From contig NZ_JACHDZ010000002.1 in assembly GCF_014201375.1 (NCBI RefSeq), positions 496,001 to 560,000 on the forward strand: a stretch of DNA of 64,000 bases. Direction: 5' to 3'. This document shows positions 1-64,000 of the stretch, piece after piece. Position 1 is the stretch's first letter, and every line of letters begins with the position of its first letter. The stretch comes from Tunturiibacter empetritectus (GTDB lineage: Bacteria; Acidobacteriota; Terriglobia; Terriglobales; Acidobacteriaceae). A model generated the notes under the pieces. It worked only from the letters and a program-made list of their open reading frames with translations, did not search any database and was not told where the DNA came from. The translations under genes were made by a program, and so were the position numbers.

Positions 1-819
1 GCGATTTGCAAGGGAATGATGGATTCCCAAGACGCAGCCCGACACTCACTGCTTTGGGGTAACTCCTCGTCCAAAGAGAATGAAAAGGAAGAAGTGGCTG
101 AGCAACTCTGCCAGCACTACATCTCTCAAAAAGTGTCGGGGGTCTTCTTCGCACCGGTGGAATTCTCTAGTGGACGGTTTCGAGCAAACCATAAGATCGT
201 GGAGACGCTAGATAAAGCCGGGATTCCCGTAGTGCTTCTCGATAGATGCCTTGAGCCGTATCCACGTCGAAGCAAATATGACTTAGTCGGAATCGACAAT
301 CGCCGAACGGCATTCCAAGCCACAGAACATCTGATCCAGGCTGGCGCAAAACGGATTGTCTTCGTCGCAAGGCCGAACTCGGCGCCTACTGTCGACGCAC
401 GTATTGCGGGATTTCGTGACGCCATTGAGGCTCTTGCGCAAACACCAAATCGCGGTGTGGTGAACCTCGGCGACGCATCGGATCAAAAGTTTGTGAAAGC
501 CGTCATGAAAAAAGACCGTCCCGACGCGTTTTTATGCGCCAATGACTTCACGGCAGGCAAGCTAATGCATACCCTTATGTCGATAGGAGTACGGATCCCT
601 GAAGATATCAAGATCGTTGGGATCGACGATGTTAAGTACGCTGGCCTCCTTCCTGTTCCGCTAAGCACACAACGTCAACCCTGCCGAGATATTGGCAGAA
701 TCGCTCTCGCGATTATGCTCGATCGAATCAGCAATCCCGACCTTCCTGCGAGAGATGTACTCCTCGGATGTGAGATGGTCGTACGGCAATCCTGTGGAAC
801 GAATCTTAGCCGCAGTTGA
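1..819 (+). CDS. LacI/GalR-type transcriptional regulator, 5' truncated by window edge
   Basis: The reading frame is open from the first base, so the start and any N-terminal helix-turn-helix lie outside the window. What remains is a periplasmic-binding-protein-like sensor domain of the LacI family. It has the segment GIPVVLLDR, a GIDNRRTAFQATEHLI stretch typical of the first subdomain, DAFLCANDFTAG, and the IPEDIKIVGIDD signature that marks LacI-type effector domains. Such proteins repress or activate sugar genes in response to a sugar ligand. The next genes on the same strand are a TonB receptor, esterases, a sugar kinase and an epimerase, so it probably controls that locus (inference). The DNA-binding domain could equally be GntR-type, because it is not visible. 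Confidence 0.85.
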   Translation, partial: AICKGMMDSQDAARHSLLWGNSSSKENEKEEVAEQLCQHYISQKVSGVFFAPVEFSSGRFRANHKIVETLDKAGIPVVLLDRCLEPYPRRSKYDLVGIDNRRTAFQATEHLIQAGAKRIVFVARPNSAPTVDARIAGFRDAIEALAQTPNRGVVNLGDASDQKFVKAVMKKDRPDAFLCANDFTAGKLMHTLMSIGVRIPEDIKIVGIDDVKYAGLLPVPLSTQRQPCRDIGRIALAIMLDRISNPDLPARDVLLGCEMVVRQSCGTNLSRS

Positions 820-1152
820 GTGTCGCCGTCGCACTCGGACGAACAATCGCGGTGGACTGACGACAGTGAAGCAAATCGATTCGGATCGCTGTGCCCGTGC
901 CGACTCCTCGAATGGGCCCTCAAATCTAGCTCCACATCGATCGATCGAGAACCTGGTCTTCGCAAGTTCCCTAGGGCACTTTTATCGAATACCCTGCATA
1001 ATTTGTTGACAACTACATCCTGAGACACATACAAGTGCCATTGGGAATTGAAGAGCGTTTCTAACCTCTACGATTCCAATCGGCTCCCGCTTTCTCTGCG
1101 CATGACGAGGCAGGATAGCGCGAGCCATGACCGAAAACTTCCAGGAGGCAGT
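820..1152 (+). promoter_or_regulatory. Intergenic region with a possible promoter for the TonB receptor
   Basis: No convincing gene lies in these 333 bases. A TTGACA hexamer at 1006-1011 is followed 18 bp later by TACAAG (1030-1035), which matches the sigma-70 -10 consensus at four of six positions. This is the only promoter-like pair I noticed before the receptor gene. No operator for the LacI-type regulator was recognised. Confidence 0.25.
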
Positions 1153-4100
1153 ATGTACACGATTGTTTGTTCAACGGAGAGTCAGAAGACGGTACGACCA
1201 AGGAAATCAGCTTGGAATAAAACCGTGTCGACCTGCGTTTGGATTGCGCTCCTTGTTATCAGCGGCATGATGAATCCAGATTTTCTAAAGGCACAAACGA
1301 GCTACGGGAGTGTTGTCGGTACCGTTACGGATTCTGCGGGTGCCTTAGTTGCAGGGACGCAAGTTCGTTTGACTAACAAACAAACGAACGCGGAGCAGAC
1401 AGCCGTGACCAGTTCCGCAGGCACGTATACCTTCATCAATTTGAACCCAGGCTCCTATAGCGTCAGTGCGTCACACCCGGGGTTTAAGGCTTCAACGACC
1501 GATCAGGTGGACGTCCAGATTGGCGGAACAACTCGGGCCGATCTGGCCCTGCAGGTGGGAGCGGTGACCGAGTCCGTAACCGTAACTGGTGCCACAGTTG
1601 GTATCCAAGGTGATAACCCGTCATTGGGTGGAGTCATTGAAGGCAGGCAGGTACAAGAGGCGCCTCTAAACGGTCGGAATGTGAATAACCTCCTCGATTT
1701 CGTGCCGGGTGTGGTGCCTGGGGGCGGCACCTCGGGAAGCACCGTGGCGAACGGTGGGACGGGTCAAGTGAGTCCGAATACGCAGGCGATTTCATACGGA
1801 AATTATCAGATCGGGGGGGCGTTCAGCGGACAAAGCCTTTTCTTCATCGACGGCGTCGGGTCCAACATCTCGGAAAACAATGTGAACACGCTCGTGCCAA
1901 CGCAAGATGTGGTCCAAGAGTTCCGAGTATCAACAAATAACGTCAGTGCGGAATTTGGTGGATACGGCGGCGGCGTAGTCGAGATTTCCACCAAGAGCGG
2001 TACGAATCAGTTTCATGGAACTGCATACGAATATTTTCGCAATGATGCGTTAGATGCAAACGACTGGTTCTCCAACAACGCTGGCTTGGGCAAGGTGCCG
2101 CTCCATCAAAATCAGTACGGTGCCAACCTGGGAGGGCCCATTTTGAAGAACAAGCTCTTCTTCTTCTTTAGCTGGGAGCATGAATCCTTAAGTTCCGCTA
2201 CTCCGACTAGTTATGTCATGCCGACGACAGCGGAATTGAACGGCGATTTTTCTCAAGACCCACAGACAATCTATGATCCCACTACCGGGCTGCCGTTCCC
2301 GCATAACAGCATCGCCGGCAGGATCGATCCAGCCGCTTTGAAGATTCTTCAGCTAGAGACGCCGAACCAAGCGAGGGTCAATCAGACGCCTTTCGTCAAC
2401 AACACGTTTGTCTCCGTAGGTGCGGTCGGTGTCCAAACGCAATACAACGCCCGAATCGACGCTACGCTTAGCAAGGATACAGTGTTCGCACGTTACAGCT
2501 TTTGGAACCCGCACAACGAATCAGTGGACCCCTTCGGCAATAAAACGGGCGCAGGTCCTACCGGCAACGATACTCAAGAAGCAGTTCTCGGAGACAATCA
2601 CGTGTTTTCTCCGAAATCGATCGCTGAAGTCCGCTTCTCATATTTGGAGAACTATAACTTCCAAGATCCGTTGAGCAACGGGTTCGACATGTCGACTATC
2701 AACGGTAATTGGGGCGCAATCCCAAGCGTCTCCGGGCTTAGCGACTACTCTCTTCCCGCACTTGCGATTCAAGGATATGGTGTAGGCCCGAACCTTTCAC
2801 AATTGCATTGGAACAATAATGTCTGGGCTGTCAGCGGCAGTTTTACGAAGATTTTGGGAAAACATAGCATCAAGTCTGGCGGCAACTGGCGGCAAGTCCT
2901 CTGGGAGGCCTATCCAGGCAGCGGGGGAGTTACGGTAACCTCGCTGCCCGGCTTCACCGCGAGCCCAAACGTACCCGGGTCTGGAAATGCTCTTGCTTCG
3001 TTCCTGCTTGGAATTCCTTCGCAGACAAGCGTCACAGTGACGACTACCACTCACGCCTTTTTGCACAACTATGGCCTCTTCGTCGAGGACACTTATCAGA
3101 CCACACCCAAATTAACGGTCACTGCTGGACTTCGCTGGGAACAGCCAGGCGCATTTTCGGAAGAGCACGATATCGATGCGGTCTTCCTTCCCAGGGCGCC
3201 CCTTACCATCGGAGGCATTAGTTCCTATACCAATCCGCTTGGCACTTCTGTACCTCTTCTGGGCTCGGCGGCATTGGTAAATTCACAACTCTATCCTTCT
3301 CGCAGGGAAGAATCGCTGCACTGGAAGACGTTCTCTCCGCGTGTGGGATTCGCATATCGCTTTGACTCAAACAGTGTCATTCGTGCGGGCTACGGCATTT
3401 CCTTCTTCCCGGCGGTTCTAGATCAAGACGGCCCCCAGTTGAGTTCGCTGACCCGGTCGGCAACCAACAACGTAAACTCGATTGGCGGAACAGTTGGAGC
3501 CAGTGTTGGTAATCCATTTCCAACCGGGATCACGCCTGCGCTCGGTCATTCTCAACAAGCCGTGGACAACCTTCTTGGAAGTGGGGTATGGGCACGAGTC
3601 CCGGATCAGCCGCTCGGCTATTCACAACAATGGAACTTGGCGGTCGAGCGCGCATTCGGCAGCAGCACCGTGGCAAGTCTCGCCTATGCGGGATCTAAAG
3701 GAACACATCTGATCATTGCCTCGCCCTATACGGGTTCTGGTCTGCAACTCAACCAGATTCCTGATCAGTACCTGTCGATGGGTAGTGATCTGCTGACTCC
3801 GGTTGCGAACCCGTTCTATGGAGCTCTTCCCGCAGGATCTGCGTCTGGCGGTCCAACTATCCTCAAGGGCAGACTCCTGATGCCGTATCCTCAGTATCCG
3901 CTCGGCGTCCTGCAGCAGGACGCACGAATCGCAGCTTCCAACTACAACTCGCTCCAGGCATATCTAACAAAGCGGTTCAGCCACGGCGGCATCGTTCAAG
4001 CCGCATACACGTGGGCGAAGCTGCTTAGCGATACCGATAACACGAGCGCATTCCTCGATGGTCAAGGAGGTACAGGGCTCGTTCAGGATCTTTATAACCT

Positions 4101-4719
4101 TAAGGCTGAAAAATCCGTGAGCCAGCAGGACACAAGACATAACTTTGTTGTCAATTACGGACTCGATCTCCCCTTCGGACATGAGCAGATGTACCTCTCG
4201 CACATCAATGCCGTGACAAACGCCGTCATTGGCGGTTGGCGCGTCAACGGAATCACAACTCTCCGGAGCGGAGTTCCGATTGCCCTCACCGCGAATCCCA
4301 ATACGCTTGCGCAAGACTTTGGAGGCGGTACTCCGGGTTTCGGGGTAGGTAGTGGAATTATTCGCCCAGACTACACTCCAGGGTGCAACAAAAGCATCTC
4401 CGGCGATCGCTCTATCCGAGCTAAGCAGTGGTTCAACACAAGCTGCTTCACGGAGCCTGGACCCTTTGCCTATGGCAATGAACCCAGGGTTGACTCACAC
4501 CTAAGAGCTGCCGGCGTGGTTAACTTCGATTTCTCGGCAAACAAGTCCTTCAACATAACTGAGAGAGCTCGGCTGAAGTTCAGCGCTGAAATCTTCGACC
4601 TCTTCAATCACCCTCAATTCGCCGAGCCGGGAGTGGGTCTAGGTCCCAGTTTCGGTGTTGTGAACCATCAAGCAAGTCTTCCTCGCACAGTTCAGCTCGC
4701 GTTGCGCTTCACATACTAG
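1153..4719 (+). CDS. TonB-dependent receptor with carboxypeptidase-regulatory-like domain (Oar-like)
   Basis: Large outer-membrane beta-barrel protein of 1188 residues. The ATG at 1153 is preceded by AGGAGG at 1142-1147 and is followed by a basic segment, a hydrophobic stretch and the cleavage-like end LKAQ. The frame stays open further upstream, but only with a TTG start and no signal peptide in the right place. After the signal comes a carboxypeptidase-regulatory-like beta-sandwich (GSVVGTVTDSAGALV), a plug with PLNGRNVNNLLDFVPGV, and a long barrel ending in aromatic FTY. These receptors import large ligands, often polysaccharide fragments, using TonB energy. The neighbouring esterases and sugar enzymes suggest an acetylated or esterified plant glycan, but the ligand cannot be read from the sequence. 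Confidence 0.9.
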   Translation: MYTIVCSTESQKTVRPRKSAWNKTVSTCVWIALLVISGMMNPDFLKAQTSYGSVVGTVTDSAGALVAGTQVRLTNKQTNAEQTAVTSSAGTYTFINLNPGSYSVSASHPGFKASTTDQVDVQIGGTTRADLALQVGAVTESVTVTGATVGIQGDNPSLGGVIEGRQVQEAPLNGRNVNNLLDFVPGVVPGGGTSGSTVANGGTGQVSPNTQAISYGNYQIGGAFSGQSLFFIDGVGSNISENNVNTLVPTQDVVQEFRVSTNNVSAEFGGYGGGVVEISTKSGTNQFHGTAYEYFRNDALDANDWFSNNAGLGKVPLHQNQYGANLGGPILKNKLFFFFSWEHESLSSATPTSYVMPTTAELNGDFSQDPQTIYDPTTGLPFPHNSIAGRIDPAALKILQLETPNQARVNQTPFVNNTFVSVGAVGVQTQYNARIDATLSKDTVFARYSFWNPHNESVDPFGNKTGAGPTGNDTQEAVLGDNHVFSPKSIAEVRFSYLENYNFQDPLSNGFDMSTINGNWGAIPSVSGLSDYSLPALAIQGYGVGPNLSQLHWNNNVWAVSGSFTKILGKHSIKSGGNWRQVLWEAYPGSGGVTVTSLPGFTASPNVPGSGNALASFLLGIPSQTSVTVTTTTHAFLHNYGLFVEDTYQTTPKLTVTAGLRWEQPGAFSEEHDIDAVFLPRAPLTIGGISSYTNPLGTSVPLLGSAALVNSQLYPSRREESLHWKTFSPRVGFAYRFDSNSVIRAGYGISFFPAVLDQDGPQLSSLTRSATNNVNSIGGTVGASVGNPFPTGITPALGHSQQAVDNLLGSGVWARVPDQPLGYSQQWNLAVERAFGSSTVASLAYAGSKGTHLIIASPYTGSGLQLNQIPDQYLSMGSDLLTPVANPFYGALPAGSASGGPTILKGRLLMPYPQYPLGVLQQDARIAASNYNSLQAYLTKRFSHGGIVQAAYTWAKLLSDTDNTSAFLDGQGGTGLVQDLYNLKAEKSVSQQDTRHNFVVNYGLDLPFGHEQMYLSHINAVTNAVIGGWRVNGITTLRSGVPIALTANPNTLAQDFGGGTPGFGVGSGIIRPDYTPGCNKSISGDRSIRAKQWFNTSCFTEPGPFAYGNEPRVDSHLRAAGVVNFDFSANKSFNITERARLKFSAEIFDLFNHPQFAEPGVGLGPSFGVVNHQASLPRTVQLALRFTY

Positions 4720-4748
4720 AATGATCCACCCGTCGTAGGGTCAACGAT

Positions 4749-4777
4749 GCGACGCACCGCATAACCGGGTGCGTCGC
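4749..4777 (+). terminator. Terminator-like hairpin after the TonB receptor
   Basis: GCGACGCACC (4749-4758) pairs perfectly with GGTGCGTCGC (4768-4777) across a 9-base loop. It lies 30 bp after the receptor stop codon and 41 bp before the esterase start. There is no strong T-run after it, so it may be an attenuating or mRNA-stabilising hairpin rather than a classical terminator. Confidence 0.5.
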
Positions 4778-4818
4778 CACAAAACGGGTTCGTCCCTGGA
4801 AACAATTGAGAGAATCTG

Positions 4819-5898
4819 ATGACTTTTCGAAGAACTTTTGCTCTCGCCCTCATGTTCCCTTGCGTCTTTGCAGTCGGTACAAAGCTCTCAGCACAAGCTG
4901 CGTCTCAGCCGGCGTCAAACGTCATCATTGACTCAGACGGTGCCGTGCAAATTCACAGCTACACTGTGCCCCTTTCGAGTTTTCTCAGTCCCGAAGCTAA
5001 AACTTACGTCACCGATCATATGAGAGATATGCAGAATCCCGAGCTTCTGACGCAGGATCAGGGAGTGCCTCGTTTCATGAAACGCTATATTGAGCGAGAT
5101 GAGGCGATCTTTGCCGTCGACCGCAAGGAAGCTTTTCTCGGAGGCGTGCATACCTACACATACGCGCCCCGTTCTGGCATCTCTGAAAGAAACAAAGCAC
5201 GTGTCCTGATTAACCTCCACGGAGGTGGGTTTACCGGTTGCTGGCCCGGCTGTGCTGAACTCGAGTCGATACCGATCTCTGCGCTCATGAAGATCAAAGT
5301 TATTACGGTGGATTACCGCGAGGGTCCGGATAACAAGTTTCCCGCCGCCAGCGAAGATGTGGCAAGCGTCTACCGCGAGTTGCTGAAGATTTACAAGCCG
5401 CAAGACGTCGGCATCTACGGCTGCTCGGCAGGTGGCATGTTGACCGCCATGTCTCTGGCGTGGTTTCAAACGCATGGCCTGCCGACCCCGGGAGCGGTCG
5501 GAATCTACTGTGCGTCCGCAGGTGCATTCGGCGGAGACGCTACCTATATAGCATTTCCTTTCGGAGAGGGACGGATGCCTCCAGCTCACCCTCCCGCTCA
5601 ATCGCAGCTTGGATATTTCAGCGGGACGGACAGGAATGATCCTCTCGTCTCGCCAATGAATTCTCCCGAGACGATCGCAAAGTTTCCGCCTACTTTGTTG
5701 ATTACAGGCACTAGAGACTTCGCGATGAGCGGAACGATCCACACTGACACTGAATTATCAAAGCGCGGTGTAAAAACGGAGCTTCACGTTTGGGATGGCC
5801 TCTTTCACGGTTTTTTCTATAACGCCGAGGTGCCTGAGTCACGGGATGCTTTTCAGGTAATGATCAACTTCTTCGACCGAAATCTTGGGACGAAGTAG
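4819..5898 (+). CDS. Secreted alpha/beta-hydrolase esterase (hormone-sensitive-lipase-like)
   Basis: 359 residues with an N-terminal signal peptide ending near KLSAQA. The oxyanion-hole motif HGGGF is at residues 134-138, and the nucleophile elbow GCSAGG at 201-206 puts the catalytic serine at 203. Asp300 (in LLITGTRD) and His330 (in GLFHGFF) complete a plausible triad. This is the alpha/beta-hydrolase fold-3 (acetyl-esterase/HSL) layout. It probably removes acyl groups from a carbohydrate or small ester in the periplasm or outside the cell. It lies between the TonB receptor and two more ester hydrolases on the same strand, which supports a joint role in de-esterifying a polymer. The exact substrate is unknown. 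Confidence 0.85.
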   Translation: MTFRRTFALALMFPCVFAVGTKLSAQAASQPASNVIIDSDGAVQIHSYTVPLSSFLSPEAKTYVTDHMRDMQNPELLTQDQGVPRFMKRYIERDEAIFAVDRKEAFLGGVHTYTYAPRSGISERNKARVLINLHGGGFTGCWPGCAELESIPISALMKIKVITVDYREGPDNKFPAASEDVASVYRELLKIYKPQDVGIYGCSAGGMLTAMSLAWFQTHGLPTPGAVGIYCASAGAFGGDATYIAFPFGEGRMPPAHPPAQSQLGYFSGTDRNDPLVSPMNSPETIAKFPPTLLITGTRDFAMSGTIHTDTELSKRGVKTELHVWDGLFHGFFYNAEVPESRDAFQVMINFFDRNLGTK

Positions 5899-6080
5899 TT
5901 CTGACCTGTGCCACCGAAGATCACCGGCGAGGTTGCGCGATTCTAAGTCCCACACAAAGGAGACGTGCGATGCGAATAGCGCGATGTGCCTGTCGGTCTC
6001 AGAATCATCCCTGAAGACCAACCTGACCGACGTCTAATACGATCCCAGTGAATCTCAGCCTAGAAAGTGACAAAGCAAAG

Positions 6081-9522
<3,442 letters not shown>

Positions 9523-9606
9523 CGATGCCGCCCGCAGGCGGTTGCAATCGAGATTTAATAAAATTATTCGTTTCAGACGACCATATTTCGAGCCTATCGC
9601 GCTTCA

Positions 9607-9620
9607 CCTAATTATTAGGA
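9607..9620 (+). promoter_or_regulatory. Palindrome overlapping the epimerase ribosome-binding site
   Basis: CCTAATTATTAGG at 9607-9619 is a perfect 13-base palindrome whose right arm contains the first bases of the Shine-Dalgarno sequence AGGAGA, eight bases before the ATG at 9628. It could be an operator or a weak structure masking the ribosome site. The surrounding 105-bp gap is unusually AT-rich for this window. Confidence 0.3.
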
Positions 9621-9627
9621 GACAGAA

Positions 9628-10512
9628 ATGAAATTGGGAATTAGCATCTTTGCCTGGACATCTACAGTGTCTAACTCGCACATAGATCTCATATCCCAGA
9701 TTCGCGATCTCGGCTTTTCAGTGTGCGAGGTTCCCATGTTGGCACCGACGATGCTTCCTTCCCGATCTTTGCGCAATGCATTTGAGGAGAGCGGTATTGA
9801 ATGCACCGTCTGTTCCATTCTTCCGCAGAATGTGAACCCCATAAGTCCAGATGCGGCGGAACGCAAAAAATCTATCCATCATCTGCACAAGTGTGTCGAA
9901 GTTGCAGCTGAGATGGGGGCGCGACTTATCGGAGGTCCCTTATTTGCTCCTATTGGCTACCTTCCCGGTCACCGGCCTACCGAAGACGAAGTGACGTGGG
10001 CTACGGAATGTTTTCAGTCCATAAGTGGGCTGCTCGACCAGTATCAGATGACCTTAGCTCTTGAACCGGTAAACCGTTCAGAGAGTCTGTTTTTAAGAAC
10101 CGTTTCGGATGCGCGCAAGCTCTGCCGAGCGATAAATCATCCTCGTGTCGGAATCGCAATCGACACTTTCCACGCCAACATTGAAGAAAAAAGTATCCCC
10201 GAAGCGATCATCTCCGCAGGAGCCGATCTCAGACATGTTCATATGAGCGAGAATGATCGCGGAGTGTTGGGAAGTGGCAACATAGACTTCCCAAACGTCA
10301 TAGACTCCTTGACCAAGATCAACTATGAGGGTGTTTTGATTGTTGAGGGTTTTGGCTATTCTCCATCAGAACCCAATGCCCCGGGATATCTACTGGCGGA
10401 TAAGACCACCTCTCCGATCGATCTAGCAAAAGGAAGTCTGAACTATCTCCGGAATATCCTCACTCAGCACGAGCTCGAAAACCAAATGATTAAGCAAACG
10501 TCAGCCGGATGA
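9628..10512 (+). CDS. Sugar epimerase/isomerase, xylose-isomerase-like TIM barrel
   Basis: 294 residues, ATG with a strong AGGAGA upstream. The protein is an AP-endonuclease-2/xylose-isomerase-like TIM barrel of the D-tagatose 3-epimerase/D-psicose 3-epimerase group. It shows LALEPVNR with a metal-binding Glu, GIAIDTFHANIEE with Asp and His ligands, HVHMSENDRG, and a C-terminal Glu in GVLIVEGFG. These metal-dependent enzymes epimerise or isomerise free ketoses in the cytoplasm. It follows the PfkB kinase by 105 bp on the same strand, consistent with an epimerise-then-phosphorylate route. The precise sugar is not readable. Confidence 0.8.
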   Translation: MKLGISIFAWTSTVSNSHIDLISQIRDLGFSVCEVPMLAPTMLPSRSLRNAFEESGIECTVCSILPQNVNPISPDAAERKKSIHHLHKCVEVAAEMGARLIGGPLFAPIGYLPGHRPTEDEVTWATECFQSISGLLDQYQMTLALEPVNRSESLFLRTVSDARKLCRAINHPRVGIAIDTFHANIEEKSIPEAIISAGADLRHVHMSENDRGVLGSGNIDFPNVIDSLTKINYEGVLIVEGFGYSPSEPNAPGYLLADKTTSPIDLAKGSLNYLRNILTQHELENQMIKQTSAG

Positions 10513-10607
10513 GGCAACATCCCCACCAACACCACTTTTACCTCAATGGGTCAGACATCGTGACTAGCTTTTGTTTTAGCGACCATTGTTCTCCGTCAAT
10601 AGCATCC

Positions 10608-11059
10608 TCAGAATTTCGCGACGAGACTGATACCAGCAACCAGTAGGAAAGCGCCTACGATGCGGGCCGTGTTCAGTGGTGAGATTGCATTCTGAACCAG
10701 CCGAAATGATCGATCAGCAGCGAGGTAATCAGCGCAGCGGTCACAGTAAGTCCAACAAACGTCCCCGCACCCACTTTGTTCACTAGCGTGAGGCCAGCAT
10801 AGACCTGTACTGCTCCTACCAAGCCACCGACGACTGCCCACCAGGGCAATTCCGCTAAGGCCCTCTGAGTAGGCAGCGGGTGCGGATGGATCAACGATGC
10901 ATTAGCGAAAAAGAACGTTATAAGCGCAAATGATATGGCCGAAGCAAGCCACGGGTTCACGACATGCTTGTTGAGCTGACCGTTCATGGCCGCTCCGCAA
11001 CTCTGTAGCGCACCTCCGATCATGATGAATGGGATGAACCATCCCGCATTGGCATTCAT
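10608..11059 (-). pseudogene. YdcZ/DUF606-type DMT-family transporter, frameshifted
   Basis: The start is an ATG at 11059 with GAGGAG just upstream. The first roughly 120 codons encode the hydrophobic YdcZ-like protein (MNANAGWFIPFIMIGGALQS onward, four or five membrane segments). After LLIDHFGWF the frame shifts near 10695, and the original C-terminus (QNAISPLNTARIVG, then AGISLVAKF) continues in another frame to 10608. Restoring one C (TTC to TTCC) rejoins the protein exactly, so the lesion is a single-base deletion. The family consists of small membrane proteins of uncertain substrate. It begins 17 bp after the arsB-like fragment, which suggests the two formed an operon before decay. Confidence 0.75.
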
Positions 11060-11076
11060 AAGACTCTCCTCTGTGT

Positions 11077-11609
11077 TTATTGTTGTCCGACTAGCATGCT
11101 CATCAAGATCGCTCCGCTGAGTGCGGCAAAGAGCGCCACAGGCACTGCGACTGCACCTACTCTCAAGAATTTCCAGAAACTCGCGTCGAGTTTTTCCCCG
11201 CCGGCGTCTTCGCCTGAGTCCTTGCGAAGTGCAAGCAGCCACAGAATCGTAGCCAGCGAACCGATGACGGAGAGATTTGGTCCGAGGTCCACACCGATCA
11301 GAACGGCATTCGCCATCAGGCCCTTCGTATGGGCGGCTTGAATTGTGCCGCCCGCTATCAAACCCAAGGGAAGATTGTTCACGATGTTGTTCGCCACGCC
11401 TACGACGAACCCGACAACAAGCGCACCAACGTTCTGGCCCAGATGTGATGCCCAGCGAGCCACTGTTGTGTCAGGTTCAAAGCCCCCCGACTCTCAACAG
11501 CATCGACCATGACAACCAGGCCAGCCGCAAGCAGAAGCGTCGACCAACTAATCTCGCGAGCAAGCTTGGGGAGTGATCGTCTGTCGGTGAGTGCATTGGC
11601 GATTTTGCG
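11077..11609 (-). pseudogene. ArsB-like arsenite/anion efflux permease, C-terminal remnant
   Basis: Only the last third of an ArsB/ArsB-NhaD-type permease remains. The conserved segments VVGVANNIVNNLP, then GVDLGPNLSV and GSLATILWL are clear. In a full ArsB these are near the C-terminus of about 430 residues. Upstream, the membrane segment REISWSTLLLAAGLVVMVDA is in another frame, so there is a frameshift near 11463, and an in-frame stop at 11610-11612 closes the frame. The N-terminal two thirds are absent. Known ArsB exports arsenite; this copy cannot work. Confidence 0.75.
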
Positions 11610-11667
11610 TCAACTGACAAATACTTGCTCAAACTTCAGGTTTACCGGCAACTGCCTACAATTCAGG

Positions 11668-13732
11668 CTACTCCGCGCGTAGGGCCTCCACAGGATCAAC
11701 CGAAGCAGCGCGTCGCGCGGGGAGGTAGCTTGCAAGCAGCGCAGAAACCGCGAGCACTCCGGCCACTCCTGCAAGTACGCCTGCATCCCATGGTTGCGTG
11801 CCGAACAGGAGCTTGCGCATCAGGCTCGCCGTCGCGACTGAACAGATGAGGCCTGCAAGAATGCCCATCCCTGTCAGCCTTCTCGCCTCTTTTAGAATCA
11901 GTTGGTAGACAGAGCTGCGCTGCGCGCCGAGTGCCAAGCGCACACCAATCTCCCGTGTTCGCCGGCTCACTGAGTACGCAATCACGCCATACAGGCCAAC
12001 CACTCCCAGCAGCAGAGCCATCGCCGCGAATCCACCTACAAGCCATGCGGAGGAGCGATGGAGGTATGACGACTGTGAGCGATTGATCCGGTCCTCCATC
12101 GTCTCCGCGTTGAAGGTCAGAATATCGGGATCGATCCCATGGACTGTCCCCTCCAGTGACTTCAACAGCTCCTGCGGGGCCTGGGCCGTCCTGACAATCA
12201 CGAAAAATGAATTATCAGGTTCCTGGGTGAAAGGCGTATACAGTACCGGCTGGACCTCTGCATCCAACGGCCCTTCTTTGATGTCGTCTACGACGCCTAC
12301 TATCTCTATCGCTGGTTGCGTGGCGTCATACCGTATCTGTTTGCCATCGGATCTTCTCCGGAAAAATACTTTCGCGCGAACGACTGGTTGACGATCATGA
12401 CACGAGGCTTCGAGGCATCGTCTGTCTCACTGAAGTATCGTCCCCGCGACAGCCGCGCGTACATCGTACTGAAGTAGCCTCCGCTCACCCGGCGGCTGCT
12501 CGATTCGTTGCTGCTCCCATGTTGAGGCCTCCCGATAATCTCGAATATCGTATTTCCCTCGGCGACGTTGGCTACGGAAATTTGATGCGCCACAGCCACT
12601 GATTGCACTCCCGGCAGACGGCCGCTCTCCTCCATGACACGTCGTGCCAGCGCAACGAGGAGTTCGTCCTTTGCGTAGCCTTAGTGGGGCGCCGCTAATC
12701 TCATCATCGCCAAATGTTCCGGCTGAAGACCGATATCGGTGTGCAGCAGTCGATAGAAGCTCTTGCCCAGCAACCCCGCCCCCACCAGCAACACCATTGC
12801 GGTACATAATTCGAGCATCACAAGATTCGCTCCAAGATGCCTCCACACTGCCCTGACACTGGAGCGACCGCCTTCCGTCAGTCCTTCACGAAGATCGGTC
12901 CGAGACAGGCGAAGAACAGGCGTGATCGAAAACAGAATCGCCATCGCTAGACCGACGACCGCCGCAAAACCTATCACATGCAGGCTCAGCCCCAGTCCTC
13001 TTAGGTAAGGCATATCCATCTGCATATTTACGGGCACAAGAAGAGTCAACCGCTGGATCGCCCATAAGCGGCACACACCCCGATAGAACTCCCTGCCGCG
13101 GCAAGCATGACTCCTTCCGTCACAAACTGCCGGATCAGTCGCATGCGCGACGCACCAAGGGCTCCGCGAACAGCGATCTCATGCCGTCGATTTTCTGAAC
13201 GAACCAGCATGAGGCCGGAGACGTTCACGCATGCGATCAGCAACAACAGCAGAGCCCCGCTCAACAACAGCAACAGGATCGGACGCAGGCTCCCCACAAT
13301 CACTTCGGTCAGCGGCAAGACTGTCGCCCCCCGTCCCTGATCGGAGTCCGGATACTGTTTCGCCAACTGCTGCGCGATCGAGCTCATCTCAGAGGATGCC
13401 ATCTCCAGCGTGACCCGATCGTTCAGCCGTGCGATAGACGAAAGTCCGTGGCTTCCACGATTGTTGGGATCGGAGGACTCACAAAGAGGCGTCCAAAACT
13501 CCGCCGAACCCGCGGGCGCGAAGTGAAAATCCGGAGGAAGCACACCGATAATGACGTTCGACACACCGTCAAGCGTGACGACCTGACCCAACACATCGTG
13601 CCGTTTACCGTACCTGTTCTGCCATGTGGCATAGCTCAGAATGACAGTGCGCGGCGCGCTCGGAGTATCCTCACCAGCACGAAAATCACGGCCAACAATG
13701 GGAGCCACTCCCAGGGCTTGCGCGCTTGAATT
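11668..13732 (-). pseudogene. ADOP/MacB-type FtsX-domain permease, truncated and multiply broken
   Basis: About 690 codons of an ABC-type permease with two FtsX domains and a MacB-like periplasmic domain are recognisable in three frames. Visible pieces include ILLLLLSGALLLLLIACVNV with the adjacent NRRHEIAVRGALGASR, and at the C-terminus RRTREIGVRLALGAQ and LPARRAASVDPVEALR. The coupling-helix signature occurs twice, as expected for the acidobacterial duplicated orphan permeases. Lesions: the N-terminal portion is missing before VAPIVGRDF; a base is missing in TAT(T)GG near 13055; there is an in-frame TAA at 12681-12683; another base is missing near 12325. It is not functional. The family's role is unclear, probably envelope transport. 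Confidence 0.8.
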
Positions 13733-13794
13733 CGATCTTGAAATTTAGTGCGTGTATCTCTTGATGGCTTGACAGACTCCGACAGATAATTGCC

Positions 13795-14880
13795 TCATTC
13801 CAATGCAGCCCGTTGTTTTGCTAATTCAGCAGGTGCAAGCGGGAGGTATTCCCCCTGGTTCGCGACTGCCTCCTGGCCCTCGCGGCTGAGAATGTAGAGC
13901 AGAAACTCTTTGAGACGTGGCTCAATCGCCGTATGCGGTGGCCGGTTCAACTGGATGAAGATGCTGCGCGTCAGAGGGTAGGTACGGCTGCGCACGGTCT
14001 GCTCGTTGCACAACAAAAATGGACCGGCAGCAGAGATCGCGAGAGCAACCGCCTTCACGCCAGGTATTCCCTTTGCATGGGCAAGACCAGCCCACGCAAT
14101 GCCATAGCGGTCGCGAGACAGGTCCTCCATCATCTGGGCCGTTGTGCCGGCACGAAAGGTCGCTTGCTTGGCATCGGTTTCGACGTATTGTTTGAGATTC
14201 TCATTCCATGTGGTGCCGCCGTGGAAGACGGTGAGCTCGAAGAAGTTAGACATGCCGGTCGGTGCATAGCCGTACGTTTGGATGGGCTTGTCGGCCCAAT
14301 CTCCGGCGAGGCCGAGCTGACCCCAGGTGCGAATGTTCTCGGATTTCGGGCGGGCGTTGGCGGAGACCCATTTATATCCGTCGTAGGTTCCAGTACGGCC
14401 CGCGCCGAAGATCTGGTCGAGCTGCTTCATGGTCAGTTGGGTGAGTGGGTTGTCCTTGTTGACGAAGATGACCTGAGCCCATGTGCGGCCGAGGGCCTCA
14501 TAGGCTCCGGTGGCGACCGTCACCTGGAATGGTCCGTCGTTTTGGAAGACCTCCGCAAAGGAGAGGAACTCGGTGAGCACTGGTTCGCGGCCGTTAGGCG
14601 CAAGATCGGCTGCACCTGCTTCGAGCGAGCCGATCGCGGCATCGCCGCTGAGTAGTGAGTCATCAAATGTGATGTCGGGCTGAAGTTTCTTGAAGCCCGC
14701 TTCCCAGGCCGTCATGAGGCCAGCAAGGGCGCTGCCAGAGTTGCGGATGGTGCCAGACACCTGCTGTCGTGGCGAGTATGCTGGCAGACCATCCATCCCG
14801 CTGTTGGACGGTCTGCCCTGGCCGAGGAGCGATGGTGTAACCGCGAGGAGAATGCATGCCATGCAGCTTTTACTGTTCAT
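13795..14880 (-). CDS. PstS-like periplasmic substrate-binding protein
   Basis: 361 residues, ATG at 14880 with AAAGGGG upstream and a signal peptide ending near LLGQG. The fold is the type II periplasmic binding domain used by phosphate-binding PstS: SGTIRNSGSALAGLMTAWE at the N-terminal lobe, a phosphate-loop-like LLSGDAAIGSLEAGAADLA, VIFVNKDNPL, and a C-terminal LKEFLLYILSREGQEAV segment. It lies 31 bp downstream of the TonB receptor on the same strand. Two further PstS-like genes lie on the other side of that receptor, and no Pst permease or ATPase genes are present. It may hand a ligand delivered through the receptor to the inner membrane, or store it; phosphate is a guess from the family. 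Confidence 0.8.
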   Translation of the reverse strand: MNSKSCMACILLAVTPSLLGQGRPSNSGMDGLPAYSPRQQVSGTIRNSGSALAGLMTAWEAGFKKLQPDITFDDSLLSGDAAIGSLEAGAADLAPNGREPVLTEFLSFAEVFQNDGPFQVTVATGAYEALGRTWAQVIFVNKDNPLTQLTMKQLDQIFGAGRTGTYDGYKWVSANARPKSENIRTWGQLGLAGDWADKPIQTYGYAPTGMSNFFELTVFHGGTTWNENLKQYVETDAKQATFRAGTTAQMMEDLSRDRYGIAWAGLAHAKGIPGVKAVALAISAAGPFLLCNEQTVRSRTYPLTRSIFIQLNRPPHTAIEPRLKEFLLYILSREGQEAVANQGEYLPLAPAELAKQRAALE

Positions 14881-14911
14881 GATCGCGGTACCCCTTTCAA
14901 CGTATGAACGC

Positions 14912-17900
14912 TTAGAAGACTACTTTGACTGCTAGCTGGAGTTGACGGGAGGAGTTGGCCGTGGGGCTCGTGAGCACGCCTGCGGTCGATAGCGGAGCGA
15001 TGGTGGTTGTGCCTGTCGCTAAGGGTACCGCGGGGGCGCTGTAGATCTGTTGATCGTTGTTATTCGGTGGGGTAAAGTTCGTGTGGTTGAGCACGTTGAA
15101 ATACTCCACCCGGAACTGGACATTGAACTCGTCCGATATCTTTCTGATGGCGTTGTTCTTGAACAGAGAGACGTCAAGATTGGCAAAGCCCGGCCCGGTG
15201 ATGATGTTGCGGCTCGCGTTTCCACGCAGATAGGGGTTCGGTGTTCCCTGGCCGCCGGGGAAAGGGAAACAGGCCACATTCACGTAGTTGAGGCCCGAGG
15301 TCTTGAAGCTATGATTGACCGGATCACAGCCCGGAGTCCGGTCGGGATAGTCCCATGGATCGGTGCCCAACTTGCCCAGTGGATCGCCGCCGATGAGCGG
15401 TGTAAAGGGAGTTCCGGAGCTCTGTTTGTAGATACCGCCAAGCTGCCATCCGTTGCGTGCGATCGCGGTCAGTCCCTGCACATTCTTGTCTTCGGGTAGG
15501 TTGAAGATGGCGCTCAGAGCGAAGATTTTGCCGATGTCGAAATCCGACCGGCCATAGCTCAGCGAAGGTGCGAACCAGTCCAGCGAGGGCACAGAGTTGC
15601 CAAATGCGTCGCCTGCGATCGTTGCGGAGTTATTGTCAAGGCTCTTGCCGTACGTGAAGGAGGCTTTAAGTTGGAGGTTCTGTTTCACCCGAGCGGTGAT
15701 GTCGGTAGCGAGCGCGTTGTAGGAGGATTTGGCGAACCACCAGAGCGCACGAATGTCCCCCGCGTTGGGATTGACTTGCGTGCCGGAAGGCTTGCCTCCC
15801 GCCGAAGGCCACAGATAGCCACCCTGCGCAGTGCGTGTCGGCAGAACGACGTTGGCATCCTCCACACGGAAGGGCTGATGCACGCCCCGCGAGCCGACGT
15901 AGCTGGCGGAGAAGGTGATGTCTCGCGCGATCTCATGCTGTAAGCCGAAGTTCCATTCCATGACATAGTTGCGCGCGGGGTGCGGATCGATATAGGCCTG
16001 ACCGAGCCCCGAAGGAGTTGTCGTCAGTTGTTGTTGCACGAAGTTGGGGTCGGCACCAATCTTTACCGCGGGATTGGTAGTAGTGCCAGCCTCGAAGTAG
16101 GGCGCTGTGAGCACGGACAAGATCTCGAACTGGTAGAGCAGCGGCAGCACATCATAGAGACCGAATCCGGCGCGCACAGAGGTCTTATGGTCCTTGAAGG
16201 GATCGTAGACGAAGCCCGCACGCGGCTCGAAGTTCTTATAGGTCGGGTTAGAAAAGTAGGGATTGCCGAGATGTGGAGTTGCATCTGTAACCTGCTGTAG
16301 CGCGGACAGCTTACCCGCGACCTCTGTAGGTACATTGATCATCTCGTACCGCAGCCCGAGGTTGAGTGTGAGCCTCTGGGTGAAATGCCAGTCGTCCTGA
16401 ACGTACCCGCCTACAAGAAACTGTCGCAGGTTGCGCGGCGTAAGTGTACTCGCAATCCCCGCTGTTAGATTTTTGGGCGTGTTGCTGGTGAAGCCAGCCG
16501 TGCTGCCATACTTGAAGAGGCCGTTCGGATTGCTGAGCGCCAGAATGTTGTTCTGCAGCCGTTCAAACGCAGCACCAAACTTGATGGTGTGCTTGCCCAA
16601 AGTCAGGAAGGCGTCGTCATAACCCTGAAATGTGGTGAAGCGGAAGAGATAGGCTGGCGACGAACCGACACCACCGACGATACGATCGATCCCCGGAACA
16701 TTGATGCCAGGAGCAGTGCGACCCGGAATAAGCCCGAGCGAAGTATCGGAGGCCAGAGGGTTAATCGCGGAGGCACCGATATTGTTCGCGATGTTTTGCC
16801 GGTTCAGGCCGAACCGAACTGTATTGATGAAGTTCGGACTGAAGATGTGGTTTTCCTCCAAGATGAGGTCCTGGCGGCGCGTCTTTGAAGAGACCGTCGT
16901 GATGTTCTGCGCATCTCCGATGGTGAAGGGTGTGTTATCGAACAGGTAGGTGCCGAAGATGCTGTCCTTCGTTGAGATCTTGTGGTCGATACGTGTAGTG
17001 AAGAAGTTCTCGGTGACAAGCTCCTGTTTGATGAAGGTGTAGGTCGCAAGATCTCCCGTCTGAGCAGTCGTCTGGTTCGAGACCGGCATCAGCGGGATGT
17101 ATTTCAGCAACCCAGGATCTGTGATGCGTGCGCGTGCTGCGTTCGAAAGAACATGCACAGTCGCCGTGTTGGAAAGGGCTTGCTGGATGGCCTCGAAGTC
17201 ACCGAAGAAAAAGGTGCGGTTCCGAAAGATGGGGCCACCCGCAGACCCGCCATATTGCTTCCGGCTGAATGGTGGGATTACCGCGCCATCAAAGTAGTTC
17301 CTGGCATCGAGTGCGCTATTGCGGAAAAAGCCGTAACCGTTGCCGTGAAGCTGGTTTGTGCCATTCTTGGTGACCGCATTGATCACGCCGCCGGAGGTCC
17401 TGCCGTATTCGGCCGAATAGTTGCTGGTGATGACGGAGAACTCGCCAATCGCGTCGACACCGAGGTTGGTGCCGATGACGGACCCTGGACCTGAGTTGGC
17501 ATAGTCGTTGATGCTGATGCCATCGAGGCGGTAGTTATTCTGCGAGGGTCGTCCACCGGAGATGGAGATCTGCGCCCCGAAGCCACGATTGCCGCGGCCT
17601 GCACCCTGGTCGAAGCCGATCTGGGTCGAGACGGTTGCGACTCCAGGTTGCAGTGCTGCAAGATCGGTCCAACTCCGTCCGTTGAGTGGAAGGTCGCGGA
17701 TAGCCGCTCCGGTGACGACCGCACTGAGAGCGGATGAGGAGAGTTCGACGGAGGGAGGGGTATCGATAATCTCAATCTTCTGATCGACGGTACCTACGTT
17801 GAGTGAAAGCGGAAGACTGATCTGATCTCCAACGGAGAGGGTAAAGTTCGTGCCCTTCGGAGCAAATCCAACGGCCGATACCTTGATCAGGTAGTTGCCA

Positions 17901-18127
17901 GGAAGCAGGTTCGGCACCGTATAGAAGCCCTCCTGATTGGCCACGACGATAGCGGTCACGTTGGTCGAGAGATTGGTGATCGAGACCTTGGCCTTGGGGA
18001 TGAAGGCGCCAGCTTGGTCGGTGACGGAGCCGGCTATGGTCCCGCCTGCGACCTGCGCGCGGAGGGCGGGACTGAGTGCAAGACAGAGAGAAAGAATCAG
18101 GACAACGTGCAGCGACTTCATGTTCAT
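14912..18127 (-). CDS. TonB-dependent receptor (Oar-like) associated with PstS-like proteins
   Basis: 1071 residues. The start at 18127 (ATG AAC ATG) has GAGGAG seven bases upstream and leads directly into a signal peptide ending at ALRAQ. The carboxypeptidase-regulatory-like domain (GTIAGSVTDQAGAFIPKAKV), the plug motif DLPLNGRSWTDLAALQPGV, DGISINDYANSGPGSV and a long barrel ending in LQLAVKVVF follow. It is a clear paralogue of the receptor at 24936-28208, sharing the GR(S/D)WT plug type and SRQ-rich C-terminus, and is less like the one at 1153-4719. The 11-bp repeat site at 18264-18279 is 137 bp upstream of its start. With the downstream PstS-like gene it probably forms an operon for outer-membrane uptake of a phosphorus-containing or similar anionic ligand (inference). 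Confidence 0.9.
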   Translation of the reverse strand: MNMKSLHVVLILSLCLALSPALRAQVAGGTIAGSVTDQAGAFIPKAKVSITNLSTNVTAIVVANQEGFYTVPNLLPGNYLIKVSAVGFAPKGTNFTLSVGDQISLPLSLNVGTVDQKIEIIDTPPSVELSSSALSAVVTGAAIRDLPLNGRSWTDLAALQPGVATVSTQIGFDQGAGRGNRGFGAQISISGGRPSQNNYRLDGISINDYANSGPGSVIGTNLGVDAIGEFSVITSNYSAEYGRTSGGVINAVTKNGTNQLHGNGYGFFRNSALDARNYFDGAVIPPFSRKQYGGSAGGPIFRNRTFFFGDFEAIQQALSNTATVHVLSNAARARITDPGLLKYIPLMPVSNQTTAQTGDLATYTFIKQELVTENFFTTRIDHKISTKDSIFGTYLFDNTPFTIGDAQNITTVSSKTRRQDLILEENHIFSPNFINTVRFGLNRQNIANNIGASAINPLASDTSLGLIPGRTAPGINVPGIDRIVGGVGSSPAYLFRFTTFQGYDDAFLTLGKHTIKFGAAFERLQNNILALSNPNGLFKYGSTAGFTSNTPKNLTAGIASTLTPRNLRQFLVGGYVQDDWHFTQRLTLNLGLRYEMINVPTEVAGKLSALQQVTDATPHLGNPYFSNPTYKNFEPRAGFVYDPFKDHKTSVRAGFGLYDVLPLLYQFEILSVLTAPYFEAGTTTNPAVKIGADPNFVQQQLTTTPSGLGQAYIDPHPARNYVMEWNFGLQHEIARDITFSASYVGSRGVHQPFRVEDANVVLPTRTAQGGYLWPSAGGKPSGTQVNPNAGDIRALWWFAKSSYNALATDITARVKQNLQLKASFTYGKSLDNNSATIAGDAFGNSVPSLDWFAPSLSYGRSDFDIGKIFALSAIFNLPEDKNVQGLTAIARNGWQLGGIYKQSSGTPFTPLIGGDPLGKLGTDPWDYPDRTPGCDPVNHSFKTSGLNYVNVACFPFPGGQGTPNPYLRGNASRNIITGPGFANLDVSLFKNNAIRKISDEFNVQFRVEYFNVLNHTNFTPPNNNDQQIYSAPAVPLATGTTTIAPLSTAGVLTSPTANSSRQLQLAVKVVF

Positions 18128-18263
18128 AGGAATCTCCTCGTAGGGTGCGCTTGCATGGGGCGCGTCGCGTTGCAACGTACTGTGATGTCGTCGGAGGTCT
18201 GGCGACGCGAAAGTTTCGTATTTTGGAGCGCGCCTATCAGGAACCATCAGAGCGAAAGAAGTC

Positions 18264-18279
18264 TGAATTCCAGGTGAAA
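18264..18279 (-). promoter_or_regulatory. 11-bp direct-repeat operator, site 1 (TonB receptor/PstS-like operon)
   Basis: On the plus strand TGAAT starts at 18264 and TGAAA at 18275, exactly 11 bp apart; read toward the receptor this is TTTCACCTGGAATTCA. The spacing matches tandem half-sites of OmpR/PhoB-type regulators. It belongs to a family of seven similar sites in this window. It lies in the gap between the receptor and the divergent PstS-like genes, so either side could be affected. Confidence 0.5.
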
Positions 18280-18404
18280 AAATGTTCATGGTTAAATGCT
18301 TGAACCTCGTTCGAGAAAGAAGATAGAGTACGCGGGGTGTATTGGGATCGATACAGCAACGATGCACAACAAAATCTCTGAGAGACTCACGAGGCGCACG
18401 ACAC

Positions 18405-19439
18405 ATGAGGGGCAGAACTATAGCTCGAAAGAGCGTATGCAGGCAGGTACCTGCCCTGTTACTCGGTCTCAGCGCCTTCGCGCTTGGCCAGTCGCAGATA
18501 TCGTCCGGCCCCGCAGAGTCCCGGGTCCTGCGCATATGGGGTGCCGGGGTTCACGGCGAGTCTCCCTTTCTTCCAGTACTCGTTTTGCTCGAGGCCAGCT
18601 ATCAGCAGCAACATCCTGAGATCCGCTTTGAGCACCATCTTTATGGCGATGACTCCGCGCTCGGAGGACTCTACTCGGGTGCTGCTGATCTGGCGTTGAT
18701 GGAGCGCGAACCGTCCTACATCGAACTCGACGGCTATCAACAGGTGCTCACGCGCGAGAAGCCCTTCATACGCACGGTTCTGCTCGGCGCGGGGCGCAGA
18801 CCAGGACATAGCTCGCCTCTTGTCATCGTCGTTAACCGCAAGAACCCACTGCAGAAGCTTGCGCTGGATCAGATCGACGCGATCTTCAACGCGGAACGGT
18901 CATCGCTGCCAAAGTCGAGGCGCGGCCCCATTCTTCTGTGGAACGAACTCGGCCTGGAAGGCGCGTGGCATAAGCGTGCGCTGCATCCGTACGGTTTTCA
19001 CGCACAGAGTCCGGAGTCGCAGACGCTGGTGGCCGAGGCGATGGACGGAGTAGTTCGGTGGTCGTGCGCTTTCGTCGCCGTTGGAACGCCAGCAGGAGGA
19101 CAAGAGGCTGCCGCCCGCGTGGCCGAGAGAGTTGCTCAGGACCGCTATGGCGTGGGTGTCACGACTTTAGACGTAGTTACGTCCGCAGTGCGTGCTGTGC
19201 CGATCGTGGATACGGAGGGAACCCCGCAGTTGCCTGTCGAGAGCTCGTTGCTGAATGATCGCTACGCACTGCGGCGCGGAGTTACAGCGCTCTTCCGCGA
19301 CCGCCCCGGAGTCGTAAATGAAGAGGTTCGCCGCTTTGTGGACTATATGGCGAGTGATGAGGCGGAGTCGGTCATCCGCGCGGACGGAAGCTACCTTCCC
19401 CTCCGGTCACATGCGCAGCAGGCGGGAGGGAAGCGATGA
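18405..19439 (+). CDS. Divergent PstS-like periplasmic binding protein
   Basis: 344 residues from the ATG at 18405; a TTG at 18342 is possible but would push the signal peptide inward. The basic N-terminus RGRTIARKSVCRQ is followed by a hydrophobic signal ending at ALGQS. The binding-protein fold is weaker than in its neighbours but keeps VLRIWGAGVHGESPFLPVL, YGDDSALGGLYSGAADLALM, LVIVVNRKNPL and a C-terminal DYMASDEAESVI with DGSYLPL. Its stop overlaps the next gene (ATGA), so the two PstS-like proteins are co-translated. It is divergently oriented from the TonB receptor. Sequence drift in the binding loops suggests a different ligand or a partner role rather than simple redundancy. Confidence 0.7.
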   Translation: MRGRTIARKSVCRQVPALLLGLSAFALGQSQISSGPAESRVLRIWGAGVHGESPFLPVLVLLEASYQQQHPEIRFEHHLYGDDSALGGLYSGAADLALMEREPSYIELDGYQQVLTREKPFIRTVLLGAGRRPGHSSPLVIVVNRKNPLQKLALDQIDAIFNAERSSLPKSRRGPILLWNELGLEGAWHKRALHPYGFHAQSPESQTLVAEAMDGVVRWSCAFVAVGTPAGGQEAAARVAERVAQDRYGVGVTTLDVVTSAVRAVPIVDTEGTPQLPVESSLLNDRYALRRGVTALFRDRPGVVNEEVRRFVDYMASDEAESVIRADGSYLPLRSHAQQAGGKR

Positions 19440-20500
19440 GGGCATATACCTTGCGGTGCTTAAGGACGGTTGCGTGTGCGGCGGCGATGATCATCTGCGG
19501 ATCCGTGCTGGTCGGACAACAGCCAGCGCCGGGCGGCCAGCAGAGTTTGGACCTCTCGGCTTTGCCCACTTACGTGCCTACCACTATGGTGACCGGAACG
19601 ATCCGTAACTATGGCAACAATTACATCCCGGCGCTAATGAAGGAGTGGGAGGATGGCTTCGGGAAGATGCAACCCGGAGTCACCTTCGAAACCAGCCTTC
19701 CTGGGAGCGAGGCGGCCATGGCAGGTCTTTACGGAGACATCGCCGATCTCGCCTTCATCGGGCGGGAAAGCTACCCCACTGAGGTGCATGCCTTTGAGGA
19801 AGTGAAGGGGTACGCACCACTCGGCATCGAGATTAGCTCCGGCAGCTTCATGACCCCGCACAAGACCTTCGCTCTCATGGTCTTCGTCAACAAGGAAAAC
19901 CCTCTCGCGAAGACGAATCTGCCCGAACTGATGAGGATCTTCGGCTGTGGATCGAACGCCATCACCGAGTGGGGCCAACTGGGTTTGACGGGCGCCTGGG
20001 AACATCGGCCCATCCATGTCTATGGGTATGCGCCCACCACCGGGATGGCTCGATTCTTCTCCAGTGCGGTGCTCGGTGAGAACGGACGCTGGACCGCCTC
20101 CATGCATGACTTCGACAACGGGCATCGGCCGGACGGCGAGGTTATCAATGCCGGTGTCTATGTACTCCGGGCGCTCGCGGCCGATCCAGACGGCATCGCG
20201 TATGCAAACTTCCTCTATACGACCCCCGAAGTTCGGGCGCTGGCCCTTGCCTCCACCAGCGGCTCGGGAATCCAGTATCATGAGCCGACCCGCGACAATG
20301 TTTTTTCTAGGCTGTACCCGCTTACGCGGTTTACTACAGTCTTTTTGGATCGTAAGCCAGGAGAACCCGTGAAGCCCGCCCTCAAGGAGTTCCTGCGTTA
20401 CATCTTAAGCCGCGACGGGATGCAGGCAGTCGTCAACGACGGTGCCTACGTTCCTTTGAATGCAATGCAACTCGAAAAAGAGAGACACAAGCTAGATTAG
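19436..20500 (+). CDS. PstS-like periplasmic substrate-binding protein
   Basis: 354 residues; the ATG at 19436 overlaps the stop of the preceding gene by four bases. The signal peptide ends near VLVGQQ. Features shared with PstS are VTGTIRNYGNNYIPALMKEWE, LPGSEAAMAGLYGDIADLAF, LMVFVNKENPL and LKEFLRYILSRDGMQAV. The closest relative in the window is the protein at 13795-14880, with which it shares the N-terminal lobe, the WGQLGL-GAW segment and the VYGYAPTTGM-type hinge. Three such binding proteins surround one TonB receptor with no ABC transporter genes nearby. Ligand unknown; phosphate or another oxyanion is the family default. Confidence 0.8.
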   Translation: MRAYTLRCLRTVACAAAMIICGSVLVGQQPAPGGQQSLDLSALPTYVPTTMVTGTIRNYGNNYIPALMKEWEDGFGKMQPGVTFETSLPGSEAAMAGLYGDIADLAFIGRESYPTEVHAFEEVKGYAPLGIEISSGSFMTPHKTFALMVFVNKENPLAKTNLPELMRIFGCGSNAITEWGQLGLTGAWEHRPIHVYGYAPTTGMARFFSSAVLGENGRWTASMHDFDNGHRPDGEVINAGVYVLRALAADPDGIAYANFLYTTPEVRALALASTSGSGIQYHEPTRDNVFSRLYPLTRFTTVFLDRKPGEPVKPALKEFLRYILSRDGMQAVVNDGAYVPLNAMQLEKERHKLD

Positions 20501-20642
20501 GGTTCTTCCGCACATTGTGTGAAGGTGATGTGATGCGGAGCAACTTGCGCTTCGCTAAAACTCCATCCAATTCCTTTTGTGTCAGTTCTATAGTTTCTCA
20601 ACGAATGCAAAAGAGCCTCGGCATTCCACGCCAATGCAGGCG

Positions 20643-22037
20643 TCAATCATCTTCCATTGCGGGGAGCTTGAGGACGACAAGTTTGTCCTGCATCATGTCA
20701 TGCATGGTGTAGGGAATGCCACCGATGCCGAAGCCCGATTGCCTGCGTCCCGCGAAGGGCATCCAATCGGTACGGAAGGCGGTGTGATCGTTGATCATCA
20801 CGGCGGAGGCGTCCAGCAGACGTGCCGCCGCGAGCGCCGCGTCGATGTCGGTCGAGAAGACGGAGGCCTGGAAGGCGAACGGAAGGCTGTTGGCGCGGGT
20901 GATCGCATTTGAGAGCTCGCGGAAGCCATAGACGCACGCCACTGGGCCGAAGATCTCGCTGGTCGAGACGAGCGAGTTGGCGTGGGGTTCGACCAGAAGG
21001 GTGGGCTGGAAGTGGCGGGTGCCGATGCGCGTCCCGCCGACGGCGATCGTGGCGCCCTCTTGGACCGCCTTTGCGACCCAATGCTCGATGCGCGTGACCT
21101 CTTTTGGCGCGATGAGCGGTCCGACCTCGGTTTTGGGTAAAGTGGGATCGCCCACGCGAAGCTGCCGGATGCGTTCAGCGAGGCGTTCGACAAACTCCGT
21201 TTTCAGATCGTGATGCACGAAGATACGCTGGACCGAAACGCAGACCTGCCCAGCGTGATAGCAGGCCCCTTTCGTGAGGGGCTCGAGGATGATGTCGAGG
21301 TTCGCGGAACGGTCGACGATGACCGGCGCTGCGCCGCCGTGCTCCAGAGCAAATCGGGCACCGGGCGCAAGCTGCGAGCGCAGGTGCCAGCCCACCCGGG
21401 CCGATCCGATGAAGCTCAGGAAGGCAACTCGCGGGTCGGTGGCGAGACTCTCGGAGTGAGCGTTTTCGTCGATCAGGACCGCCTGGCACCAAGGTTCAGA
21501 GAGCCCAGCCTCTCGCACCAGTTGTATGAAGTGCAGGCAGGTGAGCGGCGTCATTGCGGAGGGCTTCACCAGTACCGGACAGCCCGTTGCAATGGCTGGG
21601 AGCACTTGGTGAACGATGAGATTCAGCGGATGGTTGAAAGCCGAGATCGCCACTACCGGTCCGACGGGTTCGCGGGTGGTAAAGGCCCAGCGATTGGCCG
21701 AGGCCGGGGTGAGGCCCATAGGGATCTCGGCACCCACGAGATGCTCGATGTGTGAGGCCGCCCACTCGATACTGTTGATGGCGCGCGCGACCTCTACTTG
21801 AGCATCCGTGATTGGCTTGCCGCCCTCGAGTGCGATTCGCAGGGCGAAGGTTTCGCGATCCCGGTCAACTAGAGCGGCAAGCCGTTTGATGATCTCGATG
21901 CGTCGGTAGGGAGGTAACCAGGCTGCGCGATCAGCGAAAACCCGTGTGGCCCGGTCGAGCATGGCCTCGATCTCGGCGGGCGTATGGGGGGTGATCTCGG
22001 CGATGAGCGCGCCGTCGTAGGGTTGGGTGATGAGCAT
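20643..22037 (-). CDS. NAD(P)-dependent aldehyde dehydrogenase
   Basis: 464 residues with the complete aldehyde dehydrogenase core: Asn135 in SAFNHPLN, Glu232 in ALEHGG and catalytic Cys266 in HAGQVCVS, followed by the SEIFGPV motif and a C-terminal INDHTAFRTDWMPFAGRRQSG segment. It oxidises an aldehyde to the acid in the cytoplasm; the group includes lactaldehyde and succinate-semialdehyde type enzymes, but the substrate is not readable. It starts 18 bp after the acetolactate-synthase-like gene on the same strand, so both are probably one transcript under the triple 11-bp repeat at 23833-23859. The pairing suggests the two enzymes make and remove a 2-keto-acid-derived aldehyde (inference). 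Confidence 0.85.
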   Translation of the reverse strand: MLITQPYDGALIAEITPHTPAEIEAMLDRATRVFADRAAWLPPYRRIEIIKRLAALVDRDRETFALRIALEGGKPITDAQVEVARAINSIEWAASHIEHLVGAEIPMGLTPASANRWAFTTREPVGPVVAISAFNHPLNLIVHQVLPAIATGCPVLVKPSAMTPLTCLHFIQLVREAGLSEPWCQAVLIDENAHSESLATDPRVAFLSFIGSARVGWHLRSQLAPGARFALEHGGAAPVIVDRSANLDIILEPLTKGACYHAGQVCVSVQRIFVHHDLKTEFVERLAERIRQLRVGDPTLPKTEVGPLIAPKEVTRIEHWVAKAVQEGATIAVGGTRIGTRHFQPTLLVEPHANSLVSTSEIFGPVACVYGFRELSNAITRANSLPFAFQASVFSTDIDAALAAARLLDASAVMINDHTAFRTDWMPFAGRRQSGFGIGGIPYTMHDMMQDKLVVLKLPAMEDD

Positions 22038-22055
22038 GGGGAGTCTACTTTCGCT

Positions 22056-23753
22056 TCAGTCGATGCGGCTGGGACGTGCGCTGAGTTCGTCGATGAGGAC
22101 GCGCCGGTTCTCGGTGTAGTCGATCGGCACGATGACGAGGTGCACACCGCCCTGCTGGAATGCGGCTTCGAGCGCCGGAACCAGGTCATCGGCGGTGTCG
22201 ATGCGGGTCCCAGTCGCGCCGTAGGCCGCCGCGTAGCGGACGAAATCGGGGTTGTTGAAGGTGAGGCCGAAGTCGGCAAAGCCTTCGGCCTCCTGCTTCC
22301 AGCGGATCATGCCGTAGCCATGGTCTTCAATGAGGAGCACGACGAGGTTCAACCCAAGACGGATGGCGGTTTCGAGGTCTTGCGAGTTCATCATGAAGCC
22401 ACCATCGCCACACACGGCCATGACGCGCCGTTCGGGATAGAGCATGGCTGCCATCATGGCGGAGGGGAGGCCTGCGCCCATGGCGGCAAGAGCATTGTCC
22501 AGCAGGATGGTGTTAGAGATGTGAGTCCGGTAGTTGCGTGCGAACCAGATCTTGTACATGCCGTTATCGAGGCAGAGGATGCCGTTCTCCGGCATGACGG
22601 CGCGCACGTCGGCGACGATGCGCTGCGGGGCGAGCGGAAAACGCGGGTCGTCCGCGCCTTCGGCAACCCGCTTCAGCACCAGCGACTGCACCTTACGGTA
22701 GTAGGAGAACTCGTGCTTCGTACCTTCGAGCGCATCGGCCAACCGCGTCATGCTGTCGCCGACGTCGCCGATGACCTCGACATGCGGGAAGTAAATTTGG
22801 TCGATGTCGGCGGGGTTGAAGTCGATATGGACAACCTGTGGCCCGGTGGACTGCATGAGGAAGGGTGGCTTCTCGACCGTGTCGTGACCGACGGCGATGA
22901 TCAAGTCGGCATGCCCGCTCGCGAGGTGAACGTAATCTCCACTCGAGAGCGCGGCGGTGCCGAGATAGAGGTCGGAGTTGCCGTTTACCGCTCCCTTGCC
23001 CATCTGAGTGTTGAAAAAGGGTATGCCCATACGGTGCATGGCCGCGGAGAGCGCGGGGGCGAGACCGGGCCGGTTGGCTCCGCCGCCCAGCACGATGAGC
23101 GGGCAGGTGGCCTCGGTGATGCGGCAGGCGGCCTCATGGATGGCGTTCTGCGCAGCGACGGGCCGGAAGGAGGGGCTGACGGGTACCAGCGTGTCGGAAG
23201 CGACGATCTGCGCGGCGATGTCCTCGGGAAGCTCGAGATGGACGGGGCCGGGGCGCTCAAACTGGGCGACTCGGAAGCCGTCACGCACCAGCGTGGCGAT
23301 GTTACGCGCATCGATGACCTGACGCGCCGACTTGGTGAGTGGCCGCATCATGGCGACGGTGTCGATGATCTGGAAGCGCGCCTGGCGACTGTGCCGGATC
23401 GGCTTCTGCCCAGTGATCATCAGCATGGGCATCCCGCCGAGCGAGGCGTATGCTGCGGCGGTGACGAAGTTGGTGGCGCCCGGCCCCAGCGTGCTAAGGC
23501 AGACGCCGGGCTTGCCCGTAAGTCGGCCATAGGTTGCCGCCATGAATCCGGCGACCTGCTCATGCCGGGTCACGACCAGCTGGATGCTGGAGTGGTGAAG
23601 CGATTCGAGCAGGTCGAGATTCTCCTCGCCCGGCACGCCAAAGATGTACTCGACGCCTTCGTTTTCAAGTGCTCGCACGAAGATGTCGGAGCCATTGAGC
23701 TCCGGCAGGATAGGGGAGAGCGTCGTCTGCGGCGTGGGAAGCGTGGTGGACAT
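22056..23753 (-). CDS. Acetolactate-synthase-like thiamine-diphosphate enzyme
   Basis: 565 residues from the ATG at 23753, preceded by GAGG at six bases; an ATG at 23765 would add four residues. The three thiamine-diphosphate enzyme domains are visible: the N-terminal pyrimidine-binding domain with the catalytic Glu in VVTRHEQVAGFMA, a central domain (VILGGGANRPG-like), and the C-terminal diphosphate domain with GDGGFMMNSQDLETA. The motif continues as EDHGYGMIRWKQ, which keeps the second magnesium-ligand Asp. It resembles the large, catabolic-type acetolactate synthases acting alone; no small regulatory subunit gene is next to it. It likely joins or decarboxylates pyruvate. It is the first gene before the aldehyde dehydrogenase. 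Confidence 0.85.
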   Translation of the reverse strand: MSTTLPTPQTTLSPILPELNGSDIFVRALENEGVEYIFGVPGEENLDLLESLHHSSIQLVVTRHEQVAGFMAATYGRLTGKPGVCLSTLGPGATNFVTAAAYASLGGMPMLMITGQKPIRHSRQARFQIIDTVAMMRPLTKSARQVIDARNIATLVRDGFRVAQFERPGPVHLELPEDIAAQIVASDTLVPVSPSFRPVAAQNAIHEAACRITEATCPLIVLGGGANRPGLAPALSAAMHRMGIPFFNTQMGKGAVNGNSDLYLGTAALSSGDYVHLASGHADLIIAVGHDTVEKPPFLMQSTGPQVVHIDFNPADIDQIYFPHVEVIGDVGDSMTRLADALEGTKHEFSYYRKVQSLVLKRVAEGADDPRFPLAPQRIVADVRAVMPENGILCLDNGMYKIWFARNYRTHISNTILLDNALAAMGAGLPSAMMAAMLYPERRVMAVCGDGGFMMNSQDLETAIRLGLNLVVLLIEDHGYGMIRWKQEAEGFADFGLTFNNPDFVRYAAAYGATGTRIDTADDLVPALEAAFQQGGVHLVIVPIDYTENRRVLIDELSARPSRID

Positions 23754-23832
23754 CGATAGCCTCATGGCGCCTGTTCCGGAGCGGCTGGAAGTTTGGGGCG
23801 CAGGTGTTCCCAGCCTTTATCGACCCGCAGGA

Positions 23833-23859
23833 TGAAGACGGGGTGAAATCTGGATGAAG
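23833..23859 (-). promoter_or_regulatory. Triple 11-bp direct-repeat operator, site 2 (acetolactate synthase operon)
   Basis: TGAAG at 23833, TGAAA at 23844 and TGAAG at 23855 on the plus strand are spaced exactly 11 bp, giving three in-phase half-sites reading toward the acetolactate synthase gene 80 bp away. This is one of the clearest members of the repeat family in this window. Confidence 0.6.
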
Positions 23860-23918
23860 CCGCGTTTATGTGGTGGCCCCGCAAACCGTGTGGCTGCGGT
23901 CCTGTGAGATGAAAGCAA

Positions 23919-23945
23919 TTTCATACTTGTTTCAGTTGTCGCTCA
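23919..23945 (+). promoter_or_regulatory. 11-bp direct-repeat operator, site 3 (secreted protein gene)
   Basis: TTTCATACTTGTTTCAG places TTTCA at 23919 and 23930; a weaker third copy GCTCA follows at 23941, again 11 bp on. The 17-base core differs by only two bases from the site before the response regulator gene (TTTCATCTTTGTTTCAG). It is about 105 bp before the ATG at 24050 and oriented toward it. Confidence 0.6.
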
Positions 23946-24049
23946 TCTCAAGCGGCCATCGTTCAATACGGCATAGGATGTATGCGTGGCCGGTTTTGGA
24001 CGGTCCCCGCAGCATCACCATCCAAACCTTCACTCAGTCCGGGAGAAAC

Positions 24050-24583
24050 ATGAAAACAGCAACCGCCGCAATATGTGCCATGACCGTGAGTCTCTTTAGT
24101 CTCGTTCCCGCCTTCGCACAGGAGACGCGCGAACAGGCTATTTCTGCGATGCGCAAGGTCGAAGCCAAAGAGATGGACCCGACCTACACCACGCCCTCAC
24201 CCTTCGCGATGAAGCTGACGCAGGAGGCGCTAGCGAAGCATCCGGAGGTGATCCTGATCGCCATTCATGCAACGCCGCCGGGCCACAAGAATGTCATCGT
24301 GGCGTCGAACTTCGGCCGTATCGGCAAGATCGGCGATGAGGATGATATGCGCTGCATCAACACCGGTAAGAGCAACCTGGAGGTGGACAAAACCGGACGC
24401 CACTTTGAAGATGAACTGGTGCTTCAGGATGCGTCGGGCAAGACCATCGGTGCCCTCGGCGTTGTCTTCAACTACAAGCCAGGCGACGATAAGCTCGCGT
24501 TGGGCAAGATCGCCAACGAGATCCGTGATGAGATGAAGTCGCAGTTGACGACGAAGGCCACTCTATTTGGCCCGATAAAGTAA
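24050..24583 (+). CDS. Secreted protein of unknown function, possibly Cache-like
   Basis: 177 residues; the ATG at 24050 is preceded by GGGAGA and begins a clean signal peptide ending LVPAFAQ. I do not recognise the family with certainty. The mature part contains VILIAIHATPPGHKNVIVAS, GRIGKIGDEDDMRCI and a C-terminal DASGKTIGALGVVFNYKPGDD, reminiscent of a single extracellular Cache/PAS-like ligand-binding fold but with no signalling domain attached. It would be a free periplasmic protein. Its promoter region carries an 11-bp repeat site almost identical to that of the response regulator at 33426, so it is probably a regulon member. It is divergent from the acetolactate synthase operon. Confidence 0.7.
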   Translation: MKTATAAICAMTVSLFSLVPAFAQETREQAISAMRKVEAKEMDPTYTTPSPFAMKLTQEALAKHPEVILIAIHATPPGHKNVIVASNFGRIGKIGDEDDMRCINTGKSNLEVDKTGRHFEDELVLQDASGKTIGALGVVFNYKPGDDKLALGKIANEIRDEMKSQLTTKATLFGPIK

Positions 24584-24935
24584 CACCGCACCTCAGTAGT
24601 TGCGCTGATTCCGGTTTGCGGTTGGTGGAATGACACATCGTCATCCATCAACCGCATTTTTACTGTTTCGCCGTTGAACGCAAGGATTACTCCTCCGTCG
24701 ATCGGGTGAGAGGCAACGGCTCGATCGTAGTCTGGGAAAACGCGCGATTCGCACGACATTGACGGCAAGCATCGCGATGTGCCGACTCCACGGGTCACCT
24801 TTGAGAACAACTTGATGTCGGACTACCGGATAATCTTCCTGAAAACGGATGTGAGACTTATCGGATACTTTCTTCTACTTTTACGGAGGACTAAGGGCGG
24901 GACCGAAGCCCCGCCCTTGTGATGCGAGGATTGGG
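24584..24935. other. Intergenic region between convergent genes
   Basis: About 350 bases between the secreted-protein gene (+) and the TonB receptor (-). I see no gene. The only structured element is the GC-rich hairpin at 24893-24918 described separately. Confidence 0.6.
24893..24918 (-). terminator. Hairpin terminator of the second TonB receptor gene
   Basis: AAGGGCGGG (24893-24901) pairs perfectly with CCCGCCCTT (24910-24918) around an 8-base loop; on the minus strand the loop region contains CTTCGG. It lies 18 bp past the receptor stop codon. The T-run is poor, so termination strength is uncertain. Confidence 0.6.
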
Positions 24936-27900
24936 TTAGAAGAGGACCTTGAGGGCGAACTGGGCCTGCCGGGAGCTGGTTGCGGTGGGGCCTACGAGGA
25001 CGCCGGCGGTTGCGGCGGATAGGGCTGCTCCGCTGGCGTTGAAGAGCTGGGTGCCAGCCTTCGGTGGTGGGCCGTAGTTGGTGTGGTTGGCGACGTTGAA
25101 AAGTTCGGCGCGGAACTGGAGGTTGATGGGGTGCTCCCAGGGCTTAAAGGTGGTGTTCTTGACGAGCGAGGTATCGAACTCATTGAGGTTGGGAGCGATG
25201 ACGGAGTTGCGTCCCGCGTTGCCGAGGTGGGTGTATCCGGTGACCGGGTTGTAAGTGGGGAAGGCGAAGCAGGCGGTGTTGAGGAACTGGCGGTTCATCG
25301 AGTTGAAAGACTTGACCGGATTACCGGTGCAGCCGGGTCCCTTCAGACGGTCGGGAAACGCGAAGGTGTCGGCGCTCTTGAGGTTGAGAGGGTCACCACT
25401 GATGAGCGGGGTGAGCGGTTCGCCGGTGGAGAACTGGAAGATGCCTCCCCACTGCCAGCCGTTAGCGAGATAGGAAACACCATTGCCTTCTTTGACCTTG
25501 GGTAACTCGTAAAGATAGTTGACGACTACGTTATGAGCGACGATGAAGTCGGAGATGGCGCGGCGGCGGTCGGGTGCCCAGGTAGGCAGGCTGGAGACGG
25601 AGTTGGCGAAGGTGTCTCCGAAGGTGGAGGAGGAGCCGTCGTCGATGGACTTGGCCCAAGTGTAGGAGACGCCAAGCTGAGTGCTATGGCTGAAGCGCTT
25701 GTTGAGGCTGGCCTGCAGCGAGTTGTAGTGGGAGTATCCGGACATGAAGACAGCGCTTATCTGGCCGACGTTGGGATTCAGCTTTTGCGAGGTGAGGGTC
25801 GCGGTGGACACGCAGGTAGTGCAGTTAGGGCCGTAGAAGCCGTAGCCGATGGAGTCCTTGACTGGTTGCACGGTGTTGATATCGTCCACGCGGTAGGGAA
25901 GGTGAATGCCGCGGGAGCCAGCGTAGCCGACCTGCAAGGTGAAGTCGTAGGGCAGGGTCTGCTGGATGTTGAGGCTGTACTGCTGGACGTAGCCGCGCTT
26001 GGGGTGCTGGTCGGCATAGGCGTAGCGAAGGCCGACCGCGCCTGCTGCGTTCTCCTTGGTGTAGGCGTTGTTGGGGAAGTCTCCGGAGGCGAGTGCGGTG
26101 ATGTTGCCGAGTAGGAGATACGGCGCGGTGAAGATGGACAGGCCCTCATAGAGATAGTTGAGGGTCTGGGTGTCGTAGATGCCGTAGCCGCCGCGGACGG
26201 AGGTATTGCCTTTACCGAATGGATCGTATGCGAAGCCGACGCGAGGTGCGATGTTGAGGAAGCTGGAATTAGGGAAGTAAGGGCTGCCGAGACGCCGCGC
26301 CGTGGCCGACACGGCGGGCAGGACGGCGATGCGGTTGGCGGTCTCCGTGGGCACGCTGACGGGCTCGTAACGCAGGCCGAGGTTGAGGGTGAGGTTGTTG
26401 AAGATGCGGTAGTTGTCGGTCAAGTACGCGCCATAGACGGACTGACGCAGGTCGCGGGGCGAGGTGCCCTGCTGGATGGGGCTGTTGAAGCTGGTTGGAG
26501 TTGCGCTGAGGAAAGTGGCGAGGCTCGAAAAGATGAACTGTCCATTGGGATTGGAAGTGCCGAGCTGGTTGTTCTGGAGACGCTCGAAGGCGAAGCCGAA
26601 CTTGATGGCGTGCTTGCCGTGGGTGAAGTTGACGTCGTCGTAGAACTGGTAGGAGTTGAGATGGAAGTCGAACTCTCCGGTGGCTTTGAGTCCGCCCTGG
26701 AAGTTGGAGACGCCGCCGATGTTGATGAGTCCGACGGGTAGTCCTGGGACGAAGCCGAGGCTGGTGTTGGAGGCGGCGGGGTTGATCGCGGACAGTGTGG
26801 TGGGTGCGATGGAGACGACGCGGCTGAAGCCGAACTTGGCTGAGTTGACCAGGCTGGCGCTGAAGACATGGCTCTCGTCGACGGTGGCCAGGGTGCGTCG
26901 CGCCAGGTTGCCGGTGATGCGGATGTTGAAAGGATCGGGCGATTCAAGATCGCCGCGATCGTAGAAGTAGGTTCCGGTGAGCGAATCGTTGTCGGTGATC
27001 TTGTGATCGAGCCGCCCGGTGTAGAAGTTCTCGTGGCTGATCTGCGGGGTGTTGAAGGCGAAGGTGCCGACGTCGGCAGTGGGGCTATCGATGACGCCGG
27101 TGTTGGGCAGCGGGTAGAAGGTGAGGTAGGGTGTTACGGCTGGGTTGACGGTGTTCTGCACCTTGGAGGCGCAAGCTGCGTTGATGCAGAGCAGACCGTT
27201 GCGTGCATCGGAGTTGGGTACGCTGGAGGTGATGCTGATGCCCTGGTACTGGCGTAGACCTTCGTAGTCGGCGAAGATGAAGGTGCGATCGTGGAGGATG
27301 GGACCACCGGCGGATGCGCCGAACTGGTTGCGGCGGAACTCGGCGATGGAGTTGGGGACGTCGAACTGATTGCGGGCGTCGAGTGCGCTGTTGCGGATGA
27401 ACTCGTAGACACTGCCGTGGAGTTTGGAGGTGCCACCGCGGGTAACGGCGTTGATGATGCCGCCTGCGGTCTTGCCATAGTCGGCGGAGGCGTTGGAGGT
27501 GACGACGGAGAACTCCTGAATGGCATCGACACCGAGGTTGGAGCCGATGACGCCGCCAGGGCCGCCGTTAGAGTAGTCGTTGATGCTGATGCCGTCGACG
27601 CGGTAGTTGTTCTGCTGCGGACGTGCGCCACCGACGGTGAGTTGGTTGCCGACGCCACGGTTGGCGCGCTGGTTGGTGACGGCGACGGCGGGCTGGGTAC
27701 GGACAGAAGCGACGCCAGGTTGGAGGTTGGCGAGTGAGGTCCAGTCGCGACCATTGAGCGGCAGATCGACGATAGTGCGCTCGTCGACGACTGGCATGTT
27801 GGTGGAGGTGACGAGATCGATGCTGGGCGGCGTGCTGTTGACGACGATCTTGACGTCGACCGCGCCGATTTGCAGGGCGAAGTTGACCTCCTGCTGCGCT

Positions 27901-28208
27901 CCGACGTTGAGCTGCACGTCGTTGGCGGTCTGGGTGGAGAAGCCGGTGACCGATACCGAGACGGTGTAGGGGCCGATCTGCAGATTGGGAACCGAATAGA
28001 AGCCAGTGGCGCTGGTCACGGATTTGGTGACGATGCCCGTAGCCGTATCGGTGATGACAACGGTGGCGTTGGGTACGACCGCGCCGTTGCTGTCGGTGAT
28101 GGTTCCGGCGATGGTTCCGGTGGAGACCTGCGCGAACGAGACGACTGCCGTGGCCAGCAGCAGCAAAGCGAAGAGAGAAAATCTGATTGGTGTGAAACGC
28201 GTGTTCAT
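24936..28208 (-). CDS. TonB-dependent receptor (Oar-like), second regulon member
   Basis: 1090 residues; ATG at 28208 with GAGGGG upstream and a signal peptide ending VVSFAQ. It has the carboxypeptidase-regulatory-like domain (GTIAGTITDSNGAVVPNATV), plug motifs DLPLNGRDWTSLANLQPGV and DGISINDYSNGGPGGV, and a barrel ending RQAQFALKVLF. It is paralogous to the receptor at 14912-18127 over the whole length. Upstream on the same strand lie a YncE-like propeller and an AtoE-type transporter. Its own 11-bp repeat site is 95 bp before the start. It imports an unknown ligand across the outer membrane. Confidence 0.9.
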   Translation of the reverse strand: MNTRFTPIRFSLFALLLLATAVVSFAQVSTGTIAGTITDSNGAVVPNATVVITDTATGIVTKSVTSATGFYSVPNLQIGPYTVSVSVTGFSTQTANDVQLNVGAQQEVNFALQIGAVDVKIVVNSTPPSIDLVTSTNMPVVDERTIVDLPLNGRDWTSLANLQPGVASVRTQPAVAVTNQRANRGVGNQLTVGGARPQQNNYRVDGISINDYSNGGPGGVIGSNLGVDAIQEFSVVTSNASADYGKTAGGIINAVTRGGTSKLHGSVYEFIRNSALDARNQFDVPNSIAEFRRNQFGASAGGPILHDRTFIFADYEGLRQYQGISITSSVPNSDARNGLLCINAACASKVQNTVNPAVTPYLTFYPLPNTGVIDSPTADVGTFAFNTPQISHENFYTGRLDHKITDNDSLTGTYFYDRGDLESPDPFNIRITGNLARRTLATVDESHVFSASLVNSAKFGFSRVVSIAPTTLSAINPAASNTSLGFVPGLPVGLINIGGVSNFQGGLKATGEFDFHLNSYQFYDDVNFTHGKHAIKFGFAFERLQNNQLGTSNPNGQFIFSSLATFLSATPTSFNSPIQQGTSPRDLRQSVYGAYLTDNYRIFNNLTLNLGLRYEPVSVPTETANRIAVLPAVSATARRLGSPYFPNSSFLNIAPRVGFAYDPFGKGNTSVRGGYGIYDTQTLNYLYEGLSIFTAPYLLLGNITALASGDFPNNAYTKENAAGAVGLRYAYADQHPKRGYVQQYSLNIQQTLPYDFTLQVGYAGSRGIHLPYRVDDINTVQPVKDSIGYGFYGPNCTTCVSTATLTSQKLNPNVGQISAVFMSGYSHYNSLQASLNKRFSHSTQLGVSYTWAKSIDDGSSSTFGDTFANSVSSLPTWAPDRRRAISDFIVAHNVVVNYLYELPKVKEGNGVSYLANGWQWGGIFQFSTGEPLTPLISGDPLNLKSADTFAFPDRLKGPGCTGNPVKSFNSMNRQFLNTACFAFPTYNPVTGYTHLGNAGRNSVIAPNLNEFDTSLVKNTTFKPWEHPINLQFRAELFNVANHTNYGPPPKAGTQLFNASGAALSAATAGVLVGPTATSSRQAQFALKVLF

Positions 28209-28522
28209 TTGATACCCCTCAATTCTGGCGAAACGGCCAAGGCGCTTTTCAACTCCGCAAACGGGTGCAAATTACGCCGGGGGTCATTTACTGGGGACGG
28301 AATGAAGGATTTGTGAAGCTTACATAAAAACTTGTTCACCTGATTTTTGCGGGCTCCTGGGCGCAGTCTGCGAAGACTACAAAAACCCTTGTCAATCATG
28401 GGTTTTGTGCATATTGGCGAAGGTCTGCTGGTGCCGATCGTATCTGAAAATCCAAGGCACAATACTCCCTCGGCAACTGTTTTGACCAGTGCCGTGGGGA
28501 GCTATCGTGGAAGTAGGTCTTT
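28209..28522. other. Intergenic region upstream of the second TonB receptor
   Basis: 314 bases between the YncE-like stop codon and the receptor start. No gene is visible. It contains the 11-bp repeat at 28303-28318, so the receptor has its own promoter rather than depending only on read-through from the YncE-like gene. Confidence 0.6.
28303..28318 (-). promoter_or_regulatory. 11-bp direct-repeat operator, site 4 (second TonB receptor)
   Basis: TGAAG occurs at 28303 and again at 28314, 11 bp apart; read toward the receptor it is CTTCACAAATCCTTCA. A degenerate third copy, TAAAA, is at 28325 in the same phase. Confidence 0.55.
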
Positions 28523-29569
28523 CTAGCGGGAGAATACAAAGATCACGAAACTGCCAGGTACGATTGCAGGGCGACGCTTGGGATTTGCTGGCGAGGCGGG
28601 CGGTTTGGGACCCAACGATGCCGAGACCGTGTAGACGGTGCCCGTGGAGGGGTCGACCGCCATCGTGCGAGCGCCAAGTTTTGTCGGCAGCGTTTGGAAC
28701 GTGGAGTAGCCTCCAAAGGCGGAAGAACGCAGGATGCTCATCGTCCCGCTTTCGCCATTGGAGCTGAAGATGAGGTTATGTGCAGCATCGACGACTGCTG
28801 CGTCAGCGCCTTCCCCAATCGTAGGCGAGGCAATCAGTTTGCCGGTCTGGCTGTCGAGGATCGCCATCTTGCCGTTGTCGCAGACGGAGAAGAGCCGATG
28901 GTGCTCTGTATCGATGGCGAGGCCCGAAGGACCCTCGCCGGGGGACAGCGGCCATCTAGCGGTGATCGTCAGTGTTTTGGCGTCGAGGCGCAAGATAGCG
29001 CTGCCGTTCTCGATATTTACAAAGACGTTCCCGGAGCCGTCGGTGACCGAGAATTCGGGTTTGCCCGGCATGGGTAATGTAGCGATGACATGGTTGGTCG
29101 CGGCGTCGATCACGGTTGCGTCGTGGCTGATGCCATTGAAGGTGAAGACGCGCCGCTGGGTAGGTTCAAAGAGCACGGCGTCGGGGTTCTTGCCGGCGGG
29201 GATGGTCGCGAGAATCTTGTACGTGGCGCGGTCGAAGACGAGCACCGTACCGGCGCCTCCGTCGGAGATGTATCCAACCTTGCCCTCCTCGTCGAAAGCC
29301 ACGCCATGCACATGCTGCAGGCTACTGATCTCGGTGATGAGCTTGCCGGTCCGCGTGTCGACCAGCATGACTCGATCGAGTCGCGCGACGTAGAGGATGT
29401 GAGCCTGCGAGTCGACGGTCATGTAGTCCCAGCTACCGTCTCCGCCGATCTTCCAAACCTCGCGCAGCTTGAAGGGCGCATCTGGGCTAACTGCGGCAAA
29501 GCTGGGCTGCGCAGCTGCGAGCATCGAAAAGAGCACAAACGCAGGCACGGACTTCAACAGGAGAGACAT
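28523..29569 (-). CDS. Secreted YncE-like beta-propeller protein
   Basis: 348 residues with a signal peptide ending PSFAA. The mature protein is made of repeated blades of the YncE/PQQ-like propeller type: LYVARLDRVMLVDTRTGKLI, GTVLVFDRATYKILATIPAG, NHVIATLPMPG and MAILDSQTGKLIASPTIG. YncE-type propellers are periplasmic; E. coli YncE binds DNA and is iron-regulated, but the role of most relatives is unknown. The gene starts 18 bp after AtoE and precedes the TonB receptor, so it is probably transcribed with AtoE. A second YncE-like gene at 32210-33238 also carries the repeat operator, so propellers appear twice in the same regulon. Confidence 0.8.
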   Translation of the reverse strand: MSLLLKSVPAFVLFSMLAAAQPSFAAVSPDAPFKLREVWKIGGDGSWDYMTVDSQAHILYVARLDRVMLVDTRTGKLITEISSLQHVHGVAFDEEGKVGYISDGGAGTVLVFDRATYKILATIPAGKNPDAVLFEPTQRRVFTFNGISHDATVIDAATNHVIATLPMPGKPEFSVTDGSGNVFVNIENGSAILRLDAKTLTITARWPLSPGEGPSGLAIDTEHHRLFSVCDNGKMAILDSQTGKLIASPTIGEGADAAVVDAAHNLIFSSNGESGTMSILRSSAFGGYSTFQTLPTKLGARTMAVDPSTGTVYTVSASLGPKPPASPANPKRRPAIVPGSFVIFVFSR

Positions 29570-29587
29570 GGTGTGATTCCTTTCGAT

Positions 29588-31006
29588 CTATGGCGTGGGA
29601 AGCAGAAACAGCAGCGACAGCCCGAAGACTATCCCCGAGACGACGAAGGTGATGACCATGAAGCCCATCATGCGGCGCATCTTGATGCCAGCGATGGCGA
29701 GAATGGGCAACGCCCAGAAGGGCTGGATCATGTTGGCTACCGACTCGCCCATGGCGACGGCCATGGTGGTGCCGGCGAGCGATGAGTGAAGCTGTATGGC
29801 GGCCGGTATTGCGAAGGGTCCCTGCACTGCCCAGTGCCCGCCGCCGCTGGGCACGAAGAGCGTAATGATCATGGAGGTGAGGTAGGTGAAGAAGGGAAGC
29901 GTGTGCGCGGTGGAATAATTGATGAAAACCTTGGACAGTACACCTGCAAGACCTGTCGTCGTGATGATGCCCATCAGGCCGCCGTAGAGTGGATACTGCA
30001 GGATCAGCGAGCCGGAGCTGCGGGCGGCCAGCTTGATGGCGCCGACGTAGGCGGCAGGCCTCCAATGCAGCAGCAGACCCAGCGAAAGCAGCGTCATAAT
30101 GACGATGTTCAGATCGATCGTGCCGTGCGTGCGGATGACCTCGAGCACCAATGCACTCCCAATGAAAATCACCAGCAGTACGTTCAGGATCCAGGCATGA
30201 TCGAGCTTCGCGCCGAAGGTGCCAGTGTCTTCCTTCACGACGGCGTGATCGTCCTCCTCCTGGAGGCGTGCGGGATCGGCTGGCTGCCTGTTCTGCGCGG
30301 TAGGCCCGATGTGGCGAAAGACCAGCGGCAGCAGGACGAAGAGCGCGGCGATGGGGATGAGGTTGTACTTTGTGAAGACGGTCTCTGAGAGCGGCGTGAG
30401 ATGCCCGGTCAGCTTTTCCACGATGTTCAAGGCAGATCCATGCGTGGACTGCGAGAGCGCGATCGAACCCGAGAGGCCTTCGGTCGAGATGACGTAGCCG
30501 GTGTAGCCCGCTGCCACCAGCCAACCGAAATCCACCGGGATACGCTTGGCCATCTCACGCGCGAGCAGCGCAGCGGTGACCAGACCAAGACCCCAGTTGA
30601 CCCAGGACGCCGCCATCGACACCACGACGATCAACGAGACGGCGTCCGCTGGTGAACGCGGCAGGTCGGCAATCTTCGCCAGCAGCCGCCGAATCGCCGG
30701 TGCGCTCGCCAGTGCGCGACCGGCGGTCAGAATGATGACCATCTGGAAGGCGAAGGTGAAGAGGTTGAAGACGCCCGCGTACCACGCTGCGGCAATCTGC
30801 TTCGGAGCCGCATCGGGCGCGTATAAGAACGCGAGTACAGAAGCGAGAAAGGTGAGGAGTACGGCAAAGACAAAGGGGTCTGGCATAACCCTCTCGAACA
30901 AGAAGACGAAAAAGGCGGTGGTGCGACCGAGCAACGACTGTCTGCGTACTTTGACGGGACGCTGTTGTGGGTTCAACTGAGGATCGATGGGCGTGGAGGT
31001 CGTCAT
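29588..31006 (-). CDS. AtoE-type short-chain fatty acid transporter
   Basis: 472 residues, strongly hydrophobic with about ten to twelve membrane segments. It matches the AtoE/short-chain fatty acid transporter family: FVFLFERVMPDPFVFAVLL near the N-terminus, SWVNWGLGLVTAALLAREM, LFVPSGGGHWAVQGPFAIPA and MAVAMGESVANMIQPFWALP. Family members move acetoacetate, butyrate or similar acids across the inner membrane. The gene leads a minus-strand group with the YncE-like protein and the TonB receptor. The repeat site at 31080-31106 is about 75 bp upstream. Together with acetolactate synthase and aldehyde dehydrogenase in the same predicted regulon, this points to short-chain acid or acetoin-type metabolism (inference). 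Confidence 0.85.
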   Translation of the reverse strand: MTTSTPIDPQLNPQQRPVKVRRQSLLGRTTAFFVFLFERVMPDPFVFAVLLTFLASVLAFLYAPDAAPKQIAAAWYAGVFNLFTFAFQMVIILTAGRALASAPAIRRLLAKIADLPRSPADAVSLIVVVSMAASWVNWGLGLVTAALLAREMAKRIPVDFGWLVAAGYTGYVISTEGLSGSIALSQSTHGSALNIVEKLTGHLTPLSETVFTKYNLIPIAALFVLLPLVFRHIGPTAQNRQPADPARLQEEDDHAVVKEDTGTFGAKLDHAWILNVLLVIFIGSALVLEVIRTHGTIDLNIVIMTLLSLGLLLHWRPAAYVGAIKLAARSSGSLILQYPLYGGLMGIITTTGLAGVLSKVFINYSTAHTLPFFTYLTSMIITLFVPSGGGHWAVQGPFAIPAAIQLHSSLAGTTMAVAMGESVANMIQPFWALPILAIAGIKMRRMMGFMVITFVVSGIVFGLSLLFLLPTP

Positions 31007-31079
31007 GCGAACATCTCAACTCTCTTTTCATCTTCGGCAAAGTCGAAATCAAATCGTCCCCATGCTTCGCGAGGCGGCC

Positions 31080-31106
31080 TGAGATTTTCATGAAGCGTAA
31101 ATGAAG
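31080..31106 (-). promoter_or_regulatory. 11-bp direct-repeat operator, site 5 (AtoE/YncE)
   Basis: TGAAG at 31091 and 31102 are 11 bp apart, with a related TGAGA at 31080 in the same phase. Read toward AtoE the core is CTTCATTTACGCTTCA. Confidence 0.55.
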
Positions 31107-31141
31107 AAGCTTTCATCTGGCCGGTCACATCTGTCATCGAG

Positions 31142-31512
31142 CTAGACGGCCTCCGTGATGATCCGTTGCATGTGGCGCTTGCGGGTAAGCCGAAAGAAGA
31201 CGACCGGCGTAACGATCAACGAAAGGAGCGTGGAGATCAGCAGATCGCCGATGACCGCGATTGCCAGTGGCTGCAGCATCTGTGAGCCGGCGCCAATCGC
31301 GAAGGCCGACGGCAACATGCCGGTGATGGCGGCCAGCGCCGTCATCAGGATGGGCCGCAGCCGGCGGCGTCCAGCGTGCAGTATCGCATCCTCGGGGGGG
31401 ACATGCCCTCGTCCCGGAAGCGAGCTTCTGCATCGAGCAGCAGCATACCGTTCTTCGCGACGATGCCGATGACCATGATGAGTCCCATGAACGAAGCTAC
31501 GCTGAAGGGTTG
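31142..31512 (-). pseudogene. RND efflux permease, C-terminal remnant
   Basis: Only the last roughly 120 codons of an AcrB/HAE1-type RND permease survive. FMGLIMVIGIVAKNGMLLLD, the loop DEGMSP, GRRRLRPILMTALAAITGMLP and GSQMLQPLAIAVIGDLL are in two frames, so there is also a frameshift near 31400. The sequence ends abruptly at about 31512, where it meets a TolC fragment running the other way. The original gene was more than 3 kb. Confidence 0.8.
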
Positions 31513-31914
31513 CACGGCGCGGTCTTGTCTCCGTCGTCGTCGCCAACTACTACGGCGTGCTGGCAGCGGACGCAAAACTTACCGTCGGCCAGCGCGCACG
31601 CGATGAAGCCGACCGCTTCAGTACCATCACCCAGCAGCGCGAGGCTGCAGGCGAGGTCGCCCATGCCGATACAGTGCGTGGCGACATCCAACTCCAGCAG
31701 CGTCAACGCGACCTCAACGAGGCCAAGCTTGCCGCAGAACGCTCTCGGCTCGACATCGGCGTACTGCTCTTCCCCGATCCGACGACGCCGTACACCGTCG
31801 CCTCCAGTCTGACACAGCTGCTCACTCTGCCAAGCCGCGCCGAGATCGACGCGGCAGCCAAAGCCAACAACCCCGACCTTAGGGCCGCTCTCGAATCGAT
31901 GCCGGGAAGCAGCG
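31512..31914 (+). pseudogene. TolC-family outer-membrane protein, internal fragment (inverted)
   Basis: In frame from 31512, RRGLVSVVVANYYGVLAADA and then TQQREAAGEVAHADTVRGDI plus LDIGVLLFPDPTTPYTV are typical of the middle of a TolC-type efflux outer-membrane factor. The fragment ends near NPDLRAALES. Both ends are missing. It lies on the plus strand between minus-strand remnants of an RND permease and of a TolC N-terminus, so it appears to have been inverted in place. Confidence 0.75.
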
Positions 31915-32135
31915 CAGCGCGGGGCGATACTGCGCTGCGACTGCGCTACTTCCGCGTCGGTCGTGGCGGCAGTAAAGGCACTGTTGGCCTTCTGTGCGCG
32001 CTGTATGGCTTCGTCGAGCGAGATGATCGTCGCCGCCTGCTGAGCGGACGCTGAGCCAACGGCGAAGATCGAAGCATAAAGAGAAGAGCCGACTTCATCG
32101 AGATCACTGGATGGGCCAAGTTGAGTGCAGAACAT
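31897..32135 (-). pseudogene. TolC-family protein, N-terminal fragment
   Basis: Starting at about 32135 a signal-like segment (YASIFAVGSASAQQA) is followed by SLDEAIQRAQKANSAFTAA and EVAQSQRSIA, the normal N-terminus of a TolC-type protein. A one-base shift near 31925 then leads to RAALPGIDSRAA in another frame before homology ends at the junction with the inverted internal fragment. It follows the YncE-like gene on the same strand, suggesting a former YncE-TolC-adaptor-RND operon. Confidence 0.65.
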
Positions 32136-32209
32136 GGAGACAGGGGTAGCTATGTGCACGCTTCGTGAGGGCAAAAGCGTACACCGACCAGCGGAGTTGG
32201 AGTTGGGAG

Positions 32210-33238
32210 TTACTTCACTTCATAGGTAAGGATCTTTGCCATGGCTTTGCTCTCGCCTGGCGACACAGCGAGGAAGAGCCGATTCGCAGACGGGATCAGC
32301 AGGCCGGTCTTCGCGCCGGGAGCGGTGGTTACCTTCTCGGTCATCTTCAGATGATCCGGATCGGAGGTGTCGTAAATACCCATGTACCCTTCTCCGCCGG
32401 GGACATAGAGCCGCTTCGTAGCCGCATCGTACTGCACCTCATCCGAGCGGAGAGGGGCAGGCTGCGTACCGACGACCGCACCGGTGTCGGAGTTCATGAC
32501 GACCACCATGCCAGGATCGCGGCAGACGACGTACAGCCGGTGCTGTGCGGGGTCGAAAGCGACCATCGCATTCTGCTTTGCCGGTGGGACGGGCCAAGTG
32601 CTGAGCACCTTGAGCGTTGCGCGGTCGAGCACCGCGAGCTGGTTGGTCTGGGTGAGGTTGATGAACAAGCGCGGATCGTCATCGACGAAGGCCATGGCCT
32701 CGACGTGGTTGTCTTGGAAGATCACTTTTCCCAGGATTGTGCCCGAATCCGGGTTTACGGCTTCGAGGTTTGCCGTCTTCAGGCCGACGTCCTTGCCGCC
32801 AGTAACGACATAGAGCGTGTTGCTAATCGCGTCGTACTTCGACGTATCGGAGCCCGGCGCCAATCCAACTGCGGACTTCTTTGTATAGTTGACCGCGTCA
32901 CGCAACGTCGCGCCCTGCTTCTCGCTATCCGTGATGAGAACCGTAGGCGAGCCCTTGCGGACGAGGATGCTGTGTGGGTTGCCGAAGCCCGACACGGTGC
33001 GGAGATGGGCCGAGGTCGTGAGATCGAAGACCTCCAGCGTACCGTGATCCTCGGCCGCGAGCAATAGACGGTTTCGGTCGTAATCTACAGCGAAGTGGTC
33101 GAAGTCACCGGTATAGCCGGGGAGATTGACGGAGTGGATGAGCTTAACGGAGGAGGTTTCTTGAGCGAACGACGCGGGCAAGACGAGCGTGGCCAGCGAT
33201 GCGGTGAGGAATACGGTTCGAATTACCGACATAGACAT
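32210..33238 (-). CDS. Secreted YncE-like beta-propeller protein
   Basis: 342 residues from the ATG at 33238, chosen because AGGAG lies five bases upstream and a signal peptide (ending LPASFAQ) begins there; an upstream ATG at 33316 would bury it. Propeller blades are visible as FDHFAVDYDRNRLLLAAEDH, GTLEVFDLTTSAHLRTVSG, LAVLDRATLKVLSTWPVP and RLYVPGGEGYMGIYDTSD. It is distantly related to the propeller at 28523-29569. The gene is divergent from the response regulator. The shared intergenic region carries two separate 11-bp repeat sites, one facing each gene. Its function is unknown; it probably served an efflux operon whose remnants follow it. Confidence 0.8.
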   Translation of the reverse strand: MSMSVIRTVFLTASLATLVLPASFAQETSSVKLIHSVNLPGYTGDFDHFAVDYDRNRLLLAAEDHGTLEVFDLTTSAHLRTVSGFGNPHSILVRKGSPTVLITDSEKQGATLRDAVNYTKKSAVGLAPGSDTSKYDAISNTLYVVTGGKDVGLKTANLEAVNPDSGTILGKVIFQDNHVEAMAFVDDDPRLFINLTQTNQLAVLDRATLKVLSTWPVPPAKQNAMVAFDPAQHRLYVVCRDPGMVVVMNSDTGAVVGTQPAPLRSDEVQYDAATKRLYVPGGEGYMGIYDTSDPDHLKMTEKVTTAPGAKTGLLIPSANRLFLAVSPGESKAMAKILTYEVK

Positions 33239-33279
33239 GGTGGCTCCTGGGACACAAGGAGTAGCTTGTTGATGCAGGA

Positions 33280-33306
33280 TGAGTTCTGCTTGAAGTCCGT
33301 ATGAAA
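33280..33306 (-). promoter_or_regulatory. 11-bp direct-repeat operator, site 6 (YncE-like gene)
   Basis: TGAAG at 33291 and TGAAA at 33302 are 11 bp apart, with TGAGT at 33280 in phase. It lies 42-68 bp before the YncE-like start and is oriented toward it. Confidence 0.55.
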
Positions 33307-33365
33307 ATGTGTTCATGTAGGAGGCGCATTTGGCAGACAGATGCCGTTGATCGGGATGAATAGCT

Positions 33366-33392
33366 TTTCATCTTTGTTTCAGCAGAGCTTCA
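33366..33392 (+). promoter_or_regulatory. Triple 11-bp direct-repeat operator, site 7 (response regulator gene)
   Basis: TTTCA at 33366, TTTCA at 33377 and CTTCA at 33388 form three perfect in-phase copies. A TAATAA at 33406-33411 could be the -10 element, 13 bp past the last repeat, as in activator-dependent promoters where the operator replaces the -35. AGGGG at 33411-33415 is the ribosome site for the ATG at 33426. This suggests autoregulation. Confidence 0.6.
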
Positions 33393-33425
33393 TGGCCACG
33401 CAAGCTAATAAGGGGCGTAACATAT

Positions 33426-34106
33426 ATGCGAATCCTATTGATCGAAGACGAGCAGAAGGTTTCTACGTTAGTCAAACGCGGGCTCACGGCGGAGCGGTAC
33501 GCCGTGGATGTCACCCCTGATGGCTTCGAGGGGTTGGAGTTTGCCGAAGTCTATCCCTACGACCTCATCATCCTCGATCTGATGCTGCCCCGTGTTACCG
33601 GTTCCGACGTGCTGCAGCGCATCCGTCGCAAAAACGTCTTTGTGCCGGTGTTGATTCTGACAGCGCGCGATTCGATCGATGACAAGGTGAAGCTTTTCGA
33701 GCTTGGCGCAGATGATTACCTCACCAAGCCGTTCGCCTTTGCCGAGCTGCTGATGCGGGTGAAGGCACTGCTGCGGCGCGGACCGGTCAATCGCTCCAGC
33801 ACCCTGCGCGTCGACGACCTCGAACTCGATCGCCTTACCCAGCAGGTCAAGCGAGGTGGTAAGCGTGTCGAACTGACCGCCAAGGAATATGCGCTGCTCG
33901 AATACCTCATGCAGAACGCAGAGCGTGTCCTCTCGCGCAATATGATCATCGAGCATGTATGGGACCAGAGCTTCGACGGAATCACCAATATCGTCGATGT
34001 CTATGTGCGGCACCTGCGCGCCAAGGTAGACGAAGGGAACACCTTCAAGATGATCCGCACGGTCCGTGGTACCGGCTATATGATCCGTGGTGGGAGCGAG
34101 GCATGA
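33426..34106 (+). CDS. OmpR/PhoB-family response regulator
   Basis: 226 residues. The receiver domain has the acidic pocket Glu7-Asp8-Glu9, phospho-acceptor Asp51 in LIILDLMLP, Thr79 in LILTAR and Lys101 in YLTKPF. The winged-helix DNA-binding domain occupies about residues 128-222, ending TVRGTGYMIRGG. The stop codon overlaps the kinase start (ATGA at 34103). The receiver and kinase types resemble CusRS/QseBC-like systems. OmpR-type dimers bind tandem half-sites about 11 bp apart, precisely the pattern found before this gene and at six other places, so it is the best candidate regulator for that group (inference). Confidence 0.9.
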   Translation: MRILLIEDEQKVSTLVKRGLTAERYAVDVTPDGFEGLEFAEVYPYDLIILDLMLPRVTGSDVLQRIRRKNVFVPVLILTARDSIDDKVKLFELGADDYLTKPFAFAELLMRVKALLRRGPVNRSSTLRVDDLELDRLTQQVKRGGKRVELTAKEYALLEYLMQNAERVLSRNMIIEHVWDQSFDGITNIVDVYVRHLRAKVDEGNTFKMIRTVRGTGYMIRGGSEA

Positions 34107-35626
34107 ACCGCAACTCCCTTCGCGCACGGGTCACGGCATTTTACGTCGCTATGCTGGCCATGGCGCTGATCTTCTTCAGTATAGCGGTTTATATCGGGGT
34201 GCGAGCCTATCTCACCAAGTCGCTCGAGCGCTCGCTGAATACCACCGCCCATAGCATTGAGGCCGACTACCTCGCGCCGCTCGAAGTCAAGGGGCCGGCT
34301 TGGTTTCAGGCTGAGATGAGTGAGTCATACCCGCCGGGTATCAGCGACCCGTTTGTACGTATCTTCGAAGCCGGTAAGGTGCTCTACGACTCCGGCGACA
34401 TGCGCGATCCGCCAGTGCGGATCTCCGACCTGCCGCACCCCACCACGGCCGAAGGACTGAACGACTTTCACCGGACGCACTCCTCGACAGGTCAGCCGCT
34501 GATGGTCTACACGGTGGCGTACACTTCGCCCAACGGCAGGCTCATCCTCGTAGAGACCGGAGCAAGCATGGAGCCGCTGCAGCACCTGCTGCATAGCCTC
34601 TTTCTCATCCTGCTCATTGCCACGCCTGGCATCCTGTTCATCGCAGCCGTCGGCGGCTATATGCTCATGGCACGGCCTCTGCGGCCGGTCGTCGCGCTGA
34701 CAGAGCAGGCGGAGCACGTAGGCCGTAAGCAGATGGGTGAAAGACTGCCGATCATTCCTTCGGGCGATGAACTCGAACGCCTCTCGCTTGCGCTCAACCG
34801 TATGATCGACCGCTTGGAGGAGGCACTCGCGCACAATCAACGCTTCTCCGCAGACGCCTCGCACGAGTTGCGCACGCCACTCACGATCATCCGCGGTGAG
34901 TTGGAGGCTCTGTTACAGATGCCGGCCCTTCCCGCGCAAGCGATGGACGGCATCAGCAGTGCGCTTGAAGAGGGCGACCGTATGTCGCGCATTGTTCACA
35001 GCCTGATGACCATTTCCCGGCTCGATGCCGGCGGCGAGCGCATGGAGATGGTGCCGGTGGAGCTGGCTTCGATCGTGCGTGTCACGCTCGAACACATGAG
35101 CTTGCTTGCTGAGGAAAAGAGCATCGCGCTCTCTTGCCAGACCGATGAGCGAATCTACGTGACCGGCGACGTCATGCGCTTGAAGCAGATCGTCGTCAAT
35201 CTAGTCGACAACGCCATTAAATACACTCCCACGTGTGGAGCTATTGCGGTGCAGCTCTTTGCCGAACGGCAGCGCGCCGTACTTATTGTCTCCGACACCG
35301 GCATCGGCATCCCGGCGGAGGCGCTGCCGGCGGTCTTCGAGCGCTTCTACCGCACCGACCAGGCGCGCTCGCGCGTCTCCGGTGGCACTGGCCTGGGACT
35401 CGCTATCGTCAAGGCGATCTGCGGCAGCCACGACGGAACTCTCTCCATCGAGAGCGTCGAGGGCAAGAGCACGACTTTGCGCGTGGAGCTGCCGCTGCTG
35501 CAACTCTCGCAACGCGAGATCTCTGACCTTCACTCCATCGTCGTAAACCCGCAGACCGACCGTATGCCGTCTCGCGAGCAGGTCTGCGAGAAGCCGGCGG
35601 AGGACCTCATCCACCGGAAGGTGTAG
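34103..35626 (+). CDS. Sensor histidine kinase partner of the response regulator
   Basis: 507 residues from the ATG overlapping the regulator stop. Membrane segments are at about 12-34 and 163-190, enclosing a sensor domain of some 130 residues in the periplasm. A HAMP linker spans 188-240, the dimerisation domain contains the phospho-accepting His254 in DASHELRTPLT, and the ATPase domain shows the N box LVDNAIKYTP, the G1 box DTGIGIP and the G2 box GGTGLGLAI. It autophosphorylates in response to an envelope signal and passes phosphate to the adjacent regulator. The ligand is not readable. The location next to efflux remnants and a propeller is like metal or antimicrobial-sensing systems. Confidence 0.9.
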   Translation: MNRNSLRARVTAFYVAMLAMALIFFSIAVYIGVRAYLTKSLERSLNTTAHSIEADYLAPLEVKGPAWFQAEMSESYPPGISDPFVRIFEAGKVLYDSGDMRDPPVRISDLPHPTTAEGLNDFHRTHSSTGQPLMVYTVAYTSPNGRLILVETGASMEPLQHLLHSLFLILLIATPGILFIAAVGGYMLMARPLRPVVALTEQAEHVGRKQMGERLPIIPSGDELERLSLALNRMIDRLEEALAHNQRFSADASHELRTPLTIIRGELEALLQMPALPAQAMDGISSALEEGDRMSRIVHSLMTISRLDAGGERMEMVPVELASIVRVTLEHMSLLAEEKSIALSCQTDERIYVTGDVMRLKQIVVNLVDNAIKYTPTCGAIAVQLFAERQRAVLIVSDTGIGIPAEALPAVFERFYRTDQARSRVSGGTGLGLAIVKAICGSHDGTLSIESVEGKSTTLRVELPLLQLSQREISDLHSIVVNPQTDRMPSREQVCEKPAEDLIHRKV

Positions 35627-35772
35627 ACGAAGTTCAAAGTCTCCTGTCGTGGCCCGCGCATGAGTACCGCCGGGGCAGCAGGGAATCGCTGTCCTAAAAG
35701 CCAAAACAAACCCGTGCCGCATGTCCCCTTGCGGAATTGCGCACCGAACTGTCTCCCGAGGGACTCCAGCCA

Positions 35773-37598
35773 ATGACCATGACGAAGACCATAACCGAGC
35801 TGCCGCTGACGACCAACAAGCATCTGATTCGCTGGGTCGAAAAGATGGCGGAGTTGACCTAGCTAAGCGCCATCCATTGGGTTGACGGCTCCGACGCTGA
35901 GTACGATCGTCTGTGCCAGCAACTTGTCAACAGTGGAACCTTCACGGAACTGAACCAAGAGCAGTGGCCAGGCTGCTTTTACGCCCGCTCCGACGCAAAG
36001 GATGTTGCGCGCGTCGAAGAACGAACCTACATCTGTAGTCTCAGCAAAGACAACGCCGGCCCGACCAACAACTGGGAAAATCCCTTTGTGATGCGGAAGA
36101 GGCTGAAGCAGCTCTTCAAGGGCTGCATGCGCGGACGAACCATGTATGTTATGCCTTACAGTATGGGCCCCATCGGGTCGCCTATGTCGCAGCTCGGCGT
36201 ACAGTTGACCGACTCCGAATATGCGGTCGTGAATATGCGTATCATGGCGCGTATCGGCCTGGCCGTCTTCGCCGAGATTGATAAGGACCTCAAGCGCGTC
36301 GTGCCCTGCATGCACAGCGTTGGTGCTCCGCTGGCCAAAGGAGAGGCAGGTGTGCCTTGGCCCTGCAACGAAGACAAATACATCGTCCACTTTCCGGAGA
36401 CGCGGGAGATCTGGAGCTACGGCTCGGGTTACGGCGGGGATGCGCTTCTGGGAAAGAAGTGCTTTGCGCTCCGTATCGCCTCGAACATCGCACGAGACGA
36501 AGGCTGGATGGCCGAGCACATGCTCATCGTCGGTCTCGAAATCCGCAGGGCGAAAAGACCTACGTGGCCGCCGCCTTTCCTTCGGCATGTGGCAAGACCA
36601 ACTTCGCCATGATGGTCACGCCGAAGGGCATGGAGGGTTGGAAGGTCTGGACGGTTGGCGACGATATCGCATGGATTAAGCCCGATGCGACGGGCCAGTT
36701 GCGCGCCATCAACCCAGAGGCCGGCTTCTTCGGAGTAGCGCCTGGCACCTCCGAGAAAACCAACCCTAACGCTATGGACAACCTACGCCGCAATACTATC
36801 TTTACCAACGTCGCGCTTACGCCTGAGGGAGGCGTCTGGTGGGAGGGCATGACCGACACGCCGCCTCCCGAGTGCCTGGACTGGCGTGGACAGTACTGGA
36901 CGCCCGAGATCGCCGAGGCTACCGGGGCGACGGCGGCTCATCCCAATGGCCGCTTCACCGCGCCCGCCTCGCAGTGTCCGGTCATTGACGATGCGTGGGA
37001 GGAGCCCGATGGCGTGCCCATCAAGGCCATCATCTTCGGCGGTCGCCGTTCGACAACCATGCCGCTCGTCTACCAGGCCTTCAATTGGAGTGCGGGCGTC
37101 TACACCGGCGCTACCATGGGTTCGGAAATGACCGCGGCAGCCGCAGGTACGCTCGGCAAGGTGCGCCGCGACCCCATGGCCATGCTGCCCTTCTGCGGAT
37201 ACCACACGGGCGACTACTTCCGTCATTGGATTCGCATGCAGCGCACGCTGACGAGTACACCTCGTATATTCCACGTGAACTGGTTCCGCAAGGGCGACGA
37301 CGGCAAGTTCCTTTGGCCGGGCTTCAGCGAAAACATGCGTGTGCTCAAGTGGATTGTCGACCGCGTAAGCGGCCGCGCGCAGGGCAAGGAAACCTCCATC
37401 GGCTGGACCCCGCATTATGGCGACATCCACTGGAATGGCCTCGACTTTCCCGAGGCTCAGTTCGACGCACTGCAGAAGGTCGACCCCGTGGCGTGGAAGC
37501 AGGAGGTCATAGGCCATGAGGAGCTGTTCATCTCAGTGCACGACCATCTGCCGCCTGAGATGATCTACGAACGCGAGTTGCTCATCTGCCGTCTGTAG
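35773..37598 (+). pseudogene. pckG: GTP-dependent phosphoenolpyruvate carboxykinase, two inactivating lesions
   Basis: The full length of GTP-type PEP carboxykinase (about 608 codons) is present. It starts MTMTKTITELPLTTNKHLIR, and the core includes the kinase-1a P-loop [23 protein letters not shown] and the [17 protein letters not shown] segments. Codon 30 is TAG (35860-35862), where relatives continue from MAELT into AIHWVDGS. A second lesion lies near 36540: GAAAATCC has lost one A, shifting frame between MLIVGLE and [19 protein letters not shown]. All downstream active-site motifs are intact. PckG makes PEP from oxaloacetate in gluconeogenesis; this copy should be dead unless both lesions are sequencing errors. 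Confidence 0.85.
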
Positions 37599-37614
37599 TG
37601 CACGAGCGATGAGG

Positions 37615-37906
37615 CCGGAGGCACGTCCTGGCTGTTCCTTTCCTTAAATGCGCTACGAGAAAGTGGTTAACAGGTATCTAGGCGAAACTGCGAAGCGCAT
37701 TCAGGAAGTGTTTCAGTATGCGCGCCTGCGTCAATGTGTTTTGTTTTTTGACGAATTCGATGCCCTTGCGAAGGAGCGCGAAGACCGGCAAGAGTCGGGC
37801 GATATCAAGCGAGTGCTGAATTCCTTGCTGCTTGAGGTGGACCGCCTGCCAAGCTATGTCTTCCTGGTTGCTGCGACGACCATCCTGACCTTTTCGATCG
37901 TGGCAA
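37615..37906 (+). pseudogene. AAA+ ATPase fragment (IetA-like central region)
   Basis: A short stretch of an AAA ATPase: LAVPFL, then in another frame MRYEKVVNRYLGETAKRIQE, the Walker B motif CVLFFDEFDALAK, SGDIKRVLNSLLLEVDR and FLVAAT. After that a missing A shifts the frame; corrected, it reads TNHPDLFDR (sensor-1 region). The Walker A region and C-terminus are absent. The style matches the ATPases paired with subtilases such as IetA. A C-terminal piece of such an ATPase occurs at 59187-59444 on the opposite strand. Confidence 0.7.
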
Positions 37907-38086
37907 GACTATAGCCTGTGACTCAGATGAAGGCGTCCAATGGCCAAACGATAAGAAACCGAGCTTTTTCATACAGTTAATATTGATGTGTAAACGGCGA
38001 GATAGATTCTCGTCTTCCCACTGATCCGCGTCTCAGGCGCGCAGCCGGCGAGCGGAGGCCGGAGAGCAAGCGGGATGAGAGTCCGG
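37907..38086. other. Intergenic DNA between ATPase fragment and intron fragment
   Basis: About 180 bases with no recognisable gene or RNA. It is the left side of several junctions between unrelated fragments. Confidence 0.5.
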
Positions 38087-38457
38087 GTGCGACTTGAAGT
38101 TGTTTGAATGATTGTTCAACACGAAAGGAGTGAGCTGAACTTGCGGTTCCGTCCGCAGTAGCCTATCGGCATCGGCGTAGCTGGTAACGGCTGGGTCGAA
38201 AGCTGCCGAGACAAGGACCCTCTGTCGGTTCGACAGAGGGAGCCCCGTGAGGGGTTTCCTCACACTGCCAGCGTCAAGGCGGTGGGAGGGCCGGGCTGAG
38301 TGATATGTCTAACAAATGTGAACTGCCGTAGGTATCGTCAACATCGAAGAGCCAAAGACGCTGATAGGCTCTGGCCAAAAGGCACGCAGCCGGATGCTTC
38401 CACCCTGGACTTGGAGCACACGGACCTACAGGCTGCCGGTGTGCAGGCAGGGACTAC
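38087..38457 (+). mobile_element. Truncated group II intron RNA, 5' part
   Basis: GTGCGACTTGAAGTT at 38087 matches the GUGYG 5' end and following bases of bacterial RmInt1-like group II introns. What follows looks like structured domain I RNA: CACGAAAGGAGTGAGC, a 10-bp hairpin CCCTCTGTCG/CGACAGAGGG (38218-38240), then CCCC-GTGA-GGGG (38243-38254) closed by a GNRA tetraloop. No reverse transcriptase and no domain V (the GAGCCGUAU...GGUUC type hairpin) are present, so the 3' half is missing. The sequence abuts the truncated transhydrogenase gene at about 38457. Exact 3' limit and class are uncertain. Confidence 0.6.
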
Positions 38458-39392
38458 GTCACGCGACCCTGTTCCATCGCAACGGACGATAGACTCGGGA
38501 ATCCGATCACGTCGCCCGCGGCGTAGATCCGGCCGCGCGCATCGGCAGCGAGTTCACATGCCGCAAGATTCAACGAATCTGTGTTGGCCTGGCGCCCCAC
38601 AGCGTAAAGCAAAGCATCCGACCAGATTTGCTTTCCGCTCTTCAGCTTCGCGCAGACTTTGCCCTCAGAAGATTTCGCAACCTCCTCGACTTCCTCACCT
38701 GGACGAAAAGTCACGCCCAGGCTGCGCATGTGATAACTCAGCGCTTCGACGATCTGCTGGTCGACGAAATCGAGTATTCGAGGGCGGCGTTCAATTAGTG
38801 TCACTGGAATATTCATAGCGGCTGCAATACAGGCATACTCGATACCAATCACCCCACCCCCGACGATGGTCAACGTGTGGTGCTCCGTCCTTAAGCGGCG
38901 AATCGCGTCTGTATCGATAATGGAGATGCCATCCACGGGAATCGCGTCGTTGTGAGCCGGTCGTGAGCCCGTTGCGATCAATACATAGTCCGCGTGGCAG
39001 AACTGCTCTCCTTCCAGATTCGCAACCCGTACAGTGTGCGGTCCGGCAAAGGACGCAGTGCCAGTCAATACATCAATTTCGTTGCGGCGAAATTGACTCT
39101 CAAACACCCGAACCTCGTTGGACGCGACTTCCTCGATTCTCTGCGCCAGGTTTGAGGCCGAGATCCGGCGATCCGTACACCCTGATCGGGTAGAACGCAG
39201 GACAGCCTCCCGAAGTGTCTTGCTCGGAATTGTGCCGGTGTTAATACTGGCCCCTCCAAGAGCTATAGAGCATTCGACCACCGCAACCTTTTTGCCGAGT
39301 TTGGCGGCCTGAATTGCCCCGTGATGTCCGGCAGCGCCGGAGCCGATCACCACCAAGTCGTAATGCTTTGCCGAACTATTGGTTCCGTTCAT
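38454..39392 (-). pseudogene. Soluble pyridine-nucleotide transhydrogenase-like flavoprotein, 3' truncated
   Basis: 312 codons from the ATG at 39392 (AGGAG ten bases upstream). The FAD-binding motif IGSGAAGHHGAIQAAKLG, GTIPSKTLREAV, the NAD-binding VGGGVIGIEYACIAA and the second FAD signature YAAGDVIG are all present. The GG..INTGTIPSK segment lacks the redox cysteine pair, which fits SthA-type transhydrogenases rather than lipoamide dehydrogenase; even the single Cys usually found there is replaced. The coding sequence stops after MEQGR, so the roughly 130-residue C-terminal dimerisation domain is lost at the junction with the group II intron fragment. It is probably inactive. Confidence 0.8.
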
Positions 39393-39771
39393 CGAAACTA
39401 TTCTCCTGTAGAAGTTGACATAAGCGAGAGGCCAGGAGAGACGCGGGCAGAATGTCATCGATGCCGCATTCGAGCGCGTCCCACCAGAGCTCCGCCGTAC
39501 TGGAGGAAGTCACAAGTAGGATTGAAGTAGAGAGATTGATATCGATGCAATTGACCCGTTCGACGAGATCTCTCCAATTGCCATCGGCCAGGGCGAGTTC
39601 CGTGACAATCACCGTCTTCTCGTGCGCCGAGTTGAGCAAATCAACTGCTGCCCTTATGCTGTGCACCCACTGCATAACCAGTCCGTGCGCTTCGATGTCT
39701 TGCAGGACCGTGGCTTTCGGGCTCCTGTTGGACACAAAAATTACTGTTCCTGCTTGTCTGTCGGTCTGCAT
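39376..39771 (-). CDS. Stand-alone pseudo-receiver domain protein
   Basis: 131 residues from the ATG at 39771 with GAGG upstream. The alternating hydrophobic pattern (TVIFVSNRS, VIVTELALADG, SILLVTSSS, ALECGIDDILPAS) fits a response-regulator receiver fold of usual length. However, the phospho-acceptor position carries Glu58 instead of Asp, and the conserved Lys in the LTKP position is absent. It may be a constitutively on or non-phosphorylated adaptor. It overlaps the transhydrogenase start by 17 bp on the same strand. The frame is open further upstream, but that would run into the divergent gene at 39869. Confidence 0.6.
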   Translation of the reverse strand: MQTDRQAGTVIFVSNRSPKATVLQDIEAHGLVMQWVHSIRAAVDLLNSAHEKTVIVTELALADGNWRDLVERVNCIDINLSTSILLVTSSSTAELWWDALECGIDDILPASLLASRLCQLLQENSFDERNQ

Positions 39772-39868
39772 CGATCCTCTAACTGATTCCACGCTAAGCC
39801 CTCTGGCCTTCGATCGGCCGTAAGCCGCCGTAAGCTCGCCGTGATACTGCGAAGCTTCGTGGAGCATA

Positions 39869-41686
39869 ATGAATGCGGGAGAGAAGCAAGTGCCAACGTC
39901 GCCGTTGTCATCCGGAAAATCTCTCGCCAACTCTGCCGCCGACCCCGTGCCGGCGACGGCGGTTCGCGACCAATTGGCGCGGGTGGTGAATAGCCTTGGT
40001 TTCGTTTCGTCGGTCCGGTTATGTCGGTTTCTGACGCACATCGTGAATCGGACAATCGATGGAGATATCGATAGCCTCAAGGAGTTCTCGATTGCAATGG
40101 AGGTGTTCGACCGCACCTCGGAGTACGATCCGAACATCGACGCGATTGTTCGGGTCGAGGCTCGTCGTCTCAGAGCGAAGTTGAAGGCCTATTACGAGGA
40201 AGGGCAGGGTACGGTTGATCCGGTTCTGATTGGATTGCGGCCGGGCAGTTATGTCCCGGTCTTCCGCTGGCTTGACGCCCAACCGGCAAAGCATCGCGAC
40301 GAGATTGGCGCCGCACCGCCACCGGGCCGTATGTGCATTGCCGTGTTGCCGTTCGTGAACATGAGTCCAGAGCCGGAGCAGGACTATTTTTGCGACGGGA
40401 TCAGTGAAGAGATCACGAACTCGCTTACGCGGGTATCCGGTTTGAACGTGATCGCGCGGACATCGGCCTTTCACTTCAAGGGTGCCAACATCGATATCCG
40501 CGAAGTAGGGCAGCGTCTCGGCGCGAATCTTGTCATTGAAGGAAGCGTGAGGAAGTCCGGCGAACAGCTGCGGATCACTGCCCAGGCGATTCAGACCGAA
40601 TCGGGTCATCACATCTGGTCGGAGACGTTCCGTCGCGAGCTCCAGGACGTGTTTGTGATCCAGGAAGAGATTGCACAATCTGTTACGGATCTACTCAGGC
40701 TTCACATGCCGGAAGTACAAGGGCCAGCGCGACCCTCGGCTCCAGATCTTGACGCATATATAAGGTACCTGCGAGCTCGATTTCTGATTCACCAGCAGTC
40801 GCCTGAAACGTTGCACGCCGCCCTGGAGCAGCTCCGAGGGCTCACAGAGACTTATCCGAACTACGCTCTTGCTTACAGCGGCATGGCTGCGGCGAGCGGC
40901 CTTCTTGCCCAGTTCGGGATGGTCTCGGGCCGTGATGTGTATCCAGAAGTAAAAGCAAACGCAGAACGCGGATATGCGCTCGATCCTGAATCCGGTGACA
41001 CATGCACGGTGCTGGGCGCACTTCGTGCGTGGTTTGAGCATCGTTGGGATGAAGCCGAGAAACTGTATGACCGAGCGCTAAAATTACAACCCAGTCACGC
41101 GCCGGCGCATATGTTTCGTGGCATGGCCTTGTTGTGCCAGGGGGACATTAACGCGGCAGAGTCAGGACTTCGCCACTCGACTGAACTGGACCCGCTCTCG
41201 GCCAGCGATTGCGCGCGGATGGCTTATCTTCACTACGTAAAAGGAGACTACTCATCAGCCGCAGAGCATCTCCGAAAGTCTTTCGAACTGGACCGCGACT
41301 ATCCTGAAGCGCGATTGTATGAAGGACTCTTGCACTTCCAGCAGCAGCGTTACGACGCGGTGATACAGTGTCTCTCGCCGTCTGCCTCGCCATTGGATAT
41401 CGGTCTGCTTGCCGCAGCCCATGCCCGGGAAGGCAGCTTATCGCGCGCCGAAGAATGTGTCGAGAGACTGCGCCAATTCGCGGGGCGGCAATACGTCACT
41501 CCCCTGGCAGAAGGTTTCGCTGCAGTCGGGATGGAAGATTTCGATCTGGCGCTCCAGCGCCTGGACGAAGCGATCAACCACAAAACCAACTTCGTGAATC
41601 TGCTGGCGGTCGAGCCGTTTTTTCATCCTCTTCACCCTGACTGCAGGTTTGCCAAACTCATGAAAAAGCTGAACTTGTCGCACTGA
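39869..41686 (+). CDS. TolB-N-like/TPR signalling protein
   Basis: 605 residues. Residues of about 30-130 form an N-terminal module common in Acidobacteria (RLCRFLTHIVNRTIDGD, KEFSIAMEVFDR, IVRVEARRLRAKL, LRPGSYVPVF). Residues of about 150-275 are a TolB-N/FlgO-like domain (IAVLPFVNMSPEPEQDYFCDGISEEI, GANLVIEGSVRKSGEQLRIT, HIWSETF), and from about 300 to the end are TPRs. Unlike CadC relatives there is no obvious winged helix or membrane segment. Proteins like this are thought to be regulators or sensors, but the output is unknown. GGAG lies only four bases before the ATG. It is divergent from the pseudo-receiver gene and upstream of the efflux operon. Confidence 0.75.
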   Translation: MNAGEKQVPTSPLSSGKSLANSAADPVPATAVRDQLARVVNSLGFVSSVRLCRFLTHIVNRTIDGDIDSLKEFSIAMEVFDRTSEYDPNIDAIVRVEARRLRAKLKAYYEEGQGTVDPVLIGLRPGSYVPVFRWLDAQPAKHRDEIGAAPPPGRMCIAVLPFVNMSPEPEQDYFCDGISEEITNSLTRVSGLNVIARTSAFHFKGANIDIREVGQRLGANLVIEGSVRKSGEQLRITAQAIQTESGHHIWSETFRRELQDVFVIQEEIAQSVTDLLRLHMPEVQGPARPSAPDLDAYIRYLRARFLIHQQSPETLHAALEQLRGLTETYPNYALAYSGMAAASGLLAQFGMVSGRDVYPEVKANAERGYALDPESGDTCTVLGALRAWFEHRWDEAEKLYDRALKLQPSHAPAHMFRGMALLCQGDINAAESGLRHSTELDPLSASDCARMAYLHYVKGDYSSAAEHLRKSFELDRDYPEARLYEGLLHFQQQRYDAVIQCLSPSASPLDIGLLAAAHAREGSLSRAEECVERLRQFAGRQYVTPLAEGFAAVGMEDFDLALQRLDEAINHKTNFVNLLAVEPFFHPLHPDCRFAKLMKKLNLSH

Positions 41687-41710
41687 AGGTGCCGCAAGCA
41701 ATGCCGTTAG

Positions 41711-41742
41711 CTTACGTAGGGCTTACATAGGCCTTACGAGGC
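41711..41742 (+). promoter_or_regulatory. Triple CTTAC 11-bp repeat upstream of the efflux operon
   Basis: CTTACGTAGGG, CTTACATAGGC and CTTACGAGG begin at 41711, 41722 and 41733, exactly 11 bp apart, and end 41 bp before the tolC-like start codon. The phasing is that of an OmpR-type regulator site, but the core differs from the TTTCA family. No matching regulator gene is adjacent, unless the upstream TPR protein or a distant two-component system is responsible. Confidence 0.55.
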
Positions 41743-41782
41743 ATTACTCCCCCCGCTTCCGCGTTCGAGGCACCATTGCCTC

Positions 41783-43180
41783 ATGAAACGACGCACTCGA
41801 ACAACCTGCTTGGCCTTCACCCTGGGGACACTGGCGCTGCTGGCGCGAGGCCAGAATCTCGCACCTCTATCCCTCCCGCCCACGGTTGAACAGGTGGCGG
41901 GACAACAGTCAAACCTCCCTGAATTGACTCTCGAACAGGCCGTTGAACAGGCTATTGAGAACAACAGCAGCCTGAAGACCGCCAACCTCGATACACTCCG
42001 GGCCGCAGACGATCTGGCTGCGAATAAGACAAAACGTTTCGCGAATACGCAGGTCACTGCGCTCGGCGCCCAACTGGTTACGAAGCCATCGGTTACTTAC
42101 CCGGCGGGCTCGCTAGGGGTATACAGCGCGACCGGGCCGATCCCGGCGACGAATCAGAAAGTCGAGATCCCGCGAAAACCCGTAGGCATCGTGAATGTCT
42201 CGGTTGCCCAGCCTCTTTCGACGCAGTACCAGTTGCACTTGCAATTGAAAGCACTTGAGCTGGGGTTGGAAGGTACGCGCCAGGACCAGGTGAAAACGCG
42301 TCTGGAGGTGGTCGACCAGGTTCGACGTGCTTACTACGCGGTTGTCGAGACACAGAGCGCTTTGGATAGCCTTCAGGCGTCACTCCCTTACTACCGGGAG
42401 TCGCATCGTCTGGCATTAGTGAACCGCCGTAAAGAGACGATTCTCGAATCGGATTTGCTGAACGCCGATGCGCAGCTCTTGAACTTACAGAATGCCGTCA
42501 GCGATGCGAGCGACAGGGGCGCGTCGGCGAGCGAAAGATTGAACGATCTGATGGGCCGGGACGTACACACGCAGTTTCGGGTTGCGGCGATCGGTAATGC
42601 AGATACCGATCTCGCCACACCCGCAGCCATGGAAGCCCGCGCTCTCCAAAACCGGCCGGATCTGAAGAAGGCGAAACTTCAGGTGCAGCAAGCCAATTAT
42701 GATGCGCGGGCGAAGAAGGCTGAATATATCCCCGACGTGAGTCTGGCATTCAGTTACTACACAACCGCGAACTTCGAGAATGTTTTTCCAAGCAACGTTG
42801 GGACAGTGGGCCTGTCGCTTCGCTGGGAACCGTGGGACTGGGGACGCAGGCACCAGGAATACGAGGAAAAGCGAACCAAGGAAGAGGAGGCAAAGGTTGG
42901 AGTTGGCGCTACGGAACGCGCCGTTCTTCTGGAGGTGAGGAATGCGCGCCGGCAATTGGAGAACACTCGCCGGCAATTGACCCTCAGCGATGCAAGTGAA
43001 AGTGCGGCCCGGCAGAAGCTCAAAGAGTTGCAGGAGAAGGTGAAGCGCGAAGCGGCATTAAGCAGGGATTTATATCAAGCACAGTCGGATCTGGCTTCCG
43101 CGGACAGCCAACAGCAACAGGCTCTCACTGCTTTCTGGAAGGCAAGAGCCAATTTGAAAAAGGCGATAGGAGAAGAATGA
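41783..43180 (+). CDS. TolC-family outer-membrane efflux protein
   Basis: 465 residues with a signal peptide ending LLARGQ. Two TolC-type repeats are visible, beginning at ELTLEQAVEQAIENNSSLKT and at EARALQNRPDLKKAKLQVQQA, each followed by long coiled-coil helices; GLSLRWEPWDWGRR marks the second barrel strand region. It forms the trimeric outer-membrane tunnel of a tripartite efflux pump. The stop codon overlaps the adaptor start (ATGA), and the permease follows, so it is the first gene of a complete operon. The CTTAC repeat lies just upstream. Confidence 0.88.
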   Translation: MKRRTRTTCLAFTLGTLALLARGQNLAPLSLPPTVEQVAGQQSNLPELTLEQAVEQAIENNSSLKTANLDTLRAADDLAANKTKRFANTQVTALGAQLVTKPSVTYPAGSLGVYSATGPIPATNQKVEIPRKPVGIVNVSVAQPLSTQYQLHLQLKALELGLEGTRQDQVKTRLEVVDQVRRAYYAVVETQSALDSLQASLPYYRESHRLALVNRRKETILESDLLNADAQLLNLQNAVSDASDRGASASERLNDLMGRDVHTQFRVAAIGNADTDLATPAAMEARALQNRPDLKKAKLQVQQANYDARAKKAEYIPDVSLAFSYYTTANFENVFPSNVGTVGLSLRWEPWDWGRRHQEYEEKRTKEEEAKVGVGATERAVLLEVRNARRQLENTRRQLTLSDASESAARQKLKELQEKVKREAALSRDLYQAQSDLASADSQQQQALTAFWKARANLKKAIGEE

Positions 43181-44379
43181 TGCGTATCTCAATTGGAATT
43201 TTAAGTTTTGCTGCGTTTTCGGTTCTCGCCGGCTGCGCAAAGACGCAGAAGGCGGGGCCAGAGCCGGTTCCCGTTGTGGCGGAGATTGTGGCTACACAGC
43301 AGGTCCAACCCAGTTGGACTTACTCCGGCGAGATTCGTCCGGACACTGAGGTTCAACTGGCCTTCAAGGAACCCGGTTATATAGCCGCTCTGTATCGAGT
43401 GAAGGGCGTCGATGGTCGGATGCGTGACCTGCAAGTAGGCGACGAAATACCTGCCCGCGCCACACTGGCCCGACTGCGCAGCTCCGATTATGAGGCCTCG
43501 CTCAATTCCGCGGTCGGCCAGCAGCGCTCAGTGGAGGGTTCGCTCGATGTTTCGCAAGCGGAACTCAACCGAGCAAAGGCCGACCAGGCAAAGGCGGATC
43601 TTGATTTTGAGCGTGCACAAGCGCTCTATGCCGCCAAAGCAATGACTCGCCCGGATTACGATGCGGCGGTGGATCAGCACACCTCGGCGACCGCGAGTGT
43701 GGAAGCCGCTGTGCGTCAGATCGAAGCGCGCCGTGGGCAGTTGAGCGCAGCGTCGGCGCAGGCTGTCTTCGCGCGGATCAATCTTGGCGATACGAGCCTG
43801 AGCGCTCCCATGCCTGGAGTCATCGTCGAAAAGAGTGTGGAACCAGGCAGCCTCGTTGCTGCAGGGACAAGGGCATTCACGCTTGACGATACGCGCGTCG
43901 TGAAGGTGAACTTCGGAGCTCCCGACAGCATGCTGGCACACCTCAAGCTAGGAGCACCGGTGCCAGTGCAACTTGATGCATTGCAGGGGCGAACCTTCTC
44001 AGGGCAAATTACGGGAATCTCCGCCTCCGCCAACCGTGAGTCCCGGGTTTTCAACATCGAGGTTTCTCTCCCAAACCGGGATCGCCTGTTCAAGGTGGGC
44101 ATGATCGCCCGCATTCGTATAGAGCAAGCGAATACGCAAACTGTGCCTGTAGTACCACTGACTGCTTTGATGACCGCGGAATCCGGTTCGAATAACTATT
44201 CGGTCTTCACTGTAACGGAGCGCGATGGAAAGCAGTTTGCGCAATTGAAGAGCGTGAGGATTGGTGAAACCTTCGGCAAGTCGGTCGTCATCGACGAAGG
44301 GCTCACTCCCGGCGAACGAATCGTCGTCAACCGTACTAACCAGCTAAGCAACGGAAGCCTGATCCGGATGGTCAACTAG
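43177..44379 (+). CDS. RND efflux periplasmic adaptor lipoprotein
   Basis: 400 residues. The N-terminus has a lipobox LAGC with the lipidated Cys20. The membrane-fusion pattern follows: a barrel-sandwich start EIRPDTEVQLAFKEPGYIAAL, a coiled-coil hairpin rich in Ala/Gln/Lys (AELNRAKADQAKADLDFERAQ), LSAPMPGVIVEKSVEPGSLV and a beta-barrel domain. It links the outer-membrane protein and the RND pump in the periplasm. Start and stop are tightly packed: ATGA overlap with tolC and 11 bp to the permease. Confidence 0.88.
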   Translation: MMRISIGILSFAAFSVLAGCAKTQKAGPEPVPVVAEIVATQQVQPSWTYSGEIRPDTEVQLAFKEPGYIAALYRVKGVDGRMRDLQVGDEIPARATLARLRSSDYEASLNSAVGQQRSVEGSLDVSQAELNRAKADQAKADLDFERAQALYAAKAMTRPDYDAAVDQHTSATASVEAAVRQIEARRGQLSAASAQAVFARINLGDTSLSAPMPGVIVEKSVEPGSLVAAGTRAFTLDDTRVVKVNFGAPDSMLAHLKLGAPVPVQLDALQGRTFSGQITGISASANRESRVFNIEVSLPNRDRLFKVGMIARIRIEQANTQTVPVVPLTALMTAESGSNNYSVFTVTERDGKQFAQLKSVRIGETFGKSVVIDEGLTPGERIVVNRTNQLSNGSLIRMVN

Positions 44380-44390
44380 GAGACGCAGCA

Positions 44391-47300
44391 ATGACACACG
44401 CACAGAATGAGCAGTCCACGAACAAGAAACAGAATCTCGCCCGCTTCTTCCTCGAACAGCGACACATCGCATGGGTTTCTCTCGCGGTTGCGCTCCTCTG
44501 GGGAATCTACGGACTATTGAAGATGCCGCAACGGAAAGACCCGGACATTCCCGTGCGCCAGGCGATGATTGTCGTGCCCTGGCAGGGAACATCGTCCGAG
44601 CAGGTAGAGCAGTTGGTGACTAGAAAAGTCGAACAAGCGCTCGCCTCAAACCAGTGGGTGACGGAGATCAAAAGCGCCTCCCGGACCGGTTCGGCGATGG
44701 TCCAATTCGAGCTGGCTGAAAAGGGAAAGTACGACCGGGACAAGGAACTGGACGACGTCAAGATCAGGCTGGACGCTATCCACGACCTTCCCCAGGGAGC
44801 GGGGCCCATTCTGTACATCAAGGACTTCGGGGATACGTCCGCATTGATGCTCACAGTGGCCAGTCCGCCGGCGGACCCAGCCCAGGTCGCCGGGATGAGC
44901 AAGCTCGTCGAGACACAGATCCGGCAGGTCCGGAGTGGCTTGGATGCGCATGCCGGGTCACGGCGTTCCATCGTTGTGGTCTTTCCAAAGTCTATCGATA
45001 GCGACGAAGTTGAGCGCAAGTTGTCCTTCGTGACCCGAGACATGGCAGCCCAGCATCTATGTTCCGATGTGCGAGTGTTTTCGGGAGCTGGGTTCACAGG
45101 GGTGGACCTGGCTACGAATCTCAGCACTTCCGATCTGCAGTCGGCCTTGAGGAAGTTCGCAAATCAGGATCTGCAAACCGACGAGCTTCATCCCGATGCG
45201 TGGAAACCTGCGATCATCGACGAACCTGCAAACACTACCGCAGCCCTTCAGGCCGTGGCCGGTGATAAATACACTTATCGCGACCTGGACGACTTTACCG
45301 ATACCCTTCAACGGAGCCTCAAGACGCTGCCGATCGTGGCGAAGGCGGAACGTTCCGGGGTACTGGATGAGAACCTCTTTCTGAATTTCTCGCAGCAGCG
45401 TCTGGCGCAATACAAGCTAAGGCCGGCGGATCTTTCCAATATCCTGGCGGCCCGGAATCTCCCGGAGAGCGGCCAAACGATCAATGCACGCGGACGCACG
45501 GTTAGCGTCAACACCACAGGCGAGTTCAAGAGCATCGACGATCTGCGGAATGTAGTGATAGGCACGTCGCAGAACGGAACGCCGCTTTACTTGCGGGATC
45601 TCGTGGACATCGACAGGGGATACGAGAATCCCCCTTCGTTCCTGAACCGGTACACGCGCCGCGACGAAAACGGCAGATGGATCACGACACGCGCGATTAC
45701 GCTCTCGGTCCAGATGAAGAAGGGGGAACAGATCGGATCTTTTGGAAAACAGGTTGACGCCAATCTGGAGAACGTCAGGAAAACATTGCCGGCCGATCTG
45801 GTGCTGGCCAGGACCTCAGACCAGCCCCTGCAGGTACACGACAGCATTGAGCTCTTCAGCCACAGTTTGATCGAGGCGCTGGTGCTGGTGGTCGTCGTGG
45901 CTTTGATTGGCTTCTGGAGCTGGCGGACAGCCATTCTGATTGCAGTTTCCATGCCGATTACGCTCGCGATCACGTTCGGCGTCATCAGCACGCTCGGGAT
46001 CGATCTGCAACAGGTCTCGATCGCTTCGCTGATCATCGCGCTTGGACTATTGGTCGATGTACCGGTGGTGTCCGGCGACGCTATCGTGCGCGAACTGGGC
46101 GCCGGGCAGCCACGGTCCGTCGCCGCGTGGCTCGGACCAACGAAGCTATTCAAGACGATGGCGTTTGCGACCGTCACGAATATCGTCTCCTATCTCCCAT
46201 TTCTGCTGTTGCCCGGAGATACAGGGAAATTCCTATACAGTCTGCCTATCGTCATCAGTTGTTCGCTGCTGGCGGCCCTGCTCGTCTCCATGACCTTTGT
46301 GCCGCTCATCAGCTCGTTTCTCTTGCAAAGCCAAATCGAAACCCCAATTGAGGAGAGGCGGCAGCGTGGGTTCACGGGCTGGTATTTCCGAACGGCAAAG
46401 AAGGCGATTGAAGACAGAAAGCTGTGCCTCGCGGGCTCGCTTGTCCTGCTGATAGCGGGCGGCGTTGTCTTCTCCAGGCTGAAACCGCAGTTCTTTCCAA
46501 AGGATCTTCAATACTTTTCTTACATCGACGTGTGGCTGCCTGAAGACACTCCCGCGAGCGCGACCAGCACCGCCGCTCAGCAGGTGGAATCTATCACCCG
46601 CCGAGTAGCGGAAGAGTACGGCAAAAGCCACCCAGAGCATGGACACCCGAAGGATGTGTTGCAATCGATGACCACGTTCGTGGGCGGGGGCGGTCCGCGC
46701 TTCTGGAGCAGCGCCACACCTGAGGACAGGCAAACCAACTATGCTCAGGTGATTCTACGAACGAAAGACAATCATGATACGACCCCTCTGCTTGCCCTTT
46801 TACAGCCGGAACTGGACAGGCAAATTCCTGGAGCAATCATCGATACGAGGACCCTCGAAACGGGCAAGCCGGTTGGAATTCCAATTCAGGTCAGAATCTC
46901 CGGCGAAGATCTGCCACGTCTCAGAGCGGAAGCCGAACAGCTGAAGCAAATCTTTCGCGACATCCCCATCGCCGCCAGAGTTCGAGACGATTGGGGCGAG
47001 CCGAGTGCGAGAGAAGTGGTGCACGTCGATGCGGACCGGGCAAACCTAGCGCACGTCACAAACGCAGATGTCTCCGATTCCGTCGGTGCGGCTCTTCATG
47101 GCATTACGGCTGGAGTTTTGAGAGATGGCAACAAGCAGGTTCCGATTGTTGGACGCATGCAGATGGAAGAGAGGTCCCAACTCTTCGATCTGCGCAGTCT
47201 ATACGTCTTCTCGCGCCAAGACACCCCTCCAGTGCCTCTCGATCAGGTGGCGACGACTGCCCTGAGTCCGGTAACGCCTAAAATCCGACGCTTCGATCAG

Positions 47301-48029
47301 TACCGCACGATTACTGTGCAGTGTTGGCCTACGCAGGGGCATTTACCTTCGGAGGTAATCGCAGCGGCGATGCCAAAGCTGGAGGCATTCCAGAAGCAGC
47401 TTCCCGACGGGTTCATATTCCGCTTCGCAGGCGAGCAAAAAGAGCAGGTCAGCGGCTTTGCTGATCTCACTACGGTGCTGCTCATTTGCGTTAGCGCCAT
47501 TTACCTGGCACTCCTCGCACAGTTCAAGAATGCCTTCAAACCCCTCATCGTGTTTGCTGCCATTCCGTACGGCGTTGTCGGTGCAATCTTCTCACTCGCC
47601 ATTATGGGCCAGCCCTTTGGATTTATGGCGTTCCTTGGGATCATCAGTCTCATTGGCGTCATTGTGAGCCACATCATTGTGCTGTTTGAATTTATCGAGG
47701 AGCGACGAGAAGAGGGCGAGGACTTGGAGTTGGCGCTGATCGATGCCGGCATCCTGCGTTTGCGGCCAGTGATGATCACGGTTGCGGCCACAGTGATTGC
47801 GCTGTTTCCGCTGGCTGCACACGGCGGCCCGCTTTGGGAGCCTCTTTGCTATGCGCAGATTGGGGGGCTGACGATCGCTACTTTCGTGACGCTTCTGCTC
47901 GTTCCCGTCCTCTATTCCTACGTCGTGCTGGATCTGAAGTTGATCCGTTGGGAACAAACGGAGCCCACGGCTCCGGCTGCTTCAGAGAAACCGGCAGAGA
48001 TGCCCGCAATATCGGGGGTGCATGCGTGA
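44391..48029 (+). CDS. RND-family efflux permease
   Basis: 1212 residues, longer than the usual 1020-1060. The layout is standard: TM1 (WVSLAVALLWGIYGLL), a large periplasmic domain, TM2-6 (ALVLVVVVALIGFWSW, ITLAITFGVISTLGIDLQQVS), a second periplasmic domain and the C-terminal membrane block (GFMAFLGIISLIGVIVSHIIVLFEFIEERREEG). It exports drugs, solvents or similar compounds using the proton gradient. In TM4 the proton-relay pair normally reading Asp-Asp is Asp556-Val557 (GLLVDVPVVSGDAI). The stop overlaps the start of the next gene (GTGA). Substrate unknown. Confidence 0.88.
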   Translation: MTHAQNEQSTNKKQNLARFFLEQRHIAWVSLAVALLWGIYGLLKMPQRKDPDIPVRQAMIVVPWQGTSSEQVEQLVTRKVEQALASNQWVTEIKSASRTGSAMVQFELAEKGKYDRDKELDDVKIRLDAIHDLPQGAGPILYIKDFGDTSALMLTVASPPADPAQVAGMSKLVETQIRQVRSGLDAHAGSRRSIVVVFPKSIDSDEVERKLSFVTRDMAAQHLCSDVRVFSGAGFTGVDLATNLSTSDLQSALRKFANQDLQTDELHPDAWKPAIIDEPANTTAALQAVAGDKYTYRDLDDFTDTLQRSLKTLPIVAKAERSGVLDENLFLNFSQQRLAQYKLRPADLSNILAARNLPESGQTINARGRTVSVNTTGEFKSIDDLRNVVIGTSQNGTPLYLRDLVDIDRGYENPPSFLNRYTRRDENGRWITTRAITLSVQMKKGEQIGSFGKQVDANLENVRKTLPADLVLARTSDQPLQVHDSIELFSHSLIEALVLVVVVALIGFWSWRTAILIAVSMPITLAITFGVISTLGIDLQQVSIASLIIALGLLVDVPVVSGDAIVRELGAGQPRSVAAWLGPTKLFKTMAFATVTNIVSYLPFLLLPGDTGKFLYSLPIVISCSLLAALLVSMTFVPLISSFLLQSQIETPIEERRQRGFTGWYFRTAKKAIEDRKLCLAGSLVLLIAGGVVFSRLKPQFFPKDLQYFSYIDVWLPEDTPASATSTAAQQVESITRRVAEEYGKSHPEHGHPKDVLQSMTTFVGGGGPRFWSSATPEDRQTNYAQVILRTKDNHDTTPLLALLQPELDRQIPGAIIDTRTLETGKPVGIPIQVRISGEDLPRLRAEAEQLKQIFRDIPIAARVRDDWGEPSAREVVHVDADRANLAHVTNADVSDSVGAALHGITAGVLRDGNKQVPIVGRMQMEERSQLFDLRSLYVFSRQDTPPVPLDQVATTALSPVTPKIRRFDQYRTITVQCWPTQGHLPSEVIAAAMPKLEAFQKQLPDGFIFRFAGEQKEQVSGFADLTTVLLICVSAIYLALLAQFKNAFKPLIVFAAIPYGVVGAIFSLAIMGQPFGFMAFLGIISLIGVIVSHIIVLFEFIEERREEGEDLELALIDAGILRLRPVMITVAATVIALFPLAAHGGPLWEPLCYAQIGGLTIATFVTLLLVPVLYSYVVLDLKLIRWEQTEPTAPAASEKPAEMPAISGVHA

Positions 48030-48541
48030 CTGATATGAACTTTGGGCACATCATCCAATACGCAACATTATTGTCGCTTCTGATGGGAGGTCTCGGTGTG
48101 GTTGTCGCGGTCCTAAATCACCGCGAGCAGGTGAAGACGCAGATCTTCCTGGCAATGTCTGCCCAGTATGACGAACTGTTGAAGAACTCTTCGGCGGCAT
48201 TCTGGCTGAGCGTGCCAGTTGGAACGGAACTTCCTGAGCGGACGGACGATTTAACCATCTCAATGTTGCGATTCTGCACGCTGGTTTCATTAACCTATCT
48301 TCTTTTCTGCGAACGTCGCATACCAAAACGAATGTGGGAGTTGATGTTCCGTTCCGCTGAGCGGAGGTTCCGCAGTTCCTTATTTGTGCGTGAGTGGGAG
48401 CATGTGAGAACTGAATTCGAAGCATTTCCGGAGTTCATCGATCTTGTTGCTTCAGTGCATCATATGCCGCCCCATATTGAAAGGCTCGGCCCTGGACCAG
48501 TGTTACCCGCACAGAAAGAAGGACACCAGCTGCCATGTTGA
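48026..48541 (+). CDS. Small membrane-anchored protein of unknown function
   Basis: 171 residues from GTG at 48026, whose GTGA overlaps the permease stop; an ATG at 48035 is the alternative. One membrane segment is near residues 8-28 (IIQYATLLSLLMGGLGVVVAV), followed by a soluble part rich in aromatic and charged residues (HREQVKTQIFLAMSAQYDELL, RFCTLVSLTYLLFCERRIPKRMW). I do not recognise the family. It overlaps the downstream cNMP/thioredoxin-reductase gene by 7 bp, so five genes from tolC onward are almost certainly one transcript. It may be an accessory of the pump or a membrane partner for the flavoprotein. Confidence 0.65.
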   Translation: MTDMNFGHIIQYATLLSLLMGGLGVVVAVLNHREQVKTQIFLAMSAQYDELLKNSSAAFWLSVPVGTELPERTDDLTISMLRFCTLVSLTYLLFCERRIPKRMWELMFRSAERRFRSSLFVREWEHVRTEFEAFPEFIDLVASVHHMPPHIERLGPGPVLPAQKEGHQLPC

Positions 48542-50184
48542 CATCTTCGGAGTTGAAGAAAATACCAATCTTTTCCTGCTTGAACGACGCGAACCTTATG
48601 TGGCTCTCGCAGCAGGCTGCCGATCTTCATCTGGAACCGGGTGAGTATCTCATTCACGAAGGGGAGCCCACCCCTTTCTTTGTCGTGATGGACGGAACCA
48701 CGGAAGTGCTCAAAGATGTGATGGGGCGTCGAACTGAAGTCTCAGAGCACAAGCGGGGCGATTTCTTTGGTGAATTGGCGATTCTCATGGCAACGGCAGC
48801 TCCCGCCTCCGTACGCGCGAAGACAGCTTGCCACTTGGCACGGCTCGATCCGCAACACCTGCAGGAATTGATTCGACGCTCGCCCGAGTGCAGCGCGGTG
48901 ATCTTACAGACCCTGAACGAACGGGTACAAGTCGTGCAGAAGTATATGCTGAATCTTCCCTCCAGCCGTGTGCAGATCGTCGGATCGAAATTTGATGACG
49001 ATTGCCGAGAGATTCGTACCTTCCTGAGCATGAATCGAATCCCTTATGAGTGGACCGACCGCGAACGTAGCGCACATCTGGCTACGACCGACCAGGCTTG
49101 CGAGATTGCTGGCCTATCCGTCGTCGTGGATGGTTCGTTCTGCGTCAGCCATCCTCCTACGGTTCGTAAGATAGCTGAAGCGCTCGGATTCCAGACGGCT
49201 CCCCATCGCCAAAGCTATGACGTGGTGATTATTGGCGGCGGCCCAGCGGGACTGGCGGCGGCCGTCTACGGAGCCTCGGAAGGGCTCAGCGTCTTGTTGG
49301 TCGAGCGCAAGGCTCCCGGGGGTCAGGCTGGCACATCTTCTCGCATCGAGAATTACCTCGGTTTCCCCAATGGCATCTCGGGAGATGACCTCAGTCAACG
49401 TGCGTTCCGGCAGGCGGTTAAGTTCGGAGCCGAAGTGGTTCTTACCCGAGAAGTCCAAGAGATCACTCCGCATCCCGATGGCGCATACACGATTGGGCTC
49501 GATGGTGGCGATAGGGTTGCCACAAAGACGGTGATCCTGGCGACCGGAGTTGCTTGGCGCAGACTTGAGGCGGACGGCGTCGATCGCTTCATCGGACGTG
49601 GAGTCTTGTATGGGGCCGCACGTACGGAGGCCCCCACGGTGGCAGGGAAGCGCGTCTTTATCATCGGCGGCGGCAACTCTGCCGGCCAAGCTGCCCTGTT
49701 CTTCGCAGATTACGCGAGTTCAGTGACCATGCTGGTCCGCGGCGAAGATCTGAAGCGCAGCATGTCGCAATACTTGATCGATCAGATTGCTCTCGTGCCG
49801 GGCATTCGGGTGGAGACGGAAACTCAGGTACTCTCTGCAGACGGGACGGATTGCTTGAAAGCAATAGAAACCCGGAAAGCGGGGGAGCCTGTCATCCGGC
49901 AGGCTGCAGATGCTCTGTTTGTCATGATCGGCGCCGATGCGGTAACCAATTGGTTGCCACCTCAACTCCAACGCGAAAACGGCTATGTCCGCACGGGACG
50001 CGAGGTGAGCGACCAGCCAGGTTGGGCGGCAGATCGTGCTCCATTCTTACTGGAAACAAATCTTCCCGGTTTCTTCTGTGTAGGTGACATTCGCTACAAC
50101 TCTATCAAGCGCGTTTCCAGCAGCGTAGGAGAAGGCAGCATGGCCGTTGCATTCGTGCATCAATATCTCTCGTCATTGGTCTGA
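48535..50184 (+). CDS. cNMP-binding domain/thioredoxin-reductase-like flavoprotein fusion
   Basis: 549 residues with three modules. Residues 1-130 are a cyclic-nucleotide-binding fold (EGEPTPFFVVMDGTTEVL, RGDFFGELAIL); the phosphate-binding Arg usual after FGELA...P(R)(S/T)A is replaced (TAAPASVRA). Residues of about 145-222 look glutaredoxin-like. Residues 227-549 are a thioredoxin-reductase fold with GGGPAG (234-239), GGQAGTSSRIENYLGFP and the NADPH motif GGGNSAGQAALF. The CxxC redox pair expected after GRGV(L)Y is missing (YGAARTEA). It may transfer electrons to a partner other than thioredoxin. It is the last gene of the efflux operon. Confidence 0.8.
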   Translation: MLTSSELKKIPIFSCLNDANLMWLSQQAADLHLEPGEYLIHEGEPTPFFVVMDGTTEVLKDVMGRRTEVSEHKRGDFFGELAILMATAAPASVRAKTACHLARLDPQHLQELIRRSPECSAVILQTLNERVQVVQKYMLNLPSSRVQIVGSKFDDDCREIRTFLSMNRIPYEWTDRERSAHLATTDQACEIAGLSVVVDGSFCVSHPPTVRKIAEALGFQTAPHRQSYDVVIIGGGPAGLAAAVYGASEGLSVLLVERKAPGGQAGTSSRIENYLGFPNGISGDDLSQRAFRQAVKFGAEVVLTREVQEITPHPDGAYTIGLDGGDRVATKTVILATGVAWRRLEADGVDRFIGRGVLYGAARTEAPTVAGKRVFIIGGGNSAGQAALFFADYASSVTMLVRGEDLKRSMSQYLIDQIALVPGIRVETETQVLSADGTDCLKAIETRKAGEPVIRQAADALFVMIGADAVTNWLPPQLQRENGYVRTGREVSDQPGWAADRAPFLLETNLPGFFCVGDIRYNSIKRVSSSVGEGSMAVAFVHQYLSSLV

Positions 50185-50355
50185 TGGTTTGCACAGCGAT
50201 TGCGGTGCGTTTCAACCGTGGCTCACGGCTGCTCGATTTAGACGGCTCAAGTAGTTGAACTAGCCTCCCGGCCGCTCATGGGCGACTAATCTCACCTAAT
50301 TCTCCCTACCATCGGCAAACTCATTGGTAAACACAAGCCGACTTCTGAGTACTGA

Positions 50356-51117
50356 CTAGCAGGCGCGTCCAATCACGATAGGTTGGTAATAGCCAGTGGT
50401 AGGTGGCATAAGCCATTCGATATTGACGAAACCTGCGGAAAGTAGAGTCTGTGTCAACTCCGCTCGGAGAAGGCATCGATATTGCGACGAGAAGTGGAGA
50501 TCTTTCCAGCCCTCCTTCTGCTCAAGCGAGATGTACTGATGTACGTCATAGGCATCAGTGTCAGTCCAGTCCCATACCTGGTGCACGATTCGACGCGCTC
50601 CTGTAGCACCGAAGAAAACCGGACCCTGAAACGTCGGACGGCTTTCTACGAGATCGTCATAATCCCTTATGCTCGCAACAAACATTTCGTCGCTACAAAG
50701 CACGCGGCGAAAGGAGTGGGCGGCAGCCTGCAGCTGGTCCGCAGAAAGGTGAGGGAGTGCATTGTCGAAAGCACAGATAACGTCGAATTGACCGGACGGG
50801 TACCTTGCCAAAGTCGTCATGTCTGAAACAAAGAAATCTATGAGGAGTCCTCGGGTTCCTGCCTCGCGCATGGCACGCTGTACGGCTGCCCGGCTAAGGT
50901 CTGATCCCGAAACTTGATACCCCAAAGTAGCAAGCCCAATAGCCTGAGTGCCGATCCCGCAGGCGCAGTCGTGAACGTTCAAGCGTTCTCGCTTTAGCTT
51001 GCTCCTGATGACTGCATCGAGCACCAGCGCTTGACGAGCGATGGCTCTCTCCCAATCTTCGAAGATGAGGTGATACGCATCGGCCAGAGAATCATAGAAC
51101 TGCTCAACGCTTGGCAT
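50356..51117 (-). CDS. Class I SAM-dependent methyltransferase
   Basis: 253 residues from the ATG at 51117, which has AAGGAG seven bases upstream; the longer frame from 51144 lacks this. Motif I is VHDCACGIGTQAIGLATLG with the acidic SGSDLS after it, then DVICAFDNALPHL (motif II/post-I) and VLCSDEMFVAS. This is a small-molecule type methyltransferase using S-adenosylmethionine in the cytoplasm. No neighbour suggests its substrate. It converges with the efflux operon, 170 bp away. Confidence 0.8.
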   Translation of the reverse strand: MPSVEQFYDSLADAYHLIFEDWERAIARQALVLDAVIRSKLKRERLNVHDCACGIGTQAIGLATLGYQVSGSDLSRAAVQRAMREAGTRGLLIDFFVSDMTTLARYPSGQFDVICAFDNALPHLSADQLQAAAHSFRRVLCSDEMFVASIRDYDDLVESRPTFQGPVFFGATGARRIVHQVWDWTDTDAYDVHQYISLEQKEGWKDLHFSSQYRCLLRAELTQTLLSAGFVNIEWLMPPTTGYYQPIVIGRAC

Positions 51118-51166
51118 CTCTCGCTCCTTCACCAGTGGATCCACGATCCACGCTTCGTTTTCCTCG

Positions 51167-51451
51167 TCACCTGGATTGACTATAGGTAACGATAAACGCT
51201 CTTTGCTGCATCGCCTTCGGAGTATGTTCCAAACAGGGATCTATGCGGTTTCTTTCGTTTTCCATCTGTCGTCTAGTAATGTACAGCGGCATGTTGATCC
51301 AACTGATAGGATTGCCGCGATAGATGCCAGCTATGTAGCTAGTTGGGACCTCGATCAAAGCTAGTCGAAATTCATTCTGAGATAGGTACCGAGAAACGCC
51401 ATCGTATTGACGCAAGAGCCAGTGTCCCGATCCATCCCCAGATGCTTTCAT
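51167..51451 (-). CDS. Possible small protein or remnant upstream of the methyltransferase
   Basis: An open frame of about 95 residues in the otherwise gene-free 51118-51433 stretch, beginning MKASGDGSGHWLLRQYDG and containing NPISWINMPLYITRRQMENER. Composition looks protein-like, but I recognise no family and its 5' end collides with the integrase remnant on the other strand. It may be a truncated gene or chance. Confidence 0.25.
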   Translation of the reverse strand: MKASGDGSGHWLLRQYDGVSRYLSQNEFRLALIEVPTSYIAGIYRGNPISWINMPLYITRRQMENERNRIDPCLEHTPKAMQQRAFIVTYSQSR

Positions 51452-51896
51452 TTTCACGAATGGGGCGGGCGGGTTTCTGGATACGGACAATTACCGTAAG
51501 CGGGTGTTCCACAAACTCGCGCGGAGGCTGAACCTTCCGAAGCTCACGTTTCAGGTGATTCGGAGAACGGTTGCAACTCTGGCTCAGAAGAAGGGAACGG
51601 TGAAAGACGTGCAAGGTGTACTGCGACACTCTCGCACGGCGACCACCACCGATATCTACATGCAGGAGATTCCAGAAGGCGTGCGGGGGACGATTGATTC
51701 CATCCACCGCGAACTAACAAAGAGCCCCAAGCCTAGAGCTGCGGGTTCCACAACAAAGAGGGAAGTATCCCGGCCCATTGAAAAAACGATGGAGTCCGGA
51801 GGCGGAAAGGCCGGCGTTTCGGGACGCCGCACATTCAGAACGCTTATCTGGCTGCCACTGGAGAAATACGGTCAGCATCGGAGGTTTCTTTACTAG
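51434..51896 (+). pseudogene. Tyrosine recombinase (phage integrase) C-terminal remnant
   Basis: From PDAFIFTNGAGGFLDTDNYRKR the frame continues through the catalytic domain end: TFQVIRRTVATLAQKKGTV and VLRHSRTATTTDIYMQ contain Arg, His and the nucleophile Tyr. The first His of the HxxR box is Gln here. The N-terminal two thirds, including the core-binding domain and first Arg, are missing. It borders a truncated ROK gene, so it marks an insertion or excision scar. Confidence 0.7.
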
Positions 51897-52210
51897 CTCG
51901 TACAGACGCAGGAGCATTTAGAGTCATGGCTGACTTCGGTGCTGCATTAGCTGAGATCGTGAACAAATACTGCGCTGAGTTTATTCCGGACGTGATCGTT
52001 ATAGGCGGTTCGATCGCAAAGAGCGCTGATGTGTTTATCCCTTCCATGGAGGCAGGTCTCGATCCAAGAGGGCCGGAAGTGATCGTATCGAGGAGAATAG
52101 ACGAAGCCGCACTAATCGGAGCTGCAGTTTTTTGGACTGGGATGTTTGCGAAGAAGCGATCCCCCAATGACCTACGCGCGAACATCTCTCAACAGGAATC
52201 CAGCCTATGA
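51866..52210 (+). pseudogene. ROK-family sugar kinase/regulator, C-terminal remnant
   Basis: ARTDAGAFRVMADFGAALAE, FIPDVIVIGGSIAKSADVF and RRIDEAALIGAA correspond to the last third of a ROK protein (glucokinase/NagC family). The catalytic centre and zinc site lie in the missing N-terminal part. An internal ATG at 51926 could start a 94-residue product. The stop overlaps the beta-galactosidase start (ATGA), so before truncation the two were one operon. Confidence 0.7.
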
Positions 52211-54438
52211 ATCGTAGGAAATTCATACAGCTTGCAACTACATTACTAAGCTCGTCTGCGTCGATTCAATCGAATGCTATCGGAGCGTCTGACTGCGTTG
52301 AGACTATATACGCTGGAGATGCCGCGAAAGCCCGTTCCATCTCTTTTGACGAGCGATCGCTAATCATAGATGGGAAGCGATGCCTATTGATCTCTGGCGA
52401 GATGCATTACCCGCGATCTACACGTGATATGTGGCCTCAATTGCTCGATCGCTCTAAGGCCCTTGGTGTAAATTGTATTTCCACTTACGTCTTCTGGAAT
52501 GTTCATGAGCCTGAACGTGACCGATACGACTTCACAGGTGGCCGAGATTTGGCGCATTTTCTACAACTATGCCAAGAGAGAGAGCTGCTAGCGTTTTTAC
52601 GGGTCGGTCCATATTGTTGTGCGGAATGGAACTTTGGCGGTTTTCCATCCTATCTGCGTGACGAACCCAACATAGAGCTGCGGACAATGAATAATCCATA
52701 TTTAGACCGCGTGGAGAAATATTTCGATCGGCTCGCGGAGGAAATTCGGCCATATCTCGCGCCTAACGGCGGCCCGGTAGCGATGATTCAGGTCGAAAAT
52801 GAGTATGCGAATGTGGCGAAGCGTTACGGCGAAGCTGGCCAGGAGTATCTTCGCTGGATTGTAAATCTAGCCGAGCGAGTTGGATTCAAAATTATTCCAA
52901 CCACCACTTGCGAAGGTGGTGCATCCGGCTCAATAGAGACGTTGAACGGAAATGACATACCACCGGAACGCGCCGCTGGTTTTCGTCTCAAGCATCCCAA
53001 AGAACCGATGATATGGTCGGAGCTATACCCGGGGTGGTACGACACATGGGGGCACCCACGACATACTGGCAGGGACGGGCGGGAATTGGCGACTTGCATA
53101 CTCGAGTTTCTGGCAGAGGGCGGCGCGGGATGGAACTATTATATGTGGCACGGAGGTACGAATTTCGGCCGCGACAGCATGTATCTTCAGACAACAAGCT
53201 ACGACTTCACAGCGCCACTCGATGAATACGGGCGCTGTACTCCGAAGGGTGAGTACTTAGGTCAGCTCCACAAGAAATTAGTAGAACATCGGTTGATCCT
53301 TTTGGAGGGAAACCGGACGAGCGAAAATGTGACAATGAATTTCCAGAAGACCACCTGGACTCGTGGTTTCCAACGATTGGAACTGCTCGTTAATCGAGGG
53401 AAAGAGCCGCAAACCGATGCTTCAGGGTGCTCAGTCTCACCTGGGGGTGCATGCCTAAGAAGCGGGGACGGGGATTATATTTTTCATACGGATCAAATTG
53501 ACGCCACAAAGGGGCCTGCTCACGATGCAACTAAATGGAATGACATTAGCCCTCCTTTGATGTGGAGTGCATGGCATGAGCCACTGCCGCCACAGCGCGA
53601 TCGAGCGAGCATAGTTAGAAGCAGCGAGCCCATCGAACAACTCAAGCTAACCAAAGATAAGACAGACTATTGCTGGTACAGTACAACGATCAATACGTGG
53701 AAAGGCGAAGAGCTTCTGGCCATCCCGTATGGAGGAGATTTTCTTTACGTCTATGTAGATGGTGAACTTGTCAGTCAGAGTGTCGCACCTTTGCTCGAAA
53801 ACAGAGGCTTCATTGTCCCAAGCGGTAGCAACCAGCCAATGGTGGTGGCCGACCAGAATGAATCCAGTAAGACAGATGGGTACCGACATCAATTTAATCT
53901 CTCGGGGATGAAGCCAGGACGTCATCGGCTTGAAATTCTTGCAACCGCGATCGGCATGGTCAAGGGTGACTGGCAGATTACGGCACCTATGAATATGGAA
54001 CGTAAAGGGATCTGGAATGGGGTGCTGCTGGACGGGGATAGTCTCAATACAGAGTGGTTCAACATTCCCTTTCTGTATGGAGAAAAGATTCACATTGCAA
54101 CTGGGCCCGAACGGCAAAAATGGCTGAAAGTTCCCGAAATTGCAAAGCCCCTCACCTGGTATAGGGCAACATTCAATCTTTCCGATAACGAACTCGCACA
54201 TGATTCTGATTACCGGATTGACGCGGCAGGCTTGTGGAAGGGATCGCTATTCGTCAACGGCCACGCAATCGGTAGATATTGGCTAATAGGTGCCCGCGAC
54301 AGCGAAGCTGATCCTACTCAGTCCCATTATCATGTTCCGAGCGTATGGCTTAAGAGAACGAACGTCCTAATCGTCTTTGAGGAAAACGCAGTGATCCCAA
54401 GCAAGGTGCGATTTCAGAGAAGACTGTTTTCGGCCTAG
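52207..54438 (+). CDS. GH35 beta-galactosidase, exported
   Basis: 743 residues. The N-terminus NRRKFIQLATTLL resembles a twin-arginine signal. The GH35 catalytic barrel includes SGEMHYPR, YVFWNVHEPERDRYDF, VGPYCCAEWNFGGFP, the acid/base Glu199 in QVENEY and the likely nucleophile Glu272 in MIWSELYPGW, then YMWHGGTNFG. The C-terminal half carries beta-sandwich domains (SLFVNGHAIGRYW near the end). It releases terminal beta-galactose from oligosaccharides in the periplasm or outside. It is intact although flanked by a truncated ROK gene and a broken GH92 gene. Confidence 0.9.
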   Translation: MNRRKFIQLATTLLSSSASIQSNAIGASDCVETIYAGDAAKARSISFDERSLIIDGKRCLLISGEMHYPRSTRDMWPQLLDRSKALGVNCISTYVFWNVHEPERDRYDFTGGRDLAHFLQLCQERELLAFLRVGPYCCAEWNFGGFPSYLRDEPNIELRTMNNPYLDRVEKYFDRLAEEIRPYLAPNGGPVAMIQVENEYANVAKRYGEAGQEYLRWIVNLAERVGFKIIPTTTCEGGASGSIETLNGNDIPPERAAGFRLKHPKEPMIWSELYPGWYDTWGHPRHTGRDGRELATCILEFLAEGGAGWNYYMWHGGTNFGRDSMYLQTTSYDFTAPLDEYGRCTPKGEYLGQLHKKLVEHRLILLEGNRTSENVTMNFQKTTWTRGFQRLELLVNRGKEPQTDASGCSVSPGGACLRSGDGDYIFHTDQIDATKGPAHDATKWNDISPPLMWSAWHEPLPPQRDRASIVRSSEPIEQLKLTKDKTDYCWYSTTINTWKGEELLAIPYGGDFLYVYVDGELVSQSVAPLLENRGFIVPSGSNQPMVVADQNESSKTDGYRHQFNLSGMKPGRHRLEILATAIGMVKGDWQITAPMNMERKGIWNGVLLDGDSLNTEWFNIPFLYGEKIHIATGPERQKWLKVPEIAKPLTWYRATFNLSDNELAHDSDYRIDAAGLWKGSLFVNGHAIGRYWLIGARDSEADPTQSHYHVPSVWLKRTNVLIVFEENAVIPSKVRFQRRLFSA

Positions 54439-54464
54439 CTCGAGGGAACTGCGATTGGAGATTC

Positions 54465-56782
54465 ATGGATCTACGCGGCAATTGCTTAATAAGCAGACGA
54501 AGGGTAGTTTCTGCCCGCACCGTCCTTCTGTTCTGCAGCACAATTATGACTGTGCCGATCAAAGTGCCGGTGCTCGCCGAGCAGCCTAGTAAAAAACAGA
54601 GTCATCTTTCGCCAGTGGGTTGGGTTAATTCCTACATTGGAACGGGGGGCGGGGGCACTGAGTATGGGGGCACAATGCCCCTCGTCACGATGCCTTTTGG
54701 CATGACAAATTGGACTGCACAAACCCGTCAGAACAAGATTAGCGTCACTTCTTATGCATATGAGGATAGAACGATCTCGGGATTTATAGGAACGCATCAG
54801 CCAGCGATTTGGATGGGGACTACGGTTACGTGACGCTCATGCCTGAAGTAGGCCGAGTGAAATTGACACCGGATAGCCGCAAGCAAGTATTCTCGCGAGC
54901 AGATGAGATAGCTACTCCCTACTATTACAGTGTTTTTACAGGGGCAAGCCGTTCTCAGCGTATTCGAACGGAAGTCACAGCAACGGATCATTGCGGTTAT
55001 CTTCGTTTCACCTTCTCTCGGGCTGCCAAGCCGCTTGTGCTGATTGAGGGAAGCCGAAAGGGGGTTTCTGGATATATAAGAGTGGATCAAAGTCGTCGCG
55101 AGGTTACGGGATACAACTCCGATCGAATGGATTCAAATCTCGGTCCTTTTACACTCCCTCACTTCAAAGGCTATTTTATAGTCGAATTCAGCGAGCCGTT
55201 TCAAAAATACGGAACCTACACAGGCTTGACTGCAGCTCCGGAAAATCATTCTGCCAAAGATAGCAACGTCGGTGCGTATGTTGGCTTCAGCCCGAAACGG
55301 GGAAAGAATGTCTCCGCAAAAGTCGGGACTTCGTTTATAAGTGTCGAGCAGGCACGTGCAAATCTAAAGGCGGAGATACCCGATTGGCAATTTGAGACAG
55401 TTCGGGAGGGCTTGAAGGACGTATGGAATCAAAAACTCGGAATAGTCACTATTGAGGGTGCAACAAAGGATCAACGCGCGATCTTCTATACAGGCCTCTT
55501 CCATGCTCTCCTCTACCCTAAGTTGTTTTCCGAAAATGGTCGTTATTACAGTGCATTTGATGATCAAGTGCACCGAGGTATTTCTTATACGGCGTACTCA
55601 CTATGGGACACCTTCCGGGCAGAAAATAGCTTGATCACGCTTTTCGCGCCAGAACGTGTCAATGGCATGGTAAACGCGCTTCTTCAGGACTATCGGGAAG
55701 GAGGATGGATGCCGAAATGGCCAAATCCTTCTTATACCAACATCATGGTAGGTACTCATGCTGACGCTGTCGTTGCAGAAGCGATTAACAAGGGATTCCA
55801 CGGGTTCGATTACAAGCTTGCGTATGACGCTGTATCCAAAGATGCCATGATTCCTCCTGACGGAGACACCAAGCGGCTATGGCTCGATCGTGAGGAGCAT
55901 ACGCCTTATGAGGCGCGCGCCGGGCTTACCTATTCCAAGCAACTTGGATACGTGCCGGTAGATAAGACTGCGGAAGCGGCCGCCAGTACTCTGGAAGATG
56001 CTTATGACGATTGGGCAGTGGCGCAAGTCGCAATGGCGTTAGGGAAGAAGGACGAGGCACCTTTTTACATTTAGAGGTCTCTCAATTACAAACTGCTGTT
56101 TAATCCTTCCACGGGATATATGCAGGGCAAAAACTTCGATGGTTCGTGGGCAAAGCTCGACGACGGGTGGACGGAGGGAGATCACTGGGTCTACACCTGG
56201 TCAGTCCTGCACGACATCCCGGGGCTCATGGAGCTTATGGGGGGCGCGGGCCCCTTCACCGCTAAACTGGACCAGCATTTCAACGGGGGACATAATAGGC
56301 ACGATAACGAGCCCAGCCATCACATTGGCTACTTGTACGACTATGGAGGACAACCGTGGAAGACCCAGGCCGTCGTTCGAAAGATAGCGGAGTCTGCGTA
56401 TTCCAATCAACCCGATGGGATTCAGGGGAATGAGGACTGCGGACAAATGTCGGCGTGGTATGTCTTCACGGCGATGGGCTTTTATCCTGTGAATCCTGCC
56501 TCAGGCGATTACATGATAGGAAGTCCGATGTTTAGCAAGGTTAGCCTCAACCTGCCAAACGGCAAAACATTTGTAATCTCCGCAGACGGAAATTCTGGCT
56601 CCAACATCTACATCCAATCGGCCACTATGAATGGTCAAGCCCTGAACGCTCCAGTGCTAACGTACAAACAGATCGTGGATGGTGGAACTCTTCATTTTGT
56701 AATGGGCGCTGCACCGTCCTCTTGGGGGTCGAACTGGAAGCCTTCAGCTATATCGTCTACACGCGAATCGCCGAATTACTGA
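54465..56782 (+). pseudogene. GH92 alpha-1,2-mannosidase, frameshift plus nonsense mutation
   Basis: The complete GH92 sequence is recognisable: GWVNSYIGTGGGG, GTMPLVTMPFGMT near the N-terminus, then DYGYVTLMPEVG, GISYTAYSLWDTFRAENSL, and the hallmark GNEDCGQMSAWYVFTAMGFYP toward the end. At about 54815 one G is missing (ATGGGG-ACTAC), shifting frame; at 56072-56074 an in-frame TAG interrupts APFYI*RSLNYK. Both must be repaired for a product. The normal enzyme is a calcium-dependent exo-mannosidase. Together with GH35 and the ROK remnant this was probably a glycan-degradation operon. Confidence 0.85.
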
Positions 56783-57264
56783 TGGAGGATCGCTTCATTC
56801 GCCAAAAGCTGCGCAGGTCTGCTACTGCTGCCCGCGGAAATCGCGCTTGCGTGCTGGGTTCAACTGATCCGCGCCGAAACGAGCAACCGGGCTTGGCAGG
56901 CTTTTCTGGCCTGAATAGGCAATTTCTGTCGAGAGCATTCTTGCAAGGTATGCCGTTGCGTCGCCGCTGGTCGATCAGCGGGTCTGACACATTGGATCTC
57001 AACTCTCCACTGACAAACGTTCTACCAACAGGATATTCGCCGACTTATGATTTGGGCAATCCCGCCAATATCAAGGAACAGGCTCACCGAATGAACTACA
57101 TGGAATTCGGAAACTGGAACGAGTGTCATTTTGAGAAAGGAAACGTTACCAAGCGACGCAGAAATAGATAAAAGCAGTTAACGCTTGTTCGCAAAGTGCG
57201 AAATAGTTGAGCAATTAAGTTGTTATGAACGATCGTTGCAGAGCACTCACGCGGAGATTCATGC
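56783..57264. other. Region without a supported gene
   Basis: About 480 bases between the GH92 pseudogene and the LysR gene. Frames are open in places, but none has recognisable protein features. The LysR start has only a weak CGGAGA upstream. I see no repeats or RNA. Confidence 0.5.
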
Positions 57265-58158
57265 ATGCGACGTCCCAAGGTAAAGTTGGACAATCTGGTC
57301 GCTATCATAACTGTTGCGGAAAAGCACGATATAGACGTTGCAGCTGGCGAAATGGGTTTGACGGCCTCGGCTGTCAGAAAGCAGATCGAGGTGGTCGAAA
57401 GCACGCTGGGTGTGCGACTCTTCGAGGGTAAGAAGGGCAATCTGATGCCTACGGAGGACGGTGAGCTATTCCTGGTAGATGCAAAAAGATCGGTCGAGCA
57501 CGCGCTCCTAGCAGAAGAAAAGACGTTAGCGCGCCAAGCGCTCAGGAGGCACCAATTCTTAATTGGACACTCGACGTATCTTTCACCCAGGCTAATCGCA
57601 CTCGTCAACCAGATTGGCATTGAGGACACACCACTGATACGCATCCAGCACATCAGCGGATTGACATCGGCTATAGTCCGACGCGTGCTTGAGGGATCGC
57701 TTCACGCGGGCTTTGGCTTCTTACCCATCCCCAATCCGGAACTGATGGTACACCCCATCTTTGAAGAGCCATTAGTCGCCTGCATTCCAAGCACCCATAA
57801 ACTGACGATGAAGCCTTCGATCTACCCGCACGACCTAGAGGATGAGGCGATTATCGCCGTAGCGAGAGAGCCATTGCCTCAGCTACATCAACAGATCGAA
57901 GAGCATTTCGGGGAGTTTGGTATCAAACTTCACGTTGTGGCAGATGCGTTCGCACCACCGGAGGCACTGACGTATGTGGCACAAAAGGTTGGTATCTGTC
58001 TGCTTGCACGCACGTCTATCGTCGTTCAGCCGGGGATCACCGTCAAGCCTCTCTCGACGCGTGTATTGATGCGTAGAAGCGGCATCTTTATCCGTGCGGA
58101 CAATCGTTCTCCTCTGGTACAGAAGCTGAGTCGATGCCTAAGTTGGATGGGATCATGA
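57265..58158 (+). CDS. LysR-family transcriptional regulator
   Basis: 297 residues, typical LysR length. The N-terminal winged helix-turn-helix reads NLVAIITVAEKHDIDVAAGEMGLTASAVRKQIEVVE with GVRLFEGKKGNLMPTEDG, followed by an effector domain (FLIGHSTYLSPRLI, HAGFGFLPIPNPELMVHPIFEEPLVACIP). It would bind DNA as a tetramer in response to a small ligand. No obvious divergent target gene is present: the upstream 480 bp hold no gene and the downstream neighbour is a truncated subtilase on the other strand. Confidence 0.85.
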   Translation: MRRPKVKLDNLVAIITVAEKHDIDVAAGEMGLTASAVRKQIEVVESTLGVRLFEGKKGNLMPTEDGELFLVDAKRSVEHALLAEEKTLARQALRRHQFLIGHSTYLSPRLIALVNQIGIEDTPLIRIQHISGLTSAIVRRVLEGSLHAGFGFLPIPNPELMVHPIFEEPLVACIPSTHKLTMKPSIYPHDLEDEAIIAVAREPLPQLHQQIEEHFGEFGIKLHVVADAFAPPEALTYVAQKVGICLLARTSIVVQPGITVKPLSTRVLMRRSGIFIRADNRSPLVQKLSRCLSWMGS

Positions 58159-58159
58159 C

Positions 58160-59194
58160 CTCCTAATACTTCGGCCAGGTCGCCGTAGAGTGCGAGACCG
58201 GACATGGCGGTCCCGTGTCCTCGCCATACGGAGCTATCTCCCCCCGGCCAATTCGCGTCATAGACATGGACATCGGCAGGGTCGAGACCGAGTCGCAGCA
58301 GGGGATGTGCTTGTGTCACGCCGCTGTCAAGAATGCAGACCGCGATGGCTTCTGGACCCGCCGCAGTGATTCGCTGAACAAGATCATCCACTACCGCCGC
58401 CTGTTCATCATTTCGCAATGCCAGGAACGTGGAAGGTGTGTCTTTGGCCCGCCTTACTTCGGCAACTGCATTCGACTCCATCACTACGCGGCCAACTTCA
58501 GTTTGCGTGCCGAAAGCTAAGACAACCTCTCGCTCAGGAAAGCTGATCCTTTCAGCGGACGTCCGCAGTTCGTGCAATCTGGCGATCTGCTCGAACGCCT
58601 CATGACTATCCCGCCGCAACCAGATTTCCCACCATCTCGCATCAGGAAGGTCATCGGGATCGTCCATTAGGACTGATCGAAAGGCCCCGAGTGCAATTGA
58701 ATCGATTCGCGCGACAAGCGCCTCATTCTTGGGCCGTCCGCCTTCAGTAGCTTGTCTGGTGTCCGTCGCTGGCCGAGGCGCGGTTTCTTCAGTGCGATAC
58801 CTCTCGATCTTCTTGAGAAAATATTGTTCTGCCCGCATGGGCACGAAAACAGTTGCGGAAATGCCATCTTGCCCGCGATCAGTTACCGAAAGCAGCTCAA
58901 TCTTCTGTCTGCGATCTTCCAGCTTCTCTACGATCTTCTCCGAGCCACGAGGCATGCGAAATTCGAGATAAAAGCCTTCAGGATTGTATTGGGGATCACG
59001 AACTCTACGAGCTTCCAGTCCGGCGTGGAGTTCGCCAAGAGGGTGTTCAGGGACTGCAAAACAGCTTCCGCATGTGCCTCCCGGTCCCGGATTGGCGGCG
59101 GGGGAGTACGAGCCATTCCCGGAGAAATGTATGGCTCCGGTCGCCCCGTCGCCTGCACGTAAATGTGATCACGATTCCGGGGTAGTTCAGGCAT
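58160..59194 (-). pseudogene. S8 subtilisin-like peptidase, IetS-like, frameshifted and truncated
   Basis: The protein starts MPELPRNRDHIYVQATGRPE at 59194. Near 58990 one C is missing: FVIP should continue QYNPEGFYLEFRMPRGSEK, which lies in the next frame. The catalytic Asp (CILDSGVTQAHP) and His (WRGHGTAMSGLALYGDLAEVL) are present, but the sequence ends at about 58160, before the catalytic Ser region, where it meets the LysR gene tail to tail. Subtilases of this kind are encoded with an AAA ATPase as in IetAS-type stability/antiphage modules. The start overlaps the ATPase stop by 8 bp, as in such pairs. This copy is inactive. Confidence 0.75.
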
Positions 59195-59444
59195 GTGTCG
59201 TTTCGGATAATTCCAGGCTCTTTGAAGATGAGGTCCGTTCGTCTAGTGCTGAGAGCAGGCTGGAGGTAGTGACGTGACTTTGCTCTTGCAGCAAGGCATG
59301 CTTGACGGCGTCCTCGGCGGCTCGGCTGACGTCTGCTTGACTAAGACCTCGGACCTTCTCAACGACCACCTTCCAATCAATGTCTTTCCCCGCGAATGTC
59401 GCGAGGCGACTCGTGATGATGCGGCGGATCACCTTCCAGGACAT
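59187..59444 (-). pseudogene. AAA ATPase C-terminal remnant (IetA-like)
   Basis: About 85 codons, VIRRIITSRLATFAGKDIDW and GLSQADVSRAAEDAVKHALLQ then SSLLSALDERTSSS, correspond to the C-terminal helical lid of the ATPases that precede S8 peptidases. No Walker motifs remain here. The order and 8-bp overlap with the subtilase are those of a two-gene module. A piece covering the Walker B and sensor-1 region is found at 37615-37906. Confidence 0.65.
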
Positions 59445-59630
59445 GCAATGCGCCTATCTCGGCTCACCGATAGTGGAAAACGGGGGTGAAACCCTGACGT
59501 CTGTTGATCTGGGCTGGGCCTGGTTTTGTGATGGCTGACTGTGTCCTCTTCCGGCCGAGTGAAGCGGACAAAGCTGGGTGCGAACCAAATCACCCGGTGC
59601 GCTCCGGGGTGCGCTCTGACCTAGGCGGAT

Positions 59631-60155
59631 GTGAACACAATTACGCTCGAAGTGAACGTGCTTCGCTCATGTGTTCGCAACCGCTTCGGGAATGGCAAGA
59701 GTCCGGCCTCGCGGAAGCCTGTTCCGCTGCATCCTTTAGTGCTCCAAGCGTTGTTGGAGTGGAAGCGGGAGTCCCTTTACCGGGGCGAAGCCGACTTCCT
59801 CTTTGCGTCGCTTCGTCTCAAGGGAGCGAAACCGCTGGGGCCGGACAATCTGCTCAAGCGGTACATTCGTCCGGCAGTGAAGCGGGCGGGCATTGAAGGG
59901 AAGATTATCGGCTGGCACAACTTCCGTCATTCGCTGGCAACCAACCTGCGGGCGATGGGGGTAGACGTGAAGGTGGCGCAGGAACTATTGCGGCACGCAA
60001 ACGTCCGGACGACGCTCGATATTTACACCCGCGCGGTCTCGCAGCAGAAGCGAGACGCCAACGCAAAGGTCGTGGAGATGATGCTTCCGGGTGCCCCGAA
60101 AAAGCTTCAGCACCCTACAGCACCCTTGGAGCTTCCGGAGGCTGTCGGGCAATGA
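59631..60155 (+). pseudogene. Tyrosine recombinase remnant next to tRNA-Ala
   Basis: The catalytic-domain half of a phage-type integrase: SRKPVPLHPLVLQALLEWKRESLY, GWHNFRHSLATNLRAMG (HxxR box) and LLRHANVRTTLDIYTRAV with the nucleophile Tyr. The N-terminal DNA-binding half and first catalytic Arg are missing, so it is probably inactive. It ends 30 bp before the 3' end of the tRNA gene, the usual place for an integrase of a tRNA-targeting island. Confidence 0.75.
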
Positions 60156-60184
60156 CGCTAAACTACTCAATCTGTATGGTTTGT

Positions 60185-60260
60185 TGGTGGACCTGATCGG
60201 GATCGAACCGATGACCTCTTCCATGCCATGGAAGCGCGCTCCCAGCTGCGCCACAGGCCC
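60185..60260 (-). tRNA. tRNA-Ala (GGC anticodon)
   Basis: The minus strand folds as a 76-nt tRNA with encoded CCA: acceptor GGGCCTG/CAGGTCC, D-stem GCGC/GCGC, anticodon arm CTTCC-ATGGCAT-GGAAG with anticodon GGC, and T-arm ATCGG-TTCGATC-CCGAT. It decodes GCC alanine codons. Its 3' end faces the integrase remnant. Confidence 0.93.
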
Positions 60261-60470
60261 ACTCTCAGGAAGTACTCTTTCTATTCTGGCCGAGAGCGCG
60301 ATATTAGTCAACGTGCGCGGGAACTTATCTCCCATGTCCCGGTGTCTAAAGCTAATAGAGTGAGCGAGCACTCGGCCGCCGGCGGCGCAGTTCCTAACAC
60401 CTTTTTAGAGTGTCGCACGCTCGAAAGTTGCATAGCGATTCATCACGTCGTAATGTAAAGGACACCCGAT

Positions 60471-61175
60471 ATGCAGGCGGGCACGATAGTGGGCAATCTA
60501 GCCAGCGCGATAGGCATCACCACAGAAGACGTCGCTCTCATCGCTGACCTCAAGGCCGGCTCCGAGGAGGCGTTCGCTGTGCTCATCGCGCAGTACCATC
60601 AGCCGCTCTACTCCCTCATCGCACGCAGCCTCAACGACCCGGCCGACGCCTCCGACATCACCCAGGAAGTCTTCATCAAGGTATTCCGCAGCATTCGCGG
60701 CTTCCACGGCGAAGCCAGCCTGCGCACCTGGCTCTATCGCATCGCACTCCACGAAGCCTCCAACCAGAGACGATGGTGGTCTCGCCACAAAAAGCAAGAG
60801 ATCACCATCGACTCCTCCTTCGAGTCCGATCCGGATGCGGAAAATAGTCATCTCAGCCTCGCATCGACACTCGCCGATCAGTCCGACTCTCCCTTCGACC
60901 ACGCCGTTCAAGCTGAAGTTCGCGAGCGCGTCGAAGCCGCCCTTCGCCAGATACCCGAGGCCTTTCGCACCGTAGTCATCCTGCGCGAGATCGAAGGCTT
61001 CGCCTATGAAGAGATCGCCGAGATCCTCAACGTCAACCTTGGCACTGTGAAGTCGCGACTCACCCGTGGCCGCTCCGCCCTTCGCGCAATCCTGAACGCC
61101 GACGGCGCCCTCGCTGCAACCAACTCTGCGACTTCCATAGACCCTCAGACGTCTAAGCTTGAGGTGGCCCGATGA
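60471..61175 (+). CDS. ECF-type sigma-70 family sigma factor (RpoE-like)
   Basis: 234 residues. Region 2 is clear: FAVLIAQYHQPLYSLI, DASDITQEVFIKVFRSIRGFHGEASLRTWLYRIALHEA. Region 4 is EALRQIPEAFRTVVILREIEG-like, with AYEEIAEILNVNLGTVKSRLTRGRSALR at the C-terminus. It directs RNA polymerase to stress or envelope promoters. The gene overlaps the anti-sigma gene by four bases (ATGA), the standard co-translation of such pairs. AAAGGA precedes the ATG. It lies on apparently stable chromosomal DNA beyond the tRNA. Confidence 0.9.
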   Translation: MQAGTIVGNLASAIGITTEDVALIADLKAGSEEAFAVLIAQYHQPLYSLIARSLNDPADASDITQEVFIKVFRSIRGFHGEASLRTWLYRIALHEASNQRRWWSRHKKQEITIDSSFESDPDAENSHLSLASTLADQSDSPFDHAVQAEVRERVEAALRQIPEAFRTVVILREIEGFAYEEIAEILNVNLGTVKSRLTRGRSALRAILNADGALAATNSATSIDPQTSKLEVAR

Positions 61176-61855
61176 CCCCCCTGACCTGTCTGAAGTGCCA
61201 ATCTTCTTTCTCGGCGTATCTCGATGGCGATGTCAGCGGAAAGCAGATGCAGAAGATCGCATCCCATCTCGAGAGCTGTGCCGACTGCAAGCGAGAGTTT
61301 GCCGCATGGCGAACCACCCTCAACGCGCTCTCGTCCGTTGGCCCGGCCAAGCCACCTGCTGACTTGGCGCTTCGGCTTCGGCTTGCTATCTCGCACGAGC
61401 AGTCCAAACGCAAATCGAACTGGATCGATACCGTGAGCCTCAAGTGGGACAACACAGCTCGTCCGATGCTTCTCCAGGTCTCCGCAGGTTTCGCGGGCAC
61501 CATCGCACTCGTCGGCAGCATCGCGCTTCTTCTCGGACTCTTCGCTGCGCCGGAGCCCGTGATGGCGAACGACGAGCCCCTCGGCGCCATGACCTCTCCC
61601 CACTATCTCTACTCCTCGGTCAACCCGCACGCCATCCTCACCGATCACGACGGAGTCATCGTCGTTGAGGCCAGCGTGAACTCAGAGGGGAAGGTCTATG
61701 ACTACCGCATCGTCTCCGGCCCTGAGAGTTCTGCGGTCCAGAGCCAGGTGGTCGACCAGCTATTGACCAGCGTCTTCCAGCCGGCCAGCGTCTTCGGTGC
61801 TCCGGTGCGCGGGCGCGTCGTGCTGACGTTCTCAGGCATCTCCGTCCGCGGCTAG
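61172..61855 (+). CDS. Anti-sigma factor with zinc-finger domain and TonB-like C-terminal domain
   Basis: 227 residues. Residues 6-45 form a zinc-binding anti-sigma domain with His32-x3-Cys36-x2-Cys39 (SHLESCADC). One membrane segment spans about 103-124. The periplasmic part (about 160-225) reads VVEASVNSEGKVYDYRIVSG ... LTSVFQPASVFGAPVRGRVVLTF, which fits a TonB C-terminal domain fold. The cytoplasmic part should hold the upstream sigma factor inactive; the periplasmic domain could sense a partner such as a TonB-dependent receptor N-terminus (inference). The fusion of an anti-sigma zinc finger with a TonB-type domain is unusual. Confidence 0.8.
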   Translation: MTPLTCLKCQSSFSAYLDGDVSGKQMQKIASHLESCADCKREFAAWRTTLNALSSVGPAKPPADLALRLRLAISHEQSKRKSNWIDTVSLKWDNTARPMLLQVSAGFAGTIALVGSIALLLGLFAAPEPVMANDEPLGAMTSPHYLYSSVNPHAILTDHDGVIVVEASVNSEGKVYDYRIVSGPESSAVQSQVVDQLLTSVFQPASVFGAPVRGRVVLTFSGISVRG

Positions 61856-61889
61856 AAAGCCAATCGCCCTCCAATAAAAGTAAAAGTCC

Positions 61890-62249
61890 ATGCAGACTGA
61901 CCGCGAACTTCTCGCCTCCGCCTACAAACACTTCAACGCCCGCGACATCGACGCCGTCCTCAACCTCATGCACCACGATGTGGACTGGCCCAACGCGATG
62001 GAGGGCGGTCGCGTCCACGGCCACCATGCCGTGCGGGACTACTGGACACGCCAGTGGGCCATCCTCGACCCTCGGGTCGAACCCACGGATTTCACCTCCG
62101 AACCCGACGGCCGCACCGGAGTTCATGTCCATCAGGTCGTTCGCGATCTCACCGGCAAAGTCTTCGTCGATCACATGGTGCAACACATCTATCTTGTGCA
62201 AGATGGCCTTATTCGCAGCATGAAAATTAGCGAAACTCCCCTCTCCTGA
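61890..62249 (+). CDS. SnoaL/NTF2-like protein
   Basis: 119 residues, a cone-shaped NTF2-like fold: LLASAYKHFNARDIDAVLNLMHHDVDWPN followed by HHAVRDYWTRQW, then beta strands ending DHMVQHIYLVQDGLIRSMKI. Such single-domain proteins are ketosteroid-isomerase-like enzymes or ligand carriers; the pocket residues do not identify a reaction. It is 34 bp after the anti-sigma gene on the same strand and could be co-transcribed. Confidence 0.75.
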   Translation: MQTDRELLASAYKHFNARDIDAVLNLMHHDVDWPNAMEGGRVHGHHAVRDYWTRQWAILDPRVEPTDFTSEPDGRTGVHVHQVVRDLTGKVFVDHMVQHIYLVQDGLIRSMKISETPLS

Positions 62250-62325
62250 ATTGGCCCATTCCGTGGACAGGTTGCCTCTCACACCTTCGCTCCCATAAAC
62301 TTCACGGGAGCGTCGAATCCATATC

Positions 62326-64000
62326 GTGTCCCTTTCAGCAAAACCGTCTTCCTCTCGCCATCCCGCCTTTCTCTCCGTGTGTCTCGCGTCGTCGCTTTTC
62401 TTGGCGCCTCTCGCTGTCCTAGCCCAATCAAGCTCCTCCAGCAGCAGTTCTGAGGGCAATCCCGACGCGACCATCTCGAAGGAGCCCCCCACCAAATCCG
62501 CGCCTCGCATCGCTCAACCCGAAGCCGGCGGCTCGGCCATCACGCTTGAAACCAGCGAGCCCCTCTTCGATCTTGCCGTTGCGCTAAACGTCTGCGGCTA
62601 CGACGCCGACCTCGCCAACTCCGCCCCGGTGCGCCTCAGAATTCGCGATGACATCAACGCGCAGGTTGCCGCCTCCCCCGAAGCTCGCGCCAGCAGGGAC
62701 GCGCTCTGCGGCTATGTCCGTGAGCACACGCTCAACGACGCCAGCCTAAACCTCGCCCAGTACATCTCGCTCGCTCTCTATCTCTCCCCGCCCCCAAGCC
62801 TCTCCCCCATCGTCGGCGAAACAGAGCTGCCGCCCGACTCCACCCAAGTCGTCAACATCCTCCCGCTCCTCAGAACCTTCGCCGACGACGTACACCTCCA
62901 CGCCATCTGGGTCGAACATCGTCCCGAGTACGAAGACCTCCTCAAGCGCGTCCACGACCCACTCACGCGAACGATCCTCAACACCAACGTCTATCTCCAT
63001 CTCCCGGTTAGCAGCTACGATGGGCGCCGCTTCCTCGTTCTCCTCGAGCCCATGCTCTCTTCCTCCACCACCAACGCCCGCATCTATTCGAACGACTACA
63101 TCGTCGTCACTTCGCCCGCGGCCGAACCCCTCGGCGCAGTCCACATGGACGACATCCGCCACAGCTATCTTCACTATGAGATCGAGCCTCTGGTCTACTC
63201 TCGCGCCTCCGCGATGGAGCGCCTCCAGCCTCTGCTCAAAGCCGTTCAGGATGCGCCGCTCGACTACACCTTCAAGACTGAGATCGTGCCTCTCATCACC
63301 GAGTGCCTCATCAAAGCTGTCGAAGCCCGAACCATGGACGTTGGCATCTCCAAGCCAACCAAGCCCACCACGGTCAAGCAGCGCGCCGAGATCGAGCAGT
63401 ACAACGCCGACCTGAGCGCCTACGAGCGTGAAGCCGAAGCCACCCGCCGCAAGGCAGTCGATCTCGCCATGCGCCAGGGGTGGGTCCTCACCGAGTACTT
63501 CTACAACCAGGTCGGTCAGATGGAGAAAGAGTCCGTCAGCCTCAAGGAGTACATGGGCGAGATGGTCTACGGCATGGACGTTGAGCGCGAGCGCCATCGT
63601 GCCCAGCAGGTCGCCTTCCTCCCCTCCGGCAGCCGCGATGTCTTGCGCCGCGCCCCGCAGCAGCTCACCGGCCTGCAACTCGCCGAAGAGAAGATCTTCA
63701 GGGGCGACCTCGACGGCGCCTCCGACATCGCCAACAAAGTTCTCGCCGATCCCAAAGGCGACCACGCCCAGGCCCACTACGTCCTCGCCCGCGTAAACCT
63801 CATGCAGCGCCAGCCCGGAGCCGCCTTCGCCGACTTTCAGGAGGTACTCGACTCCTCCAAAGACCCCCGAACCCTCGCCTGGTCGCACATCTACCTGGGC
63901 CGCCTCTACGACGTCAAAGACGATCGCAAGAAGGCCGTTGCCGAGTACCAGGCCGCGCTCACCGTACGCGACGCCCAGCCCGACACCAAAGCAGCCGCCG
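62326..64000 (+). CDS. Secreted TPR-containing protein, 3' truncated by window end
   Basis: The frame runs from a GTG at 62326 to the end of the window (over 558 codons). The first 35 residues form a signal peptide (SVCLASSLFLAPLAVLAQ) followed by a low-complexity Ser run. The middle (AIWVEHRPEYEDLLKRVHDP, TNVYLHLPVSSYDGRR) is an uncharacterised domain seen in acidobacterial proteins, and the end begins TPR-like repeats (HAQAHYVLARVNLMQRQPGAAFADF). No clear ribosome site precedes the GTG, so the start is uncertain; an in-frame stop at 62296-62298 limits it upstream. Function unknown. A long frame on the other strand is a shadow. Confidence 0.6.
   Translation, partial: MSLSAKPSSSRHPAFLSVCLASSLFLAPLAVLAQSSSSSSSSEGNPDATISKEPPTKSAPRIAQPEAGGSAITLETSEPLFDLAVALNVCGYDADLANSAPVRLRIRDDINAQVAASPEARASRDALCGYVREHTLNDASLNLAQYISLALYLSPPPSLSPIVGETELPPDSTQVVNILPLLRTFADDVHLHAIWVEHRPEYEDLLKRVHDPLTRTILNTNVYLHLPVSSYDGRRFLVLLEPMLSSSTTNARIYSNDYIVVTSPAAEPLGAVHMDDIRHSYLHYEIEPLVYSRASAMERLQPLLKAVQDAPLDYTFKTEIVPLITECLIKAVEARTMDVGISKPTKPTTVKQRAEIEQYNADLSAYEREAEATRRKAVDLAMRQGWVLTEYFYNQVGQMEKESVSLKEYMGEMVYGMDVERERHRAQQVAFLPSGSRDVLRRAPQQLTGLQLAEEKIFRGDLDGASDIANKVLADPKGDHAQAHYVLARVNLMQRQPGAAFADFQEVLDSSKDPRTLAWSHIYLGRLYDVKDDRKKAVAEYQAALTVRDAQPDTKAAA

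Follow-up and report, generated by a model that had tools for sequence, protein, structure and literature searches.

PstS-like genes are commonly taken to indicate phosphate uptake. In ferric-pyoverdine uptake, a PepSY reductase of the FpvG type and the binding proteins FpvC and FpvF operate with the ABC permease FpvDE. Solute-binding proteins of the TTT (Bug) type reach 434 copies in Rhodoplanes, for which lineage-specific duplication has been argued (PMC5994714). For TAXI-GltS of Bordetella pertussis, translational coupling and fusion are reported, as well as a resemblance of GltS to CitS of the 2HCT family (PMC12344293). Another study, bearing on lanthanide uptake, concerns XoxF clusters that include YncE and TonB genes (PMC10875860). 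Among the matches listed in the full-text literature (titles and starts of abstracts, preprints and most subscription papers lying outside), PstS-like arrays without pstCAB were undescribed.

The window analyzed here, a stretch of 64,000 nucleotides from Tunturiibacter empetritectus, contains the following features.

13795 to 14880, minus strand: 361-aa PstS-like protein A, following the receptor on its strand after 31 bp; PF12849, 31.7 bits
14912 to 18127, minus strand: Oar-type TonB-dependent receptor, 1,071 aa from ATG 18127; OMP_b-brl_4 (532.8 bits), Plug, CarboxypepD_reg
about 18405 to 19439, plus strand: PstS-like protein B, the most diverged of the three; PF12849, 32.3 bits
19436 to 20500, plus strand: PstS-like protein C, 354 aa, overlapping B; PF12849, 55.8 bits
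20643 to 22037, minus strand: aldehyde dehydrogenase, a neighbor of uncertain membership; PF00171, 401 bits
22056 to 23765, minus strand: acetolactate-synthase-like TPP enzyme, a neighbor of uncertain membership; NF006187, 808.7 (cut-off 509)
23957 to 24583, plus strand: secreted PAS/GAF-like domain protein of no named family, from profile matches, a model and Foldseek; ORF called from GTG 23870
24936 to 28208, minus strand: second Oar-type TonB receptor; OMP_b-brl_4, 599.5 bits; 45% identity to the first
28523 to 29569, minus strand: YncE-like beta-propeller protein 1; weak PF21783/PQQ_2 and TIGR03866 (78.8 bits), all below cut-off
29588 to 31006, minus strand: AtoE-type short-chain fatty acid carrier; PF02667, 375.6 bits; single copy in genome G000
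32210 to 33316, minus strand: YncE-like beta-propeller protein 2; 432 and 461 bits to genes of the G030 and G273 clusters; no NCBIfam match
33426 to 34106, plus strand: OmpR-type response regulator; TIGR01387, 250.3 bits, below the cut-off of 279.2
33959 to 35626, plus strand: sensor histidine kinase, start uncertain; TIGR01386, 238.9 bits, below the cut-off of 292.55; relatives in the G030 and G273 clusters

The order and strands proposed in the first-pass annotation were confirmed: the first receptor is flanked by A on its own strand and by B and C on the opposite one, the latter two sharing a 4-bp ATGA overlap at 19436 to 19439. The receptor ORF as called begins at 18535, with the ATG at 18127 set by a signal peptide read from the sequence, and gene B probably starts at ATG 18405 rather than at the TTG 18342 called by the ORF tool; the receptor-B gap would therefore be 277 bp. 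The second receptor, the propellers, the carrier and the two-component system together occupy 24936 to 35626, where the kinase ORF overlaps that of the response regulator. The reported absence of PstCAB from the locus also stood, since no pst gene adjoins A, B, C or the receptor. The genome's pst operon lies elsewhere, with the sole PstB above the TIGR00972 cut-off (C8:115301) adjoining a strong PF12849 match (C8:118262).

An 11-bp repeat operator that had been claimed for the receptor promoter was not reproduced by repeat search or shuffle test. Repeat search of 18128 to 18345 gave no direct repeats and just two short inverted pairs, and the 300 bp upstream of the receptor contained 8 pairs of 11-mers (≤2 mismatches) versus a mean of 10.5 in 60 shuffles. 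No 11-mer (≤1 mismatch) was common to this promoter and those of the two other window receptors tested, and the one operator pattern tried gave 3 matches versus 1.88 expected.

Proteins A, B and C all scored above the PF12849 (PBP_like_2) cut-off of 27 and below the TIGR02136 cut-off of 206.6 (79.4, 48.2 and 89.3, respectively). PF12849 was their sole Pfam match at an E value of 0.001, with no match to DctP (TRAP) or TctC (TTT). Modeling covered protein C and gave the type II binding-protein fold of PstS with a pLDDT of 91.8. The model matched PDB 4omb, “Phosphate binding protein,” over residues 38 to 354 at 30% identity (Foldseek E, 3.2e-30; Z, 29.7), and on this prediction 4omb is its nearest solved relative. 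The phosphate signature was whole in 62/62 operon PstS proteins versus 0/170 array proteins, a large share of the latter coming from genomes G432 and G437, in an alignment that left out sequences scoring <150 bits or covering <280 profile positions. Arg181 and Ser-Gly-Thr were retained together in none of the 170 and are missing from A, B and C, while the Arg97 column was retained in 113 of them and in all three window proteins.

The ligand loops of A, B and C do differ from one another in the alignment, as first noticed, and ligand loops were among the most variable positions of the array proteins (entropy over the 170 plus 4 operon PstS). In the tree, protein B grouped with members from Roseateles (support, 0.91) and G030 (0.82). 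The paralogues of one genome were scattered over the tree, 58 G432 copies falling in 45 clades, and on these sequences the array paralogues can be judged old and diverse. The array proteins seem to be a diverged PstS family that has kept the PstS fold and apparently lost phosphate binding.

Array-type PstS-like genes without pstCAB were found in 21 genomes or plasmids from Acidobacteriota, Eremiobacterota, Opitutaceae and Proteobacteria, including Azoarcus and Sphingomonas paeninsulae with one PstS-like gene each in the stretch examined. Up to 93 PstS-like matches were present in the 3.0-Mb genome G432; some copy numbers are minima, with 5 to 6 candidates per genome scored (54 for receptors). 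Viral contigs scanned with protein C gave no relative. Linkage to pstCAB in relatives had been named beforehand as refuting the first-pass proposal, and no PstB or PstC match occurred at the loci with at least two PstS-like genes (38 array loci). These loci and the genome's own pst operon elsewhere rule out a local loss of pstCAB, because A, B and C are members of a diverged PstS family forming pstCAB-free arrays in several phyla. The proposed separation of PstS-fold proteins from an ABC permease, and their link with a TonB receptor, are supported, and the arrangement recurs across phyla.

Tallied over the 21 genomes or plasmids, the arrays were accompanied by a TonB receptor in 18, a kinase in 13, a YncE-like propeller in 12, a PAS/GAF-like domain in 12 (by profile search), a carboxylate carrier or carboxylate-type binding protein in 10 (including one case with no more than the TRAP binding protein DctP and another with an SDF fragment) and PepSY_TM in 8, counts that are biased upward because the seeds came from array loci. 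Pooling all loci of a genome favored the genomes represented by more DNA; four of the 21 entries are partly covered plasmids, and two are short contigs. A second comparison, by locus, set the 38 array loci against 54 operon loci, leaving out 13 repeats of named loci, anything shorter than 10 kb, sites with a single PstS-like gene, and operon loci lacking PstB or PstC plus PstA. The neighbor set of the arrays was absent from the 54 operon loci, with the same bias of seeds.

By Pfam, the Oar/OMP_b-brl_4 type of receptor is complete, with barrel, Plug and carboxypeptidase-like N-terminal domain. The best matches of the first receptor in G051 and G273 were the receptors of their PstS-like clusters. 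The PAS/GAF-like protein at 23957 to 24583 had no Pfam or NCBIfam match; from its model it looks like a sensor fold, and in two plasmids the domain is fused as two copies ahead of the receptor plug.

Carriers in or beside the arrays belonged to several families: SCFA_trans in G000, G030 and G273; DctA in G030, Nevskia and Sphingomonas gilva (615, 645 and 684; cut-off 513); TcuC in G051 (730; cut-off 445); CitMHS in S. gilva (605; cut-off 259.7), with PF03600 at 120.5 bits in Novosphingobium resinovorum; 2HCT in Lacunisphaera (479.5); and an SDF fragment in UBA1936. In Nevskia, the DctA gene is 89 bp from a PstS-like gene, and carriers were also found inside arrays; in the window, the carrier adjoins the second receptor, leaving 9 kb between it and the PstS-like genes. 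None of the arrays examined contained a gene joining a PstS-like domain to a carrier, and no named carrier family was found near those examined in G432. In the window's genus, the AtoE-type carrier was present in 3/3 cluster genomes, the full-length copy always inside the cluster, and in 0/24 others. A class-wide link was ruled out, as PF02667 occurred in 83/399 class genomes; 80 of these are outside the three cluster genomes, so the link holds only within the genus. Other transporters near the arrays were RND pumps, MFS proteins of other kinds, and proteins that we take from their sequences to be amino-acid-permease-like and EamA-like. Two genomes have ATP-citrate-lyase-like genes flanking their PstS-like genes.

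Tentatively, with belief and doubt close to balanced, the locus is read as one case of a patchy, cross-phylum module in which organic acids supplied by a receptor are captured and passed on to secondary carriers. The TonB-dependent receptor would take an organic-acid ligand, possibly a metal chelate, through the outer membrane, and secreted proteins of the PstS fold, with pocket loops that have moved away from phosphate binding, would catch it in the periplasm. At the inner membrane, the place of PstCAB would be taken by a secondary carboxylate carrier, AtoE-type in the window's genus and DctA, TcuC, CitMHS or 2HCT elsewhere, while the two-component system, the YncE-like propeller and the PAS/GAF-like domain probably signal the ligand or help in handling it. 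The analysis shows which genes are present and in what order, the lack of pstCAB, the PstS fold of protein C, the lost phosphate signature and the recurring neighbors; we infer the carboxylate ligand, the hand-over from receptor to binding protein to carrier, and the sensing role. A further-reaching version is rather doubtful: a new, ATP-pump-free class of envelope-spanning uptake in which TonB receptors load arrays of repurposed PstS-fold proteins that differ in the carboxylate or metal-carboxylate they are tuned to and feed interchangeable carriers (AtoE, DctA, TcuC, CitMHS, 2HCT), with the PAS/GAF-like periplasmic domain, sometimes receptor-fused, as ligand gate or reporter.

Points counted for the organic-acid module were the recurrence in 21 genomes or plasmids, the signature loss, the unrelated carrier families, the AtoE link in the genus, the receptor likeness, the ATP-citrate-lyase-like flanks and the PAS/GAF-receptor fusions. 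Those counted against it were carriers in just 10/21, G432 without carriers, the biased seeds, the other transporters, the genus-only AtoE link, the 9-kb carrier distance and the lack of a PstS-carrier fusion.

The arrays share with PstS of PstSCAB the fold of protein C and the PF12849 match of A, B and C, but they lack pstCAB, have an incomplete signature and lie beside TonB receptors. Like ferric-pyoverdine uptake, they bring together a TonB receptor, a PepSY_TM reductase and periplasmic binding proteins; that system, however, has the ABC permease FpvDE and no binding-protein arrays. With the TTT/Bug proteins they have in common very many paralogues, kinases and varied transporters nearby, and an organic-acid theme, but belong to another Pfam family (PF12849 only in A, B and C), and in contrast to lineage-specific duplication their paralogues are scattered over the tree and TonB receptors recur (PMC5994714). 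As described for TAXI-GltS, a binding protein seems to be associated with a secondary carrier other than its customary partner, whereas the arrays show adjacency only, several carrier families and an outer-membrane receptor (PMC12344293).

The locus could instead serve the acquisition of iron or another metal, the receptor importing it as a carboxylate or siderophore chelate, a reductase of the PepSY_TM type freeing the metal, and the PstS-fold proteins binding the chelate or its organic part. This is unlikely, although it fits the PepSY_TM-like genes in 8 of the 21, an Azoarcus reductase combining PepSY_TM, NAD-binding and 2Fe-2S domains, a siderophore-type receptor in S. gilva (TIGR01783, 314; cut-off 223.5), and PstS-like/receptor/PepSY sets with single-copy relatives in G021, G024, G249 and G364, not G027. 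The clusters of the window and of G030 had no detected PepSY gene, the array receptors of Acidobacteriota are Oar-type, not siderophore-type, and carboxylate carriers do not need a metal. It is decidedly unlikely that the binding proteins chiefly present ligands to the sensor kinase, with many paralogues widening the range of compounds and transport secondary. The old, diverse paralogues, the sensor-like PAS/GAF partner and a kinase in 4/4 Acidobacteriota clusters speak for such sensing; receptors and carriers point to uptake, and the kinase was ruled out as a specific array partner because operon pst loci have it no less often (27/54) than array loci do (13/38).

The phosphate-type ligand suggested at first is weakened, and it is very unlikely that phosphate, arsenate or organophosphates are still the ligands of these proteins, to be handed on to the distant PstCAB or to a phosphatase. 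The PstS fold and the Arg97 column agree with scavenging of this kind, as do a phosphodiesterase/nucleotide-pyrophosphatase-type gene that in G438 adjoins PstS-like genes (81.9 bits) and has a relative in the G273 cluster, and a PgtP/GlpT-like MFS near one G437 gene (109 bits, below cut-off). Against it stand the loss of Arg181 with Ser-Gly-Thr, TIGR02136 scores far under the cut-off, array loci without a pst gene, and carboxylate carriers as the recurring inner-membrane neighbors. Finally, the PstS-like genes might be accidental neighbors in receptor-rich acidobacterial genomes. At least 55 Oar-type receptor matches in each of four genomes make chance adjacency plausible for one locus, and a Polymorphobacter plasmid has most of the other cluster genes without a PstS-like gene; but the same neighbor set appears in other phyla and not at the operon loci (biased seeds), and the cluster receptors are closer to one another than to most of the receptors in their genomes, making this scarcely probable.

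Because the candidates for organic-acid capture are small and soluble, testing the claim should be easy. A whole PstS-like branch, so numerous in one 3.0-Mb genome, appears to have gone from phosphate and the ABC pump, and phosphorus-scavenging annotations based on such genes may therefore be wrong. If the carboxylate reading is true, one more binding-protein fold would join the few that work with secondary carriers, and TonB receptors lacking a known route beyond the outer membrane would gain a periplasmic step.

The core of the locus comprised a TonB-dependent receptor and three PstS-like genes (A, B, and C), with a wider set of genes downstream of C.

13795-14880, minus strand: PstS-like gene A, 31 bp after the receptor
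14912-18127, minus strand: TonB-dependent receptor of the Oar/OMP_b-brl_4 kind
Start ~277 bp upstream of the receptor, plus strand: PstS-like genes B and C, with an ATGA overlap at 19436-19439
Downstream of C: aldehyde dehydrogenase
Downstream of C: acetolactate-synthase-like enzyme
23957-24583, downstream of C: small secreted protein
24936-28208, downstream of C: second TonB receptor
Downstream of C: YncE-like propeller
29588-31006, downstream of C: AtoE-type carrier
Downstream of C: second propeller
33426-35626, downstream of C: two-component pair

All three PstS-like proteins passed PF12849 in the Pfam search and fell far below the TIGR02136 PstS cut-off, with B and C 29% and 40% identical to A, respectively. 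No pst genes were found near them; the genome's sole PstB over the cut-off was encoded on contig C8, where a strong PF12849 match adjoined it. Another strong PF12849 protein (156.9 bits; L031:7997-9091, contig C3:672107) was located apart from both the pst operon and the window cluster, and searches with its neighbors gave no identification. Adjoining the cluster at 11668-13708 (minus strand), two separate ORFs with MacB/FtsX-type permease matches, with more ORFs in between, look like a broken gene.

The structure model of protein C (pLDDT 91.8) had a predicted PstS fold, matching 4omb with a Z score of 29.7 (5.7 Å over 293 residues, 30% identity); the top non-phosphate-binding row of the structure search, the tungstate-binding TupA, ranked below it at Z 14.6. 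To compare binding sites, 170 proteins from arrays (PstS-like genes without pstCAB) were aligned with 62 PstS proteins encoded with pst operons. The five signature features, including Arg97, Arg181, and Ser-Gly-Thr, were taken to be phosphate ligands on the basis of PstS structures and their invariance in the operon proteins of this alignment. All five occurred together in 62/62 operon proteins versus 0/170 array proteins. Arg97 was retained in 113 of the 170 and in A, B, and C; Arg181 was kept in 9 and Ser-Gly-Thr in 8, never both together. Position 181 was Tyr in A and C and Phe in B, and Ser-Gly-Thr was replaced by TGM in A and C and SPE in B. Among the operon-invariant positions, Trp162 and several Gly, Pro, and Asn residues were still fixed in arrays, and positions 181, 182, 185, and 187 were among the most variable, as were some positions outside the ligand loops.

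In the tree, the operon proteins formed one clade (support 1.0) containing no array proteins, and C clustered with members from G273 and G030 (both of the window's genus) and Roseateles, also with support 1.0. Paralogues of single genomes were dispersed, with 58 sampled copies from an Opitutaceae MAG (G432) falling into 45 clades and 16 copies from G273 into 16. Judged by this scatter, the paralogues look like old lines common to several phyla rather than recent duplicates.

The three-protein profile matched 9 of 61 genomes (own and relatives), with several copies in G000 (the window's own genome), G030, and G051 (another family). Across the class, 36/399 genomes matched; several strong copies were found in G000, G030, G273, and G051, and G139 had two weak matches. 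In the Sphingomonas gilva family, 169/298 genomes matched, almost all weakly (<50 bits); apart from S. gilva, the only strong match was in G682 (296 bits plus two pieces), with a pair near 105 bits in G463 and one piece of 87 bits in G650. Scanning named genomes yielded 517 relatives, of which the best 80 were sorted by reading: 66 were operon PstS or unclear, and 14 were arrays or array fragments without pst genes, from Eremiobacterota, Opitutaceae/Lacunisphaera, Sphingomonas/Sphingomonadales, Roseateles, Nevskia, Betaproteobacteria, and Deltaproteobacteria. Eleven of these genomes had 9 to 93 matches each, the maximum being in the 3.0-Mb Opitutaceae MAG, and members were also found on megaplasmids of Novosphingobium, Paraburkholderia, Azoarcus, and Sphingomonas. 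This rare and patchy occurrence suggests horizontal spread. In four other Acidobacteriota genomes (loci L038, L040, L071, and L072), a single-copy PstS-like gene formed a three-gene set with a TonB receptor and a PepSY_TM gene, which may be a minimal form. Two long PstS-like proteins of 805 and 829 amino acids (L035:977-3394 and L193:7909-10398) appear to have two binding domains per chain. Seven array loci, including L184:7905-9044, also had orphan binding proteins of a second, NMT1-like kind.

Relatives of the receptor, propeller, and kinase were found in the PstS-like clusters of G030 (11 profile matches within ~33 kb), G273 (~19 PstS-like ORFs within ~43 kb), and G051 (four profile matches), and carrier relatives in two of these three. 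A short minus-strand ORF of the window (31142-31546) resembled an RND permease within the G030 cluster (95 bits) and is perhaps a remnant. Searches with the window receptor ranked the cluster receptor first in G051, at 938 bits against 324 for the runner-up; in G273 the top two places went to cluster receptors (739 and 691 bits), ahead of a third match at 460. The G030 cluster receptor was in two pieces (387 and 284 bits versus 422 for a different receptor). Within G000, almost equal scores went to the second window receptor (867 bits) and to a non-cluster receptor at C2:460083 (861 bits). Since each of these genomes encodes at least 55 such receptors, the likeness among cluster receptors is a preference, not exclusive in G000.

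Neighbors were compared between 38 array and 54 operon loci, each of at least 10 kb. With query seeds drawn from array loci, which biases the contrasts upward, matches were found at array loci versus 0/54 operon loci for TonB receptors (15/38), a PAS/GAF-like domain without a named family (13/38), YncE-like proteins (11/38), carboxylate carriers (10/38), PepSY_TM-like proteins (8/38), and citrate-lyase-like proteins (2/38). Kinases were found at 13/38 array versus 27/54 operon loci, and weaker MFS matches at 0/38 versus 5/54. PstB and PstC were absent from every locus with at least two PstS-like genes. Pooled over 21 genomes or plasmids, TonB receptors occurred in 18, YncE-like proteins in 12, carboxylate carriers in 10, and PepSY_TM-like proteins in 8. 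ATP-citrate-lyase-like genes adjoined PstS-like genes in G435 and a Paraburkholderia plasmid. On a Polymorphobacter megasporae plasmid (L198), the PAS/GAF-like domain, a YncE-like gene, receptors, a 2HCT carrier, and ATP-citrate-lyase-like genes occurred together with no PstS-like match within 36 kb; the rest of the set can thus exist apart from the PstS-like genes.

The secreted protein at 23957-24583 had no Pfam or NCBIfam matches, and relatives of its domain lay beside arrays in 12 of the 21 genomes or plasmids. In TonB receptors encoded on plasmids of Azoarcus and Paraburkholderia (L194:16991-19969 and L195:6349-9267), the domain occurred twice, N-terminal to the plug. Its model (pLDDT 80.7) gave weak Foldseek matches (best E value, 6.8e-5), mainly to sensor folds such as GAF and PAS, a lead toward a possible periplasmic PAS/GAF-like domain family.

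The array-side carriers belonged to unrelated families (SCFA_trans, DctA, TcuC, CitMHS, and 2HCT), with a DctP binding protein in one genome; RND pumps and several other transporters were also near arrays, among the latter two MFS proteins below the cut-offs, of sialate/aromatic-acid type in G273 and PgtP-like in G437. When carrier seeds alone were run against the 66 non-array named loci, five loci had matches, all of them to MFS proteins (26 to 148 bits). The AtoE-type carrier was found only in G000, G030, and G273 among 30 genomes, that is, in 3/3 members of the genus with the cluster and 0/24 other members, the full-length copy lying inside the cluster in each (G273 had an additional short fragment elsewhere). 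Since 83/399 genomes of the class encode this carrier, its link with arrays is at the genus level and may result from shared descent.

The combination of soluble binding-protein arrays with an outer membrane receptor and with interchangeable carboxylate carriers suggests organic-acid capture as the putative role. Precedents for a binding protein that serves a secondary carrier are TRAP, TTT, and TAXI-GltS (PMC12344293), and TTT also offers one for large binding-protein expansions (PMC5994714). G438 has a phosphodiesterase/nucleotide-pyrophosphatase-type gene adjoining PstS-like genes, and the G273 cluster contains a related gene (L180:999-2462 and L070:6529-8019); this does not fit a carboxylate ligand. 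The main rival is uptake of a metal chelate, favored by the PepSY_TM reductases at arrays, one of them fused to NAD-binding and 2Fe-2S domains, and by a siderophore-type receptor at an array. Organic-acid capture and metal-chelate uptake would overlap if the ligand were a metal carboxylate.
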